From contig JARGSG010000015.1 in the NCBI GenBank assembly GCA_030374805.1, positions 806,001-870,000 on the forward strand: DNA of 64,000 nucleotides, given 5' to 3'. Below the pieces are notes generated by a model. It did no database searches and had not been told where the DNA came from. It was given only the letters and a program-made list of their open reading frames with translations. The translations under genes and the position numbers were made by a program. Below, one piece after another: positions 1 to 64,000 of the stretch (position 1 is its first letter; every line of letters starts with the position of its first letter). The DNA is from Gracilaria gracilis. Taxonomy: Eukaryota; Rhodophyta; Florideophyceae; Gracilariales; Gracilariaceae.

Positions 1-841
1 ATTGTTCTTCCATCTTCGCAATAGAGCGACGCTCCTCAAGCATATCTCCGCCGCTCTCCCGGCCTGCCAGGCCACCTTGGTGCCCATGAATGTCTCTGTC
101 TGTACATTCTTCATTTTGGCTGGCTTTTGAACTGGCCTCCATGAAAATGAAGCTGCCTGTTGATCGCAGCTTCGCCAAAGTTCGAATAACGACCCCTTTC
201 TCCACAACCGACAGATCATTTCCACTACCGACTTTGCTCTTAACTCGGTGTGGGGTTCCGTCCACCGCGGTACAAGATGACGCCACCTCTTCGGGGCCCA
301 CCACCGCTCGGACCTGCCCAACATTCTGATCGTCTTTTTGGCCATCTGCTGACAAGCCGATCGCGACTATGTCGGGACTCACAACACATCCCCCATCGCT
401 TTGTTCTCGATGGTTCTCAAGAGAAACTGCTGAAGTGTCGACATTCACAGTACTTGCGGTTTCCACCTCACTACTGTCTGCTTCCCGTGTGCAGTGGTTA
501 CAGAAACAGTCCATCGGGAAAGATAGTTTCTTCAGAAAGCCTTGAATTCTCTTCCCGATGAGCCTCATCCGTAACAAAACAACTTTTGCAGGATGACGGA
601 CGTTTGCATGCTTCCTTACGTTCTCCTGCTGCCCGGAACTCTCATTGTCATTGGTCCTCATTCCATTCAACACGCCATTCTCACCACGTCTATAGAGATT
701 GCAATCGATGTCATCCCCATGCTTCACGTTCTTCCTGTAATCGTTGAGAGCCCTCAATTTCTCCAACTCCTCCGCTTGGGTTTCCGCCACAATTATACGA
801 CCGAAGCCACCTGGTGGTGGCGAATGAACCATGTTCTCCAT
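1..841 (-). CDS. CaaX-family paralog A (partial, runs off left edge)
   Basis: I do not recognise a known domain. An open frame of 280 codons starts at the ATG at 841 (MENMVHSPPPGG) and leaves the window without a stop, so the C-terminus is unseen. It is a clear paralog of the genes starting at 5950 and 9102. They share an N-terminal basic block ending FLKKLSFPMDCF and a central block RVKSKVGSGNDLSVV followed by RTLAKLRSTGSF. The start is chosen because the ATG context matches paralog C (MDNMVH). Composition is hydrophilic, rich in Ser, Glu and Asp, with no signal peptide or membrane segment. If it ends like paralog B it would carry a C-terminal CAIM prenylation motif (inference). Confidence 0.7.
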   Translation of the reverse strand, partial: MENMVHSPPPGGFGRIIVAETQAEELEKLRALNDYRKNVKHGDDIDCNLYRRGENGVLNGMRTNDNESSGQQENVRKHANVRHPAKVVLLRMRLIGKRIQGFLKKLSFPMDCFCNHCTREADSSEVETASTVNVDTSAVSLENHREQSDGGCVVSPDIVAIGLSADGQKDDQNVGQVRAVVGPEEVASSCTAVDGTPHRVKSKVGSGNDLSVVEKGVVIRTLAKLRSTGSFIFMEASSKASQNEECTDRDIHGHQGGLAGRESGGDMLEERRSIAKMEEQ

Positions 842-992
842 TTCTTTTGTTGTTTGGGAACTCTAAAAACTGTTGTTACACACCAGAAGCTTCCTTCAGC
901 TACACTAGTTCCAGAAGTATGGAGTATCTGTATTGCAAGGAAGTCTGGCGGCCGGAGCTTTCGAGTAGCGTTCCCGTCCCATGAACTCCCCC

Positions 993-999
993 TTTTATA
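993..999 (-). promoter_or_regulatory. TATA box of paralog A
   Basis: TATAAAA on the minus strand, about 150 bp upstream of the ATG. The surrounding 120 bp (CACCAGAAGCTTCCTTC, the GTCTGGCGGCC block and the CATGAA/TTTTATACC block) are conserved in position and sequence ahead of all three paralogs. Confidence 0.6.
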
Positions 1000-1099
1000 C
1001 CGAACTGCGCACCCCAGCGAAACGTGTTCGTGTTTTGTTGAAGTGCGCTCTCCTGCGTATGTTACATCAAGCACCTATTTTGCCAAATAGAAGACATCC

Positions 1100-4030
1100 A
1101 CGAAACAATGGAACCAGCAACCACGTAATACTCATCTAAGCTCCTGCGGTTCTCTTACAACTCCTCCTGGCATCCTCTCCCGCCCTGAGCCTTCCACTTT
1201 TGACTCATTGAGTAGGCTTCTGAGGTAGCGTTGGTACACTTTTGGGCCTTGGGTGAAAATCAAAGTGCATGCACAATACCATACGTTTTCGGTCAATAAC
1301 GTCTCCAACGTTCCCCCAAGTGAAGCAAAGTGTGCAAGCTTAACGTGTGGCTGGACTATTCTCTCACGAAATTCCTACTCTCCAATTCACACACACACAA
1401 GCGCCGTGTTTGTATCTCTTCCCCATTAAGGTCTACGAAAAGATATCATGTTTGTAATCTCCAGTCGCATCCGTAACTAACACTTCACCGACCCAACTCA
1501 AGATGGAATTCAGAAACTTTCATAGGGCATTACCTAATCGGAAAGGAACCTGAGGTTGTCTGCATACAGGCTCTTGACTGATGCTCTCCTTCTGCACTAG
1601 CTGAACGTGCTATGCTACCGGGTCCGTGAGGACCAAAAGGCCAGAGGCAGGGGTAGCATGTCTTGCCTACGAAGTTCAGAAGTCGCTCGCCCTTGTCGCT
1701 CTTCATACGTATCCATGTTTTGCTTGATCATCACAGCATTTGACTTATTTTCTTCCTCACTTCGATTCGGATTGGAACCCGGAAGAGCTACAGCGCGTGC
1801 AAAAGAAAACCAGGAGACTGTGGTTGTTATTCTGTCGGGGCGAAGACGGAATTGTAAAACGATCGCCAAATGTGAGAGATCTTTGGCTTCGCGATTGTGA
1901 AGTTAAAGATTTTATGCTCTCAGAGACGATCCTATTGACGTAAACAAAGGGTACGCTTTCAACGTCGATCAAAAATGATGGAATCCTCGGGGCCATCTTC
2001 AACAGCAAAGGGAACACTTTAAGGGAAGACTCCTTAGGGAATTGAGATGCTCACGGAGCACAATGATCTCGAGATTCATGCCTTAGACGATGTGGCCAAT
2101 GCTGTACCCTAATCTCACGACGGACGGGCCCACTTAGAGCGGGTACCAGAGAGCGGGTGTACGCGCCGACCAGTGTGTAAGGATAATTTGACCATCCCGA
2201 TTGTGATACGTGATACTTGATGGGGATGGAATTCGGCGGCAAGTTGCGCACATCGCCACCTGGCCTCGCACTGCGTGCTGTCGTACGGCGGGAGAAAACC
2301 GTTGTTCTGCTCGAGAGACAGGCACGATGCTGCATGGATGTGCCATGCTAGACTCTGGAAGGCGAGGATCGCGCAGAAGATAGAGCAAGAGGTTGCTGCA
2401 GCGGGCGTTCACTCGTTCCAGGGTTGCATCATGGCCAAGAAGCGTACGCCGGTGAACGCGGGGAAGCAGCTATTGGTCGACGCAGCAGACGGTCGCTGTG
2501 GTGCATTCGATGACCGACCCGTACCGCACAGGACGCGGCCAAAGGGTGAGCCAGGTGCGGGAAAGAGAAGATGGCGGAAACTTCAAAGCGTCGAGCCACA
2601 GTCGGTCGGGTTATCGACGGATTGCAGCTTTGTAGACGGTGGACGATAGGCCCAAGGCGCACTCACGCTGCGCTGATTTGAGGCTTGCGGTTGGTCACGA
2701 AGCGCAGGGGTTGCGTGAAGGCGTGAAGCAGCGCAGTGCTTCGAGCAACACATTGCGTTTTGGCGCTTCTTTCATGCGATATCATATCGGGTGTGTGATA
2801 TGAAATGTGGCTGTGGGCATCGACGTGGTCTGCTGGAGTCGGCGAAAACCTTTGAGGTCAGAAGGAATTTCAAAATTAAATCTGAACGCGTGTGGACAGG
2901 CGCTCTGCGACTCGGTTTCATCTGCACGTGAGCAAGCTCTCTGCAAAAGACTGGGAATGACATCATAGACCTTAGTGGTTAATAACATAACCATGTTTGA
3001 TACGTGAAGTACTGCATGTGCAGCTTTACGTAAAAGTAAAGGGCACGAACTTCATGTCAAGATGCTAATCAAGTTGGAAAGCTTTGCATTCTACTGCACG
3101 AAAATGGTGCGTGTACTTCACAACTCCTCCACAAAACGCCTCACCCGTGAGAGCATGCTGTTCTATTCTGTTCTGAACCTGCACTTGTTTTCATCGTTCC
3201 ACTGAACATTGGCGTTCCAACATCTATGCACGTCCGTAAACATCATGACTTCTTGAACGCGGGGCCGGCATAAGATGCCAGCGTGCCCATCAAGAGGGAA
3301 CGTCATGATTGGAATGCTTCAGTTTCAGGGGCTGCTTGAAGCTTGTGACATGCAGTTTGTCGATACCGTTGCTATGCCCGCAGATACTTGGAATATATTT
3401 TGGGATCACCGCATCCCCCGAAGCAGGCGTGAGTCAAAACGAACGTGTACCACAACATTCACCGTTTTCCGTTGATGAATTATATATCCTGTTCTTTCGC
3501 TTTAAACCTTAGATGTGCCAGACATTCTTCCGATTTTGGACACAAAGTGATTCTGAGTAGTGTCTCAAATCCATCCGTAATCATGTGCTGTTAGTGTTTC
3601 GCATCCACTGCCGTTTGTCTTTCTTTTTCTCATCGTACAAGGAAGAGCAGACCACACTCTTATAGAGGCGCACTTCTCTCTTAGTTTCCACACAACTATC
3701 TTACGAAGCAAAGAAGAAGAACAGAAGTCACTGAGTACGAACAAATCATCCTTACAATCACCGCCATATCTCAATAATACGGAATGTTGAAGACAATTGC
3801 CAACCAATTATCTTATTATGATTGGTCTCCCGGCGACTGCACAACATTGTTATTTCGTGTTACACGACTCGTGCTTATGATCAATCGTGATGATGCGACG
3901 ATGCGTCGAGCGGGATCGGAATCTTGAGGCGTGTGAAAGCCGATTGTGGATCAGACGCAATATTCGAACGAGGCTTTTTGCCGTTGTATTTCTTCAGCTC
4001 TGCTACCACCTCGCAATACCTAGCATAGCG
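1100..4030. other. Intergenic stretch, no gene supported
   Basis: From 1100 to about 1500 the sequence resembles the 5' flanks of paralogs B and C (for example the ACGTGTGGCTGGACT/GTTTGTATCTCTTC region near 1340-1420). From about 2050 to 2700 it becomes more GC-rich and holds only short overlapping frames with no recognisable domain, possibly debris of an old insertion. From about 3890 to 4030 it matches the 3' flank of pseudogene C (the ATGCGTCGAGC and TGTGGATCA blocks), so the duplicated unit includes sequence downstream of the stop codon. Confidence 0.5.
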
Positions 4031-4039
4031 CAAATCACT

Positions 4040-5950
4040 CTACATGATCGCACAAGAATCCACTAGATGAGAGAACGGCACAGCCACATCTTCAGAACTC
4101 CTACTTGAGCTCGATGAGGACTGGAGTAAATCAAGCTGTGTCAAATTCACATGAGCCTCTGCAGGCGGTCTAGTGATTTCCATTGACTCTACGCATTGGT
4201 CCACATGCTCAACACTACAGCTCCCTGCTACTTCATTCATTTCCTTTTGCCCCATGTCCTCCTTTCCTGGCGGACCCATGTTTCCATCTCTATCCCCGTT
4301 CCCTGCCTTCTGTACTTCAGAATCGATGATTCTCATGTCGTCCTCTTCAACTTCTTTATCAAACACTCCACTATCACATGATAACCCGGCACGGATGTTG
4401 TGATCTTCCCATTTTACCTGCAAATCGATTCCATTACCAAAGACCTCCTCACCCGACCGAGATTCGAATAGAGATACAATCCTTTGTACACGCCCGGACA
4501 CGTGTTTTGAAAGATCCTGTAACGATTGTAGCCCCGGTTGCTCACATACTTCCATTTCCGGCGCCGGCTCGGCTCTGAGCATTTTCGGGACACTCTCCAC
4601 GCTTCGGTTCAGTACTTGTGGAGCTGAACTTAGTGCAGTCACTTTCAGCAACGACGATACTTTGCGAACGCCAATTATGTTCGGCACAGCGGATGCGTTC
4701 ATATCAGACAGCCTGACCTCCTTTTCCATGTCTTCAGGTGAATCACGAGCAGACAGTGCACAGAAAGTGCTGATGGTACCGTCATGAACTGCATCCCTCT
4801 TCTCCAATTGCGCTTCTTTGTCTTGAGATTCGCGGGTGGATACATTATGTTCTTCACCGTGATGCAAGCTGGGTTTCGGGTATTGACGAACGACAACTGC
4901 ATCATCAGGTACGGACGTATCTTCCTCAAACAAGCTCCTCAGTTTCTTCACGTTCCCGAATTGAACGCCATTGAGCTCATTCTGTACGCTGGGATCCGCA
5001 CAATCGTTCTCGCCCACGACCACTACTTCTTCTTGCACATCTGCAGAATCTTTTGAGCGCCAACCAGAAGCGTCATGGTCGGGCGTGCTATTGTTCTTGG
5101 CATTCTCTTCCGCAACACATACCAACAGTACCTCAGAGATAGGTTCACGATCCTCGTTTCCGGAGTTCTTTAAGCCAACAACCGGAACTTCGCCTTCACG
5201 TGAATCCGTATCCGTAAATTTCGCATCATGGCTTGTCTTCGACTCAATCTCTTTGAACACGAAGCTGCCCGTCGATCTAAGCTTCGCCAAAGTCCGTACT
5301 ACCATACCTTTCTTCACTATCGACAAGTCATCGCCACTGCTCACCTTGCTTTTCACTCGATGTGGAGTGTCGTCGGCCACACTTCCTGAGGGTTCATGTG
5401 TTTGCAGCACTTTTACTATGCTGTCCTGCTCAACAATTCGATCATTACCCTCCCTCTCTGCCGAAGTTTCAACTGCCAACATATCTGCGCTGAAACCGGG
5501 ACCGCCATCACTGAGTTGTCGTTGACTCTGAGAGGACACCAGCGTAGTGTCTCTCGTTGCATCACTGGAATCCCCAAGCTCACTGCTGTCTGCGGCGGGT
5601 GTGCTTTGCGTTCCAAAACAGTCCCTCGGAAAGGGCAATTTGCGCAGAAAGCTTCGCACCTTTTTGCTGATATAGCTTATCCGAGTGGACCGGGCTGAGC
5701 GAGGATTGCGATTCTTTGCATTCCTCATCTTGTTTTCCGTTTGCTTTGAACATTCCTCTCCATTGAACGCCATTGTATTTAACAGACGTTGGTCACCCTG
5801 TCCATAAAGGTCACAGTCGATATAATCCGCATTCTTCACGTTGTTACGGAGTTGTTTCATGGCCTGCAGCCTTTCCATCTCCTGTGCTTTGGCTTCTGAC
5901 ACGTCAAAACATTTGGGCGCCTTCTCTTCCATACCAACAATGTCTGCCAT
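4040..5950 (-). CDS. CaaX-tailed paralog B, unknown function
   Basis: A 636-residue intact single-exon frame starting at an ATG, with no recognised catalytic domain. Shared family blocks lie at residues 97-112 (KKVRSFLRKLPFPRDC) and 197-232 (HRVKSKVSSGDDLS, then RTLAKLRSTGSFVF). The rest is acidic, Ser-rich and probably disordered. Degenerate copies of a V-x-x-L/I-x-SLF/L-type motif recur: VKKLRSLFEEDTS, VRKVSSLLK and VQRIVSLFESRS. A Ser run (SSSSSSRSSED) precedes the C-terminus. The protein ends SCAIM; CAIM is a classic farnesyltransferase CaaX box (the same four residues end human lamin B1), so a membrane-anchored scaffold or adaptor is a fair inference. It lies between two same-strand paralogs in a tandem array. 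No transmembrane segment or signal peptide is visible. Confidence 0.85.
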   Translation of the reverse strand: MADIVGMEEKAPKCFDVSEAKAQEMERLQAMKQLRNNVKNADYIDCDLYGQGDQRLLNTMAFNGEECSKQTENKMRNAKNRNPRSARSTRISYISKKVRSFLRKLPFPRDCFGTQSTPAADSSELGDSSDATRDTTLVSSQSQRQLSDGGPGFSADMLAVETSAEREGNDRIVEQDSIVKVLQTHEPSGSVADDTPHRVKSKVSSGDDLSIVKKGMVVRTLAKLRSTGSFVFKEIESKTSHDAKFTDTDSREGEVPVVGLKNSGNEDREPISEVLLVCVAEENAKNNSTPDHDASGWRSKDSADVQEEVVVVGENDCADPSVQNELNGVQFGNVKKLRSLFEEDTSVPDDAVVVRQYPKPSLHHGEEHNVSTRESQDKEAQLEKRDAVHDGTISTFCALSARDSPEDMEKEVRLSDMNASAVPNIIGVRKVSSLLKVTALSSAPQVLNRSVESVPKMLRAEPAPEMEVCEQPGLQSLQDLSKHVSGRVQRIVSLFESRSGEEVFGNGIDLQVKWEDHNIRAGLSCDSGVFDKEVEEDDMRIIDSEVQKAGNGDRDGNMGPPGKEDMGQKEMNEVAGSCSVEHVDQCVESMEITRPPAEAHVNLTQLDLLQSSSSSSRSSEDVAVPFSHLVDSCAIM

Positions 5951-6975
5951 GAGGTAGATGACTGCTGTTCAACACCAGAAGCTTCCTTCAGGTACAAGTG
6001 TTTCAGAGTTTTGAAGTACCTGTGTTGCGAGGAAGTCTGGCGGCCAGAATCCTCGAGCAACGTTTCCGTCTCATGAAGCTCCCTTTTATACCAAACTGCG
6101 AGCCCTTGTAAAATTTCTTCGCCTTCCCTTCAAGTGCACTCTCCTGCTTGGTAATACATCACGAACTTATTCCGTCAAATCGAAAGAAGCCACGAAACAG
6201 GAGTGAAAGCAACCAGGTAATACCTAATACTCAGTTGAACTTCCAAAGCTACCATACACCTCTCTTTGTTTCCTCTCCTGCTTTGATTCAATTTCTGAAT
6301 CTCCGATACATATATCTCAGCATGGGGTGAAAATTATCATGCATGTCCAGTACCATGAACGTTTTCGTCTGATATTAACGTCTTCAATGGTCCACAGAGT
6401 GATACGAAATGTATCGGCACAAGCTAAGTGGCTGGTTCCACTAGTTCTCAACACATTCGCACTCCTCAATTCATACCTTAAAGCCGGGTGTTGGTATTCA
6501 GTTTCCTCTCACCCGACACAGATGTCGGACAACAAAAAGCAATATCTGGAATTAATACCCTTGTACACGCATTCCCTAACCAACACTTCACTCACTCAAA
6601 TCATGATGAAGGTTAGCAACCGTCCCACGTGCTCATGTCTCCCCCAATCCAAAGGCCGTTTCTGTAGGCAGACATTGTACACGTCATGTGTATACATGAC
6701 ATGAGAGGGTACTAACTTTGCACTGACTCAGAAAGGACTCTGTTATCCATACGGAAGTTCCGTAACGGAACCTATCAGCGTCTGAAGGTGTGCAGCAGTC
6801 CATTCTTGTGTAGACGACATCCAGTACGGTCGCCTTCTCCATCAAACGTATATGAAGGTATCTACAGTAGCACAGGACAGATGGCAAAATTGGCAGCACT
6901 CCAGTGGCCCACTCCAGTTGCTGGCTAAGGGTCGCGCGTGGCCCGGCGTGTGTGTGCCACCGCTGTTCATCCACG
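5951..6975 (-). repeat. Duplicated 5' flank of paralog B
   Basis: About 1 kb upstream of paralog B is alignable by eye to 9103-10370 upstream of paralog C. Shared blocks include the promoter, the CACAAGCTAA.TG.CTGG block (6418 and 9580), the CAGTCGCCTTCTCCATCA-like block (6828 and 10058) and the GGCGTGTGTG.GCCAC block (6940 and 10320). The upstream region of paralog A shares the proximal part. No independent gene is supported between 5951 and 7155. Confidence 0.6.
6084..6090 (-). promoter_or_regulatory. TATA box of paralog B
   Basis: TATAAAA on the minus strand about 134 bp upstream of the ATG at 5950, within the same conserved promoter block seen ahead of paralogs A and C. Confidence 0.6.
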
Positions 6976-7155
6976 CCATAAAGTTCATATATATCTACAG
7001 GTAAGCAGTTGTTGTAGCTGCATCATGGTGATGGGGGATGCGTCGAGCCAGATAGGTATTTGTGAAATGTGGCAATGCTTGTGGATCACAACTCCTCCAC
7101 TTGTTTAGAACAGCTCGTTTAATTGTGCAACTCGGCTACTCCCAGACAAGAGAGT

Positions 7156-9102
7156 CTACATAATCGCGCAAGAGGTGACGGTATGAGAGAAGATTATCGA
7201 CTCTTCTTCAGAACGGCCATCGGAGCTAGGAAAAGACTCATCAGCTTTAAGCCGCCTCACATCCACATTTTCTTCTGCCGCTAGCCGCCAAGCTTTTCTC
7301 GGTTCCACACAGTCAACCCCATTTCCGTTAATAACTTCTTCAGTTCTCTCCAGGCCAATGTCTCCATCAGTACCATCCTGTATACCAACATCAGTGGCCC
7401 TCAAGTGACAATCTTCAATCTCATCGTCAACAATCCCACTCTCCAAGGATAACCCGGCGCGGATACTGCGGCTTTCGGACTTAAACTCCCCTTGGAAACC
7501 GTCACCACTTCCGCTCTTACTTGAACGAGATTCAAATAGAGAAACCAACCTTTCCACACGCCCAGAAATATGTTCTGAAAGATCTTGCACCGATTACAGC
7601 GCCGGGTGCTCATAAACTCTCATTTCAGGCGCTGGTTCGGCTCTGAGAATTTCTGGTTCACCCTTCAAGCTCTGGTTCGACAATTGAGGAGCTGAAGCAA
7701 GTGTTCTCATTATCACTAATGATGATACTTTTTGAACTACAGTATCACAGGGTACAGCGGGTTCGCGCTGTTGAGGGAAGCTTTTCTCCTTTTTCACTTC
7801 TCCGATTGCGGTTTTATCCGCTGGTTCACTGTAGGAAACATCGCCGCAGTCATCGGTTACACTCTTCTTCTTCACATCTGTCTCTAGGTCAAGAGATTGT
7901 TTCGTGATTCGTTTGCAGTACTATCCTGTTTCGAGGTGTCTTCCTAGGATTCAAGTACAAGATTTGCGTGTACAAGTCCAGAAGTATCTTCTTCACATAG
8001 CTTTTGCAAATTCTTCACGTCTCCGACATGCACGTCAACTGGAGGCGCATTGGGTACGTCCGTGTTCACACCGTCTTTTTTTCCATTACATCAATCTCTC
8101 TTCGCTCATCTGTGAAAACCATCGAGCCCAAACCGCAAGCTTTGTGGGTGTACGTGCTTCTCTTCGTGAGATTTCCTTCTTGCACGGACGCCCTGGAGCG
8201 AGGCTCTTTAATAGTTTCTCTGGAACCCTTAGAGCCTATGAGGCCACTTCTTTCCGCCAAAAAGCCCTTGCCGAAACCTATTAACCGGCAGCTTCGTATT
8301 CAAAGAACCGGCAGCTTTGTATTCAAAGCAACTAGTTGGAAAGAAGGTGAGGATGGGGAACCTATCCCGATAGGTTCCCAATCTCACCTGCTTTCCACCT
8401 TGTTTATTTGAATACGAAGCTGCCGGTTGATCGCAGCTTGGCCAAAGTTCGCAGTACCATTCCTTTCTGCACAACCGATAAGTCGTCCCCGCTGCTCACC
8501 TTGCTTTTAACTCTATGTGAAGCTCCGTCCACCACCACACCTAGCGACTCTTTCTCTTCTGATGTTTCCACCGCTCTGTCATGCGAAAGATCGTGATCAT
8601 CACATTTGTTTCCTATTAACTGGACAACTGCCAGTATGTCGGCACTCAAGACACGCCCATCACTGTGTTCTATTTGATTATGATGAGACTCTGCTTGACT
8701 TTCGACACTCAAAGCAGTTGTGAACTCGAGCTTGCCGCTGTCTGCTGCTAGAGTACTATTCTTACCAAAACAGTCCATTGGGAAGGACAGTTTCCTTAGA
8801 AAACCTCTGACTTTCCTGTTGATAAACTTCATCCGAATGAAATTAATCTTACGAGGATGACGGAGCTCCGCGTCCTTTAACATGTTCTGTTGTGGCTCCG
8901 AGCTTTCCTCCTCCGCGGTCTTCGTTTCATTAGACACACGCTCGTACCCACGTCCATACAGATCCCATTCGATATAATTTCTCAATTCTTCATTCACCTG
9001 GAACTCTTTGATGGCTCTACGATTATCTTTCGTTTCTGGTTTGCTTTCCAGCATACTGACATACCCGTTTCCATTTCGTTCACAATGAACCATGTTGTCC
9101 AT
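7156..9102 (-). pseudogene. CaaX-family paralog C, decayed
   Basis: This is a paralog of the gene at 4040-5950. The N-terminal 232 residues (ATG at 9102, MDNMVHCERNG) read cleanly through FLRKLSFPMDCFG and TLAKLRSTGSFVFK, then hit a TAA at 8404-8406. The middle (7880-8400) keeps scattered homology in other frames (for example VGDVKNLQKLCEEDTS) and contains an inverted duplication. The C-terminal half reads openly again (RAEPAPEMRVYEHPAL) but a Gln codon of paralog B is a TAA stop near 7591. The last 144 codons are open (VERLVSLFESRSS) and end SCAIM, like B. Splicing around the lesions cannot be excluded but no good splice sites stand out. Confidence 0.75.
8306..8429. repeat. Imperfect inverted repeat inside pseudogene C
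   Basis: Two arms of about 61 bp are centred at 8367/8368. The core has perfect 11-bp arms (GGGAACCTATC and its complement) around CC. The outer arms carry the family coding block for CGGCAGCTT-GTATTCAAA in opposite orientations. A further direct copy of the outer block sits at 8283-8305. This is a local inverted duplication that breaks the gene. Confidence 0.7.
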
Positions 9103-9246
9103 TTCTTCTTTTGATTGAGAACCTCAAAGAATGCTGTTTCACACCAGATGCTTCCTTTAGCTACACACGCTCCAGATGTTGGAGATGTAACAAGGGAGTC
9201 TGGCGGTCGGAACCTTGGAGCAGCGTTTCCGTCTCATGAAAATCCC

Positions 9247-9253
9247 TTTTATA
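9247..9253 (-). promoter_or_regulatory. TATA box of paralog C
   Basis: TATAAAA on the minus strand about 145 bp upstream of the ATG at 9102. The surrounding promoter block is conserved with paralogs A and B although the gene body is decayed. Confidence 0.55.
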
Positions 9254-10572
9254 CCGAACTGTGCACCCCAGCGAAATATTTTCGTGTTCCAAACAAGTGC
9301 ACTCTTCGGCTTGTCATAGATGAAGCTTCAATTACTTCAATGGAAAGCATCCACGACAGAGGGGTAACAGCAACCATGTAATACCTGTGTGAACCTCTGA
9401 GGGTTCCTTACACCTCTTCCCTGCATATCCTTCCCATTTGAGTCATGGTTTGAACTCTCCGAAGCAATTTTCTCTGCATCCAGTGATTATCAGCGTCGAA
9501 GGGTGCTCCCAATACTATGTGCTCTTCAGTAACATTAACGTTTGCAATGCTCCCCAAAGTGCATCAAAGGATAACCGACACAAGCTAAATGTCTGGCTCC
9601 ACTATGTTCCTCGACATTCCTAGTCCTCAGATCACGTACACAAGCAGGGGGTTTGTATTCACTTTAACCTCCTCCTTACATAGATGTAGAACAACATATC
9701 CTGTTCTGCAATCTACAACCGCTCGCCATAATCAACACCCGATGCATCCACTTTTGAAGAATACCAGAAGCTTTCCCAAGTTCAACACCCAAATGCAAAG
9801 CTACTTCTGCAAACAGGTTGTGCGTATACTTTCTCTGTTAGCAATAGCGCAAAGCGCTCTGCTACTGAGCCTGATAGGATCTGAAGCACTAAAGCAGATG
9901 AAGCACGTCTTGCTCACACAGGTGAGTGGTCGATCGTCTTGATCCCCTAACCCACGTCTCTTAGTCATGCATCATCATCGCAGAGCACTTATTGAACGTA
10001 AACAAGCGTTAGCACCATAAGCCTTCCTGAACTCACTTTCGTGCAGACGATACTCAATACAGTCGCCTTCTCCATCACAAGTCTATCATTCTTGCTTTCT
10101 ACTTCAGCAGGAGATAGCGGTTGTTCGATGGCAGAGACAGGCACAACGGTGGGTTGCATGCGCGCCCCATGCTGGATTGGCGAAGACGAAAATCGCGGGG
10201 AAGTTTGAGCGGTTGAGAACGAGGCGTCGGCGCGGACAACATTTCGCCGCGGAGAGGTTCAGCCACCGAACTGAAAATGCGGCATTTAACGTCTCGCGAC
10301 TCGCGAGTCGCGAGGGGCCTGGCGTGTGTGCGCCACGCGCCGTGACCCTCGCATCTGGCAATCAACCAGATTGTTTACCAACGGTAGACAACCTCCATCA
10401 TCCTCGAGTCCCTCTGACAAATGTAAACCTCGCGAACTCCACCCAACACGGAACACATCCCGGGGATGGAAGATTCACACTTAATCACCATACACTCCAA
10501 TAACCACCAAGTTCTTCCTCAATGAGCCAAATGTGTCCTGTACATTGAACCCGACCCGCTCACCGCACTCCA
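9254..10572 (-). repeat. Duplicated 5' flank of paralog C, then gene-free DNA
   Basis: 9254-10370 corresponds to the upstream flank of paralog B (see 5951-6975). Beyond that to 10572 I see no gene. The stretch includes a 22-bp perfect palindrome at 10293. Confidence 0.5.
10293..10314. repeat. 22-bp perfect palindrome
   Basis: A perfectly self-complementary 22-mer built from the half-site CTCGCGACTCG. It is rich in CpG and contains nested CGCG and TCGCGA motifs. Confidence 0.8.
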
Positions 10573-11941
10573 TCAGTTCCTTTGCAAAGTACCAATCCGC
10601 ATGTCATGTCTCGCGCATCCACCGCTCCAACACGCCGCGCACGCCCATTGCGCGCCGCCCCGATCGCTCTTCAATTCGACAAGTATTCTCCGCGACCCGA
10701 TGCCATGAGCTGAGCTCGTCATCACCGAACGGCGTGCGGTCGGAGCGGTTGCTTCCAGGCGGCGCATAGTCCCACACAACACCCTCTGCCTACACGAAGT
10801 AAACACGCTGTCTGCAAGGCAAGAACGTCGGCGCCTTCTTCCGCCCTTCAGCAGCAGGACGCACGGGGAGCAAAGCCTGCATGCCGGCGTACAAGTGGTC
10901 GTCTCATGGTAATGAAACAGCCAAACGTCCACGTTACCCGACAAGGTCTGCAACGCGGCAGTGGAGCCAGGCAGCAATCTTATCGAATCGACATGCTCGC
11001 CGCCCGCGGTGATGCCCACCTGCCCGTGCATATAGGAGGTATGCACGTCAACATCATTGCTCACCGTGCCGAGGTAAAGCCGTGCTCGCCGCCCTTCCAC
11101 GAGATCGAATTGCGGAAGCGCACAGGACACACGGCCGTTCATGGAATGCATGAACTTCCCTTCCTGTTCATCGCCTTCCTCATCAGCGACGTTCTCGCCC
11201 CCCACCCACAACACCGCGAGCAGCTCACGCCCCAGAACCCTCGGCATGCCGCACGGCGAAAGGTCGCCCCACCGGTACACAACAGCAGGCCTCTACAGCC
11301 CGCGATAGACGCCCGAACTTCTGTGCGGTCCGCTGCCACCCAGCGTGACGCGGTACAACAGCATGCACGAGTCGACGTGCGACCTCGGCGCCGCCGCGGC
11401 CGCCGTGACGAGGAACCCCAGCCGCACGATCTGCCTTTGGCGACGTAGAAGCGGGTGTTTTCCAGAGGCGCCGCACGCTGTCAAGCTGGAACGCCATGGG
11501 GATCAATTCACCCCCAACAGCGGCCGTGAAGCGCGGCGGGCCACGCAGCACGACAAGGAAGTTGTTTCGACGGCGGCGCATAACACGGGGTCCAGCAACG
11601 CAAGATGACGTTCATCGGCGCTACGCGGCACGCGCGCCGTGAAGTTAGCGGGGTTGTATACCCAGAAGACGAGTGTGCGGTAGATGAAGGTAGGTGCAAT
11701 CGAGGCTCTCGGCGTCGTCGTTGCCGCCGACGGCAAAGAGCAGCTGGTCGGCGTCGAAGGGCGCAGCGGTGCAGCGGTCGAGACGGCAGCCACGCGTGGC
11801 GGTTGACGGCGGGTAGTGGTCCCAGCGCGCGGCGTGGATAGCGAGATTGTACACAGGCGTGTGCGCTTGTGCGAGCGGTGCGGCGAGGAGGGGAAGGAGC
11901 ACGAACAAAAGCGGGAAGAAGGCGTGACGAAGATGATTCAT
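10573..11941 (-). pseudogene. Decayed gene for a secreted protein
   Basis: The minus strand starts with a convincing signal peptide at 11941 (MNHLRHAFFPLLFVLLPLL, then AAPLAQA). The following sequence makes protein sense only if read across several frames: DADQLLFAVGGNDDAES, then LVFWVYNPANFTARV, then ELIPMAFQLDSVRRLW, then RQIVRLGFLVTAAAAAP, then YRWGDLSPCGM and ELLAVLWVGGENVADEEG. That implies at least four frame changes. The RWGD(Y/L)S motif followed by a LLWVGGE-like stretch recalls repeats found in some secreted bacterial-type adhesins, but this is only a resemblance. GC-rich sequence and no plausible introns favour a pseudogene, though sequencing error in this GC-rich DNA is an alternative. 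Confidence 0.45.
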
Positions 11942-12839
11942 CGCGCTTGGGGTGAGGGCGCCTTGGACCGCTGCGACGTTTCGTTGCGTGGGGCACGGGG
12001 CAGGCGCGGCGGCGGCACGCCACGCGCGAAAGTGCAGTCAAGCTCGGTGACGACGGGGCGCGTGGCGGCGTGGTGCGGTGGGTGAAGGAGGGGCGGTGTC
12101 GGTAGTGGTGGTGGTCGCGGCGCGGGTGCGCAGCTGCAGAGGCGATGGCGCGAGGAAGGCAGGCGGCGCGGGTGTCAGGGCTGGGTAGATGGTGGCGGCG
12201 ATGCGACGTTGTCAAGGCGTTTCTGTTCCTATTCGCTCCGTTTTTCGCGCCATCACCTGTTGTGTCCATGCGGTTTGGCGCCAAAAATGGGCATTGGGTG
12301 AGGCGAGATTTGGTTGTTTTGAATTGGATTGGAACAACAGACAGGGAGAATCATTGCCGACCATTGCGGCGCTTTTCCCACGGGCATTGGGATCAACTCT
12401 TTCGAAAATACTGTCAGCTGTTTGTTGGTGGATCACTCCTTGAAGATATTACAGACCTCCCTTTCCGCGCTCAATTGAGGAATGGGCATGATGAATCCCA
12501 ACTTGTCTCGCCGTCTGCCTTCGCGCTCAATCGTTAACTCGTCATCCGCCATCGTGTTCAATTGTGAACCCCCTTCTCTGTCGCTGATCCCTTCCTTCGC
12601 TGCATCCGCTCTCTCAATTTCGCTCTTCTCGCTCGCCGCCTCGCAATTAGACGCAGTTCTTTCCTATTCCCCGCTTGCGACTGTTTCGGTTTGCTTCTCG
12701 CCATGGCCTTCGTTGTTCTTCGCTCCCCGTTCCCTACTTATACCCCTCCGTCCGCGGAGCTGTTGCATCTCTCTTCCTCCATCCACACCAATCAGTCAGC
12801 AAGCTCTCCCATTCTCCACCGCTCGAAGCTGTTCACAAC
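11942..12839. other. Intergenic, GC-rich then AT-richer
   Basis: This is the divergent region between the decayed secreted gene (minus) and the Ser/Pro-rich gene (plus). The long minus-strand Arg/Pro/His-rich frame crossing here is a compositional artefact. 12480-12839 should hold the promoter and 5' UTR of the next gene; no classical TATA box is evident. Confidence 0.4.
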
Positions 12840-14274
12840 ATGATGCTTCACGCCCTCGTCACCACGGCTTTGATCGCCTTCGCTTCCGCCCACTGCATCT
12901 ACACTGATACCGAATGCGTTTGCACCCAGGCTCAGTCTGGTCGAACCTGTCTCCGTTACTACAGCGGTTCCGGAGCCTCTACCCAGTGCGAGACCTACGA
13001 ATGTGGCACCGGCTTTGTCTGTGATTGTACGTACGCACACCCCCTGTTTCTATTTGCTTGATCGCCGCTAACCTCCTTATTTGTCCTTCTCCCGACTTGA
13101 ACTCTTACCAGGTGCCGGAACTGAAATGTGTGACGTTACCGATTGCAGCCTCATGCGCACCGTGTACCGCCCCGTTGGCGCGGCCCCATCCGGCTTTGGT
13201 CAGATCGTTGACTGTGAGCTCGCCACTCAAGTCACTTGCGTCACCCCCAGAAACGAGGCCGCTCCCTCACCGGATCACTCCCCGGATCACTCGCCGTCTC
13301 CTATGCCGAGCTCGTCTTCCTCCCCGGCTCCGTCGTCGTCGTCGTCCCCGGCCCCGTCGTCCCCGGCCCCGTCTTCATCCTCCTCGCCGGTGCCTTCGTC
13401 TTCCTCCTCTCCGGCGCCTTCAGCATCCTCTTCCCCGGCGGCTTCGGCGTCTTCCTCCCCGGCTGCCTCACCATCGACATCCTCTTCTCCGGCTGCTTCG
13501 GCGTCCTCTTCCCCGGCTGCTTCGGCTTCATCTTCCCCGGCGCCTTCTTCCTCCTCTTCCCCGGCTCCCTCCGCATCCGCATCTCCGTCTGCGAGCGCGT
13601 CTGCCACTCCTTCTGCGTCGGCCTCTCCCACTCCATCCAACTCTCCGGCGCCCTCGCCTTCATCCACTCCATCGGCCACGCCTTCCGTCTCTCCTACCCC
13701 GTCTAGCGCGGCTACCATTCCTCTCGGCGGCGTCTGTACTCCTACCGACACATGCGAAACTGGAGCTGCATGCTCTTGCACTGGATTCTGCGCACGTATT
13801 ATTAACATTGAGATTGAAGCGATTGCAGATGACAGTGTTGTACCGATGATGTGCGGAACGGAACTTGGTCCACCCACCCCCGATAACATCATCGCTGGAA
13901 GCTACACATACTCTGGTGTTTGCGATGATCTCTACTACCGTGTGAACAACCAGGGTGGTATCTGGGATGGTCTCCTTACTGCCGTTCGTGATGTCAACAC
14001 CAACACGTACTATCCTTCCGTTCTTCCGCCAAACTCTGGTATCACTGCCATCTCGAGACAGAACCCGCCCAACTTGGACTTCTTTACTGATCCGGCATAT
14101 GACTTCAGCAGTTGGACTCCGGCTGTGCAGCACACCAACGACCTTGTCCTGTACGCGGAGTACATCGCTTTCCAAAACACTTATGGCGGTATTATCTGGA
14201 GTATCGACAACCAGCGAACGCCACGCGCTGACCAAGGTTTCATCTACCACAGGGTTATCCTTCCGTTCTGTTAA
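12840..14274 (+). CDS. Secreted Cys-rich / Ser-Pro-rich wall-type protein (one intron)
   Basis: Exons are 12840-13026 and 13112-14274. The 85-bp intron 13027-13111 (GTACGT...CCAG) restores Cys across the junction (CDCAGTEMCD). The product is about 449 aa. An N-terminal signal peptide (MMLHALVTTALIAFASA) is followed by a Cys-rich module of about 95 residues, and then a low-complexity stretch of about 150 residues built from SSSSSPAPS and SAS-type units. A C-terminal Cys-containing domain follows (IPLGGVCTPTDTCETGAACS through VILPFC). No enzyme family is recognised. Architecture suggests an extracellular matrix or cell-wall protein whose Ser/Pro linker could be O-glycosylated (inference). The Ser/Pro region gives long spurious frames on both strands. 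Confidence 0.8.
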
Positions 14275-15630
14275 GCGGAAGCCTGACTTTTCGAAGCCTC
14301 TTGTTTGGACATTCGGCGTTGTTCCATCCCTCCTCCGCTACGCTGTTTCTGGGATGATTTGATTCTAGCCAATATGTCATGTAATGGATTGCAACCTGCA
14401 GTTTAATTAAACTCTTTGTTTGACTTTGTGTTAGTTCTGTCCGAACCCTGCCAGGGAAAGCCCACCCTTCTCTACCTTCCACTCTGTCGAACCCTTCAAA
14501 GTGTTGCTGAGCCCAACTACGATCATCGATGGGGGATCGTGGTTGGTCTCTGAAGCAGCCGTGGAGACGATTACAACCGAGAAGAACAATTGGTAGTCCT
14601 CGCAATAACGATACGATGACTTTGGATTCCATCCACAGACAGGCGCAATGCACATATGAAGGTATTACGAGTCTTCTGCATCGCCGACGCATAAACTCGC
14701 CAGTCTTGCGCTGTGCCTCATCTTTGTACCGCCGCCAGCGGGGGGAACGCGAATGGGTCACAACATGACTTTGGTGAATGGCGCTCTAGTGTGATACATC
14801 CTCGGTTCGAGAAGCTACACGTCCGGCCGCCGGACGAATCTGTCAAAACGAAGCTTTATCCCCCTCTAATGACACTTTCTTGCTTCTGGCGACAACGGGT
14901 TTTTTTTTTGGCTCCTCCAGCATGAAGAGTTCATTTTGGCAAGACCATGGCGTAATACGTAGGGACCCTCCCTGTCCTACGATAGGGTAGACCGCTACCG
15001 TTGTATAGGGCCCATCTTATATCCTATGTCGCCAAGAAGCAACACTGTCGCACGCGCATGATGCGACGCGGCGCAATCCGCGTGGATGCTCGCGACAATG
15101 CGAGCGTGCCGTGCCGTGCACGCGCATGATGTGTGAGTTGTGAGCGTCGCTCATCCAGTGTGATGACATGCATGCATCTAGCTGCAGGCGCGCCGCCGCT
15201 TCGCGTCAGGGATGCTTGGCGTGGCGTGGATGTGTGATGCGCGTGTTCGTCGGGCTCCTATAATGAAAACTGTTGGCGTGGGTGAGCCGCTCACGATGCG
15301 CGGCTGCGTGGACGTGGTGAGTGCAGTTGCAGCCGCGGTTGGGCCATAGCACACGACGCCACGCATTGCAGCGACAAACTCTGCACGTTCAAATTGGCGG
15401 TGAACATGATGAAAAGTTCCTCCGATCAGGAGAAACGAAGCAACCTTAGCCAAACAGTAACTGGCATATGCCTTGAAACAAAACAATCCTGCTCTCAGAG
15501 GAATGCATATGGAGTTTCGTACCCAGCAGTATCCTTACCTCGTACCGATCTATCTGAGCTTTTCAAACTTTCGACAAACAGGATTCTGAATCTCTCCATA
15601 GTTCGATCTGCGCCAGCTTTCCTGCGATGC
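14275..15630. other. Intergenic stretch, no gene supported
   Basis: This contains the 3' UTR of the upstream gene. A 168-codon minus-strand frame at 14255-14761 has no recognisable features and overlaps the UTR. 15040-15200 is GC-rich with repeated GCGCATGATG motifs. Nothing else can be supported. Confidence 0.4.
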
Positions 15631-16899
15631 TTAGAACCAAACGAACCTGCGAATGACGGACTGAACAGACTGTTTCTCCTTCACGAGTTCAAGCAGCTCG
15701 TGAAGCCGATCAAGACTCTCATACTTTGTCCAGCACTCCAGGTATAAACCGAAGTCCAGTTCGTACCCAGATACTGTACAGTAATCCTCTGGATGGATCA
15801 AAACGCAATACGTCCAGAAATGGAAAAGAAATCACTGTATAGAACAAGTCAATGAATACGAAGTTTTCATCATCATCTGCGATGATGTTGCAGGGTTCCA
15901 TATCTCCGTGTACAATTGTCATCGGTACATTGTATTCACATACTTTTGCAAACAAACTATCCAAGGAACTTAGGTACTCAGCGTTGTACTTTTCTTCGTC
16001 TTCGTGTTGTTCAAGCTGGGCATCTTTCATTCGTGCCCTCTGCGCCCGAAACCACGCCGGATGCTTCATTATTCGTTTCACCTCCCCTTTCATCACCTCT
16101 CCATCCATAACAGGTATACCTCTACGCTTTAATTCCGTTACCTTCAGAATCGATTCCAGTTGATTCTCAGCCCAACGCGATAGTACTTGACCACAAAGTT
16201 TCGGCTTCTGTTCTTCTTCTTCTTCTTTACTGTGGTTAGCCGCCCCTGATTCCGAGGCGGCCGAATCCCAAAACGTTCCCAGTGCACTACCGTAGTCCCG
16301 CATAAGCATCCAGTTACGATCGAGATCCACTGCTAGCGGTTTTCGAAACACATTGGGCATAACCTCGCCTATCGCACAAGTCACAATGTTCTCATTCCAA
16401 ACCCAGAATACGTGTATAGCTTTCATGTAGAAATACAGACTACTCTGCTTTATTACGAGGAGTAAACTGCTTTCCATCGAGGTATGCTTTCTGACAACAA
16501 ACTCCATTTCATGACCGTTTTGCGGCAAGTGATCTGTGATCCACGAACTTGCTTCTTTCAGCCCCCCTGCTCGATCGTACGGACGTAGACTATTTCCGTG
16601 CACCTCCAGTCCGTTTGTGGCAAACTTTTGTACATATTCAAAACCCACTTCACAGTATGGCTCAACTTGACAGTGTTCGTTGCACCCTGTGGTATCCAAA
16701 CATTACCTATAGGCGCTTCTATATGCTCCTCTGACAGCACCTCACGGATACCCAGTACACATTCATAAAACTTTCCTGCATCGCATTCAGCACGTAGAAA
16801 GTCCGGATCGAAAGAGCAGTTGAACTGTTCTAGTACTTGAAGGCAGAAGTTTTGGCAAAACTCTGAAGGATGGTCGCCTTTGATAATGGGAAGTATCAT
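15631..16899 (-). pseudogene. Aminoglycoside-phosphotransferase-like (APH fold) gene, frameshifted
   Basis: The minus strand encodes an APH/choline-kinase-like protein spread over three frames. The N-terminal part is 16899-16558 (MILPIIKGDHPSEFC through CTEIVYVRTIEQGG). The middle is in another frame (LKEASSWITDHLPQ, then WMLMRDYGSALGTFW) and holds the Brenner-type catalytic loop VHGDMEPCNII and the metal-binding VFIDLF motif. The C-terminus continues in a third frame (ELDFGLYLECWTKYESLDRL) to a TAA at 15631. Two frame changes, near 16560-16680 and 15740-15780, indicate a recently broken gene or sequencing error. The catalytic His, Asp and Asn are retained. The substrate of such eukaryotic APH-like proteins cannot be guessed. 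A run of Glu codons (EEEEEQ) sits in the lobe linker. Confidence 0.65.
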
Positions 16900-18086
16900 C
16901 GTGTCGCGAACAAGAATGCGTTTCGTTTTGGGATGGCAAATGAGAACAAACTATACAAACAGTGCTATCGGACATTCTCTGCATCGCAAAAGTTATAGAT
17001 AACGCAACTTGGTGCTCACTCGTCAGCACGATCGACGACAAACTATTGTCTCTTACGAAAGGATTAGCGGGCGAACCCCCGATGCTGGCTTTAGCGACTG
17101 TGAAGAACCCGATTAAAGCCAAGAACGGGCAGTTCATGGATGTGAAGAAGAACAGTATCTTTGCCTCGACGCAAGTATCGTTTCGCCTCGGAGGCGGTCG
17201 TTGAAGCGTAGGATGTCTAGTTAGTCACCACCGATTAATGTCCGAGCTACACTACACTCGGGGACGGCCAATTGCCGTCGACTTGCTTCAGCCACAGCCG
17301 CAAACGTCCCGGGCCTCTTCCCACGTGCCGTACATTTGTTTGCTTGGATCAAGAAAGGATAAACGGCTGAGGCATGGGCTTGAAATTGTTCAACAGAACA
17401 AATCGAGGACCGCGGCCTCACCAGACTTCCGGCGAGATAATCTCGTGAACGTTTGGTAGATGGATACAAGGTTAAGAAGGATAGCACTTTATTTTACAAT
17501 TTCTTGTAGACGCACACTTCACAACTACTCACCTACCTGCCGTACCCGTCTTGTTTACTTAACGTAGTTCGCTTGCGATGAAAGCCTAGAATCCTAGCAG
17601 CAATTGACCACGAGCATTAGAGCTCAGCAATCAACCTTAAAATAATATTATGGTGGACTTATCGCAGTTGATCAAAGACTTTTAACGGTTTCAGAACCGT
17701 TAAAAGTCTTTGATATAGCTACCGTGTACATTTGATCTGTGTTTTAAAGATGCAATCTGATGGGAAGAAAGAGGCGGCACAGCCGAAACGGAGGCCACAG
17801 TGACACATGGACACGTTGATCCGCGGCTGTCGAGTGACTGTTCTCAAAGGCGTTTGGCAGCCGGTGCGGCGCGCAACGGCAGACGCGCTCGGCGCCAGCG
17901 AGTCCGAGCGTTGCTTTTGGTTGCGTGTGCCAACGGCGTGTCGCGCGCACTGTGTTCGCATAATGCGCGTCGCCTTCTCGTTGCGCTCGCGACCGTCCTT
18001 CCGCCGCGCCAAGCCACCGCTTTCCCTTCAACGCCTGCGTGGCCCGTCCGCCATTTTTTTGCCACGCCCGCGTGCACCCCATCCCC
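16900..18086. other. Intergenic between APH-like gene and HIRA gene
   Basis: Short frames only. It contains the strong hairpin at 17671-17714. The GC-rich part 17800-18086 probably includes the promoter and 5' UTR of the HIRA gene. Confidence 0.4.
17671..17714. repeat. Perfect 20-bp stem, 4-nt loop hairpin
   Basis: Left arm 17671-17690 (begins ATCAAAGACTTTTAACGG) is perfectly complementary to right arm 17695-17714. The loop is TCAG. It lies outside any gene, about 370 bp upstream of the HIRA start. Confidence 0.85.
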
Positions 18087-21000
18087 ATGCATCTATTCTT
18101 CCCCGCATGGCTCCGTCATGGTCGCCCCAGTGCTCCCGTCTCCATCTTCAGCGTTGACATTCAGCCGTTCGGATCCCGTTTGGCGTCTGCCGGTCAGGAT
18201 TGCGCCGTCAAGATCTGGTCGCTCTCTTTTCTTGCTGACAAGGCCACGCGGTCCTCCACAGAGCCCACTATTGATACCGCCGCTTTGTCGGATAAACCTC
18301 CCCCCGGCGCCTTGCTGGCTACGCTTTCGTCGCATTCTTCCGCCGTCAACTGCGTGAGATGGAGCCCCGACGGCTCGTTGCTTGCGTCCGCTGCCGATGA
18401 TACTGTCGTGCTGGTGTATGAGCTTGATACTGACGCATCTGCTGCGTTTGGGCAGCGCGAGAACTGGCGTGTTCGCAAGCCGTTGCGCGCACATTCGGGC
18501 GATGTCACTGACTTGGCGTGGAGTCCCGACGGCGAGCGCCTAGCGTCTGCAAGCGTTGATAACCTTATATACATCTGGCATGTACGATCGCATCGTGCAC
18601 TCGTCTGTCTGCGCGGCCACACGGGGTTGGTCAAGGGCGTTGCGTGGGACCCGGTCGGCCGTTACGTCGCTTCCCAGAGCGATGACAAGACCGTCAGAAT
18701 ATGGCGTACTTCTGACTGGAAAACCGAAAAGGTCATCTCTAAACCCTTTGATTCCGCTGTGTATCGCGAGAACTCCATGGCCTTTTACTTGCGAATCAGT
18801 TGGTCACCGTGCGGAACGCAGCTGCTTTGTACGAATGCATGTAAGAGAGCAGCTGTACATACTGCGCCGATGTTCTCCAGATCTTCGGCCTTTGACCGCG
18901 ATATAGGATTTATGGGCCACCGGGAGCCTGTAATCAGTACGCGTTTCTCCCCTCGTTTATATAGAGCGCATCCGGCCCAAATCGCTGCCGCTGCCGCCAA
19001 GAAGGCCAACGCTGACAAACAACAACCACAGAAACAGAACAAACAGGCGAACACCGACGTCGGACAAACAGAAAGCCAGAACGCATCAAAACCTTCCACG
19101 CAGGGTACCAAGAGTTTGCAACGACCGTCATCTATAACCCCCCCAGACGGGGAAACGCCGACGTATACATGCCTTGCACTTGGATCGAAAGACTGCGGCG
19201 CTACGATCTGGAAGGCTTCCGCCGTCACCCCATTCTTTGAAATAGCACACCTTTTCGACAGTGATGTTATCGATCTTACGTGGGGCACAGATGGTTACAC
19301 CCTTGTCGCATGCTCAACTGATGGAAGCGCAATGTACTTTCGTTTTGAGCCTCAAGAACTGGGCGACGTAGTTTCAGAAACGGAGATGCGTACCATTCTA
19401 ACGGAAACATGGCGAGCGTTTGGAGCGGGCGTCGGTTCCAATTCGTCTGCCAGACCTATTGCTGAGACGCCAACACAACTTCGATTGGAACTCACTTCTA
19501 CAGAAACGCACCCAAACGGCCAGAGTTCCTCAAAGGATGCCATGCAAGTCGATACCGTCATGCGTAAGCCACCACCGTTGCCGACGTCGAACGATAAACT
19601 GCCAGCTCCTGTTCAGGCTGCTGCGGAAGCTATCAAGAAAAAGCCCACTCCCCCCGCTGATCCTAACTTCATCGCCTCTCAGGCAGAGACTATAGTGCGA
19701 GGAGGCAAACGACGCATTACCCCACGCCCAGTATCAACTTCCGCTCCGACACCTGCCTCCTTGTCGAAGCCCCCTCTTCCTAACTCCTCTTCATCAATGT
19801 TCTCTGATGCTCCTTTAGCAACGGCCAGTGTTCCTCTACCAGCCCCATCGAAACGGCCGCGAGCTAATGCACATGAAGCCTCTCTCCGGGGCGAATCTCG
19901 ACTACAGAGTACAACACGGCAACAGAATGGAGTGTATCCTTCCTTTGTCAACGGGGACCTCGCTTCTCATGTTGTACCACCAGGAACAAAGCCGGTGTCA
20001 CATGCGGCTCATCTTTATGCACCAAGCGTCATGGGACTCAGTATGATGCTGCTTCCGGACAAAGGCGAAGGTCCAGGTCGATGCCGAATGATTAGCAGAA
20101 GTGTCCCTCCGGTGATGCTAGAGTCAAAAGAGCATCATGGGAACGGCGGTGGAAATGTCGTTCTTTGTTCCAGTGGAGGTGACGTTCATTGGAGGGATTT
20201 CTTTCCAAAGACGTCTCCTGTGACAGCTCTAGCCGGTATAGCCGACAAGTTTGTGGCTGTAGGAACAGCCGATGCCTCACTCTTTTTTTATTCAGCCTCG
20301 TCTGGCCGACGACTAACTCCACCCATAGCAATTGACTCAGCCCCTTACATTCTGGAAGCAATCGCAGTTCCCCATGAATCCAAGGACGAAGATATGATGG
20401 ATGATCAGCGCGAGGCCGCAGAAGAATGGTATGCGATTCTTGTTTCTCGAAGTGCACTCTGCTCCGTTTTTGACATCAAGAAGAAGCAGTTAGTGTGCGC
20501 GAGGAGCGCGGTATCTCTTATTGCTCGTCCTGTTGACAAGGAAGGCCAAGGGCATCAGTCAGGTCGTGCGGCGTTTTATCGAGAGATATCTCAATGCCGG
20601 GTAACTATTCACGGAGAACCTATTCTTATATTGTCGGACGGGCACGTATTCGTTTACTCAAGGGACTTCAGTTCGTGGTTGCGTGTCGCTGACGATAATT
20701 CTCCCAACTCTGATTACACTCGCTTAGTTCCCGCGTCCGGACCAGTTGGTATTTTGCGGTCCCTGCAATCAGCGAGAGGATTTGATAGTCGTCCTTTGCC
20801 CTCCTTGTCAGGAATGGGGGATCTTCGACGAGCTGCAGTCGAATCTCTTGCCCACTTAGAATCGTTGATGGAGTCGGCTGTCGTCTTGGGTTCGGCGAGT
20901 GATTACCGTTACTATCTGACGAATTATGCATCCAGGATAGCGGCCGCAGTTAGTGACGACGTTGAGAATTGTATAATGCGCCTTCGCGAACTTTGTGACA

Positions 21001-21185
21001 TGCTTCTAAACAGCAAGCAACCAGAAACTGACTTGAAAGTACTCGGAATGAGCGGCCGCAAACTTCTGAAGCAATCGATTCTTCCAGTTGTTTCTGCAAA
21101 TAGGCAGATGCAACGGTTTGTTGCTGAATACACAGAAAGCCTCGAGGAACTCGAGAAGCGGACCGCCCAAGCTACTACAACTTGA
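18087..21185 (+). CDS. HIRA: HIRA/HIR1 histone-chaperone subunit
   Basis: A 1032-residue WD40 protein. HIRA scaffolds the replication-independent H3.3-H4 deposition complex with ASF1, UBN1 and CABIN1 homologs in the nucleus. Seen here: an N-terminal WD40 propeller (IFSVDIQPFGSRLASAGQD, VNCVRWSPDGSLLASAADD, DVTDLAWSPDGERLASASVD, LVKGVAWDPVGRYVASQSDD) matches HIRA repeat by repeat. A Gln/Lys-rich insert follows, then the short KRRITP motif resembling the ASF1-binding B domain, and the C-terminal Hira domain (DKFVAVGTADASLFFYSA through EEWYAILVSRSALCSVFD). The start is the ATG at 18087 (MHLFFPAWLRHG); the frame is open further upstream but has no earlier ATG. A possible AATAAA signal lies at 21187-21192 right behind the stop. 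Single exon. Confidence 0.92.
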   Translation: MHLFFPAWLRHGRPSAPVSIFSVDIQPFGSRLASAGQDCAVKIWSLSFLADKATRSSTEPTIDTAALSDKPPPGALLATLSSHSSAVNCVRWSPDGSLLASAADDTVVLVYELDTDASAAFGQRENWRVRKPLRAHSGDVTDLAWSPDGERLASASVDNLIYIWHVRSHRALVCLRGHTGLVKGVAWDPVGRYVASQSDDKTVRIWRTSDWKTEKVISKPFDSAVYRENSMAFYLRISWSPCGTQLLCTNACKRAAVHTAPMFSRSSAFDRDIGFMGHREPVISTRFSPRLYRAHPAQIAAAAAKKANADKQQPQKQNKQANTDVGQTESQNASKPSTQGTKSLQRPSSITPPDGETPTYTCLALGSKDCGATIWKASAVTPFFEIAHLFDSDVIDLTWGTDGYTLVACSTDGSAMYFRFEPQELGDVVSETEMRTILTETWRAFGAGVGSNSSARPIAETPTQLRLELTSTETHPNGQSSSKDAMQVDTVMRKPPPLPTSNDKLPAPVQAAAEAIKKKPTPPADPNFIASQAETIVRGGKRRITPRPVSTSAPTPASLSKPPLPNSSSSMFSDAPLATASVPLPAPSKRPRANAHEASLRGESRLQSTTRQQNGVYPSFVNGDLASHVVPPGTKPVSHAAHLYAPSVMGLSMMLLPDKGEGPGRCRMISRSVPPVMLESKEHHGNGGGNVVLCSSGGDVHWRDFFPKTSPVTALAGIADKFVAVGTADASLFFYSASSGRRLTPPIAIDSAPYILEAIAVPHESKDEDMMDDQREAAEEWYAILVSRSALCSVFDIKKKQLVCARSAVSLIARPVDKEGQGHQSGRAAFYREISQCRVTIHGEPILILSDGHVFVYSRDFSSWLRVADDNSPNSDYTRLVPASGPVGILRSLQSARGFDSRPLPSLSGMGDLRRAAVESLAHLESLMESAVVLGSASDYRYYLTNYASRIAAAVSDDVENCIMRLRELCDMLLNSKQPETDLKVLGMSGRKLLKQSILPVVSANRQMQRFVAEYTESLEELEKRTAQATTT

Positions 21186-21360
21186 AAATAAATAGCTAAC
21201 TACCATGAAACAGCAGAATCACTTCAACGAAGAACTTCCACACTTTGAGAAGTGTTTAACTGATACTTGATGTCTCTTTCGCCTGTAATTAAGCCTACTA
21301 AGATATGTGAGGTTTGAATCACTCTGGACTCAAAATCCAGGGCATAGAACTGCTCCTTTT

Positions 21361-21391
21361 CAAACTGGAATTGAGGCTTCATTCCAGTTTG
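21361..21391. repeat. Hairpin, 11-bp stem
   Basis: Arms CAAACTGGAAT and ATTCCAGTTTG are separated by 9 nt. It is 175 bp downstream of the HIRA stop and could mark transcript 3' ends. Confidence 0.7.
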
Positions 21392-21547
21392 TATGCGTTC
21401 ATGTACATTTTTATTCCACGCTTTTCAGCCACTGAACAGTGATATGTGTATCTGTAAGGATCTTTGAGGAAATGAAATATGCAAAGCATGAAGCAGAGTC
21501 GTAGTCAACTATACCCATGAAACGCCAAATACATAAATGTTGCCATG

Positions 21548-21580
21548 GGCATGCTTGACTCCGACTCAGTCAAGCATGCC
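21548..21580. repeat. Hairpin, 13-bp stem
   Basis: Perfect arms GGCATGCTTGACT and AGTCAAGCATGCC with a 7-nt loop. It lies between the HIRA and BTB genes. Confidence 0.75.
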
Positions 21581-21747
21581 TGCAAGACCAGATTTTGCCA
21601 TCCTGTCCACTCGTTTGTCTTCGGTGACCCCGCAATAAACTTGGTAGCGTCACCCAAGAGAAGTGAATGTTACATTAGTTGAAAAAGAGAGAGTGTTTCA
21701 ATAGGAAGTTATGAAGATGGGTTTACACATCCCAAAGCTGGACCAGC

Positions 21748-21793
21748 TTCAAGTTCACCTTGGTAACTTCTACACCATCAAGGTGAACTTGAA
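21748..21793. repeat. Hairpin, 15-bp stem
   Basis: Perfect arms TTCAAGTTCACCTTG and CAAGGTGAACTTGAA with a 16-nt loop. Third stem-loop in the HIRA-BTB interval. Confidence 0.8.
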
Positions 21794-21840
21794 TGTAGGA
21801 AGGCATCTGAACTTCGCCTGACAAATTACCAGTTGCCTTC

Positions 21841-21857
21841 GACGAAGGGCCTTCGTC
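21841..21857. repeat. Short palindrome
   Basis: GACGAAGG and CCTTCGTC flank a single G. Fourth dyad in the same 500-bp interval. Confidence 0.6.
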
Positions 21858-22119
21858 TCATCCTCAAAAAAAGGTCAACTTTTTCATCCACCGAAGATTG
21901 CGGGGTTGTCCAATTTTCAAACTGTTTCCTCGTTCGCGCACTGTAGAGAGCCATCAAAAACGACCTGGCATGATGTAGATAACAGTTACCAAGGGTGGCG
22001 TTCTAACCCATAGCAGACCTGAGCCATGAGTACTACTCATTGAGTAGATACCAAGGGTAGCAGACCTGGGCTCTGCAACAGGAGGTCGACGTTAGCTGTC
22101 TTTCTACAACCGATATAGT

Positions 22120-23514
22120 ATGGATCCGCCCGAAACCAACATATACTTATCCAAGCAAGCGCCCGACTCGTCTCCGTACGTTCCAAGCTACAAAGATTTT
22201 CACGCACATATCACCTACTCTCTTCTCGACTCTCCAACGGCGGGCAACCTTTGTGATGTAGTTCTTGAAACATGCGATGGTCATGAAGTACCAGCATGTC
22301 GAGCACTACTCGCATCACATAGTGATTATTTTCGCTCAATCTTTTTCTCGGAGTTCCAAGAATCTACGCAGAAGACAATTAGAGTGGCAATGAGTAAGCA
22401 AGTTCTTCGTTACGTACTGATATTTGCTTATACCGGATTTTGCCCTCTTGTGGAGTCTGGCTTGGATTGCACGGACTTTACACAAATACATGCAAAACAT
22501 GAAGAACTCAAGCTTTTGGTTCAGCTCAGTGCAGCCGCTGATTACTGCGGCTTCTATCTGCTGCATGGCTGGTGCGACTCTTCCTTGCTTTCTATCTGTA
22601 ACAAGTTTCCTGTTGTGTCATGCACCGTTCTAGCGGCAATGAATGGTGAAGCGGCACATCGTTCTTTACGCGCAAAGCTTCACGATGTTATTGGAATCTA
22701 TTACAAGAATTCTTTCAACGTCCCAGAAGGCCTCGGGAAACGGTCCTATGCCGAAACTGTGGAGCTTCGGTCTCGTCGTCGAAAACTTAATCTGCCTCCC
22801 TTTCGAGAGGAGCTCGAAGAGGTTGAAGAAGAAGATTCTGATATGGCATATGGCTATGGAGCGTACCCAAGACCCTCGTTTCCAACATCATCATACCACA
22901 GATATCCGGATGGACCGGTTTCATATGAACCATTTACTCCACGTACCCCATCTTATCTAAGAGGCTTCAGTCGAGGTGGCCGTGGTCGCGGAAGAGGAGC
23001 GTTGCATAGTTCGGTTTATCACGGAAATTATGAAATGGCTACACCGATTTCAAACTATGGTAAACCTGTGTCTCACACTGAGGCTGATTCGAAGACGTAT
23101 GGGGTGCTTGTTCTACCACCACATGAACTAAATGACGTGCTCTTTCATATCGAGGGGTATGTATGTCACGAGTATTTGGTGCAGTGTATCTTTTATTGGG
23201 TCACAAAGGGAGTTCGCCTGAACAAAAAGCATCGTAAACTACGGTCATTGAAAGCAACCGATGGTGATGATGTGAGTGTCTCCGAGGTGGGTAGAGAAAA
23301 ATCAACCAATGAATCCGAAGAGGGTATCATTAATGTCGAAGAAGATCGTTTTGAGTGGGGGAAGAAGTTAGCGGCCAAGCTGAACCCAAAGCTTATGCGC
23401 ATTCGCTTTGTATATGACTACGTTATTCCCACAGGTTTGTTAGAGGATATCAACGCGGCCGATTTACTTCGCGATCACATGCTCTCCTCAACTCCCGTTA
23501 TACAAGAAATCTGA
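22120..23514 (+). CDS. BTB/POZ-domain protein with RGG-type linker
   Basis: 464 residues, ATG start, single exon. A BTB/POZ fold lies at about residues 43-150 (LCDVVLETCDGHEVPACRAL, then LASHSDYFRSIFFSEF and LRYVLIFAYTGF). BTB domains dimerise and often recruit CUL3 ubiquitin ligases or transcription regulators. An acidic patch (EELEEVEEEDSD) and an aromatic/Pro linker follow, then an RGG-like box (RGGRGRGRG) near residues 287-297 that suggests RNA or nucleic-acid contact. The C-terminal domain of about 140 residues (GVLVLPPHELNDVLFHIEGY onward) is unfamiliar; no Kelch, MATH or ankyrin repeats are present. A decayed copy of the C-terminal part lies 0.9 kb downstream. Confidence 0.85.
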   Translation: MDPPETNIYLSKQAPDSSPYVPSYKDFHAHITYSLLDSPTAGNLCDVVLETCDGHEVPACRALLASHSDYFRSIFFSEFQESTQKTIRVAMSKQVLRYVLIFAYTGFCPLVESGLDCTDFTQIHAKHEELKLLVQLSAAADYCGFYLLHGWCDSSLLSICNKFPVVSCTVLAAMNGEAAHRSLRAKLHDVIGIYYKNSFNVPEGLGKRSYAETVELRSRRRKLNLPPFREELEEVEEEDSDMAYGYGAYPRPSFPTSSYHRYPDGPVSYEPFTPRTPSYLRGFSRGGRGRGRGALHSSVYHGNYEMATPISNYGKPVSHTEADSKTYGVLVLPPHELNDVLFHIEGYVCHEYLVQCIFYWVTKGVRLNKKHRKLRSLKATDGDDVSVSEVGREKSTNESEEGIINVEEDRFEWGKKLAAKLNPKLMRIRFVYDYVIPTGLLEDINAADLLRDHMLSSTPVIQEI

Positions 23515-24344
23515 GGTCCAGCTTGGGCGTTTACAGGAATGTCTGTACCAGACATGTTGCGTTGAATGCGGTTGTATTGTCGCGCCATGCTCCCGTGATT
23601 TACGGAATGGCCTCCATTGCACCAACGAGCTTGGCTGCGCACCTGTCGATTACGGGTTGCTATACCTGTACCATGGTATGCACAGAAACTGTGAAATGGG
23701 AGTGGCGCCATGGGAGTTGAAAGATAACAAATGGAGCTGATCTTATTTTACCAATACCACGGGTAGGGGGGCTAAAGGGTTTGCCCATTGTAATATAGTT
23801 TTATTCCGCAGGCTGCAAAGGAGAAAGACGCAATATGCGTGTTGAACGCATTCTAACTGATGTATCTTCTTCTTTTGAACGAATATCGAATAAACCATTC
23901 TCGATTAGCCTAGACTCTTGTCTCATTTACTAAACATGTACGTTACCTTGCTTGTACTGTTCGTAGCGGTTTGCAAGTGACCCCAACACGTAAAACACCG
24001 CTACTATGATACGCAGCCATCAACTCCCACGGCAGGCGGGCAATGGTGGCATTTGCGTAGTCCTCAGTTTTGTTGACCAGTGCATATGCGGGGCTTGCTG
24101 TGTCTACCTTAAACAGGGTTAACCTTTTACCGAAAGGCTTCACCGCCGGTGTTCGTCAAAGTTTAATAAACGCTAATGGAGGTATACCTTTGACTCAAAG
24201 AGATGACGCAGACTGTTACTAAGTGTATTCTGCCACACCAGGTTGGAGTAGGTCTGTGCGTAACACTGGAACTCATCCAGAGATGTGTGGAGTACTTGCT
24301 TAACAACCACAAGATCATAAAGCAGTATTTTCTGGCGTGTATTG

Positions 24345-24660
24345 GGTTGCATGTCACCAGTACTTACTGCAATGAATCTTCTTCTAGGTTACGAAGGGGC
24401 GTGCTCTGACCAATAAACTACGGCCCTTCCGACCGGCAGCTGATGATAATGCGAGGCCGCAAGAGAAGAAGAGAAGGAAGAGGAAAAACTCCAATCATGA
24501 ACCGAAATCGAAGAAACCTTTGTCTTTGTTGAAGAGGCTCGTCTTGAGTGAGGGAAGAAGTTAACAGTCAATCTGAATCCAACTTTGATGCGTTCTGGTT
24601 TCGTGTGCAATTATGCTATTCATACAGGTTTGTTGGAGTAAACCGATTTGGGCGAATTGC
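24345..24660 (+). pseudogene. Decayed duplicate of the BTB gene 3' end
   Basis: The segment aligns with about 23155-23470 of the BTB gene: GTCACCAGTACTTACTGCA against GTCACGAGTATTTGGTGCA, AATAAACTACGG against CGTAAACTACGG, GTGAGGGAAGAAGTTAACAG against GTGGGGGAAGAAGTTAGCGG, and CATACAGGTTTGTTGGAG against CCACAGGTTTGTTAGAG. It has indels and stops in every frame. The 5' two thirds of the gene are not recognisable upstream. Confidence 0.7.
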
Positions 24661-24669
24661 GTCCCAACC

Positions 24670-25600
24670 TTCTTCTTCTTCATCGTGGACCTAAATGTTC
24701 TACTTGCTACAATAGAGGAAATATACTCGAAGGACAATGTTCTTTCTTCAGAAAGGTCTAGAGCTTTTGCGGCCATTGTCTAATCATTTCCTCAAACGAA
24801 TAATTGCGTTCTTCTGCATGATATGGCAGTTCATCTAGCCAAGTAGCATCTGTTAAGGGGTTGCCCATTACTACATGCCCTACATCTTCTTTGCAGATGT
24901 CCAACAGTTGCAGCGCCACACTTTGTCAACTAAATACACGCACTTGTACTTAATTATGAATAAACGTAGCGACAGGGTGAAGGCTTGATGCATCGCCAAA
25001 GCAAAACTGACTCTTCTTCTATATTATGGTCGCCGCTACTGATTCCGAGGCGGCAGTAGTTGTATCTAAAGATAGTTCTCCCTCTTGAAAACTGAGGCAG
25101 AGTCACTTCGGAACCATTTTTGTTCTACAACTCAAGCTATCGCTTGACAGGTAAAATAACTTCCGAGGTGGAAGCCTGTTACGCTGAATACAATATTTCT
25201 GTACTACCCTTGTACCCTTGTGCTGTGCCTTTAGTATATTCAACATTATGTGAAGAATGCCTTCTAATGGGGTGGTCATACTTTGCTCCAGTGATTTACA
25301 AAACGCTTTCCAGTCAGCTACAACATCGAACTTCGTCCCGCATATGTCAGCAAAGTGCTGTTGTCGGGGAACCTTCGAATTAAAAGGCGCGCTGGTGGAC
25401 TAAGCTAAGAAGTAGCAAAGCGCACGAACTAAAAGACCGTCATTCGGTAGCAATAGGCCGACCTCTTTGCTGTGATAGTAGTATTCTTGTACATTACACA
25501 TCTGCTACGAGATACGCTACCCCCTGGGACTACACTATAGTTTGTCCCGGTACAGTAATGTCAAGTCATAACGCAGATTGGTGAAACAAGCGTTGAGTGA
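24670..25600 (-). other. Decayed coding debris, not assignable
   Basis: A minus-strand stretch near 24770-24910 reads CKEDVGHVVMGNPLTDATW followed by LDELPYHAEERNYSFEEMI, which looks protein-like but has no start and belongs to no family I know. Near 25030-25090 the string CTGATTCCGAGGCGGC and its neighbours match the linker of the APH-like pseudogene at about 16210-16290. The region therefore seems to hold fragments of duplicated genes. An 87-codon plus frame at 25120 is unremarkable. Confidence 0.3.
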
Positions 25601-25631
25601 AACTCTTGACTTTGCCACGATTGCAGTTCAC

Positions 25632-26993
25632 TTAGTAACCCTTTTCAATCCAGCGAATGCCAAGAGAAACTATATGAGTCATATTTGTTTCAGGTCCGTA
25701 AACCTCGATAGGAATGTCAAGTGTATTTCCAAGATCCCTCATGAGTTGAAGACCGGCCTTATAATTGGGACCCCCGCGTCGAACAAACACCTTAACCTTG
25801 GCCATTTGAAGTTTGCCATGAAAATCAGTTAACGCTTGTTGCAATCCGCCAAGCGTAGCCGCTATATCACTGAAGTTGGCCACACCTCCTCCACACAATA
25901 AAGCGCGGCGACCACCGTCTGCATTTCTTGTAACGAGTCCCAAAAGTGTTCGGGCGTACAGATATGTCTCTTGTTCTTTTGGATTACCAGAATACTCTGC
26001 ATAATTACCAAGCTCATCACCATAACCAAGCTGAACAACCTGGTCTGCATAGATGACAGAGGCCCCACCTCCTGCAACCATCGTCCACATATTTCCATTG
26101 GGGTTGAGTACTGTGAGTTTTAGTGACGCACTGGACTTGTCATCCATCGACTGTACTATTCTCTCTTCATCGCACTTTTCACGCCCCCAAGGTTCCGGAA
26201 ATTCAAGATCTGAACCCCAAACCTTTGCATTCTTAAATGTGGCATACGAATCTAGCTCGACTCTTGAATCAAGAATTGCGGGCAGTCCAGAATCGTCCAA
26301 AGCGAAGGGATTCATTTCCAACAAAGTCATGTCCAGTTCCACGTAAGTTTCAAAACAAGCGGTGATGAAATCAGCCAGTATGGTTTTGGTATTGTCCGGA
26401 AGGTCAATATCTTTAAGAAGTGGAATCACATGCTGTTCACGATCAATGCTCGATTCGGAATCTGGCTCACCACAAGGAACGATCACTGACTTGACTTTGT
26501 CCCAATTATCTTCGATATCAATTCCACCACATGCTCCGAAACTTAGTCGATCGCCCTGGCGAACTGTTTGGATACACATGTAAAATTCGTGCTGGTGAGG
26601 GACAAACGGCTCGATGAGAAAAGTGGTGATGACTCCTTTAACTTCGGACACTTCAATCTCCGCACCCATGCGCTCCTTAATAAAAGATTGGGCGGCTTGA
26701 TAATTGGCATTAAGCAAGACGAGATTGTTCTTTCCACGCTTCCCGAATAACATGTCTGGTTTGACGACGAGTTTGGTTGTTAACAACCATGGATGTTGCT
26801 CAGCAAGATTTGTGTAGAAGGCTTGTGGAGTAGAAGACGCTTTCAATGCTGACATCTTTACCTGTGCGGCAGATACGAACGAGGTTCGAGTGGTGTGTTT
26901 TCCCGCGCCGCCAAGCTTAACGCCCTTGACCTTCTTGAGACGACGTGTGACAAGGCGCTTTCCATCATACTCTCTGATCTTCTTTCGCGCCAT
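25632..26993 (-). CDS. ACLA: ATP-citrate synthase (lyase) subunit A, plant-type
   Basis: 453 residues. ACLA and ACLB together form ATP-citrate lyase, which cleaves cytosolic citrate with CoA and ATP to acetyl-CoA and oxaloacetate for lipid and isoprenoid synthesis. Seen here: an N-terminus MARKKIREYDGKRLV nearly identical to plant ACLA, an ATP-grasp region (VVKPDMLFGKRGKNNLVLL, then ITTFLIEPFVPH and TLLEMNPFALDD), then the CoA-binding-like half (NPNGNMWTMVAGGGASVIYA, ELGNYAEYSGNPKEQE, FVRRGGPNYKAGL). The start is the ATG at 26993, because everything upstream in frame (MRRLHHWLSTTLC) lies ahead of the conserved first residue. The separate A subunit is typical of plants and algae; animals fuse A and B. 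It is divergent from the ENY2 gene. Confidence 0.95.
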   Translation of the reverse strand: MARKKIREYDGKRLVTRRLKKVKGVKLGGAGKHTTRTSFVSAAQVKMSALKASSTPQAFYTNLAEQHPWLLTTKLVVKPDMLFGKRGKNNLVLLNANYQAAQSFIKERMGAEIEVSEVKGVITTFLIEPFVPHQHEFYMCIQTVRQGDRLSFGACGGIDIEDNWDKVKSVIVPCGEPDSESSIDREQHVIPLLKDIDLPDNTKTILADFITACFETYVELDMTLLEMNPFALDDSGLPAILDSRVELDSYATFKNAKVWGSDLEFPEPWGREKCDEERIVQSMDDKSSASLKLTVLNPNGNMWTMVAGGGASVIYADQVVQLGYGDELGNYAEYSGNPKEQETYLYARTLLGLVTRNADGGRRALLCGGGVANFSDIAATLGGLQQALTDFHGKLQMAKVKVFVRRGGPNYKAGLQLMRDLGNTLDIPIEVYGPETNMTHIVSLGIRWIEKGY

Positions 26994-27464
26994 TGATATG
27001 AGTGAAATGGAAGAGCGTGCGGCAGAGCACAAGGTTGTGGAGAGCCAGTGATGCAAACGTCTCAAACGTCAGCAGGCGAATGTGCCGACTCGAGTCAAGA
27101 CGAAGGGGAGTGTGGATCATATCATAGCAGAGATTGAGATAGCTGATTGATCAGTGATCGCCCACCGCTGGTCAGCTCTGCTCATCGAACAGCACGCAAA
27201 ACGTGTCCTAGCTAGCGGTCGAACGCTAAAACGCTACCCTTGCACCAAAAATTGCTCAAAAATATCTAGGGCAGCACAGTGTGCTGAGCACACGCTAGCG
27301 GCTGCACGCATCCGCTTCCATCGTCCTGCCCGGCTGCGGGACTGCCACTTGCAAACCTCGCACTGCGGCTGGGCAGCGTTTCGCGCACACCCCTTCCTTC
27401 AAACTGCGTCGCGCGAGTGTGGCTCATATGGTACATGAAGAGTGAAGCGCTCGGGAGCAGCAGA
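26994..27464. promoter_or_regulatory. Bidirectional promoter region ACLA / ENY2
   Basis: 470 bp separate the two divergent ATGs. No clear TATA box. The sequence is locally repetitive (CTAGC and AAACGCTA motifs at 27200-27300). Confidence 0.4.
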
Positions 27465-27914
27465 ATGACCTCTGATCAAGTTGCGAACCACCTATTGGAG
27501 CGGATGCAACAGTCTGGTGAGCGCGACCGAATCAAAGAGTGGTTGATGAATGACTTGGAAACGACTGGTTGGACATCTACTTTGCTTGAGAAGATTACAC
27601 AATTGCGCTCCTCAACTGACAAGTCTGCTTCGGAGAACACTTCCGCGGCAGACGCTTCCTCCTCGTCAGAGAGTGATCAACTTACTGTGAGACGTATATC
27701 GACTCAATTAAGTAAAGATGCTTTAGGTACGTCGTTTTCTCTACATCCATCTGCGCCACGTATTCTTTTTTTGCTCATGCTTCTTTTCTGCACTCTTTCA
27801 GCATCTGTGCCAGACTCTGTGCGTTCAAAGTTGATGCAGGAGCTCTTGGATATCTGTAGACAATATGTTACATCAGAACACTTTGCTACTTCTGTCCCCA
27901 AGGGAAACAAGTGA
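27465..27914 (+). CDS. ENY2: ENY2/Sus1-like SAGA and TREX-2 subunit (one intron)
   Basis: Exons are 27465-27726 and 27802-27914. The 75-bp intron starts GTACGT and ends TTTCAG. The product of about 124 aa couples histone H2B deubiquitination (SAGA DUB module) with mRNA export (TREX-2). The family core is visible: ERMQQSGERDRIKEWLMNDL matches ENY2 ETGERERLKELLRAKL, GW.. follows, and after the splice VPDSVRSKLMQELLDICRQY matches VPDSVKKELLQRIRTFL. Between them lies a Ser/Ala/Asp-rich insertion of about 25 residues (SENTSAADASSSSESDQ) longer than in animals and yeast. The intron also stays in frame if retained. An alternative ATG exists at 27435; the one at 27465 fits the family length better. 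Confidence 0.8.
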   Translation: MTSDQVANHLLERMQQSGERDRIKEWLMNDLETTGWTSTLLEKITQLRSSTDKSASENTSAADASSSSESDQLTVRRISTQLSKDALGTSFSLHPSAPRILFLLMLLFCTLSASVPDSVRSKLMQELLDICRQYVTSEHFATSVPKGNK

Positions 27915-29048
27915 TAATCCTTCTTCGCGCATGTGTCCCAGTGTTTTCATAGATAAATCTTCCTATATGTTTGTGTGTGTACAGTCACTTTGTTGTCTTC
28001 CAACCTCCCGTTTTGTTGTAAACAACAGTTTCTGGCGCTCCTCTTGTAACAGCATTACCCTTCAGCTGCAGTAAGCCTTTTTTTTGAACTCAAAAAGGCT
28101 TTCACTTCCTTTATTGCGCTTCATACCTCCCCCTTCCGATACCGTTTTCATTCATGCTCTAGTTTCTACATCGTCGAAAAAAATGGACATGTACGCCGCC
28201 CTGTCAGCACTACTAATCACCACCATAGAAACGCCACAGCCTTTTAGCATGTTCAAACGGGACAGCCACAAACCAGGGGAATACATCAGCAAACTTAGGG
28301 GCACTCGTTTCAACCATAATGCAATTAGTCGCCATGTTCACACATCTTTTCAATAGGGTCAAAATGCAATCCTCATCTTTGTGGCTCATTCCTCCTTCTC
28401 GAACATACCATCATCACACATTAGACAGCAATGCTCACTGAACGTTCCTACCCACAAGTTCAGATCGGACCCTGATACCAAACCCCGATGACAAACTTCG
28501 AAATGGCAGTAAAGTCCGACAACAGACCCGTTCACAAAAAGCACAGTCAGTACCCCTGGCCCGCATACCAATAACACCGATAAAGCTCGCAAAGTCCCGA
28601 TTTCGCATTCATCGGACGTACAGCGTACCTCGATGCCGCCACGTTTATTTTTGTCTGGCAACTGCTTTGGTGCGATAACGATTCCATCGTTACACTGATG
28701 AGTAATTGAAGTGCGTACTGGTCCAATACCATTGCCATTTAACTCGGGCCGATTTTCTAGACTCGTGCTTACGTCGAGGATGGATGCTTGCGAGATTTGG
28801 TTCAGTTACGTCGAGTCGCGTTTCAGAGACTGAATGGCCGAGCCCGGGAATTTGCGCTCTAAACTGAAGAGCGAACCTTTGATGCTCATCCTCGCTTCAA
28901 CTCCCTCAAGACTCAGCAGTGCGACAAAATTCGCTGCAGAGTCAAACCCCACTCCGCTTCCTACCAACGCGCTTTCAAAGGCTTTCTATATCTTTCTTCG
29001 AACTCATAGCACCTGTTGCTGCAAAAACTGGCTATCATCCGTTTCTTC
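27915..29048. other. Intergenic; possible minus-strand exon at 28386-28803
   Basis: A minus-strand frame open from about 28803 to the stop at 28386 (HQCNDGIVIAPKQLPDKNK, then EVRCTSDECEIGTL and EVCHRGLVSGSDLNL) is Cys-rich and protein-like but has no ATG at its head, so it would have to be a downstream exon or a decayed gene. I do not recognise it. The rest is featureless. Confidence 0.3.
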
Positions 29049-30458
29049 ATGACACATATTAACAGATTGAGATATTCGACGGCTGCTCTTTCATTCGTGG
29101 CTGCCTTCTTAATAAGCGCTAAAGGCGTTTTCGGACATTCTCACTTAGCAGACCCGCTCCCTACGCGTGAATTGCATTGTCGCGTCGGTGCGCAACAAGG
29201 GAGAGATTGCTATGGACCTTGTCCAGCACCAGACGACTATGGACGTCTAAACCATCCCTGGATTAATGAACACAACCCTGCTCAAACATGGAGACGGGGC
29301 GATATGGTGAATGTGAGATGGCACAGGGACAACCGTACGTATAATCATCAAACCACCAATACAAAGAATATCAAGAAAGTGCTGACGTGCGTTATATCGT
29401 GCTTTCGTTACGAATGTTGATAAACAGATGATGGTACTGGTTTTGTGCGACTCGTCTTGGTACCAGTTGACAAAATGATGGACAAGAGGGCTCATGATCA
29501 ATACGCGTTCCATTTTCTCTGCATGAATGAAGGTCTTCACCACTGTTCCGATCGGTCATATGACACGTGCGGAAACGATGGTGAAGGTATGGCTTGGCAA
29601 AAGCTAGTACAAGTTCCAACCAGTTACCCCGACGGGGTGTACGTATTCGGCTGGTCATGGTACGGGGGCGGCGATTATCGAGCAATGAGTTTCTTTGGAG
29701 ACTATTTCAGTTGCAGTTTTATCAAAATCGAAGGCGGAGTACCGGTGACAGACAGCTATGAACCACAATGGGACGGCAGCAAATGCGTGAGCTCCGCAGA
29801 TCGGTTGGGAATATGCTGGAAGGAACCTTGTCACGTGGGTCATATGTATGAGATGGAACCTTTTGAATTCAAGGACGGCAAGAAGCCTGAGCCGATTCAA
29901 AGCTGGTGGTTTGGGGACGGAAATGAGAACAGTGGCGATGACAACCGTCATTCTTTTGGCAGTTCGGTGACATTAGGATCTGGATCGTCCGTGTCTGTTG
30001 GAGCCCGAAGTGGCGGTCGCGGTGGTAGAGATAATTTAGCAAGCGCACTAGACCTGAACGTAGGCGATTCGTCATCGGAATCACCTTCATCACCAGAGGA
30101 TGAAAACGCATTCAACCCGGAGTTCATTTCAACGGGCGCGTTGGGAGTGTTCTTCCTTGACTTCACAAATTGGGAAAAGATCCCACTGAAGGACGGAGAG
30201 ACATATCGTCTGGACAACTTCAAGAACGGGTTCACGGTGGAGGCGTTCTACAACGGGAACGTACGCTTCATCGACTTCTTCGTGGACGGCAACAAAGTAC
30301 GCCGCGAACGGTCGAAGCCCTACGTGATGAACGGCAACCGAGGAAAGCTCATCTTCGGGTGGAGCCCGCCCGTGGGACGGATTGTCAAGGTGCAAGTGAA
30401 GGTGACGACCAAAGAAGGTCGCACTGAGAGCTACGAGGCTGACATCGAGTTCGAGTAG
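29049..30458 (+). CDS. Secreted LPMO-like protein with C-terminal beta-sandwich domain (one intron)
   Basis: Exons are 29049-29334 and 29428-30458. The 93-bp intron (GTACGT...AACAG) joins WHRDN to HDGTGFVRLVLVP. About 438 aa. The signal peptide (SFVAAFLISAKGVFG) would leave His30 as the mature N-terminus (HSHLADPLPTRE), and His96 in RDNHDGTGF gives the second histidine, the pattern of a copper histidine brace in lytic polysaccharide monooxygenases. Paired Cys and a late WSWYGGGDYRAMSFFGDYF motif also fit an LPMO-like core, which ends near residue 245. A Gly/Ser/acidic linker leads to a C-terminal module (TVEAFYNGNVRFIDFFVDG, RSKPYVMNGNRGKLIFGW) resembling Ig/CBM-like domains in secreted algal and bacterial proteins. 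The substrate could be a wall polysaccharide (inference). An AATAAA lies at 30511. Confidence 0.7.
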
Positions 30459-30510
30459 ATTCAAACCAAACAGGGGAGTGTGAATGAAAACTCATAATAT
30501 GCGCCGTGTG

Positions 30511-30516
30511 AATAAA
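30511..30516 (+). terminator. Candidate polyadenylation signal
   Basis: AATAAA 53 bp after the stop of the LPMO-like gene, inside AATAAATAAA. Confidence 0.4.
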
Positions 30517-30860
30517 TAAAGCGAGAGTGTAATACACCGCCGTGGCGGTGTATGACGCCATTTTGTGTACAGAAAAAATGCCCAGCTCATGCGCAAAGCG
30601 AGCAGCCACGAGCGCGCATTTCCCCCACGTACGTCATAATAAAAGTGCCCAAAAAGAAGCCGCCAACTAGCACCCGTCGCCTCGCGCGCCGCCTCTTCCG
30701 CAACCACCTCCGTCGCTTGCACCGCCGCGCTCCGCACCGCTTTGCAGAGCGCCTCAATCTCACATGCCGTCACACAACAAGGCCCCAGCCTTCTAAAGCA
30801 CCCTCATACCCCCTTCCCGACTACCAATATCGCGCCGTGAGAAGCAGACACAAGACAGAG

Positions 30861-31925
30861 ATGAAGACTCAACAGCGACTAGACATGTGCTGCACCGAGC
30901 GTCGCGAGCTGACGAGCGGCGACTCGCTGCGCACGGCAGCCATCTCGTCGCAGAGTCTACCGGAACTGGACCTCAACCTGCACGACCGGCAAGCAAGCGG
31001 TGACTTTGGGCATTGCTCGCGGAGCCTGTTTCGCAGAAGCTCGCAGCCAGCGAGCAACCTACCGCTGCTGAATCTGTCAGCACTGAGAGAGCACGTACCG
31101 ACGGGCGAGGAGATATGCACGCCGCGTCGCAACGTGGAACGTATCGGACGCTCGTTATCGCGCGTCAAACCGTACTTGTACGTCGGCAGCAAGCTGTCCG
31201 TGCGCGATGCATCGACGATAGAGATGAACGGCATCTCGCACATGATCAACTTGGGCGGACATTTGTATCATAACCAACACAGCGGCGTCAAATACCTGTC
31301 GCTGAGCATTCGAGACGACGTGGGCGAAAACATAGAGGACTTCTTCGACGTGTGTATTGCATTTATTAACGAAGCCAGACAGCGTGGTGGCGCGTGTGCC
31401 GTAGTGTGCACGCAGGGAATCTCAAGAAGTGGCGCCATCGTGGTGGCATACTTGATGAGCATGGAGAACATGAGTATGGACGAAGCGCTACGAAGGGTAC
31501 GCAAGAGTCGGCCGATCATCGCTCCCAACAGCGCGTTCCTCAACCAGCTAAGCGCGCTGGAAAGGCGCCTAACGTCAGGGCGACGCAGCGCATGGATGGG
31601 CAAGCTGACGTACGTCGGCAGCGTGGACAAGGTATTAATCGGCAGAAACGTGAGCCACACGCGCGTAGACAGTATAGAAGATGAGGTGTTCATCATAGAG
31701 AAAAGCGACTTTGAAGGCGTCGTCGTCTGGAAGGGCCGCCACGCGCCCGAGCACATGTGGAAGGAAGCGGTGCGCGTGGCGCATCGCATGGACGCTCGCG
31801 TGCGCGCGGAGTGCGAGCTACGGTCGCTGCGTTTGCCCAACGGCGGCGTGCAGCTTTGCGCGGGCGGCGATGACGCCGCCGCGATGGAACGGCTGCTGCG
31901 TGCGACGCTGCGGCTACGCGCGTGA
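30861..31925 (+). CDS. MKP1-like dual-specificity phosphatase with gelsolin-like tail
   Basis: 354 residues from the ATG at 30861 (MKTQQRLDMCC). The frame is open back to 30552 but that part is Arg-rich low complexity and more likely 5' UTR. The DSP domain lies at about residues 100-235: RVKPYLYVGSKLSVRD, the general-acid loop SIRDDVGENIEDFF, and the P-loop VVCTQGISRSG with catalytic Cys183 and Arg189. The usual His before the Cys is Val. Residues 260-350 resemble the gelsolin segment of plant MAPK phosphatase 1 (DEVFIIEKSDFEGVVVWKG, then a helix with AVRVAHRMDA). By family it would dephosphorylate MAPKs on Thr and Tyr. A TDY-type MAPK gene sits 4 kb downstream. Confidence 0.8.
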   Translation: MKTQQRLDMCCTERRELTSGDSLRTAAISSQSLPELDLNLHDRQASGDFGHCSRSLFRRSSQPASNLPLLNLSALREHVPTGEEICTPRRNVERIGRSLSRVKPYLYVGSKLSVRDASTIEMNGISHMINLGGHLYHNQHSGVKYLSLSIRDDVGENIEDFFDVCIAFINEARQRGGACAVVCTQGISRSGAIVVAYLMSMENMSMDEALRRVRKSRPIIAPNSAFLNQLSALERRLTSGRRSAWMGKLTYVGSVDKVLIGRNVSHTRVDSIEDEVFIIEKSDFEGVVVWKGRHAPEHMWKEAVRVAHRMDARVRAECELRSLRLPNGGVQLCAGGDDAAAMERLLRATLRLRA

Positions 31926-32565
31926 ATGTGCCGCGCGCTCGCAGAAGCGCCTCCCACTGTACAGAAACATAAAAATGAATTTGGTCTGACGTTGAAGAAT
32001 GAAGGTGCCCATTTAACGCGCTCTCTCCGTGGCACGCGCAACCCCCCTTGCTTGGGGAAGCCCCCACACCAAACTTGCTCCGACTGCGCTTCGACGGTCG
32101 AACCTTTGACCGACTGCGCTCAGTGTGCATCTACACGTGTGCACCTACACGTGTGCACGTGTGCACGTGGGGTGGGAGACGCGGCGTGGCTGTCGTGCGT
32201 GTACACGAAGAAACGGCAACGACAACGTGTACAATGGCGGGTGTGCAAGTGGCGCGCACAGCTGCCGCACCAGTGCTCTGCGGCATGCGAGGCGCGCTGT
32301 GCGCGCGCGATTGGGCCGCGCGCGGTCGCGCAACAACACGCGCCCGCGCATTTGTCGGCGGCGCGTGCATGTGTCGGCGGCGCGTGGAGGTGTTGCTGGT
32401 GACCTTGCTGGACGCCGATGCTGTCGCGTTGTTGAAACGGGTCAACTTGCTCGCCATGTTGGGCTGCCGCTCGCAATCGTTCGCTCCACTTTGTTGAGCC
32501 GCTTATCAATCAAGCTCGCAACCTCCTCCCCCACCCACCCCCCTCGCCGCGCGCAGTCCATCGTC
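31926..32565. other. GC-rich intergenic region with alternating purine-pyrimidine tract
   Basis: The promoter interval between the phosphatase and VPS4. 32130-32172 is a run of CACGTGTGCAC-type units with several CACGTG (G-box) cores. The rest has CGCGCG-rich blocks. Long frames here are compositional. Confidence 0.45.
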
Positions 32566-33921
32566 ATGACTGATACCAGCACCTTCATCAATCAGGGCGT
32601 CATTCACGCCGAGAAGGCCATTCAATATGATAAGCTTGCGTGTAAGGATTCCAACCCGGAGCACTTTGAGAACGCCAAGAACAGCTATGTGCGCGCCATT
32701 GAGCACTACTACGTCGCGCTCAAGTACGAGAAGAATGAACGTACACAGCTCACGCTCCGGGAGAAAATAGAGACCTACATGAGCCGCGCTGAGACCATGA
32801 AGGAGTGGCTCACAAAGTACGAGGCCAGACAGAAGGAGGCTTCCGACAACCCCGCTTCTGAGCACGGCGCGTCCGACGGCGGTGGCACCGCTGCCCCTTC
32901 CAAGAAGAAGGGCGAGAAAGATGATGACACTGGTGAGAAGCGCTTGAGAGATCGTCTTGGATCCGCTGTGCTCACGGAGAAGCCCAATGTTAAGTGGGAC
33001 GACGTTGCAGGTCTGGAAGGCGCAAAGGAAGCGTTGAGGGAGGCTGTTATTCTACCGCAGATGTTCCCGCAGATGTTCACTGGAAAGCGACGCCCGTGGA
33101 AGGGAATCTTGCTCTATGGACCGCCGGGAACCGGAAAGAGTTATCTTGCGAAAGCGGTCGCCACAGAGGCAGACGCCAAGTTCTTCTCGGTGTCGTCCAG
33201 TGACCTGGTGTCAAAGTGGCAGGGAGAGAGCGAGAAGCTCATCAAGAATCTGTTCTCCATGGCGCGTGAGGCGGGAAAAGCCATTATTTTCATCGATGAG
33301 GTTGATGCGTTGGTGTCGTCCAGAAACGATAATGAGTCTGAAAGCTCACGCAGAATAAAGACCGAGTTCCTTGTGCAAATGGATGGTGTTGGAAATTCCA
33401 CAGATGGCGTTCTGTTGCTGGCTGCTACTAACATTCCATGGGCTTTGGATGAAGCTTTGTTGCGACGAATGGAACGTCGAATCTATATCCCGCTTCCTGA
33501 CGCGAGGGCTCGAGCAAAGATGTTCCAATTGCACCTGGGCAATACTCCACACGTTCTTCAACAAGCTGATTACATGGACTTGGCGGAAGAGAGTGACGGC
33601 TATTCTGGATCGGATATTGCCGTGTTGTGTCGTGACGCGCTCATGCAACCGGTGCGTACGTTGCAGAATGCGAGTTTCTTTAAGAAGGTGACGGTGACTG
33701 AAAAGGGCCACAGCGAGACAAAGTATACACCTTGTTCACCAGGTGATCCTGACAAGATTGAGATGAACTTGATGAAGGTGAAGGCGGAGGAGCTCTTGGT
33801 TCCTGCTGTAAGACGATACGATTTTGAAAAGGCTCTTTCTAGTACCAAGCCTTCTGTCGGAAAGGATAACCTCGCAAAGCATACAAAGTTCACGCATGAA
33901 AAGGGTCAAAGTGGCGTTTGA
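32566..33921 (+). CDS. VPS4: VPS4 AAA ATPase (ESCRT disassembly)
   Basis: 451 residues starting at the ATG at 32566 (MTDTSTFINQGVIHAEKAIQ). VPS4 disassembles ESCRT-III filaments at endosomes, the midbody and the plasma membrane. Seen here: an N-terminal MIT domain (residues about 6-80) that binds ESCRT-III tails, a charged linker, then the AAA module with Walker A GPPGTGKS (185-192), Walker B IIFIDEVD (240-246 region), tandem Arg (LLRRMERR, about 299-304), pore-loop region KWQGESEK, and the C-terminal beta-domain insert and helix (DLAEESDGYSGSDIAVLCRD; KPSV... KHTKFT). Length and order are canonical. The frame extends upstream of the ATG through GC-rich leader sequence that should not be included. 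Confidence 0.95.
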   Translation: MTDTSTFINQGVIHAEKAIQYDKLACKDSNPEHFENAKNSYVRAIEHYYVALKYEKNERTQLTLREKIETYMSRAETMKEWLTKYEARQKEASDNPASEHGASDGGGTAAPSKKKGEKDDDTGEKRLRDRLGSAVLTEKPNVKWDDVAGLEGAKEALREAVILPQMFPQMFTGKRRPWKGILLYGPPGTGKSYLAKAVATEADAKFFSVSSSDLVSKWQGESEKLIKNLFSMAREAGKAIIFIDEVDALVSSRNDNESESSRRIKTEFLVQMDGVGNSTDGVLLLAATNIPWALDEALLRRMERRIYIPLPDARARAKMFQLHLGNTPHVLQQADYMDLAEESDGYSGSDIAVLCRDALMQPVRTLQNASFFKKVTVTEKGHSETKYTPCSPGDPDKIEMNLMKVKAEELLVPAVRRYDFEKALSSTKPSVGKDNLAKHTKFTHEKGQSGV

Positions 33922-36076
33922 GTCATGTTTCGGATTCACGTGCCTGGTTGATTATACGTACTATTAGACATGCACAAAGCTTAGCTGGCGCGTTTGTTGA
34001 TTAGATAGAGCTGGCAGAGCAAATTCAGAAGCAAAAGCAAACTCTTTGGACGATTTGTGAGTGGCCTTGATGGGTGGTAACCATTGTGTACATGTAGTTT
34101 CCTGCGGAACCAACTGTGAAGTATAGACTGCATCACGGAACGAGCCTAATGGGCTGGTCATTGTGACTGCTAATCCAGTCCTCTACGTGGGCTGTAAATC
34201 TCAACGCCGAGCACTCAAGTTGTTCCAAGGCTTCGAATCCATCACCATTTCTCTACGGCACGGCAGGAACTTTTGCTCATGTCGTTTGATATATTTTATC
34301 CGTGTGGTACATAGCTATATATAATAGAGATTTATAGTTGTGGTCGAATAAGGTATGAGAAAGGATTGCCAACCGATAAAAAATGGGTGTGCTCTGATCC
34401 AGCGTAGGTCACGTAAGGTTACAGTATGACAGGCTGCTATCTACTTCTCATTAACGCGATGATCGCATTGGCTGGTCCAGAGGCCATGATGGAGAGTGGC
34501 CAGGGAAACCGAGCAAACCATATCTATTAGCGTGTCAAAAAGGCCGTTGACCAATACAACGGTACCAGTGTCTGATTATCGTGGGAGCATGGACAACACT
34601 TCGGGGCAATGAACAGCTCTTTAACACGAAGCAGTTGACGCCCGCAAACATGAACTCAAGGAGCAGCATCAGTACAGATTATCACGAGATTCTCGGAGAC
34701 ATGCAGAGATAAGCGATAAAACTCCGACAATGGACATGAAAGCTGCATAACTTGTGGTGTGCGCGGTCTGTCGCTCGTCTGCGCACTAATATTCTTGTTC
34801 ACAGGCTGCCACTGGCCGCGCCTTGCTCGCGCGCATAATTACCATGAAGGTCTAGATGTGTAGGTTGGTGCGAATTGTTCTGGCAAAGCACAGTAAATCA
34901 ATGTGATCTCTCGCTTGCTCTCGCTCTCCGGGAACCACAGTGGCGCGGCCGAGAACGAATTGGGAAGGTGCATCAACTTGGAACATGTTCTGGTGCTGGA
35001 CTCCATGCCTGTTTCGTAACTTCGGAAGACGCATGTGGGCTATGGTCAATAGCAGCTTTTGCGGCACATCTGATGATGCTCATCATGAGATGTCAGTGTA
35101 TTCTAGCTAGGAGGTACCTTCGTAGAAACGGGGAATTGGCGGAACTGGCGCGCACCACAAACGGCTTGACGTTACTCTGTACCTGTGCTTAGAGCATAAG
35201 GGTTGCTTGGTGCCGACGATGCGGCTGGACTATTAGTGCCAGATCTCTTGGCTGATCACCGAGAGAAAGAATCTGTTGCCTTCCCCAAAGTCTAATTCAA
35301 CGGCGATGGTAAAATCATTGAGAGAGCGGAGCGGCCCCCAACTGCTGGGAAGGTGCGCGCGACTGCGGAGCTTGGAATGGCACGCACAGCACAGAAAGCC
35401 AGCGCCGATTACGTATATAGCTGCGCAGGAGGGCACAGCGCGGTTCGATTGGCCGCTTGTCGCAACTTACATCGCACAAAACGTGCTAAGCGCATCGCCA
35501 ACGGATTGAAGTACAAGTTGCGACAGTGCCCGACGGCGAGTACAACCAACGGGAGGCGTCGCCGTCGTCACGATGAAGAGGATGAGCACGTTCACGCGCT
35601 GCATGTTCCACGCGTCGTGGCGCGCGGGCAAGCGGCACGCGGCACGCCACGGGCTTGCGGGCCACATGTGCGCACATCTACGCGCGCGGCGCAAAAATCG
35701 ACGGCCCTGGTGCGCGCGTGCTACGAAGGTATCTAAGATACCAAGGGTACCGTACATACGGAATATGCCCGCCGCCCTCCCCGACCTCGACGTGCGCCGC
35801 GAACTGAAGTGCTTTCCGCGCGTCCTCAACGCATCCCTTGCTGCCGCGTGCTTCCGTCTGTCGCTTCTTCAATCCCTCTCCGCCAGCTCACGCCCTGCGC
35901 CCGCCAATTTCTGACGCTGTCTGCCCCGTTTTTTCCCGGCTGAGAGCGGTTAACAGCGTTGCCTTTGCCGTTTTCCACCTCGCGCGCTCAAGCGTGCTCC
36001 CCGGCGCGCACCGCGTCTGCAACGTACAGTACTTTCGTTCCACCTGAGAGTCGTTCTGCGCTCCGTTCACTTCCTC
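33922..36076. other. Intergenic stretch between VPS4 and MAPK
   Basis: About 2.1 kb with only short frames. 35340-36070 is GC-rich and probably contains the MAPK promoter and 5' UTR. GGTATCTAAGATACC near 35730 is a small palindrome. No RNA gene seen. Confidence 0.4.
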
Positions 36077-37756
36077 ATGGAGCGTCCGCGCAATGAGGAG
36101 GAACGCCGCCGCCTCCTCGAGCGTCTCAAGGAAGAGTTCTTTCTTCCCCCACTGCTTGAGCACAAGTACAAGCTCGAGCAAGTCATCGGCGAAGGCAGCT
36201 ATGGAATCGTCTGCTCTGCCGTCAACACCGAAACCGGGGAGAAGGTCGCCGTCAAACGTATCATGCGCGTATTCGAAGAAGCGCCTGAAGCAACCAGAAC
36301 GCTTCGCGAGCTCAAATTTCTGCGCTTGCTCAAGGACCACGACAATATTATTTCTATCAAGGACGTGTTGCTTCCATCTGACCGCGATCGCTTTGATGAC
36401 GTTTTCGTCGTGCTCGAACTTATGCCCACCGACCTTATGCGCGTGCTTCGTTCTCGGATAGAACTTTCACCTGATCACATTCGCTGGCTGGTCTTCCAAC
36501 TCATTCGCGGTATATTTTATATTCACACCTCACGCGTCTTTCACCGAGACCTCAAGCCAAGCAACATTCTTATCAACGCCAGATGCGATTTGCGAATCGT
36601 CGATTTTGGTCTTTCTCGCGCTGCGTTCGACGCGCAGGAGCCAGATGCAGTCTTCTGGACAGACTACGTTGCAACACGATGGTACAGAGCGCCAGAACTC
36701 ATCATGGCCGCCAACACCAATTACACCACCGCCATTGACATGTGGTCCATTGGCTGCATCTTTGCTGAGATGCTCAACAACGGTCGTGCTATCTTCCCCG
36801 GCCACAACCCAGAAGACCAGCTGCAACGAATCATCAACGTGTGCGGCACGCCCACTCCAGAGGCCGTTGCGGCTGTCCGTGAACCTCGTGCGCGTGCTTT
36901 AATCGCTCGAATGCCTCCAAGACAACGCAAGCCTTTGAAACTACTGTTCCCCCACGCGGAACCTTTGGCAATCGATCTTCTTGAAAAGATTCTTGAATTT
37001 GATCCTGCTAAGCGTCTCAGTGCGGAAGATGCCTTGAAGCACCCATACTTGCGAATGGATACTGTTATTAGGGGCACCCCCATTGATATGAATGAGTTTG
37101 CGTTTGAGAGACGAAGTCATACTGTTCAGGAATTGAGAGTGCTTTTCTTGGAGGAAATTCTCAAGTATCATCCGCAGCATCGGGATCTGTACTTGCGACC
37201 AAAGCCGGAACCACGTTTACAGTATGCGCCAGTCGATCAGGCTTCTCGATTCCGTGAAGCTATGATTGCCAACCAAAACGGAATGGATCCACCACGTGCA
37301 TGGGAGTCAATGCCAAATCAGAGACTTACCACTTATTATCGCGACACCGAACCACATCCGCCGCAGCATAGCGAGGCTGGTAGCTTTGTGCAGCGTGGTG
37401 TGGGAGGGAACGGTGTTATGACTGCCACCACTGACGCTGAGACTAGTGCTCGCCAACCTGATGAACGAGCTCATCAAGCTCGTGGACCGCATGTCACTGT
37501 GCGCACTGACGGTGAAGCTTCGATTGGCGGCCGTCACACTGATCAAGATGTTTCGAATCAGGACGATGAACAGCAACTGTTGCGATACACACAACTTGGA
37601 AAGTTTTCCAGTGTGGATAGCGCAACGTCTACATTTAATCAGGATTCTTCTCAGATAGGACCTCCAGTCGTACGAAGAGTTAGTGAAACTGTGGATAGTG
37701 TGACTGATGTGAATACAGAAATGATGATGGATGCTGCAAGTGGCGAAGTCGGTTGA
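36077..37756 (+). CDS. TDY-type mitogen-activated protein kinase
   Basis: 559 residues, ATG start, single exon. Kinase domain at about residues 31-340: Gly loop IGEGSYGIV (37-45), catalytic Lys60 (VAVKR), HRDLKPSN (156-163), DFGLS (176-180), activation loop WTDYVATRWYRAPE with Thr195-Asp-Tyr197, and the MAPK insert (IINVCGTPTPE). TDY loops define plant group D and algal MAPKs. The C-terminal tail of about 210 residues is Gln/Thr/Asp-rich and probably disordered, longer than in ERK-type kinases but typical for TDY members. It phosphorylates Ser/Thr-Pro substrates downstream of a MAPK kinase (family knowledge). The MKP1-like phosphatase at 30861 is a plausible partner. Confidence 0.93.
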   Translation: MERPRNEEERRRLLERLKEEFFLPPLLEHKYKLEQVIGEGSYGIVCSAVNTETGEKVAVKRIMRVFEEAPEATRTLRELKFLRLLKDHDNIISIKDVLLPSDRDRFDDVFVVLELMPTDLMRVLRSRIELSPDHIRWLVFQLIRGIFYIHTSRVFHRDLKPSNILINARCDLRIVDFGLSRAAFDAQEPDAVFWTDYVATRWYRAPELIMAANTNYTTAIDMWSIGCIFAEMLNNGRAIFPGHNPEDQLQRIINVCGTPTPEAVAAVREPRARALIARMPPRQRKPLKLLFPHAEPLAIDLLEKILEFDPAKRLSAEDALKHPYLRMDTVIRGTPIDMNEFAFERRSHTVQELRVLFLEEILKYHPQHRDLYLRPKPEPRLQYAPVDQASRFREAMIANQNGMDPPRAWESMPNQRLTTYYRDTEPHPPQHSEAGSFVQRGVGGNGVMTATTDAETSARQPDERAHQARGPHVTVRTDGEASIGGRHTDQDVSNQDDEQQLLRYTQLGKFSSVDSATSTFNQDSSQIGPPVVRRVSETVDSVTDVNTEMMMDAASGEVG

Positions 37757-38612
37757 GCTCGGATGTGGAGAAGGAGCTCACCCAAGCGTGTGAGTTACTG
37801 TCCCATCTCTCTTGGAAGAAGGGAACACAGCAATGAAGATGGTTCAAACCTCGTTACAGACAAACAGCATTTCTCCCTTTTGGCTTTAGCAGTGTTCACC
37901 GAGCGTGTCATGTCCTTCCATAGGAATGGGTGTATTGGAGTGAAGGTCCTACCATATCGTCGAAGCCTGTGCGTAACGTTACTTGATATGTCAATAGTCA
38001 TCGGGAAAGAGATATTGTACTCCGGCATTCCATTGTCTGAAAACATTGTACAACACAAAGATGGGCATCACAGTCAGGGGTTCCCGCGTCATTCAGATGC
38101 GTGAAGTACGTGGTGCTGTGTTCCAACTTCGAATCTTATTTACTGCAGCACAATAATTCTAGCTTAGTTAACGAAGGGAAAAGGGCAAGCAACCTTAACG
38201 CCAGGGAACTCTGAAATGCATAAGATACACAGGCATTGCGTTTTTTGCAAGTAACCACCAAAAAGGAGCGCTTTCCTTACAATCTATGTAGTACACGTAG
38301 TCAAAAAGAAGCTTTTTACGAAGAACCAACTATACACAGCTTCAACACTCATTGTAAATGAAGTAGTACGGATATGCGCCCCTTTGTCTGTGTGTGCGAG
38401 AGAACGAGAGAGAAAAATAAGCGAGGTAGTCATGCGCGCAGCGCCGGCAGGCCCGTGTTGCGTCTGGGGATTATGGCAGCAGCGATTGAGATACGTGCTT
38501 GCGAATTCGTGGCGAGCGAAGACATGTTATATCTCAATGTAATGTTAGAAAGCAATCGACCGCGACAAAGGGCTTCAGCCCTCAGATTCTTTGCCGCTGT
38601 CGTAAGTCAGAT
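37757..38612. other. Convergent intergenic region MAPK / SWC4
   Basis: 3' regions of two convergent genes. Short frames only. The plus frame that reaches into 38742 is the reverse side of the SWC4 3' end. Confidence 0.4.
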
Positions 38613-40166
38613 TCAGCCCCGGCCGAATAAGGAAGCGATATCTGCGTCATCTGAGCGTCTCTTCTTATTGCTGACGATCATTCCTGGAGGCATGGAAGGA
38701 GGCGGATCTCCTTTCAATTTCGCAAGCTTGCATCGAAGCTGATGCACTTCTTCTTCTTTTCGCTGAACGGTTCTCGCAAGTTCCATAAATCCGAGAATAT
38801 CCATTCGCAACAAATCAAAGTTATCCACAGCCAACGCAGTTGGAGTTGGCCTGAGGCCAACCCCTAGTTCAATCAGGGCTGCATCAACTCGCTTCGCAAC
38901 CTTTGCGCTATTAGACACTTGCGCATAGATCATTGTGCTGCGCGCAAAAGCACCAGTCATGGTCTTCCGGTGCGGGAAAACCTTTGTTGGGACAGCAGAT
39001 TGTCGTGCCAGATCAGCCGCAATATCTGGAGAAGGGGCAAGAAGCCTTGCGAGACGTTGCCTTTCTTTGTATATCCGACGTCTATTGGCCTCGATTCGGC
39101 GGGCTTCGCGAACAGTTTCCTCCTCCTCCCGCAGCTCCTGCTTGGAGCGTTTGTAAGCCCATTCTAACTGATTCTTACGAACACATTCATACTCATAATC
39201 AAACTGGTTCTTAATGATCGAATCCGAATGCTTCTGAATCGCCAGCGACTGCTTCGAAACATATGCGGCGTCCGTAGTAGTTCGAACATCAATAAGTCGA
39301 CGAGCTACAGAGTAATAGCGATCCTTCAACTCGTCAATGCATCGCGGACGCAGCGATTCAGGCCATCGATCATGAATGACAACAAAGCGCATGTCAAATC
39401 GACGACATAAAGCGAAGAGCGCATCTGTCTCCTCTTTCGTCCAAGCGGCTTGGGGAGGAATATTGTAGAGGTCATTCCGTTCACTCTTTGGAAGCTTGGG
39501 GTTTGTGTTTGGGCGTTCTTTCTCTCCTTTTGGTGCGTCTGCAAGAGGCATCAAGTTCTTCAGATGCTTCTCGTATTCCTCATTCGTATAACTTATCATC
39601 CTGATCTGCTTGTTGAAACGAATAAAGGCGGAGTCTGCAGAAGCGCCCACACGAGTCCAGTGATAAAATGTGAGACTGTCTTTTCGCGCCGAATTACGGA
39701 AGGGCGCCACAGCCCATGCGTTCTTTCTTGTCGGCTTTGAAGTAATTATATGCAGTGGCAGGTGAGGTGCCATCGGGGCAGGGGTAGCCCCGCCCGTAAG
39801 GAGAAATACTTCCCGCGGAACCGCATTTTCATTGTGCCCTGTTGCTGAAGGGGGTCGATTCGGCAGAAGGGTATGGATGCGCTTAGGGGGAGGCTGGTTG
39901 GTTTGCGGTGCTGGTCGCGTTCCATTCTTTGAGGCAGTAACTCGGGATGGATGAGCAGTTCGCACAGAGGCTTTAGACACCTGAGGAAGAGGAGGTTTCG
40001 CAGCTGTCGTTGGGGTTTGCGGCGCACTCGATGATGTCAAGAGCGGTTTGCTAGTAGTAGAAGCTATTGCCGATGAAGGTTGAGCCAAAGACGAAACGCT
40101 CTGCGACTGGGCGTTTGAAGGTAGGCTCTGGGGTGGAGCAGCAGCGGGGGTTGGAGCGTTGGACAT
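38613..40166 (-). CDS. DMAP1: SWC4/DMAP1 homolog (SWR1 and NuA4 subunit)
   Basis: 517 residues from the ATG at 40166 (MSNAPTPAAAPPQ); the frame is open slightly upstream but without an ATG. SWC4/DMAP1 is shared by the H2A.Z-loading SWR1 complex and the NuA4 acetyltransferase. Seen here: a Pro/Ser/Ala-rich N-terminal tail, the family block (NAWAVAPFRNSARKDSLTFY HW), IRMISYTNEEYEKHLKNL, the SANT-like domain (AAWTKEETDALFALCRRFDM, RFVVIHDRWPESLRPR, IDELKDRYYSVARRL), a long charged helix (RSKQELREEEETVREARRIE) and a C-terminal DMAP1 region ending GMIVSNKKRRSDDADIASLF. Single exon. It is divergent from the fucosyltransferase-like gene. Confidence 0.9.
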   Translation of the reverse strand: MSNAPTPAAAPPQSLPSNAQSQSVSSLAQPSSAIASTTSKPLLTSSSAPQTPTTAAKPPLPQVSKASVRTAHPSRVTASKNGTRPAPQTNQPPPKRIHTLLPNRPPSATGHNENAVPREVFLLTGGATPAPMAPHLPLHIITSKPTRKNAWAVAPFRNSARKDSLTFYHWTRVGASADSAFIRFNKQIRMISYTNEEYEKHLKNLMPLADAPKGEKERPNTNPKLPKSERNDLYNIPPQAAWTKEETDALFALCRRFDMRFVVIHDRWPESLRPRCIDELKDRYYSVARRLIDVRTTTDAAYVSKQSLAIQKHSDSIIKNQFDYEYECVRKNQLEWAYKRSKQELREEEETVREARRIEANRRRIYKERQRLARLLAPSPDIAADLARQSAVPTKVFPHRKTMTGAFARSTMIYAQVSNSAKVAKRVDAALIELGVGLRPTPTALAVDNFDLLRMDILGFMELARTVQRKEEEVHQLRCKLAKLKGDPPPSMPPGMIVSNKKRRSDDADIASLFGRG

Positions 40167-41044
40167 TGAAGCTTCAGGCAGAACTTTTCCCAACTAAGAA
40201 AAAGCTAGACGATGCCGGTACACCCCAACTCAAAATCCTTTCGAGAAAACAACCGAGACCAGAGCCAACGTGACAGCGGAAGAAACGCTGCTATCCTGTC
40301 CGTCGTCTATGGTGGTTGGAAAGCTCTCTCGCTATAGATACAGCGTTCGCAATGGCCCGCTTTATCGTTAACGCTTGCCTGCTTGCGTCGAAGAGACATT
40401 CTCACGAAACGAACCTTCGTAGCATGCAAATATCTACTCGACAGTAGATCATTGATTGCAAAATTAATTTCCCACGTTCACAATTTGTTGACCGACAAAA
40501 CAATGTCCGGCCGTCTAGATACAGTACTGTAAGACGTGCTGCCATGAGGGCCGTTGGCACCTTTGGTACTGTATCGGCACACAGTCATGAGCAGTTTGTA
40601 AACCAGCCTATCTTGGCCATGATGCAGCCTTCAGTCTGAATATTCGTCTGTGTCCAGACCCATAGAGGAAGAAGATGCTCAACAAGTTGAGCATGGCAGA
40701 TGGGTCGCGACGCAACCCGTTTTGTCTACTCTGTGTTGTCATCTAGAGAAGATCATTTTTGTATTCATACACTACTGAAGATTGGATGAACCCATGAATT
40801 TTTGGTTTGTTTCCTTGTGCGGAAGGTGGGTCATCCAACCTGTCCGTGGCCCAGCAACCTCTAGTCGAAGTATAAACAAACGCCTGTGAACGGTAGGCCC
40901 GTTTGCTTTTGAGTAGAGTAAGGACGCTAGAATTAGTAAAGAAAGGGTATGAAGAGCCCTTGCAAATGAAACCGCTTCTGAACTCAAGCCCCTACCCTAT
41001 TTCCTGACGCCAATGCTCTTCTTGCAATATCATGACAGCTTCCA
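40167..41044. other. Divergent intergenic region SWC4 / fucosyltransferase-like
   Basis: About 880 bp with no supported gene. Presumably holds both promoters. Confidence 0.4.
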
Positions 41045-42436
41045 ATGTCGCGGCTCACCCTCTTTCGCCTGCTCCCGCCATTCCTCTGCCTCGCTTTTTT
41101 TGCATTTGTTGTTGTACAGTTTTCAATCTCGAGCAATAGAACTAAACAGCATGCCTCATTCTTCTTCGAACATGCCTCACCGGAGTCCCTGTCTTTCAGG
41201 AATAACCGCTTAAACCCCACAGAATTTCCCGTAGTAAGGGACCAGTTGTCTGCGTTGAATCGAATACTAATTGACGACTATGTGACATGGCACCAGTCTG
41301 TTGTATCTATGGTGCAAAGTGGGCAACTCGATGGGTCCACCGTCAAAACGCTGGTATTTGTTGGTCACAACGCAGGTCATGGTCTTGGGGATCGACTGCG
41401 AGGGTTGCTTCAGGCATACTTGTCTGCGGTGATGTCAAACCGCTTGTTCTTGATTCATTGGCAAGATCCGTTCCCCTTGTCCATGATATTCACCAACAAC
41501 AAGATATCCAACTTCACATACGACGAATCTTTGTTTCCCACTCGATCAACTGTCGGAGGAAAGGCTGATGTGAAAAGAGTTCGAAAGGCAACGTTGGAGG
41601 ATATCCACTTCTTCTATGGAAGTAAGGGTAATCAGACTAAAATTATGTTTGTTTGTGAGCCACCTCCAAGTCTTGATGGCTTATTTAAGGCAGTGAAGAA
41701 GTTTCCGGACCTTTCTACCTCGAGAGCGTTAAGCAAAGTAACTCCTTTCAAAGTTCCTGTGTTGGAAGAGCAATTCTTCCCGTTGATCTTTAAGGTATTA
41801 TTTAAGCCATCAGCTGGGCTCCGCAAATTGATGATGGAGACAATCAATAACCATAATCGTTATGAAGTGTCAAGTTTATGGAAGACAGGACCTCTGAGGC
41901 GGATTGATGCCAGTAGACCGTTCATTTCTCTGCACGTGAGATTAGGATTTGGGCTCGGTGAGTACAACAAGAGATTTGAGCATCAAATGGAAGGGCAGAC
42001 CATCGAATCTGTCGCCCATTGTCTGGCTCACAAGGCTCTGATACTCGCTGAACAAGAAGGGATAACAAACCCTCCGCGATTTTACTTGGCATGTGACACA
42101 GCCGAATTTCGATTGAAGCTCAAAAAAGCCTTGCTAAGAATAAATAGTCGCACCCAAGTCATGTATGGAAGATGGGACATAAAACACGTGAGAGATATGG
42201 TGGAACGGACGAAATATGACTTGAGATTGCTTATGTACACATTTGCAGATCTCTACGTCTTGTCGAAAGGTCAGAGTATTTTAAGAAGCAACTCTGGATT
42301 TTCGAAGCTAGCAATGTGGATGGGAGCCATACCCAGTGAGATGTACTACGATATTTACAACGACTGTGGTGAGCAGGCACGTGTACATGATGTACTAGAA
42401 CGTTTCTTTCAACAGAAACGTTCTGCGCCAAGTTAA
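41045..42436 (+). CDS. Golgi type II fucosyltransferase-like glycosyltransferase
   Basis: 463 residues, single exon. A short cytosolic tail and one membrane anchor (LFRLLPPFLCLAFFAFVVVQ) give type II topology. The lumenal domain has HNAGHGLGDRLRGLLQAYLS (residues 108-127) followed by NRLFLIHW, resembling the GLGNR...TDRVLLVD nucleotide-sugar motif of GT37 and related alpha-fucosyltransferases. FISLHVRLGFG later matches the basic HxR motif that contacts GDP-fucose, and SILRSNSGFSKLAMWMG resembles the closing motif of this clan. Product linkage is unknown; wall glycans or glycoproteins are likely acceptors (inference). AATAAA immediately follows the stop (42437-42442). The 3' coding end contains a 10-bp-stem dyad at 42398-42423. 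Confidence 0.75.
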   Translation: MSRLTLFRLLPPFLCLAFFAFVVVQFSISSNRTKQHASFFFEHASPESLSFRNNRLNPTEFPVVRDQLSALNRILIDDYVTWHQSVVSMVQSGQLDGSTVKTLVFVGHNAGHGLGDRLRGLLQAYLSAVMSNRLFLIHWQDPFPLSMIFTNNKISNFTYDESLFPTRSTVGGKADVKRVRKATLEDIHFFYGSKGNQTKIMFVCEPPPSLDGLFKAVKKFPDLSTSRALSKVTPFKVPVLEEQFFPLIFKVLFKPSAGLRKLMMETINNHNRYEVSSLWKTGPLRRIDASRPFISLHVRLGFGLGEYNKRFEHQMEGQTIESVAHCLAHKALILAEQEGITNPPRFYLACDTAEFRLKLKKALLRINSRTQVMYGRWDIKHVRDMVERTKYDLRLLMYTFADLYVLSKGQSILRSNSGFSKLAMWMGAIPSEMYYDIYNDCGEQARVHDVLERFFQQKRSAPS

Positions 42437-42442
42437 AATAAA

Positions 42443-43248
42443 GCTAGTGCACTGAGATGATGCACAATTTTGAAACAAAGACTTACGCACAAATTAATAC
42501 AATAGTACATTTATTTCCAGGTATAATCCCGTTCTGCTTCGGAATAGTGGGCGACTCCTGAAATCACAGAATAAGATCCACAGCAAGGCTTACAGTCCCA
42601 GATTATACTACGCAATATAAACAAAAACATTGGTTCTGAAATCACACTTTGCGAAGCAACTTGACAGTAAACCTGTACTGACAGCTTGTGGTCATCGCTC
42701 GTACTCACTGCTCGGGAATGTCGCCGGCGCACACAGCGTATCGAGAATTCCCACATGCAGTTGCAAATAGCCGACCTAGATACCCACAATCATGTTCACG
42801 CAACTTTTCCTTGCCCTCCTGCTTCTTCGTAAACAGAAAACAGCAGACTACTTCCGCCTTTGCATTTCGTACAATGCGCAAAACTGATGCGACCGACGAA
42901 TTACGCAAAAAGCGTTGCAGCACCCGAAACAATCCGCTTTCGTCATCCTTTCTGGATCAAATTGTAACCCATCCCTCATTAAACTAACATAATTTGATCA
43001 AGCTTCATTTAGGTACATATTGTAACGTTTTGAACCTCTTTTCAACCCAAAAACTCTTTACTTTACCCACAGCAATTTTTCAATATTGACACGTAACCCA
43101 ACAGCTGGCTGCCCGCGTTCGCTAAATTCAATAAGATTTCTTGGCTTGGTTTTAGCATGGAACCGTACTAATCAATTATTGTATGTTGTTTTATTGCTTT
43201 TCGGAGTGAAAGAGTTCGTTTGCTCTTTGTTTCTACGTTTTTGAAGGA
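42443..43248. other. Intergenic, possible left end of the Harbinger-like unit
   Basis: AT-rich. I could not identify terminal inverted repeats or an upstream transposase exon. Somewhere here the DNA transposon begins. Confidence 0.35.
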
Positions 43249-43741
43249 AAATTCTTTTCCAAGTGCTGCGAAAAGATGACCTAGCCCGAGTGGGAATGCT
43301 TTCACAGGAAGAAATATTTATATTTCGGGAAGCCTTTGCTCACCATCACCCGTCGTTAGTGGATGCTTACTGGGTAGCCGATGGCCTAAAATTTTATCTT
43401 GAGCAATGCGGAGATTTTGTCATTCAAAATATGTTTTACAATGGTTGGCAACATGACCATTACGTAGGGAACGTGTTGGTCTTTGCACCAAATGGTGTGG
43501 TGATTGCTTGTGCCGTTAATGCTCCAGGAGCTATGCACGGTTCAGTAATTGCTGAATGGGGCAAAGTGTACGATAAGTTGGAGACTATATACCTGCAGTT
43601 TGGGGGCCGTTGCGTCGTGGATTCCGCTTTCTCGAAAGGCCATTATCCATTTTTAATCAAATCGTCTCAGGACTGTGTTACTGGAGGTGGTGGCACAATG
43701 ACAGAAATGATAACTATGCGAGAGGCAACCTCAGCACTGCA
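43249..43741 (+). pseudogene. Harbinger-like DDE transposase, 5' part
   Basis: The frame reads WVADGLKFYLEQCGD, NMFYNGWQHDHYVGNVLVFA, INAPG-like NAPGAMHGSVIAEWG and VVDSAFSKGHYPFLIKS, the pattern of the HARBI1/DDE_4 nuclease. First catalytic Asp (ADG) and the late Asp (VDSAF) are present; the usual HDS is HGS, so the second Asp is replaced. No ATG is found at the head and a stop lies just upstream at about 43242, so the 5' end is missing or spliced. The coding sequence is interrupted at 43741 by an LTR retrotransposon; the remainder resumes at 55339 after one CTGCA target copy. Confidence 0.8.
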
Positions 43742-44249
43742 TGTAGTACAATGAGACCTCAATGGGTTGGTGCCACGTGGGCCTACTGGTGCGCCTTGCT
43801 GGCTGCACTGTACCCAATTGGTATTCTGTATTTTATAATTTCTAATTTCTAATTTATAGTCCAGGATAGTTTAGCATTGCTGGCCCATGACAGTAGGTCA
43901 TGGGCACAGCCGATGACGTCATGCTCGCATGGGAGATCGGCGTCGGTGCACCTTGTATATATTGTGGTGCACCTCGCCTTCCCCCTCGGGTATTGTAAAG
44001 TCAGGCACCACTAGGGCAGTAACTATACCCTCTTGGTCACTTGCTACTCTATTACTATTCAGGTTTTACCGCGCGTCGACGTCTACTACCGTACACCTAC
44101 ACGGTCTAGACTAGTTGCCACGCCGTTTGCCCCTGCGGGTTTCAGGTGCCCTACTACCATATTGGTTGTGTGTTTTTCCCCTTTAGGTTGAGCCCTCGCG
44201 CGCTCCCTCTACCAGGCGGACCCCACACCTTATCGGTATTTGTACGACA
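43742..44249 (+). repeat. 5' LTR (508 bp)
   Basis: Starts TGTAGTACAA and ends TTTGTACGACA, so the termini form an imperfect inverted repeat. Contains a TGACGTCA (CRE-like) palindrome at 43914-43921, a 9-bp-stem dyad at 43883-43905 and a TATATA stretch that may be the promoter. Confidence 0.95.
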
Positions 44250-44252
44250 TTT

Positions 44253-44266
44253 TGGTCTCCCGACTT
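44253..44266 (+). other. Primer-binding site
   Basis: TGGTCTCCCGACTT starts 3 nt after the 5' LTR; the leading TGG pairs with a tRNA CCA end. The tRNA species is not identified. Confidence 0.6.
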
Positions 44267-44387
44267 AGAAGTTTCTTGGTTTTTGTCGTACCTTTACTGG
44301 TGAACAGAAGACATTCGAAAGGATTCTGGAAGTTCACACACCTATTTGGTTTCGTAGGAATACTCGCGAAGCAATTGGATACCACTA

Positions 44388-46559
44388 TTGGTCACTATGG
44401 AAAGACCTACAAGGATTACTCGTGGCTCTAGCGTGCCACCTAGCCACAAGGGTTCTGCTGCGGCTTCGGCCGCTAAACCCATTCTGGATAATCCCGAGGA
44501 GTTGCTTCGGCAACCTCGGGCCGGAACCTCAAAGGATACGGGCACTCAGCCACCGTTGGCTCCTGAACCTAACAAGGATTTGCCGACAACGGTTGAGGAC
44601 TTTTGGCCCCAATTGGAATATCGAGCGAAAGCTCTTTTTACCGCTACGGTTAATGAAGCTATGACCTCAATGGACATGGACGCCGTTACCCGCTTGGTGG
44701 TTGATCGAGCCGTGCACGAGCTCTCTCAACGCATACCTAAATTGGTTGAAACATACCTCTTAACGGGTGCCCGGGAGCATATCTACCGAGTGGTTCAAGA
44801 CCTTTGGGTTTCTTAAGGAATGGCGGAAGCCAAAACCCCTGGGGTGAATGTGGTTACTCGCATACCACAAGGGATCCCTGCCGGTTCTTCCGCACCAATC
44901 AAGCCAATTCCGGCCGATAGTGCGTACCTACAAGGTTTAAGGCAAGGTCAAGAGAACCATATAGAGATGGGCCCTCGAGACGTGTACTTGCCCCCCATTG
45001 GAGGTAACGTTCGAAAGGACACCAAGACTGGTGGACCTGAGGACGATTCGTCTGACCCAGAAGAGGGGCGACGAAGAAGAAACCGCAAGGGTAAAGAAAG
45101 GAGGAGGAAAAAGGGAAAGAATCGCGGCTACGACTCTGACCCCGATTCCTCGAGCTCCGATACCGATACTGGTTCATCGTCGGATGATGACCGTAAAGGT
45201 AGACGCAAGAAGAAACCGAACAGGTTGGCGAAGAAGTCGTCAAAGAGAAACCGGAAAGGTAAGAAGAAACGGTACGAGTCGTCCGACTCGGATTCGGACA
45301 CCGATACAACCCTAGAGGTGCGTCAGCCGCTGAACGATATGTTCACCAAAGCGGTTGATTATAGGTCATATCGGTTGAGAAACCGATCCTCTGCTTACAC
45401 CCAAGAGGTTGCGCAGAAGATCACCAAGCACCACAAGAAGCTCAACTTCCAGATGGGTGATACCACCTTCACAGGTGATGATCCCATTGCGGTAATTGAG
45501 TTTCTACAGAAGTTCAAGATTGCATGTGACCAAAATGGTTTTTCCGAAGGCGCTGCCATGTGGTTATTCCAGTTTTACCTTAAAGGTCAAGCTTACCACT
45601 TGCTGCAAGGCAGGTTCCGTGGAAATACCCAGGCGGTTGATGAAGAAGGGACAGAGATGTTAGAGACGTACCCAGAAGTGGTTAATTTCATGTTGGAAAC
45701 TTACGCTACCGATGAGGTTATCCAGGAAGGTTACGCTGAGGTGCAGGCATATCGCCAACGCTCTAGCCAAACCGAAATGGAATTCTCGTTAGGCCTTTGG
45801 AATCTGGCCACCCGATGCGGTAATGTCTTTACCACTAGTAGGTTGAAGTCGCTCTTTGCCGACAATGTTGACAAAGCGATCCGTTCGCAGGTACGCAATT
45901 ACCTGGCGAACAACCGTAAGGTGGACTATAATGGGCTTGCCCGTTATGCCCAGGGACTAGGCGACACTCTCCGTCACGGAAAGAAGCCGTCGGCGTCCCA
46001 TACCTCAAAGGATAAACCGAAACGGTCAGTATTGGAGCTAGAAGAAAGCACTACCTCAGAGGGAGATTCGCTCATTCGCGTACCAACAGGAATGGCAGTT
46101 CATCTCGTGACTGCGCCGCAGGCTCAGTCACGAGCCACCTCCATTGGTAATTGGTCGTCGACAGTACCACCAGCTTCGGTAAGGTCGCCACCAAGTGCGG
46201 CGAGCACTCAACAAACCTCAACGGGTGGTTCGCAAGCATCTTCATATGCTAAAGCACCGACCAATCCGGTTACCCGACCTACCTCTATGGCAATGCGTGA
46301 TCCCCAGACAGGTGGATTGGTTTGCTGGCTCTGTTTGTCGCCAGACCATCTGGCGAACAGATGTGACAAAATACCCCCAGGGGTGCGCGAACATCTGATC
46401 AGTGCCAGGCAGCAAAACCACCGTAACCTATATGGATCTGGAAAGAGGGTACAAGCTCAACCATCACCATCTCAGGTTCATCTCGTCGAGGAAACACCAA
46501 TCTTGGAGAAGGACAGTCCCGCTCAGGAGGAGCAGGAAAACACCGAACGGTTAGCGTAG
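44388..46559 (+). other. gag region of the LTR element
   Basis: Encodes a charged N-terminal segment, an Asp/Ser and Lys/Arg-rich low-complexity stretch, a capsid-like helical region (DDPIAVIEFLQKFKIACDQN region) and near the end a CX2CX4HX4C zinc knuckle. Confidence 0.85.
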
Positions 46560-46579
46560 GGGCCACCCCTAACCGTGAA

Positions 46580-49500
46580 TTGGAAGGCCCGTCGATACCG
46601 GAACGGGAAACCTTAATGGTGGAAAAAGAAGAATCAGATGTACCCAATGTGGTGTGTCTAATGAAGTACAATAACTATAAAGTTAATGCTTCAGTAAGCT
46701 TTCTCAATTACCTACAGGTCCCCGTTGCGTGTGTACTCGATACCGGCGCCGGTCCAAATGTCCTAAACGCTCGCGTCATACCCGATGCGGTCTTGCGGAA
46801 CATTCGGCCTGCCCCGACTATCAACCCGCTGGTGGACGCTAATGAGCGCCCACTGCACCTTAGAGGAATGTTAACCACTGTGGTACAACTTGGAACCTTG
46901 AAGGTGAAGCTCAATTTCTTTGTGGTGGATCGTTTGGCGACAGACTGTATCCTCGGGACCAACTTTATTGACAGACATGTCAAGGCAATTTTGCCAGGGT
47001 CCCGAACGGTCGCTCTCCGTCAAGGTGGTCGTATTGCCACACTGGGTAATACGCAGACCAAAAATGGTTGGCGTAAGAAGCCGAGGTTCAATATACCCAC
47101 CGAAACGGTTTCAAACAAGATACGGCTCACCAAATTGGTTTCAATTCCGGCTATGACCCAAATGGTAGTGAACGTCTCATGCGCAGTTCCAGGATTGGTA
47201 ATGCTACAGAACCATCCTAGGTTGGCAGAAAGACATCTCGCCTTGATGGCAAACGGGATTATCGACAACATCCCTAACCAATCCTTCAAGGTGTACTTGA
47301 GTAACTTTAGCAATCACATTGTTAAGTTACCCAAGAACACCACTATTGGAATCGCATTGCCGGCACCACAAGGGGTTTTCACGGTCTCACCTAATTGGTT
47401 GGGCGAGGTCGCCACCTCTAAGGAAGGGGGAGGAACAGATGCGCCATACCCTGCATATGCGCCCCCGTTATCGACAAACACCAAAATGGAACAGAAGATC
47501 GCCAATACCTTTAAAATTAGGGATCAGGAAAAGACTATGGAACTGGACCCAGTGCGGAATTGGAGAGAGGAAGTCCAGATCGGTGCGGAGAACCAGGCTC
47601 TCCGAGACCGGATCCTCAGTCTCTTAGAAGAATTTGAACCCATGTGGTCGGGCCGGTTGGGCCAAATTGAGGCTACAGAGCACCGTATTGATATGGTGCC
47701 TGGCTGGAAACCCATTTACCAGCAGCCTTACCGTGCAGGTCCAAAAGCCCGGGAGGTTGAGCTCAATGAGGTCGAGAGAATGCTCCGTGAAGGTGTCATA
47801 GAACCAGCAAATGCGGACTGGGCCAGCCCTGTGGTTCTCGTCACAAAGAAGAATGATACCCGTATGCGGTTCTGTGTGGACTACAGAAGACTGAATAGTA
47901 TGACCATTAGGGATTTGTACCCAATACCTAGAATGGACGAGTGTATAGATTCGTTGGGCAACGCCAAGATCTTTACTACGCTCGATGCCAATTGTGGTTA
48001 TTGGCAGGTACCTATCAGGGAAGAAGACAAGGACAAAACTACGTTTACTTGCCACGCTGGGTTATTCCGCTTTACGCGTATGCCCTTTGGGTTGCGAAAT
48101 GCCCCGGCTACCTTTCAGAGGGCGTTAGATATAATCCTTTCGAAGGTGAAGTGGAGAACCGCTCTGGTATACATCGACGATGTAATCATATATTCCAGAA
48201 CGGTATAGGAACATTTCCACCATGTTAGGGACGTTTTGAACCTTTTGAGGGAATCTGGAGTACCTTTGAAGCTCCGCAAGTGCGAATTCTTCACCAAAGA
48301 GGTAGAATACCTTGGTCATATCATCAGCCCTGGGAGGTTAGAAGTGACGCCGCGGAATATCCGGGCCGTGCAGGAGGCGAAGCCACCCACGTCCCAGACG
48401 GAAATCCGATCCTTTATAGGTTTGTGCAATGTGTACCGCCGGTTTATCAAGGGATTTGCCAAGATAGCGGCTCCCCTCAACAGAAAGCTGCTGAAAGGTC
48501 AACCTACAAGGTTTGAATGTCTTACCAATGAGGAAATGGATGCGTTCGAGGCGCTGAAACATGCGCTCTTGACACCTCCCATCTTGGCATTACCCAAAGC
48601 TGGTTTACGATACACGTTGGATACTGACGCCTCGGACGCCCAAATTGGTTGTTGCCTTATGCAGGAGCAAGAAAACGGCGACAAACTACCTATAGGGTAC
48701 TGGAGCCGTGCTTTGCACGCTGCAGAAAAGAACTACACAACAACCGAAAAGGAATGTCTGGCAGTGGTCTGGAGCATGTTGATGCTCCGTACCTACCTAT
48801 ATGGTGAAAGGTTCACGCTTCGAACCGACCATGATGCCCTACGGTGGATACTGGGTCTGGCCGACGCATCAGGCAGACTTGCCCGATGGCGATTACGACT
48901 TTCAGAGTTCGAATATGACGTACAGTACCGTCCAGGTATCAAGCACAATGTCGCAGACGCGATGTCCCGCATTACCACAGATGGTTTGGACACCGAGCCG
49001 GTAGAGGATGATATCCCATGCTTTACCATCTCTACCAACCCTGATGGTGATACCTTAGAAGGTTACTGGACTCTACCCGAAGAAAATACGTGGTTTAGTG
49101 ATGCCATCGCTCGGGAAATACTCGCCCTCGAGGAAACAGACGTCATGCCAATTACCCGCGAGGAATTCCTGAGAGAGCAAGCAAACGATGTTTATTGCCG
49201 CTCTCTCATGGACCAAGTAGGTATGAAAGACTCGAACTTTGACGTCGACCGAAATGGTTTCCTGGTGAGGCGAGCTCCTATTGATGGTTCCCTTCAGAAG
49301 GTGGTGCCCAAGGTACTGCGCCCTCGGGTGCTGTACCTGGCCCACTACCCAAGGCTATCAGGACACCCTGGAGGTACGAGAATGTACTACACCTTGAGGC
49401 AAGGGTACTACTGGCCTCATATGGCTAATGATGTATATACCTTTGTAGGTCAATGTGAATCTTGCGTACGTACCCGTGGAGGTCTCCGGAAGCACAGGAA

Positions 49501-50836
49501 ATACTTGAAGTTATTCCCTTCAGCGGGTCCTCTCGAGTTCGTCGCAATAGACCTTCTGGGTCCATTACCAAAAACCACAAGGGGATATCAGTACATCATC
49601 GTAATCACCGACAGGTTCTCGAAGCTCACGCGAGCGATACCCTTGAAGGACACGAAATCGACGACCCTCGCGGTGGCGTTCTTGAACAATTGGATCTACC
49701 CGTATGGTGCACCGCTTTATTTACTTACCGACAATGGTTCGAACTTAGCTTCGAAGTTCTTTGAAGCTGTTTGTAACCTCTTAGGTATTAAGCACTACTT
49801 CACCACTGCCTACCATCCGCAAACGAATGGGCAAGTGGAGCGCTTTAACCGAACACTGGTATCTCGGCTGCGACATTATACGGAAGAACACCAAACTGGT
49901 TGGGACGAGCTCGTGCAGCCCTTGACATATGCATATAACCTTCAGGTTCATCGAGCGACGCAAACTACGCCGTTCGATCTAATACTGTCAAGACACCCAC
50001 TAGGTATTGTTGTTGAAGGGGACCCATTAGGACAAGAAGCCGCCGGAGCGCTCACACCGTCACAGGTCAAACGGAATACCCTTTTGAGGTTGAGACGTGC
50101 TCTCAAGTATGCTGAGAGCAAGCTCACAGTATCCCAGAAGCGGTACAAGGAGGACTACGACCGAAAGGTAACCCAAGTGGTAACGGCTACGCCGGGTCAA
50201 TATGTCTTTATTGACCACCCCCCGAAAGGAGCTAAACCACGACCGGGTGATGAAGCTGATGATGAAGCTATTGATAGAGATATCAATTCTAAGCTTCTTC
50301 CGAAATCATCGGTACCTTTCAAGGTAGTTCGAGCAACCGACCACACGGTGACTGTGAACCAAGATGGTGTAGAGAATACGATCTCTATTGACCGAATCAC
50401 GGTTGCACCTCGAACGGTTCAGTCAAGGAAGGAACGCGGAGAATCCGCGCTTGACCCACAAGCGGTTGCCCTGAGGACTGAGCCCCAGGAAGACGGGACA
50501 CCCATCGAGGTTAATGATGATGCACAGGGTGACGACCCAGACTACGTACCACCTGCGGGGATTACGGTTGCTCCTTCAGAGGAAACACCTACCCCTAGTG
50601 GTACCGATGCTCATCTAAACCAAAGTGGTGAAAGGATACCATCGCAGGTCTCTAATGAGTTCCCAGTAGAACGCCTTGTAGGTCACCGCCGTACCCAAGA
50701 AGGTCTGAAGTACACAGTACGTTGGTATGGCTGGGGCGCCGATGGCGACACTGCTGAGCCGCCCTCAGCCATACCACACCATTTCAGGGTAAGCTACTGG
50801 AACCGCAAAGGAGAGGACATGCCGAATGATGGGTAA
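46580..50836 (+). other. pol region of the LTR element with chromodomain-like tail
   Basis: Aspartic protease around 46730 (LDTGAGPN), reverse transcriptase from about 47700 with the YIDD box, RNase H around 48600-49000 (DTDASDAQIG), integrase from about 49330 with HHCC finger (GHPGGTRMYY, CESC) and DDE core (AIDLLGPL, LTDNGSN, TNGQVERFN), then about 50660-50800 a chromodomain-like segment (YTVRWYGWGADGDTAEP), which in this clade guides insertion to chromatin marks. Confidence 0.9.
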
Positions 50837-51836
50837 ACCTCAGAGGTAATGCAGTCCCCCAAGGAAGGGGGAAAAGCACATTGTAATGAGGAGTACCAAA
50901 GTCGGTTCGGACGCTCACCGGGAAGGTACAATCAGAAGGATGAATTCCATGAGGGTACGTCCAAGGAGCGGTAGCGCTAAAGACGGACGCACCGTTGTAC
51001 GCGCGCCGTTGCACACGCGCCATGCACGTGCGCGGCACGCGCGCGAATCCGCACGGTGGAAACATTCAAAAAATTGTATCTTTTTATTTGAAGAGGCATA
51101 CGCGCGCTGCTCGTGGTGCGCCGTGCGGAGTAACCGATTCGGTTTACACTATTGTGTGTAGGGAGCGAGCAACGGCATGGTCAAAAAGTCTAAGTATTTT
51201 GACCGTGCCGCGCTCCCGAATCGGCCATTCCCAGCCTCTGAAACCCCTTGGTTCTCGAGATACAGACCAAAAGGGGTTTCTGCGTTTTCACTACCATATG
51301 GAGGGGTAATTTTCCGGTCAAATATTTTGATTCGCCTTGCAAGTAACCTCCAGGGTTAAACACCGCACGTGCGCCCATGCATGGTGAGAGGCCATGCAGA
51401 CCAATCCGGGTACATTGCTGGCCACCGCGCGCAAGCGCGTGGCACAACATTTCACCTTATGGGAAGGCGAAACCGCTCGCTGCGCCGTACGGAGGCGCAT
51501 CGAAGTACCAACGTGGTGAACCATACTACGAGCACCAAAATGGCTCAGAATGGAGCTAAGTCACCTCCTGGAACTTACCTACACGGAATTAACCGTCACC
51601 TATCGTGGTACGCTGGTCTAAGGAGGGGGGAGGAGAGTTTCAAAACCTAATTGGAGATGCGCAGAGCTAAGAAAGGGGGAGCGGTTTTCGAGCTTCCTCC
51701 CTTGCTACGCACCGCACCTCAAAGAAAACTGGAACCTACCATGGAAACGCATAACATGTAAGTTTACTTGAAGAGTAACACCAATAGGGATGCAGGAGCA
51801 ACGTAGCTCAAGCACAGACCCAAGTGGATACGACAA

Positions 51837-53936
51837 TCAACCTGATGTGTGAGTGGCAAAGTGAGGCCCCGAGGAGCCTCCAGCTGAGCATCCCCGACCC
51901 GGAGTGGTGTTCTGATGGGCTCCCGGCCAAGGCTGGAAGAGATGAGCCTGACCTGGAGCCTGGCTAGGCGCGCTACCATGACCCACGGGGGTACAAGTAG
52001 GCACGCTGACGCCTGGCATCAAGTCGGCACCCATCGGAGGTGGAGCGCTCGCCTGCGCAACTGACGGAGGTGCCGACGACCCGATGTGGAGAGGAGCCTG
52101 CGGAGCGGCTAGAAGGCCGGGGTTCAGGCTAGCACCAAATAGGGGATCCTCCAAAGGGTTTGTAGGCGTCGGGCCCATGGCCGTCGCTAGGCCTGCCACC
52201 TGGTTGGTAGCCATCTGGTAGAGCTCGACCTGGAACCGGTTCCGGAACTCACCAATTTGGGAAAAAAATCGCATGTACTGTGCATGACGAGGCAGGATGC
52301 TTTCCAGAAGGGTAAGAGCTTCGACCACAGAGGTAGGACCCGCCCGCTGGAAGTTCACCACACAGGCTTGGCGGACCCGAGCCATTAAACCGGAAATGGC
52401 CTGGGAGTCCACCTGAGAGAGGACAGGCGCCGCAGCCGCAGCCATGACACCCCCGAGGATAACCCGCAGAGGCCCATCAACCCTTGTGGTACTAGGGAGA
52501 AGAGGAGTCACACCAGTATGGGCAGGCGTATTGCGTCCCTCCGGAGCGGGAGTAGGCGCTGAAGTGACCACAGGGGTAGCTGCTGGCGATTCCACCACGG
52601 TTGGGAATGGCTCGGGACTTCCTGGAGGTCCCTGATCGGTCGGAGCCCGGGGATAGCGCTGCTCCGCGCGGGATACAACCTTCCAGGACACCGGATCGAA
52701 AACCTCCCACCCCTGCTTGGCTCCCCACGGGAAACTCTCCACTTGGGTAAGCAACGATTCCAGCTGCTCAATGGAGTAGTCTGTACCTCCCACAATGGTT
52801 CCGAGTCCAAATAGGCGAATGTCGCAAATGACCCTCGGGGGAATGAAGAACATACGACCAGGAGGTTGCACACCGTCACGGTAAATCTCGGCTTCTCGAG
52901 AACGACAATCCCAGTCAATACCGTCACGGGCAGCCTGCAGAGCCAAGATGGCCACCAATACGGCCCATTCCGCGAGGGCAATCGACCAAATGAGGTAATA
53001 CCGATCGTGGTTACGGGTGATATAGCTCCCGAAGGAAGCCAATACCGGTGGGGTTGGGACGCTAAGCGACATCGGAACCTCATAGGCATTCCACCATTCA
53101 GGTCGGGCCACATACCAAGAGGTTCTTCCCTTTTTAGGTTGTGAGAAGAACTCCACATTATGGAACCCATGCATGACGCGGTTGAAGCTGGACCGGGTGC
53201 GAATGCGAGCCTCGGTGGCAGCATCCACCCCCCACCTACGACGGTTAGCCCAATGGATGGTATTGTAAGGCCTATCGAAGCAAACCAAATGTGGAGAAGC
53301 CGGAAGGTACTGCTGCGGAAGGGAGTCGTACTGACAGATCTTCACAACCAGACGTCGGTAATAATGGAGCTCCGGTTCAATACGAACATACGGTAGATCG
53401 CTGGGATAAAGCGAGGGAATGAAATACCTCATTGGTGTGTGTCGCTGGCGGCTATCATAGCACGCCACCCGACCCTGACGAGGTTGAGATTCCTTATCCC
53501 GACGGTGGAGCGTTTGGGGGACGGAGCGGAGACGCTCGAAATCCCAACGAAACAAACCCAAGTAGGTATCCAAAGTCGGACGGCGCAAGACACCGGGAAG
53601 CGATGTGTTCCCCGGCGCCACTGGTCAGTTCCGACGGTACAGCGTCGCTTGCGACACCATTCTTGGATCGACCCCGAAGGTACCATGTTGGGAAACGTTC
53701 CAGTCGGCCGTGGTGAACGTCTCCAAACCATAATAGGAAATACCACGAGGAATCTCGGGCTCCGGACCATACGGGTCCCGGATCCCTTCGTGAATCCCTT
53801 GAGGTTGATTTGAGGAAGAATGAACCGGCTGTCTCCGAAAACCAGTTTGGATGCGGGAATGGTACAAAGCAGCACCCCGAGAACCAGACTTGGCAATGCC
53901 GTTTCCGCGGCCGCGCGAAGGACCGGCACCCGACAT
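51837..53936 (-). other. Long antisense reading frame between pol and 3' LTR
   Basis: On the strand opposite to gag-pol a mostly open frame of about 700 codons (about one break) starts MSGAGPSRGRGNG and ends near 51837. It has a polar N-terminal part, a globular-looking middle with one hydrophobic stretch (YYLIWSIALAEWAVLVAIL) and a Pro/Ala-rich tail. I do not recognise a family. Antisense ORFs in this position are known from some plant Gypsy elements, and the feature belongs to the retroelement, not to the host. Confidence 0.6.
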
Positions 53937-54817
53937 GGTGTGATGAGTACCGTGAGGGAGTGGTTGAGACGGCGAGCAGTCGACCGCAGGGGTGAAGCGA
54001 ATCGGCTTTTTATCCACAATGGGTGAGTCACTAGAGCTGATGCTCAAAACCTCCACCCGTTCGGGGTCCCATGCTGGTTCAACGACTAAGGCATCGGCAT
54101 TGGTCGCCGATGGCGCGCCGTCCCTTGAGGTTACCGCGTCCGATTGACCAACATGGGGAACCGATAATCGCCGTGTACCGCTACGGGTGCGAGCCCGCAC
54201 GCTGGTACCAGGGCTACCCATGTGGTTCAGATAAGGATCGGGGGTCACCATAAACGGATTCAACCTTGTCGGTCGGACGAAAAGCCACGATGGCGCGAGC
54301 CCGCGTGGACAAACCGCAAAGGGGTGCGAAGGCAACCAGAAGGGAGAACGATGAACCAACCTCGATGGAGTCAGCGTCAGTGCCTCGAAGGGTTGGTAGT
54401 CGAACCTCGAAGGGACAGAGAGACACGCCGCAACCAAGTGGGCGCCAAAACCCTTCATGGTACAGTGCTCACACGAGCCTGAAGGCGTAACCCGCCCCCC
54501 CGCACTGGGTATACCGACACGGTAAATGAGTCTAAGCCGTGCAGCCAAAAAGGTATAACCTTGGAGGTATGCAATGGGCGCGCGTCGCGCCCAAACCACA
54601 AATGGGGATGAATAGGCCGCTGTCGGTGATAACCAAAGAGGTGGATAGAGCCGCAATCGGTGATGACCAAGGTGGTGAACAGAGTGCGTTCGGTGATGCC
54701 GAACCGACGCGACGCACGGCGTGAGATGGCACGAAGGCTGCGACAGGGACCAAATTGGTACGACGATGCAACCGACTTGGTGAAAGGATCTAGGAGCCAC
54801 GAGGGCGTGGCTCAGGG

Positions 54818-54830
54818 TAGGAAGGGGGTC
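54818..54830 (+). other. Polypurine tract
   Basis: Purine-rich GGAAGGGGGTC immediately ahead of the 3' LTR. Confidence 0.6.
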
Positions 54831-55338
54831 TGTAGTACAATGAGACCTCAATGGGTTGGTGCCATGTGGGCCTACTGGTGCGCCTTGCTGGCTGCACTGT
54901 ACCCAATTGGTATTCTGTATTTTATAGTTTCTAATTTCTAATTTATAGTCTAGGATAGTTTAGCATTGCTGGCCCATGACAGTAGGTCATGGGCACAGCC
55001 GATGACGTCATGCCCGCATGGGGGATCGGCGTCGGTGCACCTTGTATATATTGTGGTGCACCTCGCCTTCCCCCTCGGGTATTGTAAAGTCAGGCACCAC
55101 TAGGGCAGTAACTATACCATCTTGGTCACCTGCTACTCTATTACTATTCAGGTTTTACCGCGCGTCGACGTCTACTACCGTACACCTACACGGTCTAGAC
55201 TAGTTGCCCCGCCGTTTGCCCCTGCGGGTTTCAGGTGCCCTACTACCATATTGGTTGTGTGTTTTTCCCCTTTAGGTTGAGCCCTCGCGCGCTCCCTCTA
55301 CCAGGCGGACCCCACACCTTATCGGTATTTGTACGACA
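54831..55338 (+). repeat. 3' LTR (508 bp)
   Basis: Same ends and length as the 5' copy; about 98.4% identical by eye. Followed by the second CTGCA target copy. Confidence 0.95.
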
Positions 55339-55550
55339 CTGCAGGCCTCTGAATGGGGATGCGAGCGTTTAAGTCGACTTTCCCGCGGTTACGAGACAGA
55401 TTTTTCTATGAAGAACGTGGCGAGAGAAAGATTGTTTTACTAAATATTGTACTGTTGCATAACCTGAGGTCCCGCCTTGTCGGCATTGATCAAATCCTTA
55501 GCACGTACATGCCACACCTTAGCGTAGAAGCTAATGACCTATTAAATTGA
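55339..55550 (+). pseudogene. Harbinger-like DDE transposase, 3' part
   Basis: Continuation of the transposase at 43249-43741 across the retrotransposon. It encodes LQASEW, then in a shifted frame GMRAFKSTFPRLRDRFFYEE and IVLLNIVLLHNLRSRLVGID through a TGA at 55550. SEWGMRA...FPRL...N.R...VG.NQI is the closing helix signature of HARBI1-type nucleases. One base appears missing between SEWG and MRAF, so the copy was already damaged or broke after insertion. The stop overlaps the stop of the convergent DUF6818 gene by a few bases. Confidence 0.75.
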
Positions 55551-56591
55551 ATCGTTGTTCGTGTTCTTCTTTGTATTCCTCTCCTGGTCAGAATTACTGT
55601 CCACTACTGGAGCCGGTCTACCGATTAAAGCCATCATCATCAATTGCATTGTACGCTCGTTGCGTGCCCTTTCCTGTTCGAACCTTAGCCTCTCTTCTTC
55701 ACGTCGCTCCCTCTCTTCTTCCCTACGCCTCCTGTCCTCCTCCTTTACCTCCATTAGATAAGACCGCTCTTCCTCCCGTCGCTTGCATTCTGCCTCTCGC
55801 TCCGCACCCTGTCTTTCAAATTCTGCTTGTCGCCATGCCTGATCTTGTATCATGTTCATTTGCATGAGCTGCATGATTGATTGATCGTCTTGAGTGCCTC
55901 GCCTCGGTAGCGGCAGCTTACGGCGGACTAGTGGTCGTGGCGATGGGGTGTACCCGGGCGAGAATGCCGGACTCCCTGACCCAGGTCTCCAGGTCTGCCT
56001 TTTTCCGGGTTGCAGCTTTTCGTCCTCCTCTCCGTTTGCTCGCCGAGCTCCGTGGCCATCGGAGGAGCCCGCCGGCATCTCTAGGTTCTCTGTGTACTCC
56101 TCTTCCGATTCAGCCCCATCTCCTAAATCCGCACGCGCAGTCATTTCCTCTCGCACGGCCTTGGCCCTTAGAATGTAGTTAGGAATTGTCGGATCACCCG
56201 TCGGCGCTGGGGTGCGGCACATTGCCGAGAATTTACGTCTCAAAGAGTCAGATGTTCTCTGATGCATCGGAAACCTCGTCAAGTGATGTCGTGCTACCAT
56301 TTCCCACTCCTGCCTTCCGAACGGCACGTACTCTTCCAGAAATTCCAGTAAATTCTCCACCTTGCTGAGCGAAACCCCGCTGCCTCTTCTACTTGCAGCA
56401 TGGTGCCCAGTAGCCCTCTTCGCAGTCTTCCTTTTCAGCGACTTTGCTGCAACAGGCAACTCGACAACGTTCTGACGAATACGTCCTGAAGGAGGCGTCT
56501 CAACGACGGCAATGTCATTGTGAGTCGGTGGCAAACTATTGCAATCATGTGCTTCGTTAGGCAGAGTATTCGATTCTCTTGCTGAAGGCAC
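55542..56591 (-). CDS. SANT/Myb-like DUF6818 protein, Harbinger partner (5' end uncertain)
   Basis: About 349 codons ending at 55542. Residues about 75-165 match the SANT-like DUF6818 pattern: VENLLEFLEEYVPFGRQEWE, then VARHHLTRFPMHQRTSDSLR, RKF and PTGDPTIPNYILRAKAVREE. The C-terminal 120 residues form a strongly charged coiled coil (RREEERERREEERLRFEQER). PIF/Harbinger elements characteristically encode a DDE nuclease plus a Myb/SANT DNA-binding partner, and this gene faces the transposase tail to tail. No ATG is found at the head of the frame, which stays open upstream to about 56705, so the true start is lost, spliced or non-ATG. Many such genes exist as domesticated or orphan copies. Confidence 0.7.
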   Translation of the reverse strand: MPSARESNTLPNEAHDCNSLPPTHNDIAVVETPPSGRIRQNVVELPVAAKSLKRKTAKRATGHHAASRRGSGVSLSKVENLLEFLEEYVPFGRQEWEMVARHHLTRFPMHQRTSDSLRRKFSAMCRTPAPTGDPTIPNYILRAKAVREEMTARADLGDGAESEEEYTENLEMPAGSSDGHGARRANGEEDEKLQPGKRQTWRPGSGSPAFSPGYTPSPRPLVRRKLPLPRRGTQDDQSIMQLMQMNMIQDQAWRQAEFERQGAEREAECKRREEERSYLMEVKEEDRRRREEERERREEERLRFEQERARNERTMQLMMMALIGRPAPVVDSNSDQERNTKKNTNNDSI

Positions 56592-56639
56592 TGTAGTGCA
56601 TTGCCGATTGTCGATCAGCTCATACAGTGGGAGTCTGTT

Positions 56640-57960
56640 ATGGTCAGATATAACCAGAACGGCAACGAGCGAAAACCCCGGACAGCAGGGCCACGGAAAG
56701 GCTTTCTATGCGTAGAGCTCTTTATACAGGTGGTTGTCGGTTGGGTGGATCGGCAGAGCGGTAGTGTACAGGTGGTGTGGTACAATAGAGCGGCGGAGCG
56801 GCAGAACAAAGCGGCGGGACGATAGGTAAGGGCGGCGGAGCGGCAGCTCGGAATGGGAAGGTAGAGAGTGGAGCACTTGGGCCAGGGGACGGAGCCACAA
56901 TGTGGAAGGTTAGAGTGGCGACGCTAGAGCTTGGTGTTGGGAATGGGGGAAGGTGTGGTAAAGACCTGATTGAAGTAGCAGCGCGGGAGAATGCTGGCGC
57001 CGGGAAGGGGTGGCGCAGAGCAACAGAGCTGAATAGTGACAGAACGGATCGGCGACCCGTGTGGAGGGAGGCATTCACGAGGGAGAACGGGTGAGATCGG
57101 GGTGCTGTGCAGAATGGAGAGCCGTGGTGGGGGTGGGAGCAGAACGGTGGCGTTGAGGGAAAGAGAGCGGTGACCGGTGGAGGAGACAGAGCGGCGGTGA
57201 TGGCGGTGGCGGAGGCAGAGCGGTGGCGTTATTGGGAATGGTCAGAGCGGTGGTGGTGAGGGGGGGGCAGAGCGCTGATGATGGGGGGGGCGGGGGCAGA
57301 GCGGGTGCAGTCAGTGGAAGGGTTAGGGCTGTGGTGGTGAGAGGAAAATTGAACGCAGAGTGGTTGCAGTGACAAGATGAAGATGGGTGGCTGCGATGGG
57401 GCTAAGAACGGTGGCGGTGAGGGGGGCGAGAACTGCCGCACTGTTGTGAGGCAAGGCGGTGGCGTTGGGGGGCGGGAACGGTGGCACTGAGGTGTGGCAA
57501 GGCGGTGGGAATGGGGGAAGCAGAGCTTTTGCCTTCCGAGAGGCCGGACCGGTAACGTTCAGCCGGAGAAATGCGCCGGCGGTGAAGGAGCAGAAGGTGG
57601 CCGAAGCGGTGTCGTTGAGTAGAGCAGAGCCGAGGCGGTGCGGAGATCCAGAGCAGTAGTGGTGACGGATGTAAGCGGTTGTAGCCGGGAGAGATAAAAG
57701 CGGCGGTGGTCGAAGGGAGGGGGCGAACCGGTGTTAGTGTCTCAAAGCAAACCCCGGGGGGAACGGGTTCCAAGGAGAGCCAAGCAGCGTGGTTTGTAGA
57801 GCGCGGCAGACGCGTCAAGGAGCGCAGGCAGGAGATGCTGTGGCACAGAGAAGCCGGGAAGCGGTGTAGGAAAGAGAATTGGAAGCAGAAATGGGTAAAG
57901 CGGTAATGCGGGGTAGCAGATCGGAAGCGAGGGTGTCATTCCGCGGCGCAGGGCAGCTGA
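56640..57960. repeat. G-rich degenerate minisatellite
   Basis: A purine-rich plus strand with endlessly varied GCGGTGGCG, GCAGAGCGG and GTGGTGGTGAGGGG units, with G runs of 5 to 8 around 57255-57300. All frames here are compositional (Pro/His/Ser on the minus strand). G-quadruplex formation is plausible. It may be the subterminal region of the Harbinger-like unit. Confidence 0.6.
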
Positions 57961-58576
57961 GTGAGGTTGAAAAGTAAGAGACGTTTGTCGGACAAAGAGG
58001 AGAAGCACACCGGACGTTAGAAACGAGAAGTGGTGGCGCTGAGAAGCGTAGTGTGAACGTGGGGCGGCAGAGGTGCGGACGATGCGCTGTTCACTTGGGG
58101 CGGTTCTGCCAGCCGTTAAGAACCGTTGATACGCGACAACTTTTGCCGTGGATGCAAAAACGGGAAATTGCTGAAACCTGGTGAAATTCGCTTGGTTTTT
58201 TCTTTTTATTTTGTTTGCGACTGAAAGTGTGGTTGCTTCCATGAGTGTTGCTCATGGAAGCCAACCTGGAAGATGGGGACACCAAAAACACAACCGAACA
58301 CGTTTAAATCACAAACTGCGCCGTAGTATTTTGTAAGTTGTGATTTCCGGGGTCGCCCAGTTCCTATATCGCCACTGGGTTCAGCCAAATATTCCTACAT
58401 TCCTAAAACTCCAGAAGTAATGTCCAGGTAATTGTTGAAAACATGCAGCGCGCACGTTAACGGATAGAGCAATTAATTCACCACGGTAAAGAAGGACAAC
58501 ACATGGGAGAGTTTCAACAACAAGAGTATTTTATCCCCGTTCCAGTGGGGTAAGGAAATTTTATCAACCTTTTTTT
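57961..58576. other. Gene-free junction between two mobile elements
   Basis: No gene. It includes the stem-loop at 58231-58266 and a weaker 9-bp dyad (AAATCACAA / TTGTGATTT) near 58304-58344. Confidence 0.4.
58231..58266. repeat. Stem-loop, about 15 bp with one bulge
   Basis: GGTTGCTTCCATGAG pairs with CTCATGGAAGCCAACC around a 5-nt loop (TGTTG). Confidence 0.75.
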
Positions 58577-58583
58577 GGGTGAG

Positions 58584-58922
58584 TTCGGGTGAGCCAGTCC
58601 CAGCTCACCCGTATAGGGTGAGGGTGTCCCGCCGGCGGGTGAGATTCACCCTCAATCGAGGTGAAATGGCCTAAACCTCACCTGATGGGACGGCACTCTC
58701 ACCCAACGGAACCGCCTCACCCACACTTTGTCTCTGATCCCAGCTCGTCCGCTCTCTCTTCTCATCGTCGTTACTGGGCCACCATCACTCTCGCTTCTCT
58801 CCTTTCCCGCAGTCGAGCGCAGCCCTGCCCTCATCACAACCGTCCAAACCATACAAAAGAGGCGACTGCTGCACTTTGCTTGATGCCCGCCTTTTCCGCT
58901 CAAGGTTTTCAATGATATTAAC
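58584..58922 (+). repeat. Left terminal inverted repeat with GGGTGAG cluster
   Basis: Exact GGGTGAG or CTCACCC occurs at 58577, 58587, 58604, 58616, 58637, 58698 and 58716, plus near variants, and a perfect palindrome CCCGCCGGCGGG sits at 58628-58639. Likely binding sites for the element's own transposase. Confidence 0.85.
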
Positions 58923-59030
58923 CTATCCTGTGTTTCTTCAAAAACAATCTTAGAAACATCAGGGAAATTATAGACAATGGCGTTAAACCACGTTTCTTAT
59001 TCAACGTGCACAACGGCACTGGTGTGTTTA

Positions 59031-62000
59031 TTATTGGTTGCCTCGTCCGTTCGCTTTACTTTGCAATTCTTCAAGATCTTTTTCTGATATCTGGGCTCGA
59101 ACAAGAACAGTTTTCGTGTGCCAAGTTTCCCAAAATCTAGAGCATCTTGCTTGCCTACAAACACAACACCATTGGCTTTGTCTCGCCCCTCCCTTTTTGC
59201 GGTACAGCTTTCCTCCCTTATTGATCGTATGACTGTAATAACATAAAAAGCAGTACAAATCCTTTCCTTTCACTCGCTTGTGGAGCAGTGCTTGTCCTAA
59301 CCTTCTTTTTCTGTCTTCATCACGATTATACATTTCGACTACAGTTCTTCGATAGAGTGGTTCAATTGGAATCTCGACATCCAGCCGTGGAGAATATAGT
59401 AAGATTGAGTTTGTGCTTTTGCAGGTCAGTGTGCCTGCCGAAGACGCCTCTGCAACTTCACAGTATTCTTCAGCTAACTGGCGTGCAAAATCCGGAAACG
59501 AAGCACATCTTGAAACATCATTTCCCTATAAGAAATTTTTGGAGAAAGCAGAGTGCAATTTGAGGGTTGGTGGCACTTGTGGAGGATACGTGGATGCCGA
59601 ACGGATTTCATATTGAGTGCGCGCAGTCTGCGTTTGCAGCTTAATTTCGTGGTGTCCAATTGGAAGACGCTTGCTAGGCGGATTGAACGCATATGGAGTG
59701 CAAACGATACATATTGCACTCCTTTTGCGCCCACATTGTTCGTAGTCTGCACCCCGCGATGTCCAAATGCACTCCACGCGCACTCACAATAATGAAATAA
59801 ACTATTAAAAAAATAATCTGCCCTGACAAGGGTGTCCATTTGGAGCGCGAGCGGCGTATAGATCGAGTGCAGGTGGATGCTTAACTCTGCAAAAGATGCG
59901 CTCCACTTGCACTCACGAAAATGAAAAAATTTCTTGTCGGGTTTCGTGGTTGGGGGTATCTACCCTTATGACTCTCTATATACCTCTCTGGAAGTTTCCC
60001 TTTCCTCTTTGCCATAGAAAAGCGATGTAGAACTGCAGCGTTATTAACCTGAGCGCACAACAGTCTCCCAATAATACTGACAATTGGGTTTTCTGCTGCG
60101 TTCGTATAACAAAGGTTGGTCATCGCAAGACTAAACTCATCAACGCCACCTTTCAAATAATTCCAATATACAATAGCAGTCGGCCGAATCATGCGTGCAG
60201 GCGGTAGCGTTCCTGCTCTTTGTTCGAGACAGCGGTAGACCTCGGTAAGCGAATAATATGATGCAAACGAGTGTAAGTCTGAAGCGTGCGATGTTTGCAA
60301 GAGGTCATCATACTGTTCAGGAATATGATCTGGGCTCTTTCCAACCCAACGAAAGGCACCCACTCGCAGTGCTGAAGTAATGAAACCGTAGTTGTTCTTG
60401 AGAGTTTCATGAAACTCTGCAATACAAACGTATATAATCTCTCCTATACCGCAGTTACTTCTTCTTGACTGCACGAATATAACAGACCTCAAGTTCATGG
60501 CGAATGCGTGATGTAGACACTGCACGCGGTACTCTGTAGATGGTACCAGTTCATGAAACTGCTTGGAAGATTCCTCGTTTTGGCCAATGTCAGCTAGCCT
60601 TGTTACCGCCGCAAGCTTTTGCTTTACCTTCCGAGCTTCCTCAATTATGCGCAAGCTTGTCGAGGTCTTAATTTCTACTGCGCAGACGTGACTTTGTCCC
60701 TCCTCGTCTTCATAGCATAAAATAGCATCCAGACCGTCGCCCACCATCACCTCCGTATTGGAGGCAACAAGACCAACGGTTCGAATATATTGAACTGTGA
60801 ATTGGTTTTCACTGTACTGCGCATCACTGGATGTGAAGAATGATCCCAAGGTTACCTCATTGTGTTCGAAAAAGGCGGGTAGAGCCTTGAGTACCTGATG
60901 TTCATTAATACTGCCCTCTTTCACCCCGGCCGTTGTCACTAGAGGTTTCATCACCAACGAATTCAATGACTTCTTATACAAGCGGTCAAGAAGCTTTCTC
61001 CCTTTTGCCTCTCGCCTTTGCGATGGAGTTAATTGGTTCTGATTGGAGGGTGAAAGCGTTATTGTTCCATTTCGAACGCTTTCCTGTAGACTTAACACCT
61101 TCTCGATAAGCGATAAGCAAGGATTTTCGTAGTGATTGCAACTGACGGTGACCAATTGAAACCATCATCGAGAGTGTGTCACTCTTTGGCATTGCATTAA
61201 GGCGCTCAGTACTGGCAGACATAAACGAAGAGAGCAAATGATCTTGATTCTCTGAGGTCAAACCTGAATATACTTTCATATTCACTGCGTGACAGAGTAG
61301 AATCATATTTGATGTCAAACGTTTTATTGTAGCCTCTCCACTGTGTGGAAAACATTGCAACCCGTGTCCCAATTGCTTCCCTGCAACCAGAGATGCCAAT
61401 GCCTCCATCGCCTCTTCATTGTCTTCTGCAATTGCTCGCAAAAAGGCCTGTGTTCTGCGAGTTGTGAATTGAAAAGCTCTACTGAGGAACCAACCAGGAT
61501 CTTCAGATTGGAGCAACGTCACTTCTTGTACGCGTAGCAGAGCTTGATTCACACGCATTCTGTACGGAGACATAACCGATTTTGAATTGGCGGAAGCATC
61601 AATATCAACTAATGCTCGATCATAAACTGTGTGAAACAATTCTCTTTTTGTTGCACTCATGGGCTGCTCGTATCCTGTCTTTGGGATAAGGGTGAACTTC
61701 GTGGCCTTGAATATTCGGTCATTATTATGATATATGCTCGCTATCGGCCCACTGAAGCTCTCTCGATACACTGCAGCTTCAATATCTCTCCCGGAAGATG
61801 ACTTCGCTTTGCGGTTAGCACTGTATACGGCTCTACAACCTCGCTCGCTAACTACCATCCCCTTATGCCTTTTTCGTATTCGACCATCGCCAAAGACAAA
61901 AGGGTAGTCAAGACTTCGCTTGTGCGTTCCGATCTCCGTCGCTCCGAGTCGTTCATTGATGTAGTCAATGGTTTGCTTGTTATTGTAGCCTCTATCAGCA

Positions 62001-63509
62001 GCAAAGATGCGTCGGTCATGGGTCTGACTGGTCCCGCCGTAGGAACTCCTTGTATGAGACGCACAAGTCTTTCCCACACATCTGTTATTTTTTCACCAGG
62101 CCTGGAGTAGTGGCTTGCGATGAAAACAGGATTCAACGCCGAACACAATGCGTTATTAACAGAGCCCAAGGCCTTTTTCGGATTGTTCAAATGACTCATT
62201 GCTGTTAACTGCGCAACAGCTCTGGAACGTATTCTTTGGTGATCGTCGTCAAGGCCAAAAACAGTAGTACCTGGAAAATAAATATAAAGCCTGTTCACAG
62301 AAGCAAGCTCATCTTCGAGTTCTGTTATCAATGAATTTGCCCTCCGTGGAAAGTTTGACCAGCCCTCTCAAAGCGCCTCTACTCTTTGGCGCCTTCTTGT
62401 AGTGCATGACAACGCGTCCAGACCTGGCCCTATCGGGTGCTCGAAATGCCCATTTAAAAGAAAAACGGCCGATTTCTGGGAGCGGTAGTGGTCGATACAG
62501 TCAATGAGTAGGATGCCGCTAGAACCTGTAAAATAAGTATCCCTTTAAGCTCGAATGTAGAGGGCGGCTTTTGATTTCGTTAAAATGGAACACGGTTTAG
62601 ACTTTCAGCTACCTTGCCGAGGATATAATCCGGGAGGAAGACGCCCAGTACCGCCAATCTACCCAAATTGGTCTGAGTTACACCGTTGAAATTGATCTGC
62701 TTCTGTTTGATCTCGCTCATTACGTTATTGAGAATGGTGTTTGCCTCAGTGGCAAAGCGTTTTCCCAAGAACACATTGATCTAGTCGATGTCAATTGTCA
62801 AATTATTGAATGGAGAAGCGTAACTCCAATCATCGAGACCTCCGCTTGTAGTCTTCGCTGCCCTGTCGATACTCTCCCGCGCACTGCTCGCTTCGGTTTT
62901 TAATAAACTTTTTGAATCCCTGCTCATCTGCATTATGTTATCAATTCCATTGCTGAAAAGTGAAGACCAGATATCATCTACTGCAGTTTGTGGAGCCTCA
63001 CAATTGCTCTCTGTGACACCCATTCTATTAGAAACGTGTCGTTCGAACAAACTTTCAACCGGTAGCAAACGTAATTCCTTCTCTGGTATCTGCGACTGAT
63101 CTTCTGATTGAATGGAACCTGTTTTGGAAGGAACATCTGCAATCTGGAGCTCATTGGATCCTAGTGGAACAAAGAAATTGTCATTGCTACTGTCAGATGC
63201 ATCTGCAGACTCAAATTGAGTTAAGAGATCTTTCGCTATAGTGGGTGGTTGTGCGATATCAATAGGAGTGTGTAATGGTGGCTGATTGGCTGGGTTTTTG
63301 TTGTATTTTTGGAGATTGGTAGATAAAGACTCATATTCCGCGTGAATCTCTGGGGATGGTGATTTGGGAAACAAATCGGTTGGGTTCAATATGTGTACCG
63401 GACTCTCGCATTCTGGAGTTTTGCGCAGGGGTGACGGCTGAAATTTATCAACAGCAAACGTATAACGCTTAAGATCAGAGAAGGAAGGCGGTGATGGTAA
63501 TGGAGCCAT
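59031..63509 (-). pseudogene. Transposase-like / PD-(D/E)XK nuclease fusion gene, broken
   Basis: From 63509 (ATG, MAPLPSPPSFSDLKRYTF) the N-terminal 242 codons are polar and end at a stop; the same frame reopens at once (NVFLGKRFATEANTILNN). A possible 3' splice site (TTATTTTACAG) lies near 62525. Then in another frame comes FPGTTVFGLDDDHQRIRSRA and NNPKKALGSVNNALCSALNP. After a shift near 62030 come RRIFAADRGYNNKQTIDYIN, GTHKRSLDYPFVFGDGRI and RKRHKGMVVSERGCRAVYSA; after a second shift near 61140 comes a nuclease-like domain: EHQVLKALPAFF, VGDGLDAIL...AVEIKT (the D...ExK core) and EYRVQCLHHAFAMNLRSVIF. Past the MITE the frame continues in phase to a Cys-rich finger (YCFLC, CCVCRQARCSRFWETWH) and stops at 59031. 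At least two frame changes, an in-frame stop and the MITE make this copy inactive. Confidence 0.7.
59524..59941. mobile_element. MITE, 418 bp, inside the transposase-nuclease gene
   Basis: Ends are CCCTATAAGAAATTTTT and, inverted, CCCGACAAGAAATTTTTT, followed in both arms by GAGTGCAA. TTT flanks both sides (59521-59523 and 59942-59944), giving a 3-bp target duplication. Internally the element has a partial tandem repeat (CTCCACGCGCACTCAC/CTCCACTTGCACTCAC, GTGTCCAATTGG-type units) and no coding capacity. Removing it with one TTT restores an uninterrupted host-element reading frame (PQPRN joined to DVSRCASFPDFARQLAEEY). Confidence 0.75.
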
Positions 63510-63659
63510 ATGGGAGGCCTAATTCGCGAAAGCGGACAAGGTGGGGTTGAATCCAAGGTCAGCGGTCGTCTCGTTATTGCGGTAAGAATGTCCCGAAACA
63601 CTGTGTTGAGTGCAAGGCTACGCACAGGTGCAAAGAAAGACAACGCCTAGAATGAGTGA

Positions 63660-64000
63660 GCTATTGAAAGCGGTCAAGATCGGGAGCGGAAAAGGCGGAT
63701 TGAAGCCCAGTGCAGCGGTAGCCTCGTTTGTACGGTTTAGATGGCTGGGCTGAGTTCAGGGCTACGCTTGACTGCGGAAAAAGAGAGCAGCGAGAGTGAT
63801 GGTGACCCAGTAACGGCGGTGAGAAGCGAGAGCGGACGAGGTGGGATCACAGACAAAGTGTGGGTGAGGCGGTGCCGTTAGGTGAGAGTGCCGTCCCTTC
63901 AGGTGAGGTTTACGCCAATTCACCTCGATTGAGGGTCATTCTCACCCGCCGGCGGGACACCCTCATCCTGTACGGGTGAGATGGGACCGCTTCACCCGAA
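63660..64000 (-). repeat. Right terminal inverted repeat (cut by window edge)
   Basis: Inverted copy of the left arm; the palindrome CCCGCCGGCGGG recurs at 63945-63956 and the CTCACCC-type motifs recur at matching places. Confidence 0.85.

Follow-up and report, generated by a model that had tools for sequence, protein, structure and literature searches.

A decayed transposon of Gracilaria gracilis with long inverted repeats, piggyBac-like motifs and a nuclease-like domain probably nested within its transposase

Terminal repeats and coding region of the element

The window analysed here is a 64-kb stretch (64,000 nucleotides) of Gracilaria gracilis DNA, and its final 5.4 kb are framed by terminal inverted repeats (TIRs) that enclose ~4.8 kb of coding sequence on the minus strand. 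The paired part of the left TIR spans positions 58584–58901 (plus strand) and the right TIR positions 63684–64000 (minus strand), and blastn pairs the two with an E-value of 3.9e-107. All other inverted pairs of the window are far weaker, and no further copy of the TIRs was found elsewhere in it. Since the right TIR extends to position 64000, where the window ends, the element is cut there, and its far end and any target duplication lie beyond view. On the left, the true outer end is perhaps located a few bases beyond 58584, at 58568 or 58577. Just outside the paired repeat the sequence reads TCAA-CC (58564–58569, plus strand), which we conjecture to be a mutated TTAA target followed by the start of the element (CC...); the left flank, the only end within the window, is thus TCAA-CC and not TTAA, and TTAA is not visible. 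The hexamer GGTGAG/CTCACC is present in 8 copies within 58578–58721 compared with 56 across the whole window, and the copies in the left TIR are likely to represent putative protein-binding sites. A short hairpin, TCCATGAGTGTTGCTCATGGA, is located at 58240–58262, just to the left of the transposon.

The original prediction described long TIRs flanking one large minus-strand coding region. The TIRs are borne out by the inverted pair (318 bp, 87% identity, one gap, E about 1e-107), and so is the strand, with all of the predicted motifs (FGLDDDH, ADRGY, GTHKR, GDGLDAIL, VEIKT, the Cys finger and WH) residing on the minus strand. A single continuous frame is not what we observe: the coding sequence is spread over three frames, carries an in-frame TAG (62781–62783) within its N-terminal part and changes frame near 62330, 62015 and 61100–61150. 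Because neighbouring frames overlap at each of these changes, small indels are suggested rather than introns. An intron at about 62525–62612 (AAG/GTAGCT...TTTTACAG/G) would be possible, but is not claimed, the frame downstream of it being ambiguous. The N-terminal region of the transposase is probably encoded by a Ser/Pro-rich ORF of 242 codons (62784–63509, minus strand) that has no family match and would belong to the same protein, whereas an ORF of 424 codons (59881–61155, minus strand) contains the nuclease core together with the third aspartate motif of the transposase. Between this catalytic part and the Cys finger sits a repeat-rich stretch (about 59530–59930, minus strand) that has internal repeats as well as short inverted ends (AAGAAATTTTT...; 17 bp, 88%, E 0.025), features consistent with a nested non-autonomous insertion that probably interrupts the gene. 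The three frames, the TAG stop, the frameshifts and this repeat-rich interruption indicate that the copy is decayed, and it is almost certainly dead. For the searches and motif statistics only, the frameshifts were bridged by eye to yield a joined reading of 1100 residues from this one copy, the only one observed.

Motifs of the transposase and of the nuclease-like domain

The first aspartate motif (D1), FGLDDDHQRIRSR, was located by motif scan at 62221–62259 (minus strand), where it includes FGLDDDH and is preceded by Y-F-P-G with a P-to-D spacing one residue longer than in piggyBac (P261–D268); its pattern, Y.P...D[DE], arose in 289 of 20000 shuffles. The second (D2), AADRGYNN at 61979–62002 (minus strand), follows 86 residues after D1, compared with 78 in piggyBac (D268, D346). 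Beyond it lies GTHKRSLDYPF (61898–61930, minus strand), the counterpart of the GT..basic...P motif of piggyBac, published as GTVRxNKRxIP (PMC2533014). Taken alone, the loose GT pattern is weak, being reached by 1136 of 20000 shuffles. By eye the three motifs fit piggyBac (Y-F-P-G...LDDD; ADRGY; GTHKR....P), and the D1, D2 and GT block scores against piggyBac are at chance level. AlphaFold, run without relatives, models the D1 fragment at pLDDT 45 as helical rather than as strands. The GT part is followed by about 260 residues (60989–61750, minus strand; containing DPGWFLSRAFQFTTRRTQAFLRAI) that precede the nuclease core and were found to be without detectable relative.

Clearer similarity to piggyBac is observed towards the C-terminus. 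The motif P...Y....GGVD..D and the finger C-x2-C...C-x2-C-x4-C were presented in 2008 as hallmarks of piggyBac (PMC2533014), the third catalytic residue of which, D447, lies in KPQMVMYYNQTKGGVDTLDQ. In the element, the third aspartate motif (D3) is RPTAIVYWNYLKGGVD (about 60142–60210, minus strand), the counterpart of P433...G444-G445-V446-D447; its piggyBac-type catalytic stretch, PTAIVYWNYLKGGVD, is C-terminal to the PD-(D/E)XK core, and RPTAIVYWNYLKGGVDEFS resides downstream of that core within the same 424-codon ORF. The motif is matched in its core and not in full, with Ser replacing D450 and Trp replacing Y439. The residues N440 and G444-G445, which in piggyBac make contact with the TTAA and determine the shape of the helix turn on which D447 sits (PMC7351741), are retained here as N and GG. 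A pattern relaxed to Y/F/W and lacking the last D, P.{5,6}[YFW].{4}GGVD, was reached by only 2 of 20000 shuffles.

To score this site, a position-specific block was built from two sequences, namely T. ni piggyBac (checked against PDB 6x67) and piggyBat, two being used because the viral contigs, from which relatives for a deeper profile were to be collected, gave chance matches only. The D3 site scores 37, whereas the maximum in shuffles is 9.2 ± 3.8 and none of 500 shuffles attains 37. Across all six frames it is the only match of at least 20 in the window; in 259 kb of viral loci, a background composed of near-identical copies from a lambda-exonuclease scan, there is one match, at 21.5. Aligned to T. 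ni piggyBac by Smith-Waterman, the D3 region yields a z of 6.3 (0 of 300 shuffles), and hhalign of the whole reading lands on the same site, with a probability of only 2% and an E-value of 0.02. A phmmer search of the PDB with the D3 region alone did not retrieve piggyBac.

The Cys finger is positioned at 59112–59261 (minus strand) and has the form C-x2-C-x24-C-x2-C-x4-C...WH, as established by motif scan and published spacing, with YCFLC within 59241–59261, WCCVCRQARC at 59142–59171 and WHTK within 59112–59132. The spacing in piggyBac is C559-x2-C562...C574-x2-C577-x4-C582 (PMC2533014), such that the loop comprises 24 residues here and 11 in piggyBac; the pattern CFLC...CCVCRQARC was found in 1 of 20000 shuffles. 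D3 and the finger, the two hallmarks, lie towards the C-terminus and in the expected order.

The PD-(D/E)XK-like nuclease domain spans 60370–60924 (minus strand) and presents G-S-I-N-E, G-D-G-L-D-A, V-E-I-K-T and Y-R-V-Q, followed by two predicted strands, with GDGLDAIL at 60718–60741 and VEIKT within 60658–60684. PD-(D/E)XK nucleases of the lambda-exonuclease type carry a Glu in a helix, then D, E-x-K and Y..Q, and the domain resembles the lambda exonuclease/YqaJ family (PF09588) in this order, but differs from it in the lack of any detectable sequence match. None of 20000 shuffles contained the ordered chain G..NE, GDG, VEIKT, Y..Q, a pattern composed after seeing the sequence, whereas the D..ExK core by itself was reached by 45 of 20000. 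No match to the core was obtained in Pfam (PF09588 included), PHROGs, NCBIfam or the PDB. A Pfam match to COP-gamma after VEIKT was dismissed as sub-threshold (19 bits against a cut-off of 25) and biologically implausible. The AlphaFold model of the nuclease part, made without an alignment, has a pLDDT of only 33 and is no evidence of a fold, although the order of its elements (helix, two strands bearing D and ExK, helix, two strands) is compatible with PD-(D/E)XK. The predicted catalytic residues remain in the decayed copy, which says nothing on activity.

Placement, class and possible role of the nuclease-like domain

In piggyBac, a small insertion domain (residues 372–433) breaks the RNase H-like fold behind the fifth strand, and other DDE transposases that have such a domain carry it at the same place (PMC7351741). 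The spacing between D2 and D3 is 637 residues in the element compared with 101 in piggyBac, and the nuclease motifs fall within the excess; this interval holds the nuclease-like domain together with the preceding 260 or so residues. Because the domain occupies the D2–D3 interval, where piggyBac has its insertion domain, and because the third aspartate motif follows it in one ORF, it appears to be nested within the transposase rather than appended to it. We therefore consider the element to be, on balance, a decayed, piggyBac-like cut-and-paste transposon with long TIRs and a lambda-exonuclease/YqaJ-like PD-(D/E)XK domain nested between D2 and D3. The TIRs, the motifs with their order and the shared ORF of nuclease core and GGVD are direct observations, and our estimate refers to the architecture; how the protein folds, which activities it has, what the nuclease does and that all parts form one protein are inferred.

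The class assignment is shaped by what the searches returned. The original prediction had proposed profile searches as a check, and Pfam gave no match to any piece: PF13843 (DDE_Tnp_1_7) matched none of the pieces, nor the reading with the insertion removed, while the same library finds piggyBac at 8.7e-71. PDB sequence searches with pieces of the element were likewise empty. With D1, D2 and GT at chance, the assignment to piggyBac thus rests on D3, the finger and the order of the parts, and the element is, as judged from its sequence, probably a divergent piggyBac with an insertion, membership of the superfamily being not proven. The earlier description of a layout outside the textbook superfamilies is accordingly recast, on the strength of the GGVD motif and the finger spacing. 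Similarly, a transposase-like part and a PD-(D/E)XK-like core do share one TIR element as had been claimed, but a downstream fusion is probably not the right description, given that GGVD follows the nuclease in the same ORF, and the terminal finger, while present, is best read from its spacing as the piggyBac-type C-terminal cysteine-rich domain rather than as an extra module.

An alternative that we regard as unlikely is that the transposase belongs to a different DDE superfamily, perhaps an undescribed one, and has its third acidic residue ahead of the nuclease, which would make the nuclease a C-terminal fusion and the GGVD and finger a matter of coincidence or convergence. The chance-level D1, D2 and GT blocks and the lack of a Pfam match would be in keeping with this, as would the acidic residues present between D2 and the nuclease. 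The best-known piggyBac elements have TIRs shorter than the 300-bp scale found here, so the length of the repeats, which exceeds 300 bp, also points in this direction. Against it speak two independent published piggyBac motifs, which recur here with shuffle rates of 1e-4 and 5e-5, in the expected order and towards the C-terminus, as well as the D3 block, whose score no other site in the six frames approaches.

Two further explanations concern the nuclease itself. We deem it quite improbable that the core is a chance set of motifs or a dead structural insert without a nuclease fold, as might be argued from the failure to match Pfam, PHROGs, NCBIfam or the PDB, from the low AlphaFold confidence and from a best Pfam match to an implausible sub-threshold coatomer model. 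The ordered motif chain is absent from all of the 20000 shuffles, with D..ExK alone in 45, even the poor model exhibits the expected order of helices and strands, and PD-(D/E)XK families are known, according to one study (PMC1913061), to evade sequence methods. Very improbable, in our assessment, is the presence of two genes or nested elements, be it a nuclease-bearing sequence inserted into a piggyBac-like transposon or a two-ORF element such as ISL2EU. ISL2EU elements do carry a separate YqaJ ORF (PMC4482050) and the frame does change on the way from D2 to the nuclease, but the two frames overlap there, neither a spacer nor a stop-to-start gap nor inserted ends separate the parts, and the nuclease and GGVD share one uninterrupted ORF.

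Nesting in a piggyBac-like transposase thus remains our favoured reading, and it can be compared with known systems. The element shares with piggyBac (Trichoplusia ni, PDB 6x67, PF13843) the P...N..KGGVD third aspartate motif, the GT-x-basic...P after D2, the C-terminal C-x2-C...C-x2-C-x4-C finger and an insertion between D2 and D3, but the insertion is about 536 residues larger and nuclease-like, D450 is replaced by Ser, the TIRs exceed 300 bp, TTAA is not seen (left end only) and Pfam has no match. ISL2EU, of the PHIS superfamily, is also a DDE element that codes for a lambda-exonuclease/YqaJ-like nuclease (PMC4482050). In ISL2EU the nuclease has an ORF of its own, and the accompanying transposase is Harbinger-like, with a DDE triad and a 2-bp TSD, in contrast to the nested, piggyBac-like arrangement observed here, in which nuclease and GGVD reside in one ORF. 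KolobokP and KolobokD are likewise DDD/E transposons with an acquired nuclease, His-Me finger and DEDDh, respectively (PMC9587614), although their transposase superfamily and nuclease folds differ and KolobokP has terminal direct repeats. Within the literature covered, which lay outside Repbase, Dfam and most subscription papers, we found no transposon with a nuclease inside the transposase fold, nor a paper joining piggyBac with YqaJ or PD-(D/E)XK in this manner, and the nested arrangement is apparently undescribed. In viral and prokaryote collections no relatives of the element were found: viral contigs were negative when scanned with peptide patterns for its transposase, nuclease and core pieces, as were viral and genome contigs for fixed-gap DRGY...GTHKR DNA patterns, genome contigs for the core pattern, and phages and plasmids in tblastn searches.

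By analogy with piggyBac, the finger would bind the repeated GGTGAG/CTCACC sites in the TIR, the DDD site would nick, form hairpins on and join the transposon ends, and the nested nuclease would act on DNA within the channel formed by the insertion domain. Only tentatively, and leaning somewhat against it, do we suggest that a piggyBac-type lineage carries a functional exonuclease-type PD-(D/E)XK inside its DDD fold, such that one enzyme both moves the element and processes donor or target DNA. Since the insertion domain of piggyBac lines the target-DNA channel and contacts the TTAA flank (PMC7351741), a nuclease at this site could process flanks or donor ends; possible actions are trimming of the flanks, opening of ends, and resection of the donor break, the last of which would favour copying repair. 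Resection of donor or flanking DNA, upon which gap repair would copy the sister and restore the element, is our preferred guess because the Y..Q motif resembles exonucleases that degrade one strand, and as a guess it is a doubtful one. If the nesting is real, a DDE/D transposase can house a second nuclease at its insertion site, which, if true, would provide a cut-and-paste element with a new means to steer repair and copy number and would be of interest for piggyBac engineering.

Other features of the window

The content of the window is eukaryotic, including a Ty3-type LTR element, a DMAP1-like protein and a free-standing ATP-citrate lyase subunit without visible intron. The LTR retrotransposon (43742–55338) is bounded by 508-bp LTRs that are 98.4% identical, and codes on the plus strand (44820–50836) for a Ty3/gypsy-type reverse transcriptase, RNase H and integrase, with a chromodomain match that is sub-threshold. 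Its unusual length (11.6 kb) is due to ~3 kb between pol and the 3' LTR in which two long ORFs run on the opposite strand; these adjacent antisense ORFs of 594 and 408 codons (51840–54851, minus strand) have no Pfam match and possibly constitute a single gene, captured or accessory. Directly beyond the 3' LTR, an ORF at 55545–56591 (minus strand) encodes DUF6818 (E 4e-09) and a coiled, charged C-terminus. At the other end of the window, positions 142–9696 comprise several diverged tandem copies (67–81% identity) of a minus-strand gene family, with ORFs at 2–841, 4040–5950 and 8404–9102, the 636-aa copy being without a Pfam match. One copy of this family is adjoined by a near-perfect palindrome of 123 bp (8306–8428) that is 85% self-complementary.
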